Shown: piece by piece, positions 1 to 33,036 of the stretch
Layout of the letters: every line of letters starts with the position of its first letter
Position numbering within the stretch: position 1 is the first letter of the stretch
Origin: Lentilactobacillus kefiri
GTDB lineage: Bacteria; Bacillota; Bacilli; Lactobacillales; Lactobacillaceae
Assembly (NCBI RefSeq): GCF_007989105.1
Contig: NZ_BJVK01000025.1
Coordinates: 1-33,036, forward strand
Reading direction: 5' to 3'
Length of the DNA: 33,036 nucleotides
Made by a program: the position numbers and the translations under genes
Notes under the pieces: model-generated
Databases searched by the model: none
What the model was told of the DNA's origin: nothing
Seen by the model: the letters and a program-made list of their open reading frames with translations, nothing else

Positions 1-326
1 CTAATACCATCGTTGTAATGGCTTCATCTTCGAAAAGGGCAGCTTTGTCTAGTGCGTATTTTTATGCTCGATCTGAGCATATGTCCAAGCGGGCAATTTA
101 CCATCAATTAATTTCAAAATACGGTGATGGATTTTCAAAACATGCAGCAAGTTATGCCGTTCGTCATCTTCATGGAATTAGTTGGAATCGCAATGCCTTA
201 AGATCTGCCCACTTTTACCGTCACAATGAGCATATGTCTAAAAGGGCAATTTATTATCAACTCATATCATCATATGGAGATATGTTTACCCGTTCTCAAG
301 CACGCTATGCAGTTCACCATCTATAA
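1..326 (+). CDS. Ltp-repeat surface protein, 5' end outside window (partial)
   Basis: The reading frame is open to the first base of the window, so the ATG at 18 is probably internal and the signal or anchor region lies upstream. The visible part is two tandem Ltp repeats (Pfam Lipoprotein_Ltp, host cell surface-exposed lipoprotein) with a 51-residue period. Each has the pattern A-L-x-S-A-x-x-Y, then H-M-S-K-R-A-I-Y-x-Q-L, then Y-G-D-x-F, then Y-A-V-x-H-L, joined by a W-N-R-N linker. The family's known member is the phage TP-J34 Ltp lipoprotein, which blocks DNA injection by superinfecting phages; chromosomal copies are mostly uncharacterised. A paralogue with an N-terminal membrane segment is encoded at 19031-19570. 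The domain call is firm; the function is inferred from family membership only. Confidence 0.8.
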   Translation, partial: NTIVVMASSSKRAALSSAYFYARSEHMSKRAIYHQLISKYGDGFSKHAASYAVRHLHGISWNRNALRSAHFYRHNEHMSKRAIYYQLISSYGDMFTRSQARYAVHHL

Positions 327-578
327 AAATAAGTTGGACTGTTTCTCCCTGTTATGAACTTTTATATTCATGGAGTAGCAGTTCATTTCTTATTAAATAG
401 GCGGACGATGGAAAATTAAGCTTTGCAATTTATTGTGTGTTTTTGAGTATCCCAGATTAATTTAATCATTGTTGTGATTTTAAGCAATCTTGATCTCCTC
501 TAATTTAAGCATATTTCGTGACAAGTTGGCTGATGAGGAGTTTGCTAAAAGGCTATATTTAAATGGGAGGTTTACGAT
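327..578. other. Intergenic gap before the MazG operon
   Basis: This 252-base AT-rich gap has no convincing gene. It must hold the end of the Ltp transcript and the promoter of the operon starting at 579. A TATATT at 554-559 could be a -10 box, but no matching -35 is seen. No clear terminator hairpin is visible. Confidence 0.4.
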
Positions 579-890
579 ATGGAATATGATCAATTGATTA
601 AAGAATTAACTGATTTTCGAAACAGTCGTGGCTGGAATCAATACCATACATTGCCAGCATTAGCACGTGCAGTGGGTATCGAATCTGGCGAACTAAATGA
701 ATTGTTTCTATGGGATATGGAAAATGATAAAGAGTTTTCTGATAAACAAAAGCATGACATGGAACTTGAACTGGCAGACATACTGACATATTGCTATTAT
801 ATGTGTGATAAGTTGGGTGTTCAGCCTAATGACATTGTCCAAGAGAAACTGGATATAAATAAGAAACGTCACTGGAAATTTGATAAGTAA
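579..890 (+). CDS. MazG-like nucleotide pyrophosphohydrolase
   Basis: A 103-residue all-alpha protein of the MazG/RS21-C6 (dCTPase-like) superfamily, which hydrolyses (d)NTPs to the monophosphate and pyrophosphate. The metal-binding signature is visible: glutamates 35, 38 and 41 in E-S-G-E-L-N-E, then E64-L-A-D67 in the second helix, fitting ExxE(12-28)ExxD. A G-W-x-Q-Y-H-T element near residues 18-23 is typical of the stand-alone short forms. The start is supported by GGGAGG at 565-570, eight bases before ATG. The next gene follows after only 18 bases, so the two are probably co-transcribed. Housekeeping nucleotide sanitation is possible, but location in front of a GIY-YIG/DUF2075 protein and an Abi-alpha protein suggests a nucleotide-depleting or regulatory role in a defence operon (inference). 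Confidence 0.85.
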   Translation: MEYDQLIKELTDFRNSRGWNQYHTLPALARAVGIESGELNELFLWDMENDKEFSDKQKHDMELELADILTYCYYMCDKLGVQPNDIVQEKLDINKKRHWKFDK

Positions 891-908
891 GGTTGAAAGG
901 TGTTTACG

Positions 909-2681
909 ATGAGTGATATTGGTTACCCCATTATTGAAAAAATTAAATATGACTCCCAAGCCACTGACAATCTCACAGATGTAATCGATGGGGATAAGCT
1001 TAAACGCAGATTACTGATGGAGTATCCGACGGTTTATATTATTTATTCACCGATTAAATCTGGTGGTTATAAAGTTTATGTTGGTGAGACCAATGACATT
1101 GAACGTCGGACTGAGCAGCATTTGAATGAGGACCCTCGGGTAAGGGATGATTGGCGTGAGCTTTCGAAATCCAAGGATGCACAAATGTTTGTGATTGGTC
1201 ATGATCATTTCAATAAATCGTTGACGCTTGATATTGAAAATCAGATGATGCTTTTTATGCTTGGCGTTCCCAGTGTGAAAAGACTCAATAATCGCCGCGA
1301 AAATGAACAAAATGAATATTATACATCTAACGAAAAAGATAAAATCTTTTCTCGAATTTGGCGTAAGCTTCGCGGCTTTGACAAGAATTTATTTCCTGTT
1401 GAAAGTATTATACGAGACTCTGCGATTTTTAAGGCGTCACCATTTCATAACTTAACAACTGAACAAAAGAATGCAAAAGATATTATTGTTGATAAGGTAA
1501 TTGATGCATTGCTTTCAAAGAAAAAGGGCCAACTGATTTTGGTTGAAGGGGAAGCCGGTTCTGGGAAAACAGTTCTTTTGAGTACGATCTTTTATTTAAT
1601 CAGTACTTTGAAAGACGACGGTAGCCCACTTCGACAAGGATTTGATCACTTAAAGAACTATGTTTTGGTTAACCATGATGAGCAGTTGAAGGTATATGAA
1701 GATATTATCGATAAGTTGAATTTGAACTATCAATATGATGATGTTGTAAGTAAGCCCACTCATTTTATTAACTCGCACGATGAAAGTGATCCTGCCGATG
1801 TTGTGCTGGTTGATGAAGCTCACTTGCTGTGGACTCAAGGTAAACAAGCATATCGAGGTCAGAATCAGCTTGATGACATTTTGAAGCGCGCCAGAATTAC
1901 GGTTGCAATTTTTGACCGGAACCAAATTTTGAAGACTGAGGAATATTTGGAGCCCCAGCAAATTCAAAATATGGAAGAAAAGGCAATGAAGCAGAATAAT
2001 CTGATTATGTTGAGTAATCAGCTACGCATTGACGCCAACAAAGAAACAATTGAATGGATTAGAGATATTACTGATAAAAAAATAATCAAAAAAATCCCGC
2101 AAGACAGTAAATATGACTTGAGGATATTTGATGATGCCAAAGAAATGTATGAAGCAATACGAGATAAGGCTTTGGGAGATCAAAAGGCTGGGCTATCCAG
2201 GATTCTTGCTACTTTTGATTGGAAATATAACGGTAAGAGGAAACCAGATAATGGCGGTTATTGGATGGTAACTGCCGGAGATTTGTCGTTACCATGGAAC
2301 CTGCAGCTTAAACCCAAGGGTAGCCGTTCACTGAAAAAGCTGGCTTGGGCTGAACAGGAACAAACACTTGATGAAGTTGGTTCAACATACACTATTCAAG
2401 GCTTTGATTTGAACTATTGCGGTGTCATTATTGGTCCATCTGTTAAGTACCGCAATGGACACGTTGTTTTTGATGCAGATGCCAGTGAGAATACCAATGC
2501 TATTCGAAACCGTACATTACATGATGGCAAAAAGCGGAAAGTTGCCAGTCAGTTGCTTCCTAATGAGTTGAATGTTTTGCTTACTCGTGGGGTTCATGGG
2601 CTATATATTTATGCGGTTGATGATGAGTTGCGCAAAGCGATGTTGAAAGCTGATGAAGATTGCAATAGATTACATAGGTGA
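909..2681 (+). CDS. GIY-YIG nuclease fused to DUF2075 helicase-like ATPase
   Basis: Frame opens at GTG 900, but the ATG at 909 sits eight bases after GAAAGG (895-900), the same spacing and flank (TTTACGAT) as the gene before it, so I take 909 (590 aa). An N-terminal GIY-YIG domain is visible at about residues 40-115: V-Y-I-I-Y, then Y-V-G-E-T-N, then the conserved Arg in E-R-R-T-E-Q-H and a Glu in D-I-E-N-Q. The DUF2075 P-loop ATPase/helicase follows, with Walker A G-E-A-G-S-G-K-T at about 214-221 and Walker B V-L-V-D-E-A-H at about 299-305. The family's C-terminal block N-V-L-L-T-R-G, then I-Y, is near residue 560. A nuclease domain on a superfamily-1-like motor suggests a DNA-cleaving effector or sensor. 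Second gene of the three-gene operon 579-3659. Domain calls are firm; the biological role is inferred. Confidence 0.88.
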   Translation: MSDIGYPIIEKIKYDSQATDNLTDVIDGDKLKRRLLMEYPTVYIIYSPIKSGGYKVYVGETNDIERRTEQHLNEDPRVRDDWRELSKSKDAQMFVIGHDHFNKSLTLDIENQMMLFMLGVPSVKRLNNRRENEQNEYYTSNEKDKIFSRIWRKLRGFDKNLFPVESIIRDSAIFKASPFHNLTTEQKNAKDIIVDKVIDALLSKKKGQLILVEGEAGSGKTVLLSTIFYLISTLKDDGSPLRQGFDHLKNYVLVNHDEQLKVYEDIIDKLNLNYQYDDVVSKPTHFINSHDESDPADVVLVDEAHLLWTQGKQAYRGQNQLDDILKRARITVAIFDRNQILKTEEYLEPQQIQNMEEKAMKQNNLIMLSNQLRIDANKETIEWIRDITDKKIIKKIPQDSKYDLRIFDDAKEMYEAIRDKALGDQKAGLSRILATFDWKYNGKRKPDNGGYWMVTAGDLSLPWNLQLKPKGSRSLKKLAWAEQEQTLDEVGSTYTIQGFDLNYCGVIIGPSVKYRNGHVVFDADASENTNAIRNRTLHDGKKRKVASQLLPNELNVLLTRGVHGLYIYAVDDELRKAMLKADEDCNRLHR

Positions 2682-2702
2682 TTTGTAATAGAGGGTGTGA
2701 AT

Positions 2703-3659
2703 ATGAATTCCATTGATCCAAATGATTTATTGAAATTTGGTACTGCTGTTATTGCTGCAAAAGCGCTTAAGGAACCACTAGATACTTTAAACGACCTTTG
2801 GTTTAACATCTTTGGGTACAGAGTTAAGAAAGCACGAATCAAACATGAATTTTATCTAAAAGAATACAAGAATGAATTAGAGGCTAATTTACAAGCGATA
2901 CCAAGTGATAATATTCAAAACCCAAAACTGTCAATTCTAGGGCCGGCTTTGGATGCATCTCAGTACTATATTGATGAGCCTGAGCTTAGAAAGATGTTTG
3001 CAAAAGTTGCAGCGGGGGCATTTGACAATTCTAAAAATAATAAGATACATCAGTCGTTCGTTCAATTTCTGACGGAGATGTCTTCGAACGATGCTAATTT
3101 ACTTAAGTATATTTCGGGAACTCGAGAACATGCTGTACAGGGCATCACAATGAACGTAGGATCACAAATTCCTATTATGGAAATGTCATATACAGACGGA
3201 GCAATGGAAAATGGACACCGGTCGAATATCTTACCCTCTGTTGTGACCGAGGTGTTATCAAGTCCTGGGGTTAAATTCTCATATAGAGATGGACAAGTTA
3301 GTATGGATACCTTGTTAAGGATGAACCTAATAGAAGTAGATTCTTATAGTCTTGTAAAATGGGCAGGGAAACCGCTTGACGAGGTGTTTAGGGTTAATGA
3401 CGCTATTGATGATTTTCAAAAGGATCATAATCAAGCGATTGACGATTTAAAAAAACAGTTACAACCAGCGGAGTCAAAGCAAATTGATGAGAACACAGTT
3501 GAAATTGAAGTTCAAATACCAACGGATACTCCAAATAACTTAAAAGATGCACTTGGCCACCTGCAGAATATGCGATTGAATAAAACATTCAGAACCGTAT
3601 CTTTAACAGCTATTGGTAAAAACTTCTGTGAGATAGTTTTTGGTCAGAATTTCAATTAG
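2703..3659 (+). CDS. Abi-alpha / DUF4393 family protein
   Basis: I take ATG 2703 (318 aa) rather than GTG 2697, because GAGGG at 2691-2695 lies seven bases before it. The N-terminus (K-F-G-T-A-V-I-A-A-K-A-L-K-E-P, then a W-F-x-x-F-G segment and a basic helical stretch) and the following G-P-A-L-D-A-S-Q-Y-Y-I-D-E-P-E-L-R-x-M-F-A block match the Abi-alpha (DUF4393) family, whose Pfam name comes from an abortive-infection annotation. The motif after it, F-V-Q-F-L-T-E-M-S-x-x-D-A, is also typical. The biochemical activity of the family is unknown to me. It is the last gene of the operon, 21 bases behind the DUF2075 gene and followed by a terminator at 3702-3727. Family assignment is from recalled motif similarity. 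Confidence 0.75.
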   Translation: MNSIDPNDLLKFGTAVIAAKALKEPLDTLNDLWFNIFGYRVKKARIKHEFYLKEYKNELEANLQAIPSDNIQNPKLSILGPALDASQYYIDEPELRKMFAKVAAGAFDNSKNNKIHQSFVQFLTEMSSNDANLLKYISGTREHAVQGITMNVGSQIPIMEMSYTDGAMENGHRSNILPSVVTEVLSSPGVKFSYRDGQVSMDTLLRMNLIEVDSYSLVKWAGKPLDEVFRVNDAIDDFQKDHNQAIDDLKKQLQPAESKQIDENTVEIEVQIPTDTPNNLKDALGHLQNMRLNKTFRTVSLTAIGKNFCEIVFGQNFN

Positions 3660-3701
3660 CGAAATATACTAAACAATTAAGGCATAAATTCAGCAAATCA
3701 G

Positions 3702-3727
3702 AGCATCCTTTTGAGGATGCTTTTTTA
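3702..3727 (+). terminator. Rho-independent terminator of the MazG/DUF2075/Abi-alpha operon
   Basis: A perfect 7-bp stem (AGCATCC with GGATGCT, loop TTTTGA) is followed by a run of six T. It closes the three-gene operon 42 bases after the Abi-alpha stop codon. Confidence 0.85.
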
Positions 3728-3750
3728 ATTAAAAAATAAATGCAAAACAC

Positions 3751-3802
3751 AAGACATTACACCCCATATACGGTATTATATCAATATAAGTACAAAATAC
3801 TT
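3751..3802 (+). promoter_or_regulatory. Candidate promoter and operator of the ADP-ribosylglycohydrolase operon
   Basis: AAGACA (3751-3756), 17-base spacer, TATTAT (3774-3779) is a plausible sigma-A promoter. Just downstream lies an inverted repeat AAGTA-N5-TACTT (3788-3802), placed where a repressor would block initiation. No regulator gene is adjacent, so the operator idea is an inference. Confidence 0.4.
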
Positions 3803-3836
3803 TTATTTTATCTAGTAACAGAAAGAAGGAATACTC

Positions 3837-4832
3837 ATGCGCAGTAAAGATAAAGTTCTGGGCGTGCTTTATGGTCAGGCCATTGGTGATGCAATGGGAA
3901 TGCCATCGGAACTGTGGCCGGTGGAGAAGATCCGAGATCAATTTCATGGCAAGATCACCACTTTTCTTGATGGGCCTGATAATAATGATATAGCTAAGAA
4001 CTTCAAAAAAGGCCAGTATACCGACGACACCAATCAGGCACTTGCAATACTGGATGGACTAATTGAAAATAATTGGCGGCCTGATTCAAAGATTTTGGTA
4101 AAGCATATCATGGCTTGGGCAGAGTCTGTTGGTGCCTGGGAGAACAATATTCTTGGACCGAGCAGCAAAGCAGCGTTAACAGCTCTTAAAGATGGTAAGG
4201 ATCCACGTCCCATCACGGATCAGGCACTAACTAATGGTGCTGGAATGCGGATTTCACCAATTGGTGCATTATTTAATCCAGAAGAATTGGAGCGATTGGT
4301 TCACATGGTCTTTGAGATAACTAAGATTACTCATTCTAGTGACGTTTCAATCAGTGGGGCCTCCATGATAGCTGGAGCCGTAACAGCTGCCATGGCAGAT
4401 CAAAATTGGGATGACGTGATTGATTTTGCGCTACGAGCTAATGATGTTGGGTTCAAGTTTGGCGCACCAACATGGGCAGCCAAGACACGTGACCGCCTTG
4501 AATTGGGCATCAACATTGCTCAAAAAGACAAAGGTTCAGATGAAAAGTTCAGTCAACACATTTACAACTTGATCGGTACGGGAACAATGATTTCTGAGAG
4601 TATTCCGGCAGCTGTTTCAATAGCATATTATTGTCGAGATGTGCAAAAATGTGCGTTGATGTGTGCCAACCTTGGTGGTGATACAGACACAATTGGTGCA
4701 ATGGCAACCGCAATATGTGGTGCAAAAAATGGTAAAGTATCGATCCCATCAGAATGGATCAAACTGGTTGATCAGCAAAATCCTCAGCATGATTTCAATG
4801 AGTATGCGGATAAAATTTTACAATTCAAATAA
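3837..4832 (+). CDS. ADP-ribosylglycohydrolase (ARH/DraG) family protein
   Basis: A 331-residue member of the ADP-ribosylglycohydrolase fold family, which removes N- or O-linked ADP-ribose or hydrolyses related N-glycosides with a binuclear Mg site. The metal motifs are present at both ends: Y61-T-D-D-T, G-A-x-x-G-D-A-M near residues 14-21, and G-G-D282-T-D284-T near the C-terminus. AGAAAGAAGGA a few bases upstream is the ribosome binding site. It is the first gene of an operon with an NCS1 permease (20 bases on) and a PfkB kinase. E. coli yegU (same family) is likewise grouped with a nucleoside transporter (yegT) and a PfkB kinase (yegV), so the substrate is more likely an imported nucleoside-like compound than ADP-ribosylated protein (inference). 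No DraT-like transferase is nearby. Confidence 0.9.
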   Translation: MRSKDKVLGVLYGQAIGDAMGMPSELWPVEKIRDQFHGKITTFLDGPDNNDIAKNFKKGQYTDDTNQALAILDGLIENNWRPDSKILVKHIMAWAESVGAWENNILGPSSKAALTALKDGKDPRPITDQALTNGAGMRISPIGALFNPEELERLVHMVFEITKITHSSDVSISGASMIAGAVTAAMADQNWDDVIDFALRANDVGFKFGAPTWAAKTRDRLELGINIAQKDKGSDEKFSQHIYNLIGTGTMISESIPAAVSIAYYCRDVQKCALMCANLGGDTDTIGAMATAICGAKNGKVSIPSEWIKLVDQQNPQHDFNEYADKILQFK

Positions 4833-4852
4833 CAAATTATGGGGTGAAATTC

Positions 4853-6211
4853 ATGGATGATAATATTATTAAGATTCCAGATTCAGAAAAGACATTAACT
4901 GCTGGCAAACTTTTCTACAATTGGTTTGCTGCCAATATCGGTATTATGGGATTTGTATTTGGCGCAATGATTGTTAGCTATCATTTATCATTTTTTCAAG
5001 CCATTATTGCATCGTTTGTTGGGGCATTGTCTTTCGCAATCCCCGGTTGGGTTGCCATGATCGGCCAAAAGGAGGGTGTAACAACCTTCAAATTAAGTCG
5101 GGCAGCGTACGGAACTCATGGCAACAAAATTCCTAACGCAATAGCCTGGTTCAATATGGTGGGTTGGCTTGCGGTCAACGTGATTACAGGAACTTTGTTG
5201 CTGGTATCATTATTCAATATTATTAATGTGAAAAAGTCTTCAGTTACGACAGCCATTGCGCTTGCCATCTTTGGCGGGTTAGTAGTTCTATCTGGTTTAT
5301 TGAAAGAAGCCACGTTAGCAAAAATTCAAACTTGGTTAAGTTGGATATTTGGGATTCTAACAGTTTTGATTCTTGTATTGTTTCTTATTAAAGCAAAATG
5401 GCAGGAAGCATTTAGCCTTCCATCTGGAAGTTGGATTACTGGTGTTTTGCCTGCTGTCAGCATTGTTGCTGCTGGATCCGGAATTTCCTGGTCAATGGCT
5501 GCCGCAGATTGGGGAGCCTACGTTACCGAGAAAACGAAACCATCTGCCACTTTTTGGAATACTACGATGGGCGGAGCAGTACCATTGTTTGTGTTGATGG
5601 CTGGAGGAGTGTTGCTGAGTACAATTGAGCCTTCATTGGCAACGACTGGAGATCCATTTGGCGTTATGTATTCGGCACTACCTGCATGGATTGGTCCAAT
5701 TTACTTCCTTGTTGCTGCTGGGGGTCTGATTCCGCAATGTATTATTTCATTTCGTTCTGCACGGATTAACTTGGCAACAATTGGTATTAATGTCACCCAA
5801 CGGACATCTTTGATTATTCATGGTGCCATTGTATTAGCGATTCCAATCTATGTATTGTTCATATCAGGTAACTTTCTCCGTAACTTTGAGTTGTTCTTGA
5901 ACTTCTTAGGGATTTGCTTGGCAAGTTGGGTGGCAATATTTTTGTGCGATAGTGTGATGTTCAGATCAAAAGGTTATGATATTAGCCTACTTGAAAATGA
6001 TTCAAAGACTCATTTTAATTGGCGTGGAATTATTTCCTGGATATTGGCCACAACAACTGGATTCTTATTCACTAACAACGCTGTCTGGGATGGTCCGTTT
6101 GCACATGGTATCTTTAGAAATAATAGTTTAGGCGTCTTTATTTCAGCAATTATTGCGATTGTTTGCATGCTTTTATGGAAGGTTGTCGTTCCAAATAAGA
6201 AGGTGGCATAA
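4853..6211 (+). CDS. NCS1-family permease (cytosine/purine/allantoin type)
   Basis: A 452-residue integral membrane protein with about twelve hydrophobic segments. The N-terminal block (L-F-Y-N-W-F-A-A-N-I-G-I-M-G), the G-x-x-S-R-A-A-Y-G-T-H-G-N-K-I-P-N motif near residues 80-95 and the W-N loop are typical of NCS1 symporters, which import nucleobases, nucleosides, allantoin, hydantoins or thiamine with a cation. The frame starts at GTG 4844, but ATG 4853 lies six bases after GGGGTG (4841-4846) and is the better start. Between a glycohydrolase and a sugar or nucleoside kinase, it probably supplies their substrate. The exact substrate cannot be told from the sequence. Confidence 0.87.
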   Translation: MDDNIIKIPDSEKTLTAGKLFYNWFAANIGIMGFVFGAMIVSYHLSFFQAIIASFVGALSFAIPGWVAMIGQKEGVTTFKLSRAAYGTHGNKIPNAIAWFNMVGWLAVNVITGTLLLVSLFNIINVKKSSVTTAIALAIFGGLVVLSGLLKEATLAKIQTWLSWIFGILTVLILVLFLIKAKWQEAFSLPSGSWITGVLPAVSIVAAGSGISWSMAAADWGAYVTEKTKPSATFWNTTMGGAVPLFVLMAGGVLLSTIEPSLATTGDPFGVMYSALPAWIGPIYFLVAAGGLIPQCIISFRSARINLATIGINVTQRTSLIIHGAIVLAIPIYVLFISGNFLRNFELFLNFLGICLASWVAIFLCDSVMFRSKGYDISLLENDSKTHFNWRGIISWILATTTGFLFTNNAVWDGPFAHGIFRNNSLGVFISAIIAIVCMLLWKVVVPNKKVA

Positions 6212-7096
6212 ATGAACAAAACATTAGTGATCGGTGCAGCATTTGTTGACGTGTTGATGGATGTTCCGAATTTACCAACAACTGGTGAAGATGTAAGTGG
6301 CAAGCTACGGGCGAATATTGTTGGTGGTTCTGCTTTTAACGTTTATGGTGCAATTAAGTATGCTGAACAGGATGTAGATTTATTTGTTCCGATTGGCAAG
6401 GGACATTATGCTGATTTGGTATCAAAAGATATGGTTAAAAAAAGTATCAAACCCCTTCTAAAAGTTGATGGTGCAGATAATGGTTGGGATATTTCATTTG
6501 TGGAGCCGGACGGTGAAAGAAGTTTTTTGACTGTTAATGGAATTGAACAGCTTTGGCAGCCTGATTGGTTCAAAAAAATTAATATTTCTGATTATGACGC
6601 GTTTTATATTAGTGGTTATGAAATGGAAGATGAAAAAGCTGCACGTGTCATTTTGGATGCATTGGATAAACGAGAATCTAGTGCTGTTGTGTTATTTGAT
6701 GCTTCACCACGGATTGAATATATTTCTGATGAGACAATTCAGAGATTGTACGATAATCATGTTATTATACATTGTAATGAAGACGAAATTGATCATCTGG
6801 TTCCTGGGGTTAGCAGCTTAGAGCTGAAGTGTCGTCAGTTATTTGAAAAAACGCACTCGCCCGTTATTTTGACGCTTGGTAAACAAGGTGCCTATCTTTG
6901 TGAGGGTAAGTATTCACAGATGATCCGTTCTATCAATGTTAAAGTGGTTAATACGCTTGGAGCGGGTGATACGTTCTGTGGTGGTTTTCTGGCTGGATTG
7001 AGTCAGGACATGAGTGTTCAAGAAGCTGTTCAGGAGGGAAATGAGATTGCTGGACTTGTTGTTGGTCAAGACAGTGGGAGCTTATTGGACAGATAG
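6212..7096 (+). CDS. PfkB-family sugar/nucleoside kinase
   Basis: A 294-residue ribokinase-fold kinase. The PfkB N-terminal signature surrounds G-G-S-A-F-N (about residues 33-38), and the C-terminal signature N-T-L-G-A-G-D-T-F-C-G-G contains the catalytic base D253 and the anion hole. It starts directly after the permease stop codon with no intervening base, with AAGAAGG just inside the previous gene as ribosome binding site, so translation is coupled. With the glycohydrolase and permease upstream, the likely route is uptake of an N-glycoside, hydrolysis and phosphorylation of the released sugar, or phosphorylation of the intact nucleoside. E. coli yegV is a functional parallel by gene context. 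Substrate unknown. Confidence 0.87.
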   Translation: MNKTLVIGAAFVDVLMDVPNLPTTGEDVSGKLRANIVGGSAFNVYGAIKYAEQDVDLFVPIGKGHYADLVSKDMVKKSIKPLLKVDGADNGWDISFVEPDGERSFLTVNGIEQLWQPDWFKKINISDYDAFYISGYEMEDEKAARVILDALDKRESSAVVLFDASPRIEYISDETIQRLYDNHVIIHCNEDEIDHLVPGVSSLELKCRQLFEKTHSPVILTLGKQGAYLCEGKYSQMIRSINVKVVNTLGAGDTFCGGFLAGLSQDMSVQEAVQEGNEIAGLVVGQDSGSLLDR

Positions 7097-7120
7097 TAGA
7101 ATATTTGTCAGTAACAAAAT

Positions 7121-7186
7121 AAATCAGCCAAAATTTTCCAGAATCCGTAATTGTCATTTGACTGGGAAGTTGAGGCTGATTTGTTT
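7121..7186 (+). terminator. Hairpin after the kinase gene, probable operon terminator
   Basis: A 9-bp outer stem AAATCAGCC/GGCTGATTT (7121-7129 and 7174-7182) encloses a weaker inner pairing (TTTCCAG with CTGGGAA). The downstream tail is only TGTTTG, so termination may be inefficient; a small structured RNA is an alternative. Confidence 0.5.
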
Positions 7187-7338
7187 GGAGCGATTTTAAA
7201 GCTTATTGCTACAAATGTACATTAATCGTGGCTGAAACATTCAATAAAAGTTCGCATTGCCATAACTTCAAAAGAATACTATCATTAGGACGTGGATTTT
7301 AGGAAAATCTGCTTTTTAATACTATTTGGAGGGGTTTT

Positions 7339-8475
7339 ATGAGAAATAAGAAGATACTTCGTTATGCAATAATTGGGGTTGCATCTGCCTGTGTTGCCAT
7401 AGCGACATTTGATAATGGGGATTCAAAGGTTATTACCTACCCAAAAAGTGTAACGGTTCATGCTGCCGTGAAACAAACTGTCACTGATAATTATGCTCGC
7501 GATGATATTCAATCCATATTCAGTGCAATCCAAAATTCGTCAGATCCTGTAAAAACGGATAGAGTACTAACTGACGAATATAATAAGTTGTCGAAAAATT
7601 TGACAACACTTTACGCTGCACCTATTACATATCAACCAGGTTACAATGCGGATTATGGCCCTGCACATGCGATGACTATTGCAGATGTTCTTCATGAAAT
7701 GAGTTTTTCGCCTCAAAATATTGATCAGAACTATGATTCATATTTGGAGGCTGGGGGTGAAAATCTTTCAAATGATGGCAAGTCAGCAGGTATGGGGGAC
7801 GCTTCATTAGATAGAAATGGAGCCGAAATTATATATAATCGATTTATCAACCGCCTTTCACCAGCAAATCAGTTAAACGTGAAAACGGTTTGGGAACATG
7901 TTCAAAAAGATGACACATATGAGTCATTGGAGAACGATCTTTCTTCGTTATACCAGGCAATTGCGGATGGAATTAGTGCCTGGGGTGAAAACGTAGTAGT
8001 TAAAACTAACGCCGACTCTGATTCACTTTATACCATTAAGAATGATAAAAAGGCTCATAATCAATACATTGCTCTATATATTCCACAAGAAAAAATTAAG
8101 CAAGTCATTGGTCGTGCTTACAAGCTTTACAAAAAGAATAGGAAAGGAATTATCAAATCCAATATCTCGGTTTATATATTTTACGTTTTGTTTGCAACGT
8201 ATAATTCAGAGAAAGGCCAAGACTTGCAGAAAGATACAACTGACGGAATAAGTGCTGCACATTATTATGATTACGAGTATGTTAAATCTTCTGGTGGGAA
8301 GACTACTTATAACCAGGCAATGCGGTTTCTTAAAAGGGCTTATTCCTATCGTGGCAGACAAAATATTGCCATCAAGGGATATTATTTTAACCATAAGCAT
8401 CCAACTTTGAAGCTTAGCAAATGGGACGGATATATAACGGATAATAATTTGAAACTGAAATATAATCCTTTTTAA
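7339..8475 (+). CDS. Secreted protein of unknown function
   Basis: 378 residues. The N-terminus has a basic start (R-N-K-K), a hydrophobic core (A-I-I-G-V-A-S-A-C-V-A-I-A) and a likely signal peptidase site after V-H-A-A near residue 35, so the product should be exported. The mature part is hydrophilic and rich in Asn, Asp, Lys and Tyr, has no second membrane segment, no LPxTG and no lipobox. I do not recognise a domain. GGAGGGG at 7328-7334 sets the start. A 6-bp inverted repeat (GATTTT-AGG-AAAATC, 7295-7309) lies in the leader. It stands alone between the kinase operon and the secreted phosphatase gene and could serve the cell surface. Confidence 0.7.
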   Translation: MRNKKILRYAIIGVASACVAIATFDNGDSKVITYPKSVTVHAAVKQTVTDNYARDDIQSIFSAIQNSSDPVKTDRVLTDEYNKLSKNLTTLYAAPITYQPGYNADYGPAHAMTIADVLHEMSFSPQNIDQNYDSYLEAGGENLSNDGKSAGMGDASLDRNGAEIIYNRFINRLSPANQLNVKTVWEHVQKDDTYESLENDLSSLYQAIADGISAWGENVVVKTNADSDSLYTIKNDKKAHNQYIALYIPQEKIKQVIGRAYKLYKKNRKGIIKSNISVYIFYVLFATYNSEKGQDLQKDTTDGISAAHYYDYEYVKSSGGKTTYNQAMRFLKRAYSYRGRQNIAIKGYYFNHKHPTLKLSKWDGYITDNNLKLKYNPF

Positions 8476-8489
8476 GGTGTTGAATAAGA

Positions 8490-8513
8490 TAGGTTAGCAA
8501 ATATGCAACCCTA
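8490..8513 (+). terminator. Weak hairpin after the secreted protein gene
   Basis: GGTT-A-GCA-AATA-TGC-AACC can fold into a short bulged stem. It is followed by CTTAATT rather than a T run, so termination is doubtful. Confidence 0.3.
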
Positions 8514-8557
8514 CTTAATTCGTGTTTGACATTGTTAGTATTTCCTAATCATGCTTT

Positions 8558-8596
8558 TTTACCCAACCTTTACCCCAAATCAACAATAAATTTACC
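8558..8596 (+). promoter_or_regulatory. PhoP-type box: four hexamers at 11-bp period upstream of the PAP2 phosphatase
   Basis: TTTACC (8558), TTTACC (8569), TCAACA (8580) and TTTACC (8591) start exactly 11 bases apart. Firmicute PhoP boxes are direct TT(A/T/C)ACA repeats with this period. The gene downstream encodes a secreted phosphatase, and a similar box precedes the UgpB-like gene at 16825-16863. PhoP itself is not in the window, so the regulator's identity is inferred. Confidence 0.65.
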
Positions 8597-8659
8597 CACC
8601 CAATGTATCCTGAGCATGTAGGAATCTTGCATTCCACAGGCCATATACATTGGGAGGGT
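8594..8659 (+). promoter_or_regulatory. Inverted repeat/hairpin that would mask the ribosome binding site of the PAP2 phosphatase
   Basis: Positions 8594-8608 pair with 8645-8659 in 14 of 15 positions (single A/A mismatch at 8598/8655). The right arm contains the whole Shine-Dalgarno sequence GGAGGG (8653-8658). Inside, CCTG/CAGG (8609-8612, 8637-8640) and GGAAT/ATTCC (8621-8625, 8631-8635) continue the fold. If transcription starts before 8594, the leader RNA would hide the ribosome binding site; if it starts later, only the DNA is symmetric. Confidence 0.6.
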
Positions 8660-8664
8660 ATTTT

Positions 8665-10440
8665 ATGTTTTTTACAAAACATTCACAATTGATGAAGCTG
8701 ATGGCAGGTTCCTTTACCGTCATTTTGACTGGTTCTGCATTGCTCACTAGTCAAGAATCCGTCCAGGCAAAATCACAGGCATCTACCAAGCTTGAGAAGT
8801 TGCTTGCACCGCACAAAGCCAGTTACGGCTACTATGTTGATCAATATCTCTTAAATCGAAAAGAAAATGATTCGCCGGATACTAATCCATCGACGGCATT
8901 ATTTAATAATACATTTGCTAAGTTCTATAAGGGAGATGGCACTAAGCTAAACCCCAAGATTCTTCAAGAAAATATTGATAAATCAGTTAAAATTTCTGAA
9001 AATGTCACACCAGCTGAAGAACTCCGGTCATACATCACTGATCGGCAGGACAGTCCTTATGATGTGATTCGAGGATTGGGGCCATACGCTGAGGCTTTCA
9101 TTGAGAACTCGAACGCCAAGACTCTGTTCTATAATTTACCGACTAGCGAATTGCCAGCTGACACCAAGGATGATCCAGGATCAGGCATTACTTGGGCTGA
9201 TGAAAAATCCAAGTTGGGGTCAATGGTTGACTTGGTGGATACGACTGCACTTTGGTATTATTCCTCATCTGGAAACGCCAAGCAGTTCTACAAATACATT
9301 CGGCCCTTCCGGCAAGATCCGCGTGTGCAGGTCAATCCGTATTTGAAAGCGGCTTTTGATGCCACACCTCAGAACGATTATGATTTTCCAAGCGGTCACA
9401 CAACCCAAGCCTGGGAGACCGGTTTATCGATGGCCTACGCCTTTCCAGAGCGTTTCCAACAACTGGTTACCCGATCATCTGAAGTCGGCTATGATCGAAT
9501 CCTGGTGGGTCGACATTCACCTCTGGCAGTTATGGGTGGCCGAATCTTGGGAACAGCGGTTGCTGCATCTGTTTTGAATAATTCGCAGAATAAATCAATT
9601 GCTAATAAAGCTTATCAGAATGCCCAAAGTGTCTTATTGCATTCAAAGGTTACCAAATCAAAGGATGATTACAAGAACTACCAGACTAATTTGAAGAACT
9701 TTGAATACCGCATGACATATGGTTACAAGCCAATCTCTTCCACCAAGGAAAAGATGCGCGTACCAAAGGGTGCCGAAGTTCTCATTCAAACCCGTTTTCC
9801 ATATTTGAACGCTACCCAACGTCGAGAAGTTCTATACACAACCGGATTTAAGTCAGGCTACCCAATGGGCCAAGATACTGAGGGCTGGGGCCGATTGGAC
9901 TTGTTTAAAGCAGGTGCTGGATTTGGCAGCTTGCTGGGAAACACAACGGTTAATATGAATGCAAAACGAGGGGGATTCGATGCTAGTGATACTTGGCGCA
10001 ATAATATTTCTGGTAGTGGTGCGCTGATTAAGAAGGGAACTGGAAGTTTGACTTTGGAGGGCGCCAACTCTTATAAAGGTGGAACGTTTATCAAGGACGG
10101 CACGATTATCGCTGCCAATAAAGATGCCCTGGGATCTGGCAATCTTAAGTTGAGTGATGGAACTTTGAAGCTATCTACCAAAGCTGTGAGTGTGAAGGGC
10201 AATTATACTCAAGGCAAAAAGGGCACAGTCAGGGTTAATGGTAATAGTCGAATTGTTGCCAAAGGGACTGGCCGTCTTGGTGGTAAATTAGTGATTAACT
10301 TGAAGTCTAAACCGTCTAAGAAACATGTGCTGTTTAAGTTTAGCTCACGACATGGTAAGTTTGCTCACGTTACAGTTTCTGGTGGGTATAAAGGCTGGCA
10401 TGTGGCTTATACGAAGAATGGTGTTGAGTTGGTAAAATAA
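8665..10440 (+). CDS. Secreted PAP2-family acid phosphatase with C-terminal autotransporter-type beta-strand repeat
   Basis: I take ATG 8665 (591 aa), six bases after GGAGGG; the frame's TTG at 8650 precedes that site. A signal peptide ends near V-Q-A-K (about residue 36). The class A/PAP2 phosphatase motifs are K206-x6-R213-P, P242-S-G-H245-T and R-x5-H284. The last motif normally reads H-S-P-L-D; here it is H284-S-P-L-A288, so the Asp that assists the nucleophilic His is replaced by Ala. After about residue 420 comes a glycine-rich beta region with T-W-R-N-N-I-S-G-S-G and L-x-L-x-G-A-N-S-Y-K-G-G-T, matching the autotransporter-associated beta-strand repeat seen in larger phosphatases of this type. 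The expected role is dephosphorylation of organic phosphates outside the cell; the upstream PhoP-like box agrees. Activity is uncertain because of the Ala substitution. Confidence 0.85.
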   Translation: MFFTKHSQLMKLMAGSFTVILTGSALLTSQESVQAKSQASTKLEKLLAPHKASYGYYVDQYLLNRKENDSPDTNPSTALFNNTFAKFYKGDGTKLNPKILQENIDKSVKISENVTPAEELRSYITDRQDSPYDVIRGLGPYAEAFIENSNAKTLFYNLPTSELPADTKDDPGSGITWADEKSKLGSMVDLVDTTALWYYSSSGNAKQFYKYIRPFRQDPRVQVNPYLKAAFDATPQNDYDFPSGHTTQAWETGLSMAYAFPERFQQLVTRSSEVGYDRILVGRHSPLAVMGGRILGTAVAASVLNNSQNKSIANKAYQNAQSVLLHSKVTKSKDDYKNYQTNLKNFEYRMTYGYKPISSTKEKMRVPKGAEVLIQTRFPYLNATQRREVLYTTGFKSGYPMGQDTEGWGRLDLFKAGAGFGSLLGNTTVNMNAKRGGFDASDTWRNNISGSGALIKKGTGSLTLEGANSYKGGTFIKDGTIIAANKDALGSGNLKLSDGTLKLSTKAVSVKGNYTQGKKGTVRVNGNSRIVAKGTGRLGGKLVINLKSKPSKKHVLFKFSSRHGKFAHVTVSGGYKGWHVAYTKNGVELVK

Positions 10441-10457
10441 TCAAAATATGTAAAAGC

Positions 10458-10499
10458 GAAGGAAGACTGATTGTATGATCAAGTCTTCCTTCATTTTTG
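10458..10499. terminator. Bidirectional terminator between converging PAP2 and DUF262 genes
   Basis: An 11-bp perfect stem GAAGGAAGACT/AGTCTTCCTTC (10458-10468 and 10482-10492) is followed by ATTTTTGT on the plus strand and by GCTTTTAC on the minus strand. It lies between the two converging stop codons. Confidence 0.8.
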
Positions 10500-10517
10500 T
10501 ATGTTTGTTGGAGTGCC

Positions 10518-12272
10518 TTAAAGTTGAATGATTTGGTTGATTAATTTTTGACCTCGCTCATTGATGGTTGTAGGATTCCATTCAGGATAACTGGTAAGAT
10601 CTTTTGTTAACATCACAAGAGAGTCTTTGTATCCATTGTTTCTATTGGGTTCTCCAGATTTTTTCATCTGAAAATTCGAATTTTTCAGTGATGAATTATC
10701 TGGCCCATACCAAAGCGTCAAATTTCCTAACTGCCATAGAGAATTTTTGAAATTTATGTCATCCGCTGACGTACAACCCCAGTCTGAATAATCTTTAGGA
10801 ACTTGTGGCATTATATGATCCAAGTGTATTTTGGAGTTGGTGGGAAGTAGGTCTCCACGTTCCTTACTATTGTTGAAAGTGTTCTCGATGATACGTAGCA
10901 GTGCTTTGGCAAACTTTTCGTCTTTACTGAAGTCAAAGCTTTCCATTGCACTTTGTATTTTTTTATCGGTTAATCGTTCAGTAATCGCATGCTCGTTCAA
11001 ATAGTCTATCGAATCACCAATATCCCGACTCTGAACAATTTTTGATGCCTCTTGCGCGAATAACTTTTCTAACCAATTGGTTCCCCCACCAACAATTTTG
11101 TTTCGTAGAAGAATCCTTTGTATCATTGAAAGAGCGGTACTAAATTCCTTTTGGGTTGCTTCAATCTTGAATAGTGCGAGCACCATTGGATAATAAGCGT
11201 GAAAGTTAAGGGCGTTGAGTTCGTTAATGATGGTGACTGATTTATTTCCAATCTGGTCTGTAAATGAATCATCAATTGGATTTACACCATTGAGCTCTGC
11301 AAATTCATCGGATAGTTTTCCGATATCATATGAAAAAGTTAATATTCCACTAACATCATTTTTAAATTCATCAAGGACTTTCCGATATAAGTTTCTTTTA
11401 GTTGCAAATTGATGTTGAGAATTCCAAAGATACCGGATGTAATCAGTTAGGTCTTCTGTTTGGAGATTTTGTTGGGCTAACTGCCAACTATCTTTTAGTC
11501 TGGTTCCTTCAGTTTGTGTACGAGCCCGACCAAAAAAGTTACTCTTAATTAAGTCCGCAGAAGTTAGATCTTTTCCACGGGCATTTAATGTTTGAAATAT
11601 TTGAAATGCGTTTACTTCATCTGATGTCAATATCTCTATTACAAAAAAGTGATTGAGTAAAGTATTGTACAAACGCATAACGGTGTCCTCAAGTCGTTCA
11701 TTACTATTTTGAGAGCTTTTTATAGATTCAAGAATTTGGTTATACGCATGTGCCATGATATTTTGAGTCGGCTTTGTGCCCTTTTTTCTAGTGTCCCTTT
11801 TTTGTTTTACGTCTTCAACTTTTTTAAAGTCTTTAGGTGTTTGAATTTCTTCTCGGAAAAAGTTACTGCCTTCTCCTTTTTGTAAAAGCCGTAAACTGCT
11901 GTCATCCGTGGTATCGCCTATATAATCCTCAATAATTTTTACAACTGTTCGGCTATTTTTGTCTACTGGCCCCTTGGAGATTGCTGCCAGTAGATCACGA
12001 ACAACTGCTAAAAAGATGGTAATTGTTGTCAGTCTTTGTTGTCCATCAATTATTTGTTCGCGAGGATTATTATCGTTCTTATCAACAGCAACTATGGGGC
12101 CAAAAAAGTATTCAGATGTTTCTTCACGATGGCTTTCGTCCTCGAGATCGTTAATAAAATCTCCAACTTGGTCTTGCTCCCACGAGTAGCCACGTTGATA
12201 GTCAGGAATTGTTGCTCTTAAATCCTCTAAATAATTTTTAATGTTTTTTCTTGAAGGATAGAATTTTACCAT
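10518..12272 (-). CDS. GmrSD-like DUF262/DUF1524 protein (modified-DNA restriction family)
   Basis: 584 residues with both halves of the GmrSD architecture in one chain. The N-terminal DUF262 (ParB/Srx-like NTPase) shows I-P-x-Y-Q-R-G-Y-S-W at 22-31 and the hallmark D76-G-Q-Q-R80. The C-terminal DUF1524 nuclease has the H-x-x-P signature L-D485-H486-I-M-P489 and a downstream L-G-N-L-T-L element. Family members include GmrSD (cleaves glucosylated hydroxymethylcytosine DNA), BrxU and SspE; they restrict phage DNA according to its modification. No methyltransferase, BREX or phosphorothioation genes are in the window, so it would act alone as a type IV-like enzyme. ATG is preceded by GGGGAGA at good spacing. 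It is divergent from the 5'-nucleotidase gene and AT-rich relative to it. Domain assignment is strong; the target is unknown. Confidence 0.9.
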   Translation of the reverse strand: MVKFYPSRKNIKNYLEDLRATIPDYQRGYSWEQDQVGDFINDLEDESHREETSEYFFGPIVAVDKNDNNPREQIIDGQQRLTTITIFLAVVRDLLAAISKGPVDKNSRTVVKIIEDYIGDTTDDSSLRLLQKGEGSNFFREEIQTPKDFKKVEDVKQKRDTRKKGTKPTQNIMAHAYNQILESIKSSQNSNERLEDTVMRLYNTLLNHFFVIEILTSDEVNAFQIFQTLNARGKDLTSADLIKSNFFGRARTQTEGTRLKDSWQLAQQNLQTEDLTDYIRYLWNSQHQFATKRNLYRKVLDEFKNDVSGILTFSYDIGKLSDEFAELNGVNPIDDSFTDQIGNKSVTIINELNALNFHAYYPMVLALFKIEATQKEFSTALSMIQRILLRNKIVGGGTNWLEKLFAQEASKIVQSRDIGDSIDYLNEHAITERLTDKKIQSAMESFDFSKDEKFAKALLRIIENTFNNSKERGDLLPTNSKIHLDHIMPQVPKDYSDWGCTSADDINFKNSLWQLGNLTLWYGPDNSSLKNSNFQMKKSGEPNRNNGYKDSLVMLTKDLTSYPEWNPTTINERGQKLINQIIQL

Positions 12273-12417
12273 TACATTATCTCCCCAATGCTTTATTTAA
12301 TTCATAATATCCTTATTATACTATAATATTTACTTAATTTTTGATCGTTTAAAAGACGATTTTATTTTCCAAATACATTGTGTTTGCATCTAAACATAAT
12401 TTAGTTGGAATTACATC

Positions 12418-12465
12418 TTGTATAACCTTTTACTAGATGATAAAATTACCATGCAAGCGTTTACA
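12418..12465 (+). promoter_or_regulatory. Sigma-A promoter with overlapping cre (CcpA) site for the 5'-nucleotidase operon
   Basis: TTGTAT (12418-12423), 17 bases, TAAAAT (12441-12446) is a good promoter. TGCAAGCGTTTACA at 12452-12465 matches the cre consensus TGWAANCGNTNWCA at 13 of 14 positions and covers the expected start of transcription, the position for catabolite repression. Confidence 0.7.
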
Positions 12466-12491
12466 AAGCTCTTAAAGATTGGAGAATCGCG

Positions 12492-14255
12492 ATGGAAAAA
12501 CAGAGGAATTCATTATTTTGTTGGGTAGGTATTTTGTCTGTTGCTTTGGTGCTTGGAATAACAGGGTTTGCAACAAATTCGACAACTGTTAGTGCCAAAT
12601 CTAAATCGAGCCAACAGATACCAGTACAGTTTTTAACCGTGAACGACATCCATGGTGGGTTGCAGACGACTGGTAAATTCGTGATGGATCAAAAAACGGT
12701 CACCAATGCTGGTGGATTAGCACGGTTAGGCGGCTATCTTGATCAATCCGAGCAGCAATTTAAAAAAGCAAATAAAGGCGGGGTTACGGTTCGTCTCCAG
12801 AGTGGTGACATGGTTGGAGCAAGCCCTGCAAACTCCGCCTTGTTGGATGATGGACCAACTTTGGCATCGTTAAAGGCCATGCATATTCAGATCGGCGTGC
12901 TTGGCAATCATGAATTTGATCATGGTATTGGTCAATTTTTAGTAGAAACTAAAGGCCAGACGCCGTCAACTGCAAGTCTCAAGAATCAGCAGCAAATTCA
13001 AGCAATTAAGGATTATCCATTTGTTAATACTGGCATGAAGATGCTGATTGCCAATGTTTTGGATAAAAACACTAACAAGATACCAACAGGATACAGCCCT
13101 TATTATATTAAGAAAGTCACTGATCCTAAGACCAAGCAATCAGTTAAAGTTGGTTATATTGGTATTCTCAATACTAATTTACCAGGGATTGCCAAGAACT
13201 ATACTTTACTGGATGAAGCAACAACCATTGCGAAATATGATAAGGTTTTACGTCATAAAGGTGTTAAAGCAATTGTTGTTCTCGGACATACAGGTGCCGT
13301 GACTCAGAATGGTAAGACAACTGGAGATGCAGTTAACGATATCAAAAAACTTGATAAGATTGATCCGCACAACAGCGTGGATATTTTCTTTGCTGCTCAC
13401 AGTCACCAGTATGCCAATGGTATTGTAAACGGAGTTCCTGTTGTTCAAGCTGGCTTCCAAGGCAAGGGTTATTCAGATATTACCGGCAAGTTAAATGTAA
13501 AGACTAAAGACTTTGACAAGAAGAGTTTGAAGGCGATGGTTAAGCCGGTATATTCACTTGCTGATGATCCAAAAGCAACCTTTAAGAATGACCAATCATT
13601 CTACACAATTTCCGATATTATTAATATGGCTAATCAACGAGTGGCACCAATTATCAATACTCCTGTAGGTTCCATTCAGGGCGGGAAAACGATCAGTAAT
13701 GATTTATCAGCCAATAAGGAATCTGCAGCTGCATATGTCGTGGTTGATGCACAAAGAAACGTTGCAAATAAAGAAGGCCACAAGACTGACATTGCTGTCA
13801 CCAGTAATGATTCCATCAGAAGTGCAATGGTTGCGGATGGAGCTGGCAAAGTTACATTAGGAACTTTGTATGACATGCAGCCTTATGGGAATAGTCAACC
13901 GATTGTTGAAATGACTGGCCAAGATATTGTGGATTTATTGAACGAACAATACACTAAAACGCAGTTGTACTTCTTACAAATTTCTGGTCTGACGTATCAT
14001 TTTAAGCCCGCAAGTAATGGCAACCAAATTGCTGAAGTGTCTGATGTTCAAGTTGATGGAAAGGATATTGACCTAGGTGGAACATACCGTGTTCTTACCA
14101 ATGATTATCTTTCAACCGGAGGCGATGGATATTCTGCTTTTACCAAGGGCAAGATTGTTGATAATGCTGGCCAAGATATCGATTTATTAACCAGCTATAT
14201 GCAAGATAATAGTCCAATTCCAGTTCCACAATTAAATCGCAAAATACAAGGATAA
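12492..14255 (+). CDS. Secreted bifunctional metallophosphatase/5'-nucleotidase
   Basis: 587 residues of the UshA/5'-nucleotidase family, which release phosphate from extracellular nucleotides (and often 2',3'-cyclic nucleotides) using two metal ions. A signal peptide ends near V-S-A-K (residue 36). The metallophosphatase domain shows N51-D-I-H54-G, S-G-D-M-V-G, G138-N-H-E-F-D, G-H-T-G and A-H-S-H-Q. The C-terminal substrate domain ends with the expected S-T-G-G-D-G-Y loop, but the usual G-G-x-R substrate loop reads S-N-D-S-I-R443, keeping Arg and losing the glycines. There is no LPxTG anchor, so it is probably released or loosely bound. It is followed after 18 bases by the histidine phosphatase gene. 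A cre site overlaps its promoter. Function firm; specificity may differ. Confidence 0.9.
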   Translation: MEKQRNSLFCWVGILSVALVLGITGFATNSTTVSAKSKSSQQIPVQFLTVNDIHGGLQTTGKFVMDQKTVTNAGGLARLGGYLDQSEQQFKKANKGGVTVRLQSGDMVGASPANSALLDDGPTLASLKAMHIQIGVLGNHEFDHGIGQFLVETKGQTPSTASLKNQQQIQAIKDYPFVNTGMKMLIANVLDKNTNKIPTGYSPYYIKKVTDPKTKQSVKVGYIGILNTNLPGIAKNYTLLDEATTIAKYDKVLRHKGVKAIVVLGHTGAVTQNGKTTGDAVNDIKKLDKIDPHNSVDIFFAAHSHQYANGIVNGVPVVQAGFQGKGYSDITGKLNVKTKDFDKKSLKAMVKPVYSLADDPKATFKNDQSFYTISDIINMANQRVAPIINTPVGSIQGGKTISNDLSANKESAAAYVVVDAQRNVANKEGHKTDIAVTSNDSIRSAMVADGAGKVTLGTLYDMQPYGNSQPIVEMTGQDIVDLLNEQYTKTQLYFLQISGLTYHFKPASNGNQIAEVSDVQVDGKDIDLGGTYRVLTNDYLSTGGDGYSAFTKGKIVDNAGQDIDLLTSYMQDNSPIPVPQLNRKIQG

Positions 14256-14273
14256 ATTAAAGGGGAAATTACA

Positions 14274-15125
14274 ATGAAACTTTCAAAAACATTAGTTGCC
14301 ATCATAGGTACAGTTGGAATGGCAGGGGTATTTGCATTTTCAATTCCAACACAAAGCATCAACGCATCGGCCAAAGCAACCACCAAAAAGGCTGTTAAAA
14401 CAAAGCCCGTAACTATTTACCTAACTCGTCACGGTGAGACTACCGGGAATGTTATGGGGAGAGTCCAAGGCTGGAGTGACTTCCCATTAACTGCTAATGG
14501 CGTGAAAGTTGCTGATCAGTTGGGCTATGGCTTGAAAGGGATTAAGTTCAAGTATGCATATGCAGGTAATCTCACTCGTCAAGAAGTAACTGCTAAGGAA
14601 GCTCTTAAATATTCCGGTAACAAGAATGTTAAAGTCAATATTTCGAAGTTTTTGCGTGAAGGTGGTTACGGAAGCTTCGAAGGTGATAGTATCGCTGCTG
14701 ACAATGATAAGATTGCCAGTGTTTATGGATACACTTCCGGTGCAGAATTCCAGAAGGCAACCGGATCCAACTATTGGAACCAATTACAAGATGCATATTA
14801 CACTTTGGATCAAGAAAATTCACAAAATACTAAATTAGTGAGTGGTGATCGTGCAGAAAGTGCGGCAATGGTCCAAACTCGAATGACTAATGAACTGAAT
14901 ACAATTGCAAAACGTACCCTTAAAAATGGTGGCGGCAATGCTTTAGTTGTTAGTTCAGGGATGTCCATCAATGAGTATCTTTCTACAATGGCACCAAATT
15001 ATACCGGTGCAGCAATCCCTAATGCTGCTGTAACTAAATTGGTATACAAGAATGGTAAGCTCAGTGTTAACGGTCCAATTGCCTCACTTGATTATGTTAA
15101 TAAGGGTGCGCAACTAATGAAATAA
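14274..15125 (+). CDS. Secreted histidine-phosphatase-family protein lacking the second catalytic His
   Basis: 283 residues with a signal peptide (cleavage near I-N-A-S, about residue 33) and a phosphoglycerate-mutase-like fold. The nucleophile motif R52-H53-G-E is intact, followed by G-R-V-Q-G-W-S-D and the phosphate-pocket Arg in L-T-R. The second histidine motif, normally V-S-H-G, reads V-V-S-S228-G-M-S, so this His is Ser (codon TCA). Either activity is reduced or the protein is a specialised subgroup. It is co-transcribed with the 5'-nucleotidase (18-base gap, AAGGGGAAA ribosome binding site), pointing to joint handling of extracellular organic phosphate. The operon ends at a strong terminator (15149-15191). 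Confidence 0.85.
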   Translation: MKLSKTLVAIIGTVGMAGVFAFSIPTQSINASAKATTKKAVKTKPVTIYLTRHGETTGNVMGRVQGWSDFPLTANGVKVADQLGYGLKGIKFKYAYAGNLTRQEVTAKEALKYSGNKNVKVNISKFLREGGYGSFEGDSIAADNDKIASVYGYTSGAEFQKATGSNYWNQLQDAYYTLDQENSQNTKLVSGDRAESAAMVQTRMTNELNTIAKRTLKNGGGNALVVSSGMSINEYLSTMAPNYTGAAIPNAAVTKLVYKNGKLSVNGPIASLDYVNKGAQLMK

Positions 15126-15148
15126 TATGTACCCTTAATTAAAGTGCG

Positions 15149-15191
15149 ATTCCCCCGATCAATAGTTATTTATTGATCGGGGGAATTCTTT
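15149..15191 (+). terminator. Terminator of the nucleotidase/histidine phosphatase operon
   Basis: A perfect 16-bp stem (15149-15164 with 15171-15186), six-base loop GTTATT, then TCTTT. It lies 24 bases after the stop codon. Confidence 0.85.
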
Positions 15192-15290
15192 ATCACTATA
15201 AATTCAAACTGCGTTTATGAAAGTAAGCCGGTTACTGAGACAATTTTTAAGAGCGGTTAAAATAAGATAAACATCATAAAGAAGACAATG

Positions 15291-15336
15291 AACTGAACCC
15301 CTTGAATTTGTTTTTTCCAATTCAAGGGGTTCAGTT
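15291..15336. terminator. Second long hairpin, probable terminator of the UgpB-like gene
   Basis: A perfect 18-bp stem (15291-15308 with 15319-15336) and a T-rich ten-base loop lie downstream of the minus-strand UgpB-like gene. Neither side has a clean T run directly after the stem, so it may serve for termination or 3'-end stability. Confidence 0.6.
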
Positions 15337-15392
15337 ATCTGATCAGTGACGACCTTTTTTTCTTCGTTTGTATTTATTATTAATTATCGAAT

Positions 15393-16772
15393 TTATTGTA
15401 CCGTCTTAAAATTATTATTTGCTTTATTAATGCGCTGCAGATTTGAATTCATTTGGTTGTTAACTGAATTCAATGTGCTGTCAATATTAGCACCTTCATA
15501 AGTTTGCTCCATTGCGGTTTGCTCCAGTTGTCTGGTATATTGCATCCCTTCCATTAACAAACCAGAGTTGGCATTGTTTGGCTTGACCGTTGAAAGTTGT
15601 TCAAATGGCACTTTTGCCTCTGGGTACTTGGCATATAGGTCTTTTAAAGTTTTAGTATTTTCGGCGTTTTTGTTGATGGCCATATAACCGGTTGCTTTCT
15701 GCCATTTGGCTTGTTCTTCTGGCTTAAGGGCGTATTTGATAAATTCAAATGCACCATTTTGAACGTTTTTTGATTTGTCCTTTCCAATCCAAAGAGAAGC
15801 ACCGCCAATGCTGACACCATTTCTTTTGACGCCATCTGGATGAGGACAATAAGAAATTCCCAATTTAAGTTTGGGATTGACTGTTAACTGGCTGATGTAG
15901 GCAGATGTATTAAAGAAGATTCCGACTTTACCTGACATAAAACCGGCAATTTCGTTTGCTGCAGCATTTGATCCGGAACCATAATTCATGAAATCTTTGG
16001 CGTGGATGTTTTCCTGCAGCCACTTAAGATATTTTTGAGAGGTGGGATTGTTCAAATTAATTTTGTCTGGGGCACCAGCATGACCATCTTGATGGTTAAC
16101 CAATAATTGATGGGCATTGGCCAATGCTTCTTCCATTAGCCAACCATTAATTTCCATGGTCATTCCCTTGACCTGATGATGTGAACGTTGGTACAGCTCT
16201 TTAGCAGTCTTAGTGATTTCACTGTAACTTGGTGACTTTGACGGAGTTGGAATATGGTACTTTTTCAGCAGGCTGGCATTATAGTACATAACCGGTTGTG
16301 AGATGTTGAAAGGCATTGATAACTGTTTACCGTTGTTTGAGAAGAATGCCTTAGCAGCGGGAGCAATCGGACTCATATCATAGTGTTCTTTGGTAATAAA
16401 CTTTTGAATAGGTGTTGCATACTGGGTATGCATTATCTGAGCAGTGGAGATATCAAAAGATTGAAATAGTGCTGGTGAGGATTTTGAACCATGAGTTTGA
16501 ATAATTTTTTGGACGGCTTCATCATAAGATCCCTCATATTGAGGAACAACCTCGTATTTGTTCTGAGAATTGTTAAAATCAGTGACCATTTGATCCAACG
16601 CGACTTCTGCAGGTCCACCCATTTCATGCCAAAAAACAATTTTAGTTCGTCCAGATGCGGCTGCGGTTTGCTTATAAGCAGAAGAAACAACTGCGGCTCC
16701 GAAACAAAGAAACACAGCTAACCCCAGACTGATCCAGTGATTCCTGATAAACTTCACAATATTACCCAACAA
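15393..16772 (-). CDS. Extracellular solute-binding protein, UgpB-like (glycerol-3-phosphate type)
   Basis: About 459 residues of the family 1 solute-binding proteins. The mature N-terminus I-V-F-W-H-E-M-G-G, then D-F-N-N-S, resembles UgpB, the binding component for glycerol-3-phosphate or glycerophosphodiesters. One N-terminal membrane segment (about residues 14-33) acts as signal or anchor; a Cys at 22 is not in a proper lipobox. No ATG is available: translation must start at a TTG, either 16772 or the next codon at 16769; AAGGGAGG (16785-16778) is five or eight bases away. No UgpA/E/C genes are adjacent, so it is an orphan. An 11-bp-period PhoP-like box and a TATAAT lie upstream. Together with the neighbouring phosphatases this points to phosphate-ester scavenging. 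Ligand identity is inferred. Confidence 0.83.
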   Translation of the reverse strand: MLGNIVKFIRNHWISLGLAVFLCFGAAVVSSAYKQTAAASGRTKIVFWHEMGGPAEVALDQMVTDFNNSQNKYEVVPQYEGSYDEAVQKIIQTHGSKSSPALFQSFDISTAQIMHTQYATPIQKFITKEHYDMSPIAPAAKAFFSNNGKQLSMPFNISQPVMYYNASLLKKYHIPTPSKSPSYSEITKTAKELYQRSHHQVKGMTMEINGWLMEEALANAHQLLVNHQDGHAGAPDKINLNNPTSQKYLKWLQENIHAKDFMNYGSGSNAAANEIAGFMSGKVGIFFNTSAYISQLTVNPKLKLGISYCPHPDGVKRNGVSIGGASLWIGKDKSKNVQNGAFEFIKYALKPEEQAKWQKATGYMAINKNAENTKTLKDLYAKYPEAKVPFEQLSTVKPNNANSGLLMEGMQYTRQLEQTAMEQTYEGANIDSTLNSVNNQMNSNLQRINKANNNFKTVQ

Positions 16773-16803
16773 ATATACCTCCCTTAGTTAAATACGAATT
16801 ACG

Positions 16804-16863
16804 ATTATAATTATCGAATATCTTTGTAAATTTGATCGTTAAATCCTGTAAAGATATGGTAAA
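16804..16863 (-). promoter_or_regulatory. PhoP-type box and -10 box of the UgpB-like gene
   Basis: Read on the minus strand, TTTACC (16863-16858), TTTACA (16852-16847), a degraded TAACGA (16841-16836) and TTTACA (16830-16825) start 11 bases apart. TATAAT follows at 16809-16804. Three good hexamers with a weak third copy is the same arrangement as at 8558-8596. Confidence 0.68.
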
Positions 16864-16979
16864 TAAAAAGGTTCTTGAGTTGTCCCCTTGGGTTCAAAAA
16901 GCCTAACTCAAACGGCTCAGTTTGGTTTAGCCACAACTGTGAATAAGAGTAATCAATACAATAACCAAGCTAACCAAAC

Positions 16980-17008
16980 ATGACATACATCTACCAAAGC
17001 GATATAAT
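16980..17008 (+). promoter_or_regulatory. Promoter of the zinc-ribbon membrane protein gene
   Basis: ATGACA (16980-16985), 17-base spacer, TATAAT (17003-17008) is a near-consensus sigma-A promoter 44 bases before the start codon. The rest of the 279-base gap shared with the UgpB-like gene shows no other gene. Confidence 0.65.
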
Positions 17009-17051
17009 TATTAAGTTATACTAATGATGCTCTTCTTAGGAGATGTTATTC

Positions 17052-18503
17052 ATGGGGCCAAACATGTCAAATGACGATGGACTGCAATTTTGTCCCAACT
17101 GCGGCCAGCGGATCACTGCCGACGATGATTTCTGTCCAAATTGTGGGTACAATTTGCAGGAATACCGTCAAGAGAGTCAAACGCCGGAGCCAAATCAACC
17201 GGCTCCTGTCACAAATTCACAAAAGCCGGTAAGCCGGACCAAAAAGAAAGTTCGAACCAAACAGCAAAAACGCCGCAGACGAGAAACCCTGTTGGTTGTC
17301 TTTGCGGCTATTTTGGCTATTGGTAGTATTACATATGGCGAGTACTATTATTCCAAAGCCAGCACGTTGAAGCGAGCAGTTACTGCTGTGAAAAATAATC
17401 AAAGTGACTTACACGATTACTTTTACACCACCGATCCGAACCTCAAACTGACCAATGCTACTCTTCAGCCACTCACAAAGTACTTCAATCAAAATCCGGA
17501 CAAACTCTTATCGTTTAAAACCCAATTATCAGGAGTTGGGACCTTTGATAATCAAAAATTCAGCTATCAAAAAGATGGCCAGAAGTTCCTGATCTTCCCG
17601 AATTGGAATATTAAAGTAAAGCCAGTTTATGTCACTTTAACCGTCAACAAGAAGAACGCTCAGATTAAAGAGAACACCACAAAAATTGCGGTTTCCAACA
17701 CCACTCATTTCTCAAAGAAAATTGGTCCGTTGGTACCAGGAAGTTATCAACTCTCAAGTTCGGCCAACCTCAATGGTCACAAGCTGACTAACGCCAATAC
17801 GTATCATTTAAACAGTAACCGGACCATTCCACTAACCCTCAAGACCGTTTCGTTTAAAGTTAGTGGTCCAGCTGGTACGCATGTAAAGATCAATTCAAAG
17901 GATCAAGGAAAAATTGGCAGTAGTGGTGTGATGGCCTTTAAGGATTTCCCTTGGACTCAGGAGATGAAAGTTCAGGGTATCTTCCAGAATGGCAAGACGT
18001 CCATTTCATCTGAACCGCATGTTGTTAGCGGATCAAGTGATGATCATGACATATCGTTAGTATTCAAAGGGCAGGTCAGCTACGATGACGCAGACACTCT
18101 GTTTACCAACTTATCTGAAGCAATGACCAGTTATAGTCAAAGTGGTGACCTCGACGATGCGACCGATGATGATGGTGATGACATGTCCTCATTCTTCGTT
18201 GGCGGGGAGTCCAGCCCATATTTTGGTCAATTCAGACACATGGGAAAGAGCTACTATGAAAATGACAACTTGGACGGGATTGATGTTTCCGCAACCGTTG
18301 ATTCCATTAAGCTCAGTTCGGAAAATAGCAGTGATGTGACTTACGATATGAAGTACCGGTTTGATACCGGCGGCCATTACCATATTCAAGTATTTCGATA
18401 TACAGCCAACGTCGTTAAAAATTCCGATGATGATAATCCGGTAGAAATTAAATCGATTTCAACCCAATATCAGAAGATTAGTGATTATGACAAGGCATAT
18501 TGA
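17052..18503 (+). CDS. Zinc-ribbon membrane protein, TcaA/YvbJ-like
   Basis: I take ATG 17052 (483 aa), nine bases after TAGGAG; ATG 17043 directly abuts that site. A cytoplasmic zinc ribbon has C14-P-N-C17 and C28-P-N-C31. A proline-rich linker and a very basic stretch (K-K-K, R-R-R-R) precede one membrane helix at about residues 80-100. The large outside part has repeated beta-sandwich-like segments and an acidic D-D-D-G-D-D stretch. This layout is that of TcaA of staphylococci and YvbJ of bacilli, which are linked to cell-wall stress and glycopeptide response; the exact role here is not known. It is a single-gene unit with its own promoter and a shared terminator. Confidence 0.8.
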   Translation: MGPNMSNDDGLQFCPNCGQRITADDDFCPNCGYNLQEYRQESQTPEPNQPAPVTNSQKPVSRTKKKVRTKQQKRRRRETLLVVFAAILAIGSITYGEYYYSKASTLKRAVTAVKNNQSDLHDYFYTTDPNLKLTNATLQPLTKYFNQNPDKLLSFKTQLSGVGTFDNQKFSYQKDGQKFLIFPNWNIKVKPVYVTLTVNKKNAQIKENTTKIAVSNTTHFSKKIGPLVPGSYQLSSSANLNGHKLTNANTYHLNSNRTIPLTLKTVSFKVSGPAGTHVKINSKDQGKIGSSGVMAFKDFPWTQEMKVQGIFQNGKTSISSEPHVVSGSSDDHDISLVFKGQVSYDDADTLFTNLSEAMTSYSQSGDLDDATDDDGDDMSSFFVGGESSPYFGQFRHMGKSYYENDNLDGIDVSATVDSIKLSSENSSDVTYDMKYRFDTGGHYHIQVFRYTANVVKNSDDDNPVEIKSISTQYQKISDYDKAY

Positions 18504-18538
18504 TGAATATTCAGTAATAATAACGTCTTTACACATAG

Positions 18539-18577
18539 TAAAAGCCACATTGATTAGTCCAATCAATGTGGCTTTTA
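18539..18577. terminator. Bidirectional terminator between converging genes
   Basis: A perfect 17-bp stem (18539-18555 with 18561-18577) and loop AGTCC. The stem itself begins with A residues and ends with T residues, so it can terminate in both directions, serving the zinc-ribbon gene and the minus-strand membrane protein gene. Confidence 0.88.
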
Positions 18578-18590
18578 TTAACGTAATTGT

Positions 18591-18974
18591 TTAATGTTCA
18601 CTCGGATGTTGCTGTGCTTGATAATCTTTTTTTGGATGTTGCAGAAATGTAAACACGGTTCCAATGATGAGTACAACTAGAGCTGGCAATGCCATAGCGG
18701 CGGTTATGCCAAAAAGTAAACTTCCAATCAGACCAAGAACTGGTCCAACAAGCGAAATACTGTAACGACGTGATTGGACTAGTGCAATCACATTTAATAC
18801 AACGCCAGCCCATGCCATTCCATAAAAGAATACCGCAGCAGATCCAGTGGAATTCCCACCATTACTTGCATCACTGAATGCGGTCCCAAAGATAACAAAC
18901 CAGGACACACTGAATAGAATACAATTAATAATATCAAGAATACCGGTCCACATGTTTAATTTAAGTCGCTTCAA
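18591..18974 (-). CDS. Small four-helix membrane protein, unknown function
   Basis: The frame begins with an ATG at 18992, but AAGGAGG (18989-18983) lies inside it and sits eight bases before a TTG at 18974, so TTG is the likely start (127 aa, beginning L-K-R-L-K-L-N-M-W-T-G). Four hydrophobic segments are visible; the arrangement resembles DUF4064-type small membrane proteins, but I am not certain. The C-terminus is a charged tail. It follows the Ltp-repeat gene by about 56 bases on the same strand with no terminator between, so the two may be co-transcribed. Confidence 0.65.
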   Translation of the reverse strand: MKRLKLNMWTGILDIINCILFSVSWFVIFGTAFSDASNGGNSTGSAAVFFYGMAWAGVVLNVIALVQSRRYSISLVGPVLGLIGSLLFGITAAMALPALVVLIIGTVFTFLQHPKKDYQAQQHPSEH

Positions 18975-19030
18975 ACTAACTACCTCCTTCATTTCAGCTT
19001 TTTAAGTCATCAGTATTTGGACTGTCATGA

Positions 19031-19570
19031 TTATTTTGGTAAATGGCTAACAGCATAATTTGCCTGCGCTTGTGTAAACTTATCGCCTGCGCTCGATGTT
19101 AATTGATCCCTGATGGCAGCAGGTGACATATTCATGTCCTTTTGATATGTCTTAGCAGATTCCAATGCGTTCTTATTCCAGTTAACATCTTTAAGATGAG
19201 TGACTGCATAGTAGGCAGCTTTAGTAGAGAACTGGTCCCCTGCTTTTGACCTCAACTGTTCATATATTGCACGTTTCGACAAATTCATACTATTTGCATA
19301 GGTTTCAGCAGATTCCAGAGCATTTTTATATGCAATTGGAACTTTTTGAGTAGCTTTTGTACTGCTGGATGATTGGGAAGATTCTGATGACTGTGTGTTT
19401 GCAGATTTAGAAGACGTTGTCTTTTCGGTTTTCGTACTTGAATTATTTGATGAGGATGAGTTATCAGAGTTACCCCCAGCAATTCCACTTACTACAAACA
19501 CAGCGAATACGATGATTAACCAGACCCACCAAATCTTGTACCACGGTTTTGATATTTTTCTATTATCCAT
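19031..19570 (-). CDS. Membrane-anchored Ltp-repeat protein
   Basis: 179 residues: a short basic N-terminus, one hydrophobic segment W-W-V-W-L-I-I-V-F-A-V-F-V-V-S-G (about residues 14-30), a Ser/Thr/Lys-rich linker (about 35-75), then two Ltp repeats with a 51-residue period. Each repeat has N-A-L-E-S-A-x-T-Y, S-x-x-A-I-x-x-Q-L, a G-D-x-F loop and Y-A-V-x-H-L. It has an uncleaved anchor instead of a lipobox. The protein is a paralogue of the partial gene at 1-326. The related phage protein Ltp_TP-J34 blocks DNA entry of superinfecting phage, so a role at the cell envelope in phage exclusion is possible but unproven. ATG is preceded by AGGAGGG. Confidence 0.85.
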   Translation of the reverse strand: MDNRKISKPWYKIWWVWLIIVFAVFVVSGIAGGNSDNSSSSNNSSTKTEKTTSSKSANTQSSESSQSSSSTKATQKVPIAYKNALESAETYANSMNLSKRAIYEQLRSKAGDQFSTKAAYYAVTHLKDVNWNKNALESAKTYQKDMNMSPAAIRDQLTSSAGDKFTQAQANYAVSHLPK

Positions 19571-19775
19571 ATGAAACCCTCCTAATGATGTTTGATCGTC
19601 TATAGAATTAAAATACGAAGATTGAAGCGAAATAATTTAAAATAGCTTGAATTTCTATAACACAACCTATTATAACAATAATAGCCATTTATTTATGACA
19701 TAACAAGTTTACAAACTATATTGTGTAATGAAACGATTTTGTTGGGTGATCGTTTATTCATAAAGTTGGCAATAT
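19571..19775. other. AT-rich gap upstream of the Ltp-repeat gene
   Basis: With the adjoining terminator this gap is 305 bases. It contains an ATTATA at 19669-19674 (TATAAT on the minus strand) that may be the -10 box of the Ltp gene, without a clear -35. I see no gene, RNA structure or repeat of note. Confidence 0.4.
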
Positions 19776-19829
19776 AAAAAGGCATACTTCCCATGGACAA
19801 ATTTTGAATATAATCACGGGGGTATGCCT
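19776..19829 (-). terminator. Terminator of the glycerol dehydrogenase gene
   Basis: AAGGCATAC pairs with GTATGCCTT, extended by T-G, T-G and C-G pairs, with a loop of about 25 bases. On the minus strand it is followed by TTTTTATATT; on the plus strand by ATTTTTA. Confidence 0.7.
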
Positions 19830-19875
19830 TATTTTTACGTATACTGAATTCTTACGGGGGAATTTCTCCTAAATA

Positions 19876-20985
19876 TTACTCAATTCCCTCAAATTTCTTA
19901 GCAAAAGTATCCACTGCCTTAATACCTTCAAAAACATCATCAGCAGTAACCTTGAATCCCATGTTATGAATGGTTTCGCCTTTTTGAGTTGTCAGTTGGG
20001 CAACTTTCATGAGATCTTCATCAGAGGCATCTTCAAGGTGTAGATCCTTCAAAGTGGTTGGTAAGCCGAGGTCATGTTCGAACTTGAGGTATTTTTCGAG
20101 AGTTGCATCGCTGGCACCTTCAAGAACTAGGTTTAGCAATGTTCCAAATGAAACCTTTTGACCATGTGACATCTTGTGAACGTCACCTGATAAAGCGGTT
20201 AACCCATTTTGGAAACTGTGAGCAGCTGCTAAACCGGAACTCTCTGCCCCAACACCGCTTAACAGGGTATTGGCTTCAATGATGTGCTCCAGTGCGGGAG
20301 TTACTTGATGGTTCTTGGCAGCCGTAACAGCTTGGTTGCCATACTTAAAGAGGAGCTCCTCGCATTTTTCAGCAAGTGCTAAGCCTGCGGCAGTTTGTTG
20401 AGTTTGCAGTGGCAGCAGAGTTGTTTCTCTTGCCCGAGCCACTGTCTGAGCTTCTACATTGGTTGATAACGCGTCTGCCATCCCATCGATCAGGAATTTA
20501 ACAGGTGCGCCCGCAATGACTGATGAATCAACTAACACTAAGTCAGGGTTCTTGTCATAGAAAATATATTTCAAAAACTCGCCATTTTCAGAATAAATAA
20601 CACTTAATCGGGTACATGGTGAGTCGTTGGAAGCCAAAGTTGGCACGATTACAACTGGAATCTTCAGTTGGTCGCCAACAGCTTTAGTGGTATCGTTGGT
20701 CTTTCCACCACCAAGTGAAATGACAAATTTGGCATTACTAGATTCACCAATCTTCTTAATACGATCTATTTCTTCAGGCGAACTTTCACCATTAAACGTA
20801 ACGTGTTCAATATCCAAACCGGCGTCGGTCAGTGTTTTATAGAACTTTTCACCAACTAATCCCCAAACAATTTCATCAGTTAATAGTAGGCCATTGTTTC
20901 CATAAGGTTTAATGTAATTTGCGGCAGTATCCAATAAATTCTTGCCCTGAACGTATGTTGAAGGGCTAGCAAAAGCTGTTGTCAT
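19876..20985 (-). CDS. gldA: Glycerol dehydrogenase
   Basis: An iron/zinc-type NAD-dependent alcohol dehydrogenase that oxidises glycerol to dihydroxyacetone or acts in reverse. The frame has an ATG at 21000, but GGAGG overlaps it and lies eight bases before the ATG at 20985, which I take (369 aa, beginning M-T-T-A-F). The NAD site G-G-G-K-T-N-D is near 92-98. The metal ligands are D171 (G-M-A-D-A-L), H256 (A-H-S-F-Q-N-G) and H274 (S-H-G-Q-K-V), close to the Asp173, His256 and His274 known for the Bacillus stearothermophilus enzyme. No dihydroxyacetone kinase is adjacent. A cre site in the promoter predicts repression by preferred sugars. Confidence 0.93.
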   Translation of the reverse strand: MTTAFASPSTYVQGKNLLDTAANYIKPYGNNGLLLTDEIVWGLVGEKFYKTLTDAGLDIEHVTFNGESSPEEIDRIKKIGESSNAKFVISLGGGKTNDTTKAVGDQLKIPVVIVPTLASNDSPCTRLSVIYSENGEFLKYIFYDKNPDLVLVDSSVIAGAPVKFLIDGMADALSTNVEAQTVARARETTLLPLQTQQTAAGLALAEKCEELLFKYGNQAVTAAKNHQVTPALEHIIEANTLLSGVGAESSGLAAAHSFQNGLTALSGDVHKMSHGQKVSFGTLLNLVLEGASDATLEKYLKFEHDLGLPTTLKDLHLEDASDEDLMKVAQLTTQKGETIHNMGFKVTADDVFEGIKAVDTFAKKFEGIE

Positions 20986-21031
20986 AATAATTGCCTCCAT
21001 TCAAAAAAGACCAAACGTTGATGCACATTTT

Positions 21032-21059
21032 ATTGTAAACGCTTTCTTTAAATTCACAA
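21032..21059 (-). promoter_or_regulatory. gldA promoter with cre site
   Basis: On the minus strand TTGTGA (21059-21054), 16 bases, TACAAT (21037-21032). The spacer and -10 are covered by a cre-like sequence at 21034-21047, 13 of 14 matches to TGWAANCGNTNWCA, so CcpA repression is likely. TTCACAAGC recurs at 21053-21061 and 21084-21092, 31 bases apart. Confidence 0.65.
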
Positions 21060-21141
21060 GCAAAGTGACTTGTTAGTATACTGTTCACAAGCCATCTACC
21101 CTATTATTTGAGGAAAATAACTCTAAACCCTATTAACATTC

Positions 21142-21165
21142 AATAACGATAGCGATATAGTTATT
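21142..21165. promoter_or_regulatory. Inverted repeat upstream of the Big_2 protein gene
   Basis: AATAAC (21142-21147) and GTTATT (21160-21165) form a perfect inverted repeat with a 12-base spacer; a similar CCTATTAAC lies just upstream. It could be an operator for the gene at 21227. No regulator is nearby. Confidence 0.3.
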
Positions 21166-21226
21166 AGGTAAGCATTTAGTTATATTTATGCTAACTAACA
21201 AATTATAAGTAGAGGAAGTATTATCA

Positions 21227-22165
21227 ATGAAGATTGGAAAACTGTTGGTTATCGCTGCAGCATCTCTGACAATGGGAGTGGCAGCCATGAGTCAACCTAG
21301 CTCAACGGATAATAGTTATGCTGCTGTAAAAAGAATCCATGGATATAAGATTATGAAGCCGAAATTCTACTTCAAGTATTCTGTGATTAATCAGGATTCA
21401 AAGTTTAATCCGTATAAAGGAGTTACATATGTATCATCCAAGTACGATAAAGTTTATGGTACCGTTAAGAATTATGTGGATACCAGCAAGCCAGGGAAGT
21501 ACTTCGTTATTTATCATATTAAGGACAAGGCAGGTTACAACTTTAATGTAAAGCACGTAATTACAGTTCGAGCAGTCAATTTAGTTGGAATTTACAATCC
21601 GAATTACAATTCAGACGGAACCTATGATGTTTCCAATATTGGCGATAATTTAAACTTAAAGCCAAGATACAATGTGGAAGCAACTATGCCAGGAATTTCT
21701 TGGACTAGCTCTAATCCGGAAGTGGCCGATGTTTCATCTGATGGAGTTGTCTCTGCAAAAGCTGATGGGATTGCTGTTATAACCGCGACTTTGGATGGTA
21801 AAAGTAGCCAGACACCCGTGATGGTTACAGAAAGTTCTCATTTGAATTTGACCAATTCCGATGACTTCCTGTCGATAAAGTATGATGACTCCTATATTTC
21901 ATACAAGACGAAAAACGATCTGATTCAATATCCTTATGGTGTTTGGATTACAGATGGTGCCAAGTTTGGCTATTCAGATGGAATTGATGATGGATCGACC
22001 AATCCGAATAGGCGTGATGAGATTTCATCTGAAAATGGCGGTATATTTACACCAAACATTGGAACTGATTCAATGTTTCAAGACGGTGATACAATGGTAC
22101 TCGTCACTAAAGATGAATTTGGCCAGTCACATCAATATGTTGGTCAGTATCAATATATGGAGTAA
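21227..22165 (+). CDS. Secreted protein with a bacterial Ig-like (Big_2) domain
   Basis: 312 residues with a signal peptide (M-K-I-G-K-L-L-V-I-A-A-A-S-L) probably cleaved near Y-A-A (about residue 34). The middle has an Ig-like Big_2 segment at about residues 155-205, with the typical I-S-W-T-S-S-N-P-E-V-A-D-V, then G-V-V-S-A-K-A-D-G, then A-V-I-T-A-T. The region before it is basic and Tyr-rich, and the C-terminal part is acidic without a recognised fold. There is no LPxTG, lipobox or other anchor. AGAGGAAG upstream of ATG is the ribosome binding site. Big_2 domains usually occur in adhesive surface proteins; a binding role is an inference. Confidence 0.72.
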   Translation: MKIGKLLVIAAASLTMGVAAMSQPSSTDNSYAAVKRIHGYKIMKPKFYFKYSVINQDSKFNPYKGVTYVSSKYDKVYGTVKNYVDTSKPGKYFVIYHIKDKAGYNFNVKHVITVRAVNLVGIYNPNYNSDGTYDVSNIGDNLNLKPRYNVEATMPGISWTSSNPEVADVSSDGVVSAKADGIAVITATLDGKSSQTPVMVTESSHLNLTNSDDFLSIKYDDSYISYKTKNDLIQYPYGVWITDGAKFGYSDGIDDGSTNPNRRDEISSENGGIFTPNIGTDSMFQDGDTMVLVTKDEFGQSHQYVGQYQYME

Positions 22166-22248
22166 CTTTTGTGTTTTATGATAAATTATCTCGAGTTTAG
22201 GATTACTATAAATTAATTAGATTCTCAGACAGATGAACGAAATCAAAA

Positions 22249-22280
22249 CAAAGGACGACCCAATTGCGGATCGTCCTTTG
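22249..22280 (-). terminator. Terminator of the minus-strand membrane protein gene
   Basis: CAAAGGACGA (22249-22258) pairs with TCGTCCTTTG (22271-22280) and the loop can add CC/GG. On the minus strand the stem is followed by TTTTGATTTC. It may also help end the Big_2 transcript. Confidence 0.65.
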
Positions 22281-22399
22281 GTGTATTCAACTGCTTATAA
22301 AATGGTTTAATCACTAATTCGAAATAAGTCAGGCAAGACTCCTGACGATCCAGACAATGAAGGAATAATTAGGTGCGGTATCTTGAGGTGAATGAAACT

Positions 22400-22939
22400 T
22401 TAAACATTTATTAGATGACACAGCTCACATCGTCGACCCATAAAACCCGCAAAAAAACAAAAGCGTACTAACACCTCGATCACCAATCCAATCACAAACC
22501 AAGGACGACTTTGATACCCCAAAATGGGTCCGGAGATTGCAATCAGAAACGGAATGGTCAGAAAGATAGCGATTCCTGACGTAGGAGTAAAAAGGATATT
22601 AAATGTTTGATTAAGCTCAAAATTAAATAGGTATACGATTGTCGTGATGATCACAGAGAAAATAATGACCAGTGCAAAATAAAATGTCCATTTATGCCTA
22701 ATCGGAATATCTTGCAGATCTTTTCGAACTAGCCAGTAGGCTCCAGCGGCGATTAAACCATTGATGATCAAATCGATAGCTAGATAAATGGCAATTTGAT
22801 ATGGTGGGGTTCGAATTTGGGACAATGTGGACTGTGGAAACCAACTGGAAACAACCATGATATCGAACCAGAATAAGAAAATAACACTAAGCAGCCAATT
22901 TAACCCAAATACCGCTAACACTTTGATACCACGAGCCAT
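22400..22939 (-). CDS. Integral membrane protein of unknown function
   Basis: The frame starts at a TTG (22957), but GGAGGG lies inside it six bases before ATG 22939, so I take ATG (179 aa). About five hydrophobic helices can be seen, including V-L-A-V-F-G-L-N-W-L-L near the start and a strongly hydrophobic I-F-S-V-I-I-T-T-I-V-Y-L helix in the middle. The last residues carry two Cys in C-E-L-C. I recognise no family. It stands alone, with a terminator downstream at 22249-22280. Confidence 0.65.
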   Translation of the reverse strand: MARGIKVLAVFGLNWLLSVIFLFWFDIMVVSSWFPQSTLSQIRTPPYQIAIYLAIDLIINGLIAAGAYWLVRKDLQDIPIRHKWTFYFALVIIFSVIITTIVYLFNFELNQTFNILFTPTSGIAIFLTIPFLIAISGPILGYQSRPWFVIGLVIEVLVRFCFFAGFMGRRCELCHLINV

Positions 22940-23207
22940 GCCAATCCCTCCAAACAATATAATTAGTCTTTATTATAGCCGCTGAAGCTTTTATATTTTT
23001 AAACCAGATTAGCTTTTACCCAAAATTAACTGTTTAATTATCACTCACATGTTCCCACCTCATCACACAAATGTAACGATAACCATAATTCTGAGCGACA
23101 TGATATCCCCTACAACCACCCACGTGTTACAATTTTAATGAAGCAGCATGTATAAACATGAACAAATAGGAATACTAAAAGACAAATTAATGGGGATGAC
23201 ATCAATT

Positions 23208-24587
23208 ATGAATTCAAAGAACAAATTAAAGGCAACATTATTAGTCGCAGCAGGTGCATTATTGCTCGGCATCACGACTGCTCAACCAAATAATGCCAAT
23301 GCGGCAGTTACGACTGCGGCAACCAGCAGCAAGACCACAAAGACCAGTACTGCTAAAGTCAGCACCAAACATTACGATGCCCAGATCACGGCACCCAAGT
23401 CGATGGCTAGTGGCTACCAAATCTATTCCAACGTTCCCGGCGTCAAGAACACGTCCGGCACGCCAACAACGGTCACCAGCGGCAGCAAGTACAATAACAA
23501 ATACGTTCGAGTGATGCAGTCACAAAAATCGGGATCGGCTACCTATGCTCAGATCCGATATAACGGCAAAATCTTGGGCTGGATGAATGCCAACGGCTTA
23601 ACAAAGGTTTCATTTAGAGCCGTTGCCCAAGCAACGATGCAGCAATATGACGCCATTGGCAGTGTGTTGGTCTCACACAACAAGAGTCTCACACCAACGG
23701 TTGTCAGCAATGGTTATGCCAATATGCTTCACAGCACGAAAAATGCCAGTGACGGCACGACCGTTTACCCACTAGCATCGCTGCAAAATGGCATGACTGG
23801 CGTGATCATTCAAAAATTGATCAATGCCAAGGAATTAACACCAACAACGAAGTTAAGCAGATTTTACCCACAAATCGCTCACAGCAAAAAGATCACCATT
23901 CAACAGCTGCTGACGATGACATCCGGCATTAAGGGAACGGTCAAAGAACCATCTGACCAGCTTAAAGAAGACGATGCCTATACAAATGCCATCAAGAGCT
24001 TAACTTCAACTGGCAAGACCAGTTTCAAGTACAGCGACATTAATTACGTCTTGCTTGCAGGAATCATTGCCAAGGTGACCGGTAAGACTTATACCCAGAA
24101 TCTTCAGTCACGGATTTTGAACAAATTGGGAATGAAGAACACTTTCATTGTTAACGATGTTCAACCGACAATTTCAGCAATCAAGGCTGTCAGTTACAAT
24201 TTGAACGGCAGTTCCGATTATCAAAATTCTCAATCAATTTCTTATCCGGCATTGTCTGGACTTCCTGGTGCCGGCAACGTTTTGACAACGCCAACCGACT
24301 ACTACAAATTTGTTATTGGCCTGCAGAACAACAAGCTCCTGACACCGAAGAGCTATCAGAAGCTGACCAGTTACAGCAAGAAATATTCTGGCGGGATGTA
24401 CGTCAACCAGAAGGGTGTTAAATCCAACACCGGCACGTACACTGACACCGGCTACAGCACTGGTTATTATGCTTCAGACGGCAATCAACACGTCACAATT
24501 ACCTTCTTGAACCAATCACCGCTCAAGAATAATATGACGCCGGCTAAATTTGCTCAAAAGATGAATAACGTCGCAACTTATTATTGA
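23208..24587 (+). CDS. Secreted GW/SH3-type domain protein with a class C beta-lactamase-like (serine hydrolase) domain; SxxK Lys missing
   Basis: Several Met codons open the frame (from 23148); ATG 23208 gives a normal signal peptide (M-N-S-K-N-K-L-K-A-T-L-L-V-A-A-G, cleavage near A-N-A-A) and has GGGGA upstream, so I prefer it (459 aa). After a Thr/Ser-rich linker, residues of about 55-140 resemble a GW-type SH3b wall-binding domain (I-x-A-P, V-x-V-M-Q, G-W-M-N). The rest is the beta-lactamase/DD-peptidase fold with Y275-S-D and the helix-2 region. The catalytic S-x-x-K reads S191-L-Q-N194 (codon AAT), so the general-base Lys is absent. Homologues act on peptidoglycan or teichoic acid D-alanine esters; this one may be inactive or a binding protein. 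GC content is higher than in its neighbours. Confidence 0.8.
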   Translation: MNSKNKLKATLLVAAGALLLGITTAQPNNANAAVTTAATSSKTTKTSTAKVSTKHYDAQITAPKSMASGYQIYSNVPGVKNTSGTPTTVTSGSKYNNKYVRVMQSQKSGSATYAQIRYNGKILGWMNANGLTKVSFRAVAQATMQQYDAIGSVLVSHNKSLTPTVVSNGYANMLHSTKNASDGTTVYPLASLQNGMTGVIIQKLINAKELTPTTKLSRFYPQIAHSKKITIQQLLTMTSGIKGTVKEPSDQLKEDDAYTNAIKSLTSTGKTSFKYSDINYVLLAGIIAKVTGKTYTQNLQSRILNKLGMKNTFIVNDVQPTISAIKAVSYNLNGSSDYQNSQSISYPALSGLPGAGNVLTTPTDYYKFVIGLQNNKLLTPKSYQKLTSYSKKYSGGMYVNQKGVKSNTGTYTDTGYSTGYYASDGNQHVTITFLNQSPLKNNMTPAKFAQKMNNVATYY

Positions 24588-24603
24588 TAATTAATGGTTA
24601 TAT

Positions 24604-24644
24604 ACAGCAGCATGCATCCGATCGGATGTGGGCTGTTTTTTTTA
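24604..24644 (+). terminator. Terminator of the serine hydrolase gene
   Basis: ACAGC/GCTGT and CATCC/GGATG pair around a small loop, followed by eight T. Confidence 0.8.
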
Positions 24645-24723
24645 TTTTGTGAAAAATATTGTTGCTATTTTCAATGAGAAGCCCTTATTTAAAGGCAATT
24701 CAAGCGGATATAATTTCAATAAC

Positions 24724-24779
24724 TTGATATATTTTCATGGCCTTTCATAAAATCTTTTCATTTCCTATTGCCATTTCAT
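24724..24779 (+). promoter_or_regulatory. Promoter with four TTTCAT direct repeats
   Basis: TTGATA (24724-24729), 18 bases, TAAAAT (24748-24753). TTTCAT occurs at 24733, 24743, 24756 and 24774, around and after the -10, which could be operator half-sites. The gene served is the 77-residue ORF at 24827. Confidence 0.45.
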
Positions 24780-24826
24780 CAGGATGTCTGTATGATTCAG
24801 ATGGAAGTAAAAGGAGGTGATATTAC

Positions 24827-25060
24827 GTGACCAAGATTTACGTCCAGCCAGTCAATAAGAGTCAAGATGTTAAGCTCTCCGATGGGCATGAAGGCTATAT
24901 GCGTGTTGAGCGCGAGCCCCACGGCTATCGGTATGACTTTGAGTTTTCGGCGCATTACCATCACAGCTTTTGGTATGATGGACCGAACTTAAAGAACGGG
25001 TTTGAGATCATGGTTCATACGATTGACGGCCCAGAAAAGTTCCAAATTTTAGTCGGCTGA
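24827..25060 (+). CDS. Small hypothetical protein (77 aa)
   Basis: Begins with GTG behind a nearly perfect AGGAGGTGAT, so it is very likely translated. The product is cytoplasmic, without a signal peptide or membrane helix, and rich in aromatic and His residues (H-Y-H-H-S-F-W-Y). Alternating polar and hydrophobic residues suggest a small beta-rich fold. I recognise no family. It has its own promoter and a different codon flavour from its membrane-protein neighbours. Confidence 0.7.
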   Translation: MTKIYVQPVNKSQDVKLSDGHEGYMRVEREPHGYRYDFEFSAHYHHSFWYDGPNLKNGFEIMVHTIDGPEKFQILVG

Positions 25061-25063
25061 TGA

Positions 25064-25104
25064 ATTTATATATAATGACATTTGTGAAAATGTAGTCATA
25101 TATA
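25064..25104. repeat. Imperfect inverted repeat between two small genes
   Basis: TATATA...GAC...ATTT pairs with AAAT...GTC...TATATA around a short loop, directly after the 77-residue gene and ahead of the 51-residue gene. TATAAT within it could be a -10 box. Function unclear. Confidence 0.35.
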
Positions 25105-25172
25105 AGGGCACCAATGCAGACAGTTTCTAATCAGGTTGATTACCGGTTTCCAAAGGAAGGACTGTCAGATTT

Positions 25173-25328
25173 ATGTTTTTATTGAAGATTGTGGCAATAT
25201 ATGCATTTAGCATTTTGGTTGCTGTTTCGATTAACGCGTTATTATACGTGGAATGTTTCCGGAAGTCTAAGTCAAAAGACAGTGTGTATCCTAGCTCACT
25301 TCATGATATCTTCTATCGCCGGGAATAG
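25173..25328 (+). CDS. Small single-pass membrane protein (51 aa)
   Basis: ATG at 25173 to TAG at 25328 encodes 51 residues: a hydrophobic helix (M-F-L-L-K-I-V-A-I-Y-A-F-S-I-L-V-A-V-S-I), then a basic and polar tail with F-R-K-S-K-S-K and ending Y-R-R-E. AAGGAAGG is twelve bases upstream, a little far. The coherent helix-plus-basic-tail layout and a terminator at 25361 support a real gene. No family recognised. Confidence 0.5.
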   Translation: MFLLKIVAIYAFSILVAVSINALLYVECFRKSKSKDSVYPSSLHDIFYRRE

Positions 25329-25360
25329 TGATTGCTTTAACTCCTAGTTGTTTCAAGTAA

Positions 25361-25403
25361 TAAACCGTCCGACAAGTGAAAGCTTGCTGGACGGTTTATT
25401 TTT
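25361..25403. terminator. Bidirectional terminator between two small genes
   Basis: TAAACCGTCC-G-ACAAG pairs with CTTG-CT-GGACGGTTTA, followed by TTTTTA on the plus strand. It lies between converging small genes at 25173-25328 and 25402-25533. Confidence 0.82.
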
Positions 25404-25533
25404 ATTCTTTATTCAAAAGGGTTTGCTGCTTTTTTCGTTTGATGTCATGAATGATCTTCAATGCCCGTTTGCGGGTCTTGATGTTGGGGCTCTTCATTCT
25501 TCTGCGTGCTGAAGCTAAATCTTGTTTTTCCAT
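25402..25533 (-). CDS. Very basic small protein (43 aa)
   Basis: ATG at 25533 to TAA at 25402. AAAGGAGAG seven bases before ATG is an excellent ribosome binding site. The product is strongly basic: A-S-A-R-R-R-M-K-S-P-N-I-K-T-R-K-R-A-L-K, then a Lys/Arg-rich helix. I recall that short lactic-acid-bacterial proteins with an S-P-N-I-K-T-R-K-R-A-L-K block are labelled putative metal homeostasis proteins, but I am not sure of this and the sequence shows no metal ligands. A nucleic-acid or membrane-binding role would also fit. A palindrome AATGGT-A-ACCATT lies about 90 bases upstream. Confidence 0.65.
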   Translation of the reverse strand: MEKQDLASARRRMKSPNIKTRKRALKIIHDIKRKKQQTLLNKE

Positions 25534-25720
25534 TCTATCTCTCTCCTTTGATGACATTTATCGTTAGGCCGTTTCTGGTGTGAAATTCTTTAGCCAGTGG
25601 GTCGAACTAACTTATCGATACTAAATGGTAACCATTACGATTTAAGATTATGAACTTTCACGGGGCCTTTTGTCAAGAAAATTTTGAAGGAGTAACCTTT
25701 GAGAGGAAAATTTGGCTAGC

Positions 25721-25752
25721 AAAAAAGCCGGTAGTATTGTGTGCTATCGGCT
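25721..25752 (-). terminator. Terminator of the ABC ATPase gene
   Basis: On the minus strand AGCCGATAG pairs with CTACCGGCT (one A/C mismatch) and is followed by six T. It lies 40 bases after the ATPase stop codon. Confidence 0.8.
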
Positions 25753-25791
25753 AGATGATCGATTATTTGTTGATTAGTTCAGCATTAATGA

Positions 25792-26493
25792 TTACCATTC
25801 AATTTGTTCAACTGGTTCTGGTGACTTATTCATCTCATCATTTTTGACCTGACCATCACCAATTTCAATAATATGATCTGCCATTGGCTTAATCATGCCG
25901 TTATGGGTGACGATGATGACGTTCTTGTTGGTCTTGTGGCTGAAATCCTGGAGTAGCTTCAAGATGCTTTTACCAGTCTTATAATCCAAAGCGCCGGTTG
26001 GTTCGTCACACAGTAATAGATCCGGATTCTTGGCAATTGCCCTAGCAATGGCAACTCGTTGCTGCTCACCACCGGATAATTGAGCGGGGAAGTTGTTGAT
26101 CCGTTTTGCCAAGCCAACATCTTTCATGACTTCAGGCACATCAAGTGAATCTGGTGAAATTTGGGATGCCAGTTCAACGTTTTCCAAGGCCGTTAAGTTT
26201 GGAATCAAGTTATAAAACTGAAAGACAAAGCCCACGGAGAGTCGGCGATAAGTTGTTAATTGTTTGGGTGAGTCGTTGGCAATATTTTTGCCATTGATGA
26301 TGACGTCACCCTTTGTTGGGGTGTCCATGCCGCCTAAGATGTTAAGCAGCGTTGACTTGCCTGCCCCGGAAGCGCCTACGATAATGGTGAGTTCGCCTTT
26401 TTTTATTTCAAAATTGATATCGTCATTGGCGCGGACTTCCTGTTCACCGCTACCGTAGATTTTGGAAACGTGTTTGACGTCGATGTATGCCAT
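25792..26493 (-). CDS. ABC transporter ATP-binding protein, MacB/LolD-type
   Basis: 233 residues with all ATPase motifs intact: Walker A G40-A-S-G-A-G-K-S-T48, Q-loop Q92, signature L-S-G-G-E-Q at 139-144, Walker B L-L-L-C-D-E-P at 159-165 and the H-loop in T-H-N-G. The [13 protein letters not shown] form is typical of the LolD/MacB/FtsE group, which power FtsX-like permeases (antimicrobial peptide export, lipoprotein handling). Such a permease is normally the next gene, but here a terminator follows and no permease remains are visible, so the ATPase is solitary. GGGAGG lies six bases before ATG. Confidence 0.92.
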
Positions 26494-26577
26494 GATGTGC
26501 CTCCCGAATTGTTGTCCTTACGATTATGATACTTGTGGAAACCAGGGAAAGCAAACCAAGTTTTCGAATGACTCCAA

Positions 26578-26607
26578 AGAAAAGACTTCCGATTGAGGAA
26601 GCCTTTT
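26578..26607 (-). terminator. Terminator of the NmrA-like reductase gene
   Basis: On the minus strand AAAGGCTTCC pairs with GGAAGTCTTT (one G-T pair) around TCAATC, followed by TCTTT. Confidence 0.65.
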
Positions 26608-26609
26608 AG

Positions 26610-27473
26610 TTATTTTTTAAGTTTAGCAATGACTTCTTTAAGTGACTCTTCAAACGTTGGCAGTGGGTGACCCAATGCTTGCGGCAAATCATTGGAAGTT
26701 TCCGCCAGATCACCGTCTCGAATCAGCTTTTGCATGCTGACAATTCCGGCAGCTGCTTGTGGATTGTAGCCAATGGCCACTAATCGTTTCCGGTATTCAT
26801 CGTCTGACAAGGACATCACTTCAAAGTCGTTATCGGTGAGCACTTTCAGGGCTCTTGCCAGGTCATCATAGCTGTGTTGCGGACCTGAGAATTCATAAAC
26901 CGTTTTCGGTTCAGTACTCATTAAGACTTTGGCAGCGGCTTCGGCATATTCACGTTCAAGCGCCCAGCCAACCCGGCCATCTCCGGCGGAATAGACAAAC
27001 GGCTTATTATTGATTGCAGCTGGAATTTGCATCCGTTCATTTTCCAAATACCAATTGTTTCGCAGAAATGAGTAACCGATTCCGGATTCACGGATGGCTT
27101 GTTCAGTATTCTTGTGATCGACTGCTAATGGGGATTTTGCTTTGTCGGCGTGAGGAAAACTGGTGTAGGCGATGAAGCGGACGCCGGCTTTCTTGGCTGC
27201 GTTAATGACGTTTTTATGTTGCTGGATTCGGCTGACAGCTTGACCCGGGATGGATGAAATGAGAAGTAATTTATCAACTCCCTGCAAGGATTTCTCAAGG
27301 ACTTCTTCCGAATCATAAGAACCTGGGCGAGCTTCAATCCCTGGTAAGAGCTTTTCAGCTTTTTCCGTGTTTCGGGCAAGGGCAATGATATCTGCGTTAT
27401 CAACATTTTCAGCAAGTACTTTGACAACCGTTTGGCCAAATTTTCCAGTGGCACCGGTAACTGCGTATTTCAT
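26610..27473 (-). CDS. NmrA-type NAD(P)-binding oxidoreductase (quinone reductase 2-like)
   Basis: 287 residues of the atypical short-chain dehydrogenase group that includes E. coli YtfG (QOR2). The Rossmann motif G7-A-T-G-K-F-G-Q is at the N-terminus, followed by the cofactor-recognition A-L-A-R-N near residue 36. The Y-T-S-F-P-H block and the L-R-N-N-W-Y-L-E-N motif near residue 140 are typical of QOR2-like proteins, which reduce quinones with NADPH. No membrane segments. AAGGAGG precedes the ATG. It is transcribed as a single gene with its own terminator; the ABC ATPase downstream is a separate unit. Confidence 0.85.
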   Translation of the reverse strand: MKYAVTGATGKFGQTVVKVLAENVDNADIIALARNTEKAEKLLPGIEARPGSYDSEEVLEKSLQGVDKLLLISSIPGQAVSRIQQHKNVINAAKKAGVRFIAYTSFPHADKAKSPLAVDHKNTEQAIRESGIGYSFLRNNWYLENERMQIPAAINNKPFVYSAGDGRVGWALEREYAEAAAKVLMSTEPKTVYEFSGPQHSYDDLARALKVLTDNDFEVMSLSDDEYRKRLVAIGYNPQAAAGIVSMQKLIRDGDLAETSNDLPQALGHPLPTFEESLKEVIAKLKK

Positions 27474-27699
27474 TGTAATGAGCCTCCTTCAAAGACTAAT
27501 TAGCAAGTTAAATTCTTCTGCTGAATTGATATTACCAGTCGATGAAGGGGCTTACAAGAAATTATACTTCTTAGTTTTCCGGATGATTTGGAATTTGGCG
27601 ATGTAAACAATCGAGACATCTACTATACTGAAATAAGACCGTTAAATTAAGAAAAGTGCAATTATTAAGTTCAATATAATCGAGCAGTATGTAAGAGGG

Positions 27700-28545
27700 G
27701 TGTTTTTAATTAACAAGACAGTTATCAAAAATGGACTACAAATTATTCTGGGGTCATTCATTTATGCCATTGCGATTAATGATTTTTTAATTCCACATCA
27801 GATTGGTGAAGGTGGGGTAACGGGGTTGACCACCATTGGTTATTATGCGCTCAATATTCCGCCGGCCGTTACTAACTTTGTGTTAAACGGAATCCTGATG
27901 CTGATTGGTTTCCGATTTTTAAGTAAGAAGACGGTTTGGTATTCTTTGTGGGCCATTGTGTGGATTTCTGCCTTTTTAAAATTACCAAGGTTACTGAACT
28001 ATCACACAACCCAGACAATTATTCCGGCAATCGCCGGCGGGGTTCTCATGGGCATTTCAATGTGGATAATCTTTCGTGGTGAAGGGACGATTGCCGGCAG
28101 TACCATTCTGGCTAAGATCATGAACCGGTATTTCGGTATGAAGAACGGCTCGGCAATGCTGATGTTTGATCTGTGCGTCGCAATTCCATCAGTTTTCATT
28201 ATTGGTTTTCAAAATATGATCTTAACCGTGATTGAATTGTACGTTTCTGCGGTGGTTTTGAATAGTCTGCTATCGCGTTTTGGTGCGCGAAAATCGGTAA
28301 CCATTATTTCCAATCGAACCGAAGAAATTACCTCTGAGTTGTCAGAAGTGCTCCATCAGGGGATCACGTTGATTAGCGCGAAAGGCTATTATCATCAGGA
28401 AAAGATGCCGATGATTTATGCGATTTGTACCGATAAGCAGGTTGCTCAAATTGTTCCGTTGGTTTCCAGTGTGGATCCGGATGCGTTTGTGGTGGTTGAG
28501 AACGTTCATAGCGTTAAGGGTGAAGCATTGGAGAAGATATTGTAG
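27700..28545 (+). CDS. YitT family membrane protein (DUF161/DUF2179)
   Basis: About 281 residues: five or six membrane helices followed by a soluble C-terminal DUF2179 domain (about 200-281). The N-terminal G-S-F-I-Y-A-I-A-I-N-D-F-L-I-P-H-Q-I-G-E-G-G-V-T-G pattern and the mid-protein G-x-x-x-G-S-T-I-L-A-K-I-M-N-R are characteristic of YitT proteins, which are widespread in Firmicutes with no settled function (transport is suspected). The start is uncertain: GAGGGG (27695-27700) overlaps GTG 27700, while an ATT at 27709 lies eight bases after it, and no ATG or TTG is available nearby. It stands alone ahead of the YfcC gene. Confidence 0.87.
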   Translation: MFLINKTVIKNGLQIILGSFIYAIAINDFLIPHQIGEGGVTGLTTIGYYALNIPPAVTNFVLNGILMLIGFRFLSKKTVWYSLWAIVWISAFLKLPRLLNYHTTQTIIPAIAGGVLMGISMWIIFRGEGTIAGSTILAKIMNRYFGMKNGSAMLMFDLCVAIPSVFIIGFQNMILTVIELYVSAVVLNSLLSRFGARKSVTIISNRTEEITSELSEVLHQGITLISAKGYYHQEKMPMIYAICTDKQVAQIVPLVSSVDPDAFVVVENVHSVKGEALEKIL

Positions 28546-28722
28546 TGGATTTTTTCGTGTTGTCAAACGCTTCCAATTCCGTTACACTATGGTGTGTTAA
28601 GCTATATACGACTAATCAACTAATTTTCGTGGTGGGGGATTATTGATTAATAATCATAAAACTAGGCAGGACCAGTGAACAGCTGATCTATTTTGTTTTG
28701 CAATTTTATAAGGGGGAAAATT

Positions 28723-30270
28723 ATGGACGCACAAGTAGAAAAGCGCAAGAAGCATTTTAAGCTAAAAATGCCCGGCGCCTTTGTCCTTCTGTTCATTTTG
28801 ACAATTGTTGCCGTAGCAGCGACATGGATGGTTCCTGCAGGTAGTTATTCTAAATTATCGTATTCGCACTCATCTCTGCAGGTTACCAATCCTCATGGTA
28901 AAGTTACAACGGTTCCAAGTACTCAAAAGGAACTTGATAAATTAGGTGTCAAAATTGACATCAAGCAATTTACATCCGGCGGGATCACCGCGCCGGTATC
29001 GATTCCAAACACTTATCAACGACTCAAACAGCGGCCTGCCAGTATCGCAGCCGTTCCAACCAGTATGGTTAAAGGAACGATTGAAGCGGTCGACATCATG
29101 GTATTTATCCTGGTGCTTGGTGGTCTAATCGGTGTTGTTAAGGCCAGCGGGGCGTTTGAATCCGGCTTGCTGGCTTTGACCAAGAAGACCAAGGGACATG
29201 AGTTCCTATTGATATTCTTCGTTGCAGTTTTGATGGTTCTCGGTGGAACTTTATGTGGAATTGAAGAAGAGGCCGTGGCCTTCTATCCAATTCTGGTGCC
29301 AATCTTTATTGCCATGGGGTACGATTCGATCGTCTCTGTCGGCGCAATATTCCTCGCGAGTTCGATCGGGACGTGTTTCTCGACCATCAACCCGTTTTCC
29401 GTGGTTATTGCGTCTAACGCAGCCGGAATCGACTTTACGCAAGGGCTCACTGAACGGATCATCGGCTGTATCATTGCGGCCGGCTTCGTGATCATTTATC
29501 TGCATTGGTACAGTAAAAAGGTCAAAGCAGATCCTAAATTTTCGTACTCCTATGATGACCGTGATGAATTCAATGCCATGTGGGAAATTGCCCCAACCGG
29601 TGAGGATGGCAAATCTAAATTTACCGCACGTAAAAAATTGATTCTGATATTATTCGTTATTACTTTTCCACTGATGGTCTGGGGCGTTATGTCTCAAGGC
29701 TGGTGGTTCCCAACCATGGCTGCATCGTTCCTGTCATTTGCGATTATCATCATGTTCCTGACAGCTACCGGAAAGAATGGTTTGGGTGAAACAGGCGTTG
29801 TCGATGCCTTCGTCAAAGGGGCTTCCAGCTTGGTCGGTGTTTCACTGATCATTGGATTGGCTCGGGGCATTAACCTGGTATTGAACAATGGGAAGATTTC
29901 CGACACCATGCTGGAATATTCTTCGACCCTGGTTTCTCACATGAATGGGCCAATGTTCATTATCGTGATGCTGCTGATCTTCTTCCTGTTAGGCTTTATC
30001 GTTCCTTCATCATCAGGCTTGGCCGTTCTTTCAATGCCAATTCTGGCGCCATTGGCTGATACGGTTCATATCCCAAGATATGTCGTTGTAACGGCTTATC
30101 AATTTGGCCAGTACGCAATGCTGTTCCTGGCACCAACCGGATTGGTAATGGCAACTCTGCAGATGCTGAATATGAAGTATTCACACTGGGTTCGGTTTGT
30201 ATGGCCGGTCGTTGTGTTTGTCCTCGTGTTTGGTGGGGCACTGTTGGTTACTGAAGTTTTGATTAATTAA
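28723..30270 (+). CDS. YfcC-family transporter
   Basis: 515 residues, about twelve to thirteen membrane helices, of the YfcC/DcuC-related ion transporter family (anaerobic C4-dicarboxylate and arginine/ornithine antiporter relatives). I chose ATG 28723, five bases after AAGGGGGAA, rather than the upstream TTG of the frame. The N-terminal M-P-G-A-F-V-L-L-F-x-L-T-I-V-A, the W-M-V-P-A-G-S-Y pattern, G-I-E-E-E-A-V-A-F-Y-P and P-S-S-S-G-L-A-V-L-S-M-P are family hallmarks. The substrate is not determined; basic amino acids or peptides are likely. In the leader, TGATT-AAT-AATCA forms a small palindrome. Confidence 0.85.
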   Translation: MDAQVEKRKKHFKLKMPGAFVLLFILTIVAVAATWMVPAGSYSKLSYSHSSLQVTNPHGKVTTVPSTQKELDKLGVKIDIKQFTSGGITAPVSIPNTYQRLKQRPASIAAVPTSMVKGTIEAVDIMVFILVLGGLIGVVKASGAFESGLLALTKKTKGHEFLLIFFVAVLMVLGGTLCGIEEEAVAFYPILVPIFIAMGYDSIVSVGAIFLASSIGTCFSTINPFSVVIASNAAGIDFTQGLTERIIGCIIAAGFVIIYLHWYSKKVKADPKFSYSYDDRDEFNAMWEIAPTGEDGKSKFTARKKLILILFVITFPLMVWGVMSQGWWFPTMAASFLSFAIIIMFLTATGKNGLGETGVVDAFVKGASSLVGVSLIIGLARGINLVLNNGKISDTMLEYSSTLVSHMNGPMFIIVMLLIFFLLGFIVPSSSGLAVLSMPILAPLADTVHIPRYVVVTAYQFGQYAMLFLAPTGLVMATLQMLNMKYSHWVRFVWPVVVFVLVFGGALLVTEVLIN

Positions 30271-30289
30271 AATTTGTGAAAATTCAAAA

Positions 30290-30325
30290 AATGATGCTGA
30301 CAATTGATGTCGGCATCATTTTTTT
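30290..30325. terminator. Terminator between converging YfcC and DUF4041 genes
   Basis: A 12-bp stem AATGATGCTGAC/GTCGGCATCATT (one G-T pair) is followed by seven T on the plus strand and preceded by an A run that becomes T on the minus strand, so it can serve both genes. Confidence 0.88.
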
Positions 30326-30327
30326 AC

Positions 30328-31674
30328 TTATACCACAGTGTTGGCCTGTGCCTCTTGATTGTTTTCAATGGCTAGCGTTTCTCTATACTCCTCTGCATCT
30401 GGATTCTCATGGAAATCAACCGTTACATCTTGATATTTTTTGAGTTCTTCTTCAATCTCTTTGATTGATATTTTGAAATACTCTTTACGATTATTGACTT
30501 TGTTTACTCTTTTATTTGCAAACCGTTCATGTAACTTGGTTTCCAGAGCATATGCATCTTGACTGAAAATCAAAGCATGTACGTCAAATTTAAATGGAAC
30601 GGATGCACTACTTAGTTCACTAATCCGATCCAAAGGTTCAAGACGTCTAGTTACTCCAATTTTTACAATACCTTTTCCAAAGGATCCAATGTTGGAAATA
30701 ATGTACACATATCCGGCAGTGGCATTTGCTTCACGATAGTCGATATCACCCTTTTTATCATGTAGCGAGTCTAGTTCATTTCGTAATTTTTCGATTTCGA
30801 ATTTTAGCCCATCTTTGTCACTCGCTTCAAGCTCCATTCGTTTTTGTAATTCCTCGATAGCTTGGTCGTAGTGCTGGATTTCCTTATCCACCTTTTTTCG
30901 CTCTTGTTTGATTTCTTGCTGGAGCCTTTTATCTTCACGTTCTTTTTCACGTTGTTCTCGTAATAAATCCTTTTCTTCCTGTTTCTTTTGGGCATAACTA
31001 AATGCCAAGTCTAATTCGTCATATTTTAATTGCAGGTAATTTGGTAGCATTTGAACATCTACGACTTCGTACATTTTATTGTGCTGAATAAACGATTTTT
31101 CAATTCGAGTAACGATGCGTTCATAATTAGAATAGGTTACCTTCTTAATTGCATCTGTACACTCATTGTTGAAACTTCTAAAAATGGCTTTAATATTATT
31201 ACGTGTCATTTTTTTGCCTTCGGAAAGCTTTCCGTTAATGGTCCACTGAGGGTTAAATTGAACTGCCGAACGGCTTTTAATCAATTGCTTTTGTTGATCG
31301 CGTATTTCAGCGAGCTTTTCTTTATAACCTGATGACGTAGCGAATTCATAGTGTGGACTATAAAGACCATAACCACTCATTTCTTTACTTACCTCAAGAT
31401 CCCCAACTTCTGCTTTGAGATCTTCGATCGTTTTTTCCTTTAGAGTTACTTCTGTTTCTAATTGAGATAATTTTGGTGTTAATTGTTCAATTTTATTTGA
31501 CTTATCTTCGATTATTTTTTCCAACTCAACAGGCTTCATTTGTTGAACCGATAACTTTATGTCAGCTTCCTTCTGTAAATGCTTATTTTGTTCTGTAAGC
31601 TTAGCGTTACTATTCCTCAGTTCTTGAATAGTATTTTTAAATTGGTTTACCTTAAAAAAATCTGATATTCCCAT
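30328..31674 (-). CDS. DUF4041 coiled-coil protein with C-terminal GIY-YIG (T5orf172) domain
   Basis: 448 residues. The first 95 form an amphipathic coiled coil. A DUF4041-like part follows at about 100-200 (Y-G-L-Y-S-P-H-Y-E-F, then W-T-I-N-G), and a second highly charged coiled coil at about 225-315. The C-terminal T5orf172/MUG113-type GIY-YIG domain has V-Y-I-I-S at 323-327, V-K-I-G-V-T at 337-342, R343/R344 and the catalytic Glu E378 in A-L-E-T-K-L-H. DUF4041/GIY-YIG proteins occur in phage, plasmid and defence-rich loci; their activity is not known to me. TGAGGGG precedes ATG. It stands alone, ahead of and divergent from the alcohol dehydrogenase gene, and shares no operon with the other GIY-YIG gene at 909. 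Domain call firm, role inferred. Confidence 0.87.
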   Translation of the reverse strand: MGISDFFKVNQFKNTIQELRNSNAKLTEQNKHLQKEADIKLSVQQMKPVELEKIIEDKSNKIEQLTPKLSQLETEVTLKEKTIEDLKAEVGDLEVSKEMSGYGLYSPHYEFATSSGYKEKLAEIRDQQKQLIKSRSAVQFNPQWTINGKLSEGKKMTRNNIKAIFRSFNNECTDAIKKVTYSNYERIVTRIEKSFIQHNKMYEVVDVQMLPNYLQLKYDELDLAFSYAQKKQEEKDLLREQREKEREDKRLQQEIKQERKKVDKEIQHYDQAIEELQKRMELEASDKDGLKFEIEKLRNELDSLHDKKGDIDYREANATAGYVYIISNIGSFGKGIVKIGVTRRLEPLDRISELSSASVPFKFDVHALIFSQDAYALETKLHERFANKRVNKVNNRKEYFKISIKEIEEELKKYQDVTVDFHENPDAEEYRETLAIENNQEAQANTVV

Positions 31675-31785
31675 AATTTAGTCCCCTCAATTTGATTCAA
31701 ACTGTAATTATTATAAGTGTATCAACATACGTGATTGTGTTCCACAACTAATTTTCACAATAGTGCAAAGTGATATATTATATTA

Positions 31786-31823
31786 AGTAAGCCCTTACAA
31801 AGCTACCTTTAACCGACTATACT
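31786..31823 (+). promoter_or_regulatory. Promoter of the alcohol dehydrogenase with cre-like site
   Basis: TTACAA (31795-31800), 17 bases, TATACT (31818-31823) is a good sigma-A promoter. AGTAAGCCCTTACA (31786-31799) overlaps the -35 and matches cre at 12 of 14 positions. Confidence 0.6.
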
Positions 31824-31863
31824 ACAAGTACAGTAAACTTTACACCGAATAGGAGGTAATATT

Positions 31864-32958
31864 ATGAAAATACAAACTGCTGTTGCTCAAGAACAAGGCG
31901 CTCAACTAACCATTGAACCTGTTGAACTCGATTCACCGAAAGCTAATGAAGTCTTGGTTGAAATTAAGGCATCTGGTATCTGTCATACTGATGCCGCAGG
32001 AAGAGACTTTGCCACAACACCATATCCAGTTGCGTTAGGTCATGAAGGCGCCGGTATCGTTAAAGAAGTTGGTAGTAGTGTTACCAGTGTCAAACCTGGA
32101 GATCATGTTGTTCTTTCATTCTCATATTGTGGTCATTGTGAGAATTGTTTGACGGGTCATCCTGCGAACTGTGTTCACTTGAATGAGCTAAATTTTGGTG
32201 GTCGTCATTTCGACGGTACCCATCGGATCCACGATGAAAATGGGAAAGATATTTCAACATTTTTTGGACAATCTTCATTTTCAACATATTCAGTGGTCGA
32301 TGAACACGGTGTGACCAAAGTTCCCACTGACGTTGATATTAACCTGTTAGGGCCGCTTGGATGTGGCTTTCAAACAGGTGCTGGTACTGTACTGAATTAT
32401 CTCAAACCCGAGTTTGGCAGTTCAATTGTTATTTTTGGAACTGGTGCTGTTGGTTTATCGGCAATGATGGCTGCTAAAATTATTGGCATGGATCACATTA
32501 TTGCTGTAGATATTCATGATAATCGATTGGAATTGGCCAAAAAGTTAGGGGCCACAGAAATTATCAACAGTAAAAATCATAATCCTGAAGAAATTATTAA
32601 GGGATTAGTTAAGTCGGGAGTTGAATATAGCATCGATACAACGGGTGTGCCTGGTGTCATTAAACAGGCTGTTCATGTACTAAAGCCTTCTGGAACATGT
32701 GCATTATTAGGGATGGCCGGAGATGTTACGTTTAATATTCAAGAAGAGGTTATGGGTGAGTCCAAAAAGGTAGTTGGTGTTATTGAAGGGGATGCAATTC
32801 CACAACTCTTTATCCCTAAGTTAGTTAAATACTTTAAAAAGGGATTATTTCCAATTGATCGACTTGTAAAGTACTATAACTATAATGATATTAATCAGGC
32901 ATTCAAAGATTCTGCAGATGGCAGTGTTATTAAACCAATTGTAAAAATTAATCAATAA
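31864..32958 (+). CDS. Zinc-dependent NAD(P) alcohol dehydrogenase (benzyl/aryl-alcohol type)
   Basis: 364 residues of the medium-chain dehydrogenase family. The catalytic zinc ligands are C40 (S-G-I-C-H-T-D), H60-E61 (G-H-E-G-A-G) and the Cys of L-G-C-G-F-Q-T-G. The structural zinc site is C89-x2-C92-x2-C95-x7-C103. The cofactor motif is G-T-G-A-V-G-L, followed by D-I-H-D near residue 220, suggesting NAD rather than NADP. The long loop after C103 and the G-C-G-F-Q-T-G-A-G pattern are typical of the class III/aryl-alcohol branch, which interconverts alcohols and aldehydes. AGGAGGTAAT precedes ATG. A cre-like site in its promoter fits sugar-responsive redox balancing. Complete, with a terminator at 32962. 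Confidence 0.9.
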   Translation: MKIQTAVAQEQGAQLTIEPVELDSPKANEVLVEIKASGICHTDAAGRDFATTPYPVALGHEGAGIVKEVGSSVTSVKPGDHVVLSFSYCGHCENCLTGHPANCVHLNELNFGGRHFDGTHRIHDENGKDISTFFGQSSFSTYSVVDEHGVTKVPTDVDINLLGPLGCGFQTGAGTVLNYLKPEFGSSIVIFGTGAVGLSAMMAAKIIGMDHIIAVDIHDNRLELAKKLGATEIINSKNHNPEEIIKGLVKSGVEYSIDTTGVPGVIKQAVHVLKPSGTCALLGMAGDVTFNIQEEVMGESKKVVGVIEGDAIPQLFIPKLVKYFKKGLFPIDRLVKYYNYNDINQAFKDSADGSVIKPIVKINQ

Positions 32959-32961
32959 ATG

Positions 32962-33031
32962 AAAAGTAGGGACACTTTATAATTGCTAATGACTTTGAGT
33001 CAAAACAATATTTTAGCGTTCCTACTTTTTT
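32962..33031 (+). terminator. Terminator of the alcohol dehydrogenase gene
   Basis: AAAAGTAGG (32962-32970) pairs with CCTACTTTT (33021-33029) around a long loop that can hold a small GACT/AGTC stem. A T-rich tail follows to the window edge. Confidence 0.65.
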
Positions 33032-33036
33032 ATTTC

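Follow-up and report, generated by a model that had tools for sequence, protein, structure and literature searches.

A mobile pair of a DCTPP1-like pyrophosphatase and a GIY-YIG/SLFN-g3 nuclease-helicase, followed by an Abi-alpha passenger, in Lentilactobacillus kefiri

A 33,036-nucleotide stretch of the Lentilactobacillus kefiri genome (contig NZ_BJVK01000025.1, hereafter the window) carries a run of three co-directional genes that an earlier note had proposed to be a single defence system. We find that the run is a pair of genes and a passenger: a MazG-type pyrophosphatase (gene 1) and a GIY-YIG/SLFN-g3 nuclease-helicase (gene 2) form a conserved module that moves between lineages and plasmids, and an Abi-alpha gene (gene 3) follows them. 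The pair likely has a defence role. The reading that we prefer, at a probability of roughly 0.45, is that gene 2 is a restriction-like defence nuclease, that gene 1 cleans up or depletes modified dCTP, and that Abi-alpha is independent of both. Abi-alpha is already known as a stand-alone abortive-infection family.

The layout described in the earlier note is borne out by the sequence. With ATG starts, both preceded by ribosome-binding-site-like stretches as judged by eye, the plus-strand open reading frames are separated by gaps of 18 and 21 bases, and a stem followed by T's closes the run (Table 1). This stem is the longest of 3 terminator-like sites between positions 300 and 3900, a region in which shuffled sequence yields 1.9. 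A promoter search around the run returned 14 candidates against 14.4 expected, none of which stands out. Pfam likewise agrees with the three families that had been named from motifs. Genes 1 and 2 are under strong purifying selection relative to L. sunkii, with dN/dS ratios of about 0.02 (dS about 1.6) and 0.03 (dS about 0.9), respectively.

Table 1. Positions, in window coordinates, of the three-gene run, its terminator and a restriction endonuclease gene
Feature	Position	Strand	Remarks
Gene 1, pyrophosphatase	579-890	+	ORF, 103 aa; Pfam MazG-like PF12643
Gene 2, GIY-YIG/SLFN-g3 nuclease-helicase	909-2681	+	ATG at 909; alternative start GTG at 900
Gene 3, Abi-alpha, passenger	2703-3659	+	ATG at 2703; alternative start GTG at 2697
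Intrinsic terminator, closes the three-gene run	3700-3727	+	10-pair stem 3700-3723, then T's
GmrSD-type restriction endonuclease, same window	10518-12272	-	Both GmrSD domains; PADLOC HEC-06

Gene 2 had been described as a predicted nuclease fused to a P-loop helicase-like ATPase, and its domains and motifs uphold that description. Pfam places a GIY-YIG domain (PF01541, E 4e-5) at residues 44-78 and the SLFN-g3_helicase domain, PF09848 (earlier called DUF2075), at residues 211-574 (E 6e-95). The catalytic set of GIY-YIG nucleases consists of the two tyrosines of the GIY and YIG motifs, an arginine and a glutamate, and SF1-type helicases are marked by Walker A, Walker B and later helicase motifs. 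Residues Y43, Y57-x-G59, R67 and E110, as well as the helicase motifs GxAGxGKT, DExHLL, QxR, GSTxTxQG and NELNxLxxRG, are invariant in 19 of 19 rows of an alignment (A1) that leaves out two broken copies, L072 and L074. By its motifs, gene 2 is thus a predicted GIY-YIG nuclease and SF1-type SLFN-g3 helicase. Assignment to a solved family by sequence was rejected, as the matches fall mostly in the P-loop part, and fold comparison was used for this reason. The best PDB fold match of the predicted model (pLDDT 82) is human SLFN11, the likeness lying in the helicase part (E 1e-8, TM-score 0.34). Unlike SLFN11, gene 2 has a GIY-YIG domain at its N-terminus, and no Schlafen core (AlbA-type) nuclease domain was found in it by Pfam at E <= 0.1. 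A type IV enzyme would carry a recognisable modified-base reader in the same protein, and Pfam recognised none in gene 2.

Gene 1 matches the MazG-like family at E 3e-11. A profile (A4) of 42 rows, made up of the window sequence and 41 partner sequences out of 59 distinct ones, matches the pyrophosphatase 4qgp (E 1e-31) and RS21-C6/DCTPP1 (E 8e-20) in the PDB. Deoxyuridine triphosphatase (2e-7) and MazZ (5e-6) match more weakly, and assignment of gene 1 as a dUTPase or a MazZ-like enzyme was rejected on this ground. When the pocket residues published for DCTPP1 (passages of PMC4491611) were placed by hand on the alignment of A4 with the PDB sequence, 7 of 8 were invariant in 42 of 42 rows: Trp47, Glu63, Glu66, Trp73, Glu95, Asp98 and Tyr102 (DCTPP1 numbering). 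These include an ExxE...ExxD metal site and the base pocket formed by Trp47, Trp73 and Tyr102. The eighth, His38, which contacts cytosine in DCTPP1, is not conserved, being Leu, Ile or Val in 41 rows and a gap in 1, at a column extrapolated one residue ahead of the aligned stretch. Of the families whose substrate is known, the DCTPP1-type dCTP pyrophosphatases come closest to gene 1 by sequence; gene 1 is a predicted enzyme whose operon partner is a nuclease-helicase. The passages of PMC4491611 give dCTP and 5-methyl-dCTP as the preferred substrates of DCTPP1, plain dCTP thus being hydrolysed as well. Hence the "nucleotide depletion" of the earlier note stands as to the pyrophosphatase and is narrowed as to depletion, since its closeness to DCTPP1-type enzymes makes pool cleaning at least as likely a role for gene 1 as starvation.

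That the pyrophosphatase and the nuclease-helicase belong together, as had been suggested, is evident from related loci. We collected the best 80 of at least 542 gene 2 relatives, a sample that favours close kin and includes near-copies within genera; these span Lactobacillales, Staphylococcaceae and one actinobacterium. The two families are adjacent and on the same strand in 60 of these best 80 loci, with gaps of -37 to +36 bases and with the pyrophosphatase 5' of gene 2 in some lineages and 3' in others. Within Lactobacillaceae, gene 2 is the neighbour of every one of the 13 close gene 1 homologues. Among 398 genomes of the phylum, our own genome being left out, the pyrophosphatase occurs in 9 of 12 that have a gene-2-like protein vs 17 of 385 others (p 1e-9). 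In the other 20 of the best 80 loci there was no pyrophosphatase within the stretch covered. Similarly, by our reading of the search output for 100 relatives, the pair is present in 22 of 31 GIY-bearing genomes; seven of the remaining nine have no gene 1 match anywhere and two have one elsewhere, so gene 1 is not an obligatory protector. Gene 2 is patchily distributed, its surroundings change between genomes, and its tree, obtained by a quick method with long branches and with the broken copy L092 left out, disagrees with the species. At least 80% of gene 2 is present in 9 plasmid records, and one viral contig carries the pair. Solo copies of the pyrophosphatase, broken copies of gene 2 in some species, and a short SLFN-g3 paralogue in most same-genus genomes were also seen.

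Gene 3 belongs to Abi_alpha (PF14337, formerly DUF4393; E 3e-32, 112.7 bits against a curated cut-off of 29). The proposal that nucleotide depletion, a nuclease-helicase and Abi-alpha act as one system draws on the common direction, short gaps and single terminator of the three genes, and on families for genes 2 and 3 that are found with, or named for, defence. Gene 3 probably does share a transcript with the pair. The trio as a functional unit was rejected, given the co-occurrence counts and the DNA breakpoints, and we regard such a system as highly improbable. A two-sequence Abi_alpha profile, which recovers five other Abi_alpha sites of relatives, found the family in 0 of the other loci (best 80 of at least 542); with the Pfam profile, 5 genomes out of the 100 relatives carry it, and it adjoins a GIY-YIG/SLFN-g3 gene only here. 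In one further genome, G051, Abi_alpha lies about 1.5 kb upstream of a GIY-YIG/SLFN-g3 gene with an opposing gene between them; a Cas9-like gene follows, which points to a general island there. Moreover, DNA similarity to five close relatives breaks off 28-52 bases short of the end of gene 2. In the right flank, similarity to four relatives starts at 3750-3773, which gives the Abi_alpha stretch the appearance of a separate insert. In the passages of PMC6356687 that describe it, the Enterococcus faecalis member of the family, EF2833 of V583 prophage 6, causes premature lysis as a single-gene system without such partners; gene 3, of the same family, sits behind an unrelated pair.

The earlier suggestion of a defence role is strengthened by the neighbourhood of this mobile pair. 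Matches to 98 PADLOC families were found among 148 neighbouring ORFs, against 3 families among 148 control ORFs. The neighbours are a random sample from 39 of the 80 loci; their ORFs were truncated at 600 aa, and any shorter than 80 aa were discarded. The controls were picked at random among 338 ORFs from 20 regions at arbitrary positions, and the counts are per family rather than per protein, 25 of the 98 families being listed. If differently named families represent different proteins, at least 13 neighbours have specific matches; at face value the control also has 13 member-hits, comprising 11 of 148 ORFs matching mad3, 1 matching mad2 and 1 GlgB-like. The mad3 matches appear to be generic ATPase matches, as motifs suggest an ABC ATPase in nine control ORFs vs one target ORF. 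Type IV restriction enzymes lead the families among the neighbours, and a SauUSI-like enzyme is found no more than three genes away from gene 2 in 7 of the best 80 loci (of at least 542), accompanied in 5 of the 7 by a NUDIX gene. SauUSI combines a nuclease fused to a helicase with a nucleotide pyrophosphatase alongside. This plan is the same as that of the pair, with PLD/SF2/DUF3427 domains and NUDIX in place of GIY-YIG/SLFN-g3 and the MazG-type enzyme. The window itself carries another defence gene, the GmrSD-type restriction endonuclease of Table 1.

As had been noted, this is not a named system: no PADLOC 2.0.0 model names the pair, and we found no description of it in the open-access papers that we searched. 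PADLOC gave no match for gene 1 or for two further pyrophosphatases scanned, weak partial matches for gene 2 (PDC-S41, E 8e-7, which partly matches SLFN-g3 proteins, and PDC-S14, E 1e-5, which matches the GIY-YIG part), and only the candidate PDC-S47 for gene 3.

The same pyrophosphatase family also stands beside other nucleases. It adjoins PD-(D/E)XK-like/SLFN-g3 proteins, a motif read by eye in nine sequences; one row of this domain had no PDB match, Pfam named no such domain in four proteins scanned, and three genomes with this type lack the pyrophosphatase. In 33 of 47 viral loci, partly near-copies with 24 distinct HNH sequences, the family adjoins an HNH protein. The C-terminal half of this partner has as its best sequence match VcaM4I, an EVE-HNH modification-dependent endonuclease. 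YTH domains are readers of N6-methyladenine. The predicted N-terminal domain of the HNH protein resembles the McrB N-terminal domain bound to m5C DNA, a reader of a kind that Pfam did not recognise in gene 2, and its fold matches, at 7-15% identity, also include many YTH domains; the model has a mean pLDDT of 65 and is confident only over the first ~170 residues. From this model, the partner is a predicted EVE/YTH-like-HNH protein with an N-terminal fold similar to that of modified-base readers.

On the preferred reading, a GIY-YIG nuclease carried on a Schlafen-type SF1 helicase would degrade foreign DNA, most plausibly modified-cytosine DNA or a phage replication intermediate, and gene 1 would hydrolyse 5-modified dCTPs and perhaps dCTP. 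The most likely role of gene 1 would be to keep modified cytosine out of host DNA, so that the nuclease spares the host, while withholding it from phage. Abi-alpha would be an abortive-infection gene independent of the pair, behind which it came to lie. More tentatively, a nucleotide-pool guard might be a standard companion of modified-DNA-cutting nucleases in bacteria and prophages, stripping 5-modified dCTP so that host DNA stays unmarked and phage is denied a building block. Such guards could include the DCTPP1-like family with GIY-YIG/SLFN-g3, PD-(D/E)XK-like/SLFN-g3 and EVE/YTH-like-HNH proteins, and NUDIX with SauUSI-like enzymes; by analogy, the guard would be the metabolic counterpart of the methyltransferase of classical restriction-modification. 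Several findings argue against the preferred reading: the 20 of the best 80 loci (of at least 542) without gene 1, the lack of a reader recognised in gene 2 and of a conserved His38 in gene 1, the solo pyrophosphatases, the three PD-(D/E)XK-like/SLFN-g3 genomes without one, a viral locus (L284) whose SLFN-g3-like neighbour lies on the opposite strand, and the YTH domains in the HNH fold list. In addition, defence islands collect many systems, which by itself may account for the type IV neighbours.

Type IV-like enzymes are not known to be accompanied by a modification partner. How their hosts escape self-cleavage during salvage of modified nucleotides is, as far as we are aware, a question rarely raised. 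Should a dedicated pyrophosphatase serve as the guard, two genes would suffice to put this self-avoidance to a direct test, and a common cassette that has no name would acquire a function. More modestly, the MazG-type/GIY-YIG-SLFN-g3 pair is a module of defence islands that occurs widely and has no PADLOC model, and it contains a predicted bacterial fold relative of the human SLFN11 helicase.

Defences that deplete dNTPs, such as dCTP deaminases and dGTPases, offer a precedent for a different division of labour, in which gene 2 would sense or cut phage DNA, while gene 1, as the effector, would destroy dCTP and its relatives and stall phage replication. The closeness and common direction of the two genes, and the activity of DCTPP1 on plain dCTP, would fit such starvation. 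We nevertheless hold it to be rather unlikely: the gene 1 product is small and has one domain, with no sensor or switch domain recognised by Pfam; a quarter of the best 80 gene 2 loci (of at least 542) lack its family within the stretch covered; and in viral contigs that family accompanies an HNH nuclease of the modified-base type, which cleaning explains better. GIY-YIG and helicase proteins co-occur in repair, as in UvrC/UvrB, and the pair could process DNA and clean the pool with no phage role. Consistent with such house-keeping, solo pyrophosphatases exist and the short SLFN-g3 paralogue has like neighbours in the two genomes examined; that paralogue was rejected as a guide to the pair, being a different gene with the same neighbours and no pyrophosphatase in both. 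The patchy presence, changing surroundings and plasmid carriage of gene 2, the conflict between gene tree and species, the broken copies and the defence-rich neighbours make a house-keeping role improbable. A module shielding a plasmid or prophage from rival elements would accord with the plasmid records, the viral contig carrying the pair and the frequency of the DCTPP1-like/HNH cassette in viral contigs; we rate this as quite improbable as a separate account, and it overlaps with the defence reading rather than excluding it. At E 1e-5, nothing in five plasmid stretches, the DUF262 protein of L321 included, matched the GmrSD of the window by sequence, and the gene tables of five plasmids show defence-rich surroundings of gene 2.

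An earlier note had proposed an anti-phage operon of three genes: a MazG-like gene (gene 1), a GIY-YIG/DUF2075 gene (gene 2) and an Abi-alpha gene (gene 3). All three open reading frames were borne out in the window, as were their orientation, the spacing of 18 and 21 bases between them and the terminator, and Pfam agrees on the families: MazG-like for gene 1, GIY-YIG and SLFN-g3_helicase (the former DUF2075) for gene 2, and Abi_alpha for gene 3. The host genome is 2.49 Mb; gene 2 is 94 % identical in Lentilactobacillus sunkii, among the closest relatives, and window positions 1-2630 align collinearly with L. otakiensis DNA, at 83 % identity. In PADLOC, gene 1 has no match, gene 2 has weak partial matches only (best PDC-S41, E 8e-7; mad8, E 9e-6; PDC-S14, E 1e-5) and gene 3 falls in the candidate family PDC-S47. 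An Ltp-type repeat protein is encoded upstream of genes 1 and 2 (the pair); Ltp from a Streptococcus phage blocks superinfection.

Features of the window and of related loci
Feature	Location	Strand	Remarks
Ltp-type repeat protein (PF07553)	window 3-326	+	
Gene 1, DCTPP1-like pyrophosphatase	window 579-890	+	
Gene 2, GIY-YIG/SLFN-g3 nuclease-helicase	window 909-2681	+	
Gene 3, Abi_alpha (PF14337)	window 2703-3659	+	
Terminator	window 3700-3727		
ADP-ribosylglycohydrolase operon	window 3837-7096	+	
PAP2 phosphatase fused to passenger-associated transport repeat (PF12951)	window 8650-10440	+	
GmrSD-type restriction endonuclease, both domains	window 10518-12272	-	PADLOC HEC-06, E 4e-105; ~7 kb from module
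Gene run with pyrophosphatase	L194 (genome G081) 4704-10961		
Viral-type HNH relatives, Trichococcus-like loci	L115 8938-9702; L116 9105-9863		
Plasmid island	L319 (NZ_CP028230.1, L. plantarum) 4348-14771		plasmid, typed mobilizable
Pyrophosphatase beside SLFN-g3 proteins (in the four full-length ones, PD-(D/E)XK-like pattern instead of GIY-YIG)	L240, L241, L268, L270, L271		

The pairing of genes 1 and 2 recurs widely. Among 100 relatives, relatives of gene 2 reaching into the GIY-YIG part were found in 31 genomes (the window's own counted), and tables read by hand place a pyrophosphatase gene directly beside gene 2 in 22 of these. Gene 1 has 13 close homologues (E <= 9e-25) in the Lactobacillaceae, every one of them adjoining gene 2; six weaker matches (E >= 6e-5) do not adjoin it. 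A scan of named genomes gave at least 542 relatives, the best 80 of which were taken. At 60 of these loci a pyrophosphatase adjoins gene 2, always on the same strand, the spacing ranging from -37 to +36 bases by our own ORF calls; the other 20 have gene 2 without it. The pyrophosphatase is the upstream gene in genera that include Lentilactobacillus and Levilactobacillus, and the downstream gene in genera such as Companilactobacillus, Tetragenococcus, Trichococcus and Staphylococcus. A phylum survey of 398 genomes gave 12 genomes with a match to the gene 2 profile, the own genome aside, and 26 with a match to the gene 1 profile; both matched in nine (9 of the 12 with a gene 2 match versus 17 of 385 others, p 1e-9), and each of the nine has at least one instance of the two genes side by side, no more than 77 bases apart and with none between.

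A quick tree was built from 81 rows, namely 79 of the 80 loci together with the window and one viral locus. The upstream, downstream and absent states of the pyrophosphatase require 16 changes on it, actinobacterial rows fall among Bacillota, and Companilactobacillus rows fall among Enterococcaceae. The pair thus seems repeatedly to have moved between lineages, changed its gene order and disappeared, and this argues for a functional tie between the two genes and against a single old operon. Gene 2 relatives split into two frames occur at three loci (L072, L074 and L200, from L. otakiensis, L. kosonis and one further genome), so that the module is lost through decay as well as gained. At another locus (L194) the pyrophosphatase, GIY-YIG/SLFN-g3, a second SLFN-g3 protein, an AAA ATPase gene and an unknown 191-aa gene form one run.

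The surroundings of the pair are enriched in defence genes. From 39 of the 80 loci, chosen at random, we took up to two genes per side, 148 ORFs in all, and set against them 148 control ORFs that came from relatives, where 20 regions had been picked arbitrarily; with a cut-off of E <= 1e-15, 98 PADLOC families were matched in the first set and 3 in the control. The foremost neighbour matches were type IV restriction enzymes (five members of PDLC03658 and two of PDLC03657), followed by the NUDIX candidate PDC-S07 (three); Cas3, Cas8c, PD-T4-3, PDC-M39B and HEC-06, among others, were matched by one neighbour each. The control matches, mad3 (11 members), mad2 and a GlgB-like family, were read as generic, and with them so counted specific matches number at least 13 among neighbours versus 0 in the control (Fisher p 2e-4). 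At 7 of the 80 loci a member of a cluster of SauUSI-like proteins is encoded no more than three genes away from gene 2, with a NUDIX gene adjoining in five; rough arithmetic, which assumes that defence genes are unclustered, gives a chance expectation of ~0.1 such cases in 80 loci, DUF3427 occurring at 34 sites in 30 of the 100 relatives. The one member scanned by Pfam has PLD, SF2 helicase and DUF3427 domains; PADLOC labels it and a second member mREase_IV. Six of the seven proteins resemble the scanned member at E <= 1e-30; the remaining one is truncated at a contig end.

Nine plasmid records carry at least 80 % of gene 2. The best five comprise two with the pair and three with gene 2 but without a pyrophosphatase ORF of the gene 1 family, and four have restriction or CRISPR genes annotated within 8 kb. 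The fifth (L319) bears a collinear island of NUDIX, SauUSI-like helicase, pyrophosphatase and gene 2, with a DUF2357 gene later. On an L. amylolyticus plasmid gene 2 is preceded by NUDIX, DUF262 and restriction-endonuclease genes.

The gene 1 profile (42 partner sequences), compared with PDB sequences, best matched the pyrophosphatase 4qgp, whose substrate is unnamed (E 1e-31), then DCTPP1/RS21-C6 (E 8e-20), and far more weakly deoxyuridine triphosphatases (2e-7) and MazZ (5e-6). DCTPP1, according to PMC4491611, prefers dCTP and 5-methyl- or 5-halo-dCTP; of the pocket residues named there, Trp47, Glu63, Glu66, Trp73, Glu95, Asp98 and Tyr102 are invariant in all 42 rows of the gene 1 family, whereas His38 is not conserved. 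The NUDIX neighbour of the SauUSI-like protein best matched 5x1x, deposited as MutT (E 3e-33), followed by CTP pyrophosphohydrolases (6e-17, 1e-13) and MutT2 (2e-15), among others, with 1mut, E. coli MutT, behind (2e-10). E. coli Orf135 is also a NUDIX enzyme. Hydrolases of 5-methyl-dCTP include Orf135 and DCTPP1/RS21-C6, according to PMC10742078.

In gene 2 the GIY-YIG and helicase motifs are invariant. Its AlphaFold model (pLDDT 82) is most like human SLFN11 (E 1e-8, TM-score 0.34), then Dna2, a deep-sea helicase and Upf1-type helicases; Pfam recognised no modified-base reader in it.

The pyrophosphatase family also keeps other company. In five of the nine genomes with both profiles (G142, G299, G360, G483 and G404) the gene 2 match covers the helicase only, and in four full-length proteins of this kind SLFN-g3 stands behind an N-terminal region of ~250 aa without a Pfam name. 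Nine such regions (these four, others, and three whose genomes, G465, G432 and G415, lack the pyrophosphatase) share, by eye, an invariant E...D...E-L-K-Q-W, a PD-(D/E)XK-like pattern that in the four stands in place of GIY-YIG. At one locus (L269) an HNH gene lies between the pyrophosphatase and SLFN-g3 genes; at another (L255), which carries a phage terminase gene, pyrophosphatase and HNH occur without SLFN-g3. Relatives of this HNH gene are adjacent on the same strand in 33 of 47 IMG/VR loci of the pyrophosphatase family, and the pyrophosphatase with the EVE/YTH-like-HNH gene (L274-L317) is a second two-gene cassette, of viral contigs. In PDB the C-terminal half of the HNH family best matches 6yex (E 3e-6), which is VcaM4I, an EVE-HNH enzyme described in PMC7897488 as binding 5mC/5hmC DNA. 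A model of one member, confident over the N-terminal ~170 residues only, has as top fold matches the McrB N-terminal domain with m5C DNA (E 2e-6) and without DNA, followed by two archaeal proteins, VcaM4I (E 2.5e-3), many YTH domains, which are m6A readers, and THYN1 with 5-methylcytosine DNA. The predicted N-terminal fold is thus that of modified-base readers, and the top matches favour cytosine as the base that would be read. PADLOC assigns two of four scanned HNH proteins to mREase_IV (E 7e-11, 2e-9). Viral-type HNH relatives also occur shortly before GIY-YIG/SLFN-g3 and the pyrophosphatase in two Trichococcus-like loci, and at one IMG/VR locus (L284) a 563-aa SLFN-g3-like gene adjoins the pyrophosphatase on the opposite strand.

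The most economical account is that pyrophosphatase and nuclease handle one and the same chemistry, the former in the pool and the latter in the DNA; we infer the dependence of gene 2 on modified DNA from its company, not from a reader domain. The pyrophosphatase might act as a guard that keeps 5-modified dCTP out of host DNA, which would then stay free of the mark that the nuclease attacks; this would account for one pyrophosphatase family beside nucleases of three kinds and a NUDIX gene beside a fourth. A strict guard is disfavoured by seven of the nine genomes with gene 2 alone among the 100 relatives, in which there is no gene 1 homologue at all, and since 20 of the best 80 loci carry gene 2 alone, gene 1 is helpful, not obligatory. 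Alternatively, the pyrophosphatase may act by depletion of dCTP. In the open-access collection searched, we found no paper joining DUF2075 with MazG, MazG with type IV restriction, GIY-YIG with schlafen, or DUF2075 and GIY-YIG with defence, and none naming DUF2075 had a defence title; PMC9503650 (pyrophosphohydrolase, MazG, anti-phage, nuclease, helicase) concerns a different phage neighbourhood.

The trio itself was not supported. Abi_alpha was found in none of the best 80 (of at least 542) other loci, under a profile that does find five other Abi_alpha sites in relatives, and a Pfam family search of 100 relatives, in which five genomes together have seven sites that pass the cut-off, placed it beside gene 2 in the window's genome only. 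In one relative (G051) it is upstream of gene 2 at a distance of ~1.5 kb, separated from it by an opposing gene, and gene 2 is followed by a Cas9-like gene. The DNA similarity of the window to five close relatives stops at 2629-2653, within the 3' end of gene 2, and similarity to four relatives starts at 3750-3773 with the ADP-ribosylglycohydrolase operon, which different genes precede in those four; the stretch with Abi_alpha thus resembles a cassette of its own. A plasmid-borne member of the family in E. faecalis is reported to block phage Idefix with premature lysis (PMC6356687). We take gene 3 to be a further defence gene, one that is independent of the pair and probably shares its transcript.

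Two further genes of the downstream operon are, by eye, permease-like and of sugar-kinase type, and the L. amylolyticus plasmid, like the window, has an ADP-ribosylglycohydrolase gene near gene 2. The PAP2/PF12951 fusion farther downstream seems unusual for a Gram-positive.

Follow-up and report, generated by a model that had tools for sequence, protein, structure and literature searches.

Judged by gene content across related genomes, the recurring unit in the 33,036-nucleotide stretch of Lentilactobacillus kefiri DNA analyzed here (the window) is a pair of genes, encoding a MazG-like NTP pyrophosphohydrolase and a GIY-YIG nuclease fused to a Schlafen-group-3 helicase, and not a trio with the Abi_alpha-family gene that follows them. 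The probable role of the pair is bacterial defense against phages or foreign DNA. Our more specific proposal, that positions 579–2681 constitute a two-gene, horizontally moving anti-invader module with the putative nuclease-helicase and MazG roles set out below, is held with moderate confidence. No description of a MazG and GIY-YIG/DUF2075 pair was found in the accessible parts of the open-access literature, among the matches listed.

Gene content of the locus

The sequence-only reading had described three real co-directional genes separated by 18 and 21 bases, and the ORF coordinates agree (Table 1): the gaps have these lengths when the ATG starts at 909 and 2703, picked from the sequence, are used, the longest ORFs beginning with GTG at 900 and 2697. 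Its family labels also stand, the Pfam matches of all three genes lying above the curated cut-offs. At the terminator that it placed after the third gene, the hairpin folds with a z-score of −2.99 against 200 shuffles; a simple scan of positions 330–3900 found three terminator-like sites versus 2.0 expected, so that the scan by itself is weak evidence; the remaining two sites fall within the helicase gene, one of them (2584–2600) close to its end. A single transcript across the three predicted genes is possible. The upstream neighbor of the pair is an Ltp-type fragment whose reading frame is open at the contig edge, and a 93% identical fragment also adjoins the pair in another locus (L012). 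The GmrSD-type gene is another defense gene of the window, outside the pair. A Pfam scan of 26 window ORFs reported no phage structural family.

Table 1. Predicted features of the window
Feature	Position	Strand	Evidence
Ltp-type surface-protein fragment	18..326	+	PF07553 1.2e-34; phrog_4980 superinfection exclusion 1.3e-33
MazG-like all-alpha NTP pyrophosphohydrolase, DCTPP1/RS21-C6-like, 103 aa	579..890	+	PF12643; PDB profile matches
GIY-YIG nuclease fused to Schlafen-group-3 (ex-DUF2075) helicase	909..2681	+	PF01541 + PF09848
Abi_alpha-family protein	2703..3659	+	PF14337 112.7 bits (cut-off 29); PADLOC PDC-S47 1.5e-25
Intrinsic-terminator-like hairpin	3700-3723	+	After Abi_alpha, followed by T; −13.1 kcal/mol
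GmrSD-type modification-dependent restriction enzyme	10518..12272	-	PF03235 + PF07510; PADLOC HEC-06 3.6e-105

The MazG-like protein scores 43.8 bits with PF12643 (curated cut-off 27), which places it in that family, and its PDB profile matches include 4qgp (9.4e-31) and RS21-C6/DCTPP1 chains (8e-17 to 2e-15). Acidic residues E35, E38, E64, and D67 are kept in 85 of 85 aligned rows (79 distinct sequences). In alignment, the protein retains seven of the eight DCTPP1 pocket residues listed in PMC4491611, including both tryptophans that contact 5-methylcytosine: W47, E63, E66, W73, E95, D98, and Y102 of DCTPP1 align with W19, E35, E38, W45, E64, D67, and Y71 of the window protein. It differs from DCTPP1/RS21-C6 in that His38 is not kept, being replaced by Leu10 just ahead of the aligned stretch, and in that it is the predicted product of a bacterial partner gene of a nuclease-helicase. 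A Foldseek search with the AlphaFold model (pLDDT 78.6) found nothing at E 0.001; RS21-C6 with dm5CTP (2oig) ranked third with a nonsignificant E of 1.7. The structure models being uninformative, the DCTPP1 likeness rests on sequence matches. These suggest a dCTP-type nucleotide as the substrate, and the kept pocket residues hint at a modified dCTP.

The fusion protein, 590 aa counted from the ATG at 909, matches PF01541 at residues 44–78 (numbered from the GTG at 900), passing the cut-off of 22.6 narrowly with 24.3 bits, and PF09848 at residues 211–574 with 319 bits (cut-off 24). GIY-YIG residues Y46, Y60, G62, R70, and H74 are kept in 101 of 102 fusions and E113 in all 102, as are the ATPase-motif residues G222, K223, D305, E306, and H308. 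Pfam's present name for DUF2075 is SLFN-g3_helicase. The helicase domain is thereby assigned to Schlafen group 3, whereas the fusion differs from Schlafen proteins in carrying GIY-YIG at its N terminus and in having no Schlafen core RNase domain, which was absent from the 16 Pfam families reported for the window at E values up to 0.1. Against PDB sequences, the fusion matched only ATPase cores such as ORC1, and its AlphaFold model was poor (mean pLDDT 57, the second half mostly below 50).

Recurrence and genomic surroundings of the pair

MazG was found within 500 bp of 26 of the 31 GIY-fusions in a Bacilli sample (the 26 spanning 12 genera), which comprised all 57 strong non-own PF09848 matches (E 6.1e-39 or better) in 56 regions, and of 33 of the 59 in a Lactobacillaceae sample. 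These counts drew on 102 GIY-positive ORFs at least 480 aa long and set aside broken or short copies (e.g., L012, L096, L175, and L180) and regions with no profile match (L095, L097, and L098). By coordinates, 64 Lactobacillaceae genomes carry the fusion whole or in part, and in 37 of them MazG lies within 500 bp. As a control, MazG was within 500 bp of none of 20 short paralogs without GIY-YIG, and adjacency of MazG to the GIY-YIG/Schlafen fusion is therefore beyond chance. The pair occurs in three gene orders. The helicase tree implies no fewer than 17 changes in MazG presence and, for the 67 fusions that have MazG, no fewer than 8 changes of arrangement, so the link reflects more than shared ancestry; since the number of presence changes never fell below 23 in 30 label shuffles, inheritance contributes as well. 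MazG and the fusion co-occur in 39 of 51 genomes (Fisher p 1.7e-18), and 37 of 53 strong MazG-like genes lie beside a fusion, both shares being biased upward by a MazG profile whose input genes all came from beside such helicases. Among the 16 not beside a fusion, 11 had no recognized partner within three genes.

We rejected MazG as an obligatory subunit, since many fusions stand without it: 26 of the 59 Lactobacillaceae fusions and 5 of the 31 Bacilli fusions have no MazG within 500 bp, and of five plasmid fusions looked at, two have MazG and three do not. Among the MazG-less Bacilli fusions, three (L053, L057, and L058) come from one genus, and another (L100) lies 254 bp from an ORF with weak MazG likeness (E 6.5e-4).

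Distribution and surroundings point to mobility and defense. The fusion is patchy, being present in at least 64 of 251 Lactobacillaceae genomes among the matches listed, with only some candidates scored per genome and with partial or broken copies included (G012, G328, G445, G451, G461, and G496). In a draw across the phylum, it was detected at E 1e-60 in 3 of 299 genomes: the window's own, one of the same order (G051), and one of the same phylum (G564); in the latter two (loci L091 and L205), MazG directly adjoins it. On a prophage-like contig (L181), the only relative that the fusion profile retrieved from viral contigs, the ORFs of MazG and the fusion share 14 bp and Abi_alpha is absent; phage records gave three distant matches. 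A defense-island check that the sequence-only reading had called for placed the pair in defense-rich surroundings: PADLOC assigned 151 models for 140 pair neighbors versus 8 for 140 controls, a contrast that counts models rather than proteins and in which four of the most frequent models, mad3, mad8, AriA, and PbeA, also match controls. It covered 20 of the 26 MazG-linked Bacilli loci, hand-picked and mostly on long contigs, leaving out L070, L072, L084, L086, L090, and L094. In three Lentilactobacillus relatives picked by hand, DISARM, GmrSD-type, and Cas1e genes occur close to the pair. On the opposing side, the commonest Pfam families among pair neighbors are transporters and regulators (best 25 of 174). 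With its several gene orders, its occurrence on plasmids and a prophage-like contig, and these neighborhoods, the association of MazG with GIY-YIG/DUF2075 was borne out.

The same observations bear on an unlikely alternative in which the pair serves housekeeping DNA repair or nucleotide-pool cleaning, helping to resolve damaged or modified DNA with no role against phage. A short helicase paralog without GIY-YIG was matched in 24 of 24 genomes of the genus, which argues for a core role of the helicase family; a mycobacterial MazG cleans 5-OH-dCTP (PMC3855555); and the 11 partnerless MazG genes would fit such a function. Against it stand the patchiness of the fusion, its presence on plasmids and the prophage-like contig, its broken copies in some loci (L012, L013, and L096), the defense-rich neighborhoods, and the lack of a MazG neighbor beside the core paralog.

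The Abi_alpha gene and the proposed trio

The co-occurrence check that the sequence-only reading had called for came out for the pair and against the trio. In 2 of the 64 Lactobacillaceae fusion genomes, Abi_alpha and the fusion are no more than 10 kb apart; the gene is within 1 kb of the fusion, and directly behind it, in the window alone. Beyond these two genomes, and window copies apart, Abi_alpha was found in no other of 205 loci by single-sequence phmmer, which may miss very distant relatives, and an Abi_alpha query of viral contigs gave no match. At genome level, where the Pfam model was used, Abi_alpha shows no enrichment with the fusion, which is present in 6 of 17 Abi_alpha genomes (Fisher p 0.39). 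By blastn, DNA similarity to the window begins at 562–580 for four of the seven relatives; for all seven it stops at 2623–2653, the helicase end. The trio was rejected by locus scans, genome co-occurrence, and these DNA boundaries, and the Abi_alpha gene, on present comparisons, is a separate defense-family gene merely adjoining the pair here.

That the three genes nevertheless form one defense system is highly improbable. The short gaps, common strand, and single terminator candidate speak for it, as does a second genome (G349, locus L160) in which Abi_alpha lies 1.5 kb from the fusion with an opposite-strand gene between; the two are near each other in two of the six genomes with both versus 0.06 expected, a number that assumes uniform placement in a 2.2-Mb genome although defense genes cluster anyway. 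Besides the counts and boundaries above, the known member of the family speaks against it: EF2833 (DUF4393/PF14337) of Enterococcus faecalis V583 prophage 6 acts alone, causing abortive infection with premature lysis (PMC6356687). The window gene belongs to the same family by Pfam and differs in encoding about 318 aa rather than the 272 aa given for that single prophage gene (PMC6356687), and in lying among ORFs that show no phage structural family.

Proposed function of the pair

On the most likely reading, the pair consists of a restriction-like nuclease-helicase that is frequently, though not obligatorily, partnered by a dCTP-type hydrolase, the target of the fusion and the substrate of MazG being inferred. 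The helicase-nuclease would load onto invading (or stalled or modified) nucleic acid and degrade it in an ATP-dependent, restriction-like manner. MazG would hydrolyze dCTP-type nucleotides, most likely 5-modified dCTP, and so may keep modified nucleotides, whether phage-made or released by DNA degradation, out of new DNA. Abi_alpha, if on the same transcript, would add an independent abortive-infection layer.

A different role for MazG, possible but rather unlikely, is that of a starvation effector, which on infection would hydrolyze canonical dCTP, or all dNTPs, and halt phage replication, with the nuclease-helicase detecting or attacking the DNA of the phage. Depleting nucleotides is an accepted means of defense, used by dCTP deaminases and dGTPases. 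The dCTP deaminase is named among defense systems in PMC10121019, dCTP itself is a substrate of DCTPP1 (PMC4491611), and MazG is named as a predicted, not validated, defense domain in PMC13092281. However, MazG is missing beside many fusions, which is unusual for an effector, and the same MazG type adjoins SauUSI-like enzymes, SauUSI itself being active as a single polypeptide (PMC3874153).

These neighbors also bear on whether the preferred restriction-like nuclease-helicase depends on DNA modification. Of 25 genomes that have SauUSI-like type IV genes as well as the fusion, 5 have the two no more than 1 kb apart, where about 0.06 would be expected under the same uniform-placement assumption. 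The same MazG type occurs without the fusion in NUDIX-SauUSI-MazG clusters (L182 and L183), NUDIX-SauUSI clusters sometimes merge with the MazG-fusion pair, and MutT homologs beside SauUSI homologs were noted in PMC7641849. Like the pair, SauUSI clusters combine a nuclease and a helicase in one protein adjoining an NTP pyrophosphohydrolase; unlike it, SauUSI has a PLD-type nuclease and another helicase family, and its m5C/hm5C dependence has been demonstrated (PMC3874153), whereas for the GIY-YIG fusion any such target is hypothetical. Genomes with the fusion carry m5C methyltransferases as often as those without it (16 of 64 versus 47 of 187; p 1.0), and in three genomes such a gene is no more than 1 kb from the fusion. 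Both observations argue against a general 5mC target, a candidate that found no support. For a modification-dependent target, the SauUSI-like neighbors thus count in favor and the methyltransferase neighbors against, both indirectly.

A wider scheme, which we offer as a speculation of low probability, is that modification-sensitive nuclease-helicases (GIY-YIG-Schlafen, a second Schlafen-group-3 class with another N terminus, and SauUSI) are paired with dedicated 5-modified-dCTP hydrolases of MazG/DCTPP1 or MutT/NUDIX type. By keeping phage-made or released modified nucleotides from host DNA, and hence from self-restriction, such hydrolases would, through nucleotide sanitation, give restriction an anti-autoimmunity arm.

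An E. coli defense survey (PMC10121019) counts PF09848 as one of its Abi Pfams; in that source, the main text has no occurrence of the terms MazG or GIY-YIG, and the PF09848 passage names no such partner or fusion. A two-gene module that is widespread in Bacilli, and for which no name was found, would thus gain a candidate function, and the MazG proteins predicted to be defensive (PMC13092281) would gain a partner. With the proposed trio corrected, Abi-alpha is to be regarded on its own, apart from the pair. If it is true that the hydrolase shields the host from modified nucleotides, this would suggest how modification-dependent restriction spares its own cell after phage DNA degradation.

A two-gene unit at the start of the window

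The window is an entire contig (C25; 33,036 bases) of a 2.49-Mb genome in 118 contigs. ORF, Pfam, and hairpin analyses confirmed the three genes at its start, the gaps between them, and the terminator as the sequence-only reading had described them: a MazG-like gene, a GIY-YIG nuclease fused to a Schlafen-group-3 (SLFN-g3, PF09848) helicase (hereafter the fusion), and an Abi_alpha gene. The defense role proposed for all three is likely for MazG and the fusion, and the three-gene unit did not hold. The GIY-YIG residues and ATPase motifs of the window helicase protein are intact, and a search found its closest named relatives, 94% identical, in Lentilactobacillus sunkii and L. otakiensis, pointing to a probable Lentilactobacillus host. 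Numbered from the GTG at 900, Y46, Y60, G62, R70, and H74 are present in 101 of 102 full-length relatives, and E113, G222, K223, D305, E306, and H308 in all 102. MazG residues E35, E38, E64, and D67 are kept in all 85 aligned rows (79 distinct sequences), as is W19, with W45 and Y71 in 84 each.

Within the genus, all 24 genomes contain a short PF09848-type helicase of ~400 aa whose match excludes the GIY-YIG part, suggesting that this helicase family has a core function, and nine of the 24 additionally carry a complete or partial fusion. MazG directly adjoins the fusion in six of the nine (the window and loci L009, L010, L011, L012, and L017) and not in two (L013 and L019); the contig of L021 is too short to tell. 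None of the 20 short paralogs examined has MazG within 500 bp. Short SLFN-g3 helicases without GIY-YIG lie at G000:C9:42420-43490 (locus L002) and at loci L022-L036 and L038-L041.

DNA similarity to the window stops at 2623-2653, the end of the helicase, in all seven relatives compared. It starts at 562-580, near the MazG start, in four (L009, L010, L011, and L017), at 1025 within the helicase gene in L013 and L019, and at position 1 in L012, which shares the upstream Ltp gene. The same comparison detected no Abi_alpha counterpart in these seven. The ADP-ribosylglycohydrolase-permease-kinase block following Abi_alpha, from ~3750 onward, is present in six relatives, none of which has a DNA match to Abi_alpha. 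Since L. sunkii carries a PAP2 gene (91.6% identical to that of the window) two ORFs after the pair, the site appears to be a variable part of the chromosome that received inserted blocks.

Abi_alpha was detected in 17 of 251 Lactobacillaceae genomes without enrichment with the fusion, which six of the 17 possess (p = 0.39). The two are near each other in two genomes (0.06 expected), the window's and G349 (locus L160), where a gene on the opposite strand separates them and a Cas9-like protein, read from sequence, comes next; these proximities are in line with clustering of defense genes rather than a three-part machine. EF2833, of the same family as the third window gene, is a single prophage gene causing premature lysis of phage-infected Enterococcus faecalis (PMC6356687). 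With Abi_alpha near the fusion in two genomes and the DNA similarity of relatives ending at the helicase, we abandoned the trio as one system: the recurring unit is MazG and the fusion.

Distribution and arrangement of the pair

When 299 Bacilli genomes were searched with Pfam, 57 strong matches lay in genomes other than the window's, and all were fetched (56 regions). Of the 31 full-length fusions they include, 26, spread over 12 genera, have MazG no more than 500 bp away: 22 downstream, three upstream, and one divergent, with frequent 4-base ORF overlaps. The same distance applies to 33 of 59 Lactobacillaceae fusions (17 upstream, 10 downstream, and six divergent) and, by coordinates in the 251 genomes, to 37 of the 64 that contain a complete or partial fusion. 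Among these 251, a fusion adjoins 37 of 53 strong MazG-like genes, and 39 of 51 genomes with a strong MazG have one (Fisher p = 1.7e-18); both shares are biased upward, since the profile used to detect MazG was derived from neighbors of these helicases. The fusion was rare in a phylum-wide draw (three of 299 genomes, including the window's own).

A FastTree phylogeny of 102 fusions requires at least 17 changes in the presence of MazG (at least 23 in 30 shuffles) and, among the 67 fusions with MazG, at least eight in its arrangement; the link has therefore been broken, regained, or reordered repeatedly. In three genomes of a single genus (L134, L136, and L138), a 433-aa family recurs one or two genes upstream of fusions without MazG. 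Of 18 helicases of a second class, whose ~260-residue N terminus lacks a Pfam name, eight have MazG within 500 bp; a Priestia plasmid protein of this class also adjoins MazG and contains a PD-(D/E)XK-like motif, read by eye rather than returned by a tool.

Sixteen strong Lactobacillaceae MazG genes are not beside a fusion. Two (L182 and L183) directly adjoin the type IV enzyme in NUDIX-SauUSI-MazG clusters lacking a GIY-YIG fusion, which their genomes (G461 and G468) hold elsewhere; one (L186) adjoins a second-class helicase; two, L189 and L192, lie among transposase-like genes, the former close to a helicase fragment; and for the remaining 11, a small reference panel revealed no partner within three genes. 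MazG of this type thus also occurs away from partners of these kinds.

Mobility and defense surroundings

The pair occurs on plasmids of L. plantarum and Ligilactobacillus salivarius; three other plasmid fusions (L004, L006, and L007) have no MazG beside them. One IMG/VR contig carries the fusion with a MazG ORF that overlaps it by 14 bases; the two are flanked by endolysin-like and integrase-like genes, as named from their translations. At 1e-10, 140 neighbor proteins of 20 MazG-linked fusions matched 151 PADLOC models and 140 control proteins half a contig away on the same contigs matched eight, a contrast that counts models, not proteins; a single SauUSI-like protein can match several. The 25 models listed include DndH, Jet, ThsA, Pbe, and type I and type IV enzymes (one to three proteins each), and mad3, mad8, AriA, and PbeA match controls as well. 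The commonest neighbor Pfam families, among the top 25 of 174, are transporters and regulators. Hand-picked proteins of three Lentilactobacillus relatives include DISARM DrmA and DrmB (L010), Cas1e and a type II enzyme match (L012), and a GmrSD-type enzyme (L009) 29% identical to the window's, upstream of the pair with one small ORF between.

PATR is best known from Gram-negative autotransporters; in the window it occurs in a Gram-positive. The Ltp gene at 18-326, which is truncated at the contig edge and also lies ahead of the pair in L012, resembles superinfection-exclusion proteins of phages (PHROGs).

Features of the window
Feature	Position	Strand	Remark
Ltp-type repeat genes (PF07553)	18-326; 19031-19570		
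MazG-like	579-890	+	
GIY-YIG + PF09848 fusion	909-2681	+	
Abi_alpha	2703-3659	+	
378-aa ORF	7339-8475		no Pfam match at 0.1
PAP2 phosphatase with C-terminal passenger-associated-transport repeat (PATR)	8650-10440		Pfam
GmrSD-type restriction enzyme, single-chain	10518-12272	-	7.8 kb from pair
DUF4041 + T5orf172/MUG113 protein	30328-31674	-	possibly another mobile or phage-related gene

Predicted substrate and role

The best PDB sequence matches of MazG are the pyrophosphatase 4qgp and DCTPP1/RS21-C6. DCTPP1 prefers dCTP and 5-methyl-dCTP; docking places His38, Trp47, Glu63, Glu66, Trp73, Glu95, Asp98, and Tyr102 in its pocket, Trp47 and Trp73 contacting the 5-methyl group (PMC4491611). Seven of these align with W19, E35, E38, W45, E64, D67, and Y71 of the window MazG, whereas His38, one position before the aligned stretch, would be Leu10. 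The residue match and the DCTPP1 preference make a dCTP-type substrate likely, and action on 5-modified dCTP plausible, as judged from sequence.

The NUDIX and SauUSI neighbors hint, as a second pointer, at modified dCTP. Eight of 104 fusions have a NUDIX protein (PADLOC PDC-S07 in locus L003) no more than four genes away, and eight have a SauUSI-like type IV enzyme at that distance, with both present in seven. Fusion and SauUSI-like gene lie within 1 kb in 5 of 25 Lactobacillaceae genomes having both (~0.06 expected); their genome-level association in this family was not significant (p = 0.12). SauUSI cuts m5C and hm5C DNA (PMC3874153), MutT neighbors of its homologs were noted earlier (PMC7641849), and Escherichia coli Orf135, mycobacterial MutT2, and RS21-C6/DCTPP1 hydrolyze 5-methyl-dCTP (PMC10742078). 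In the PDB, the top match of the NUDIX neighbor is a MutT protein, with MutT2 and CTP pyrophosphohydrolases matched too; a role in clearing other damaged nucleotides would therefore suit it as well. Counting against the modified-dCTP reading, m5C methyltransferases are not depleted with the fusion (16 of 64 fusion genomes vs. 47 of 187 others) and are sometimes near it (within 1 kb in three and 10 kb in seven of the 16 genomes with both), which makes a nuclease with m5C in general as its target unlikely.

Both components are already known individually: MazG is on a list of predicted defense domains (PMC13092281), and an E. coli survey counts PF09848 among Abi Pfams (PMC10121019). Among the open-access matches listed, whose coverage is incomplete, no paper named the pair. 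Our confidence is high for the pair, moderate for its defense role, and low for the exact substrate. Taken as a whole, the chances are roughly balanced that the pair consists of a nuclease-helicase acting in a restriction-like way and a dCTP-type hydrolase that often accompanies it.
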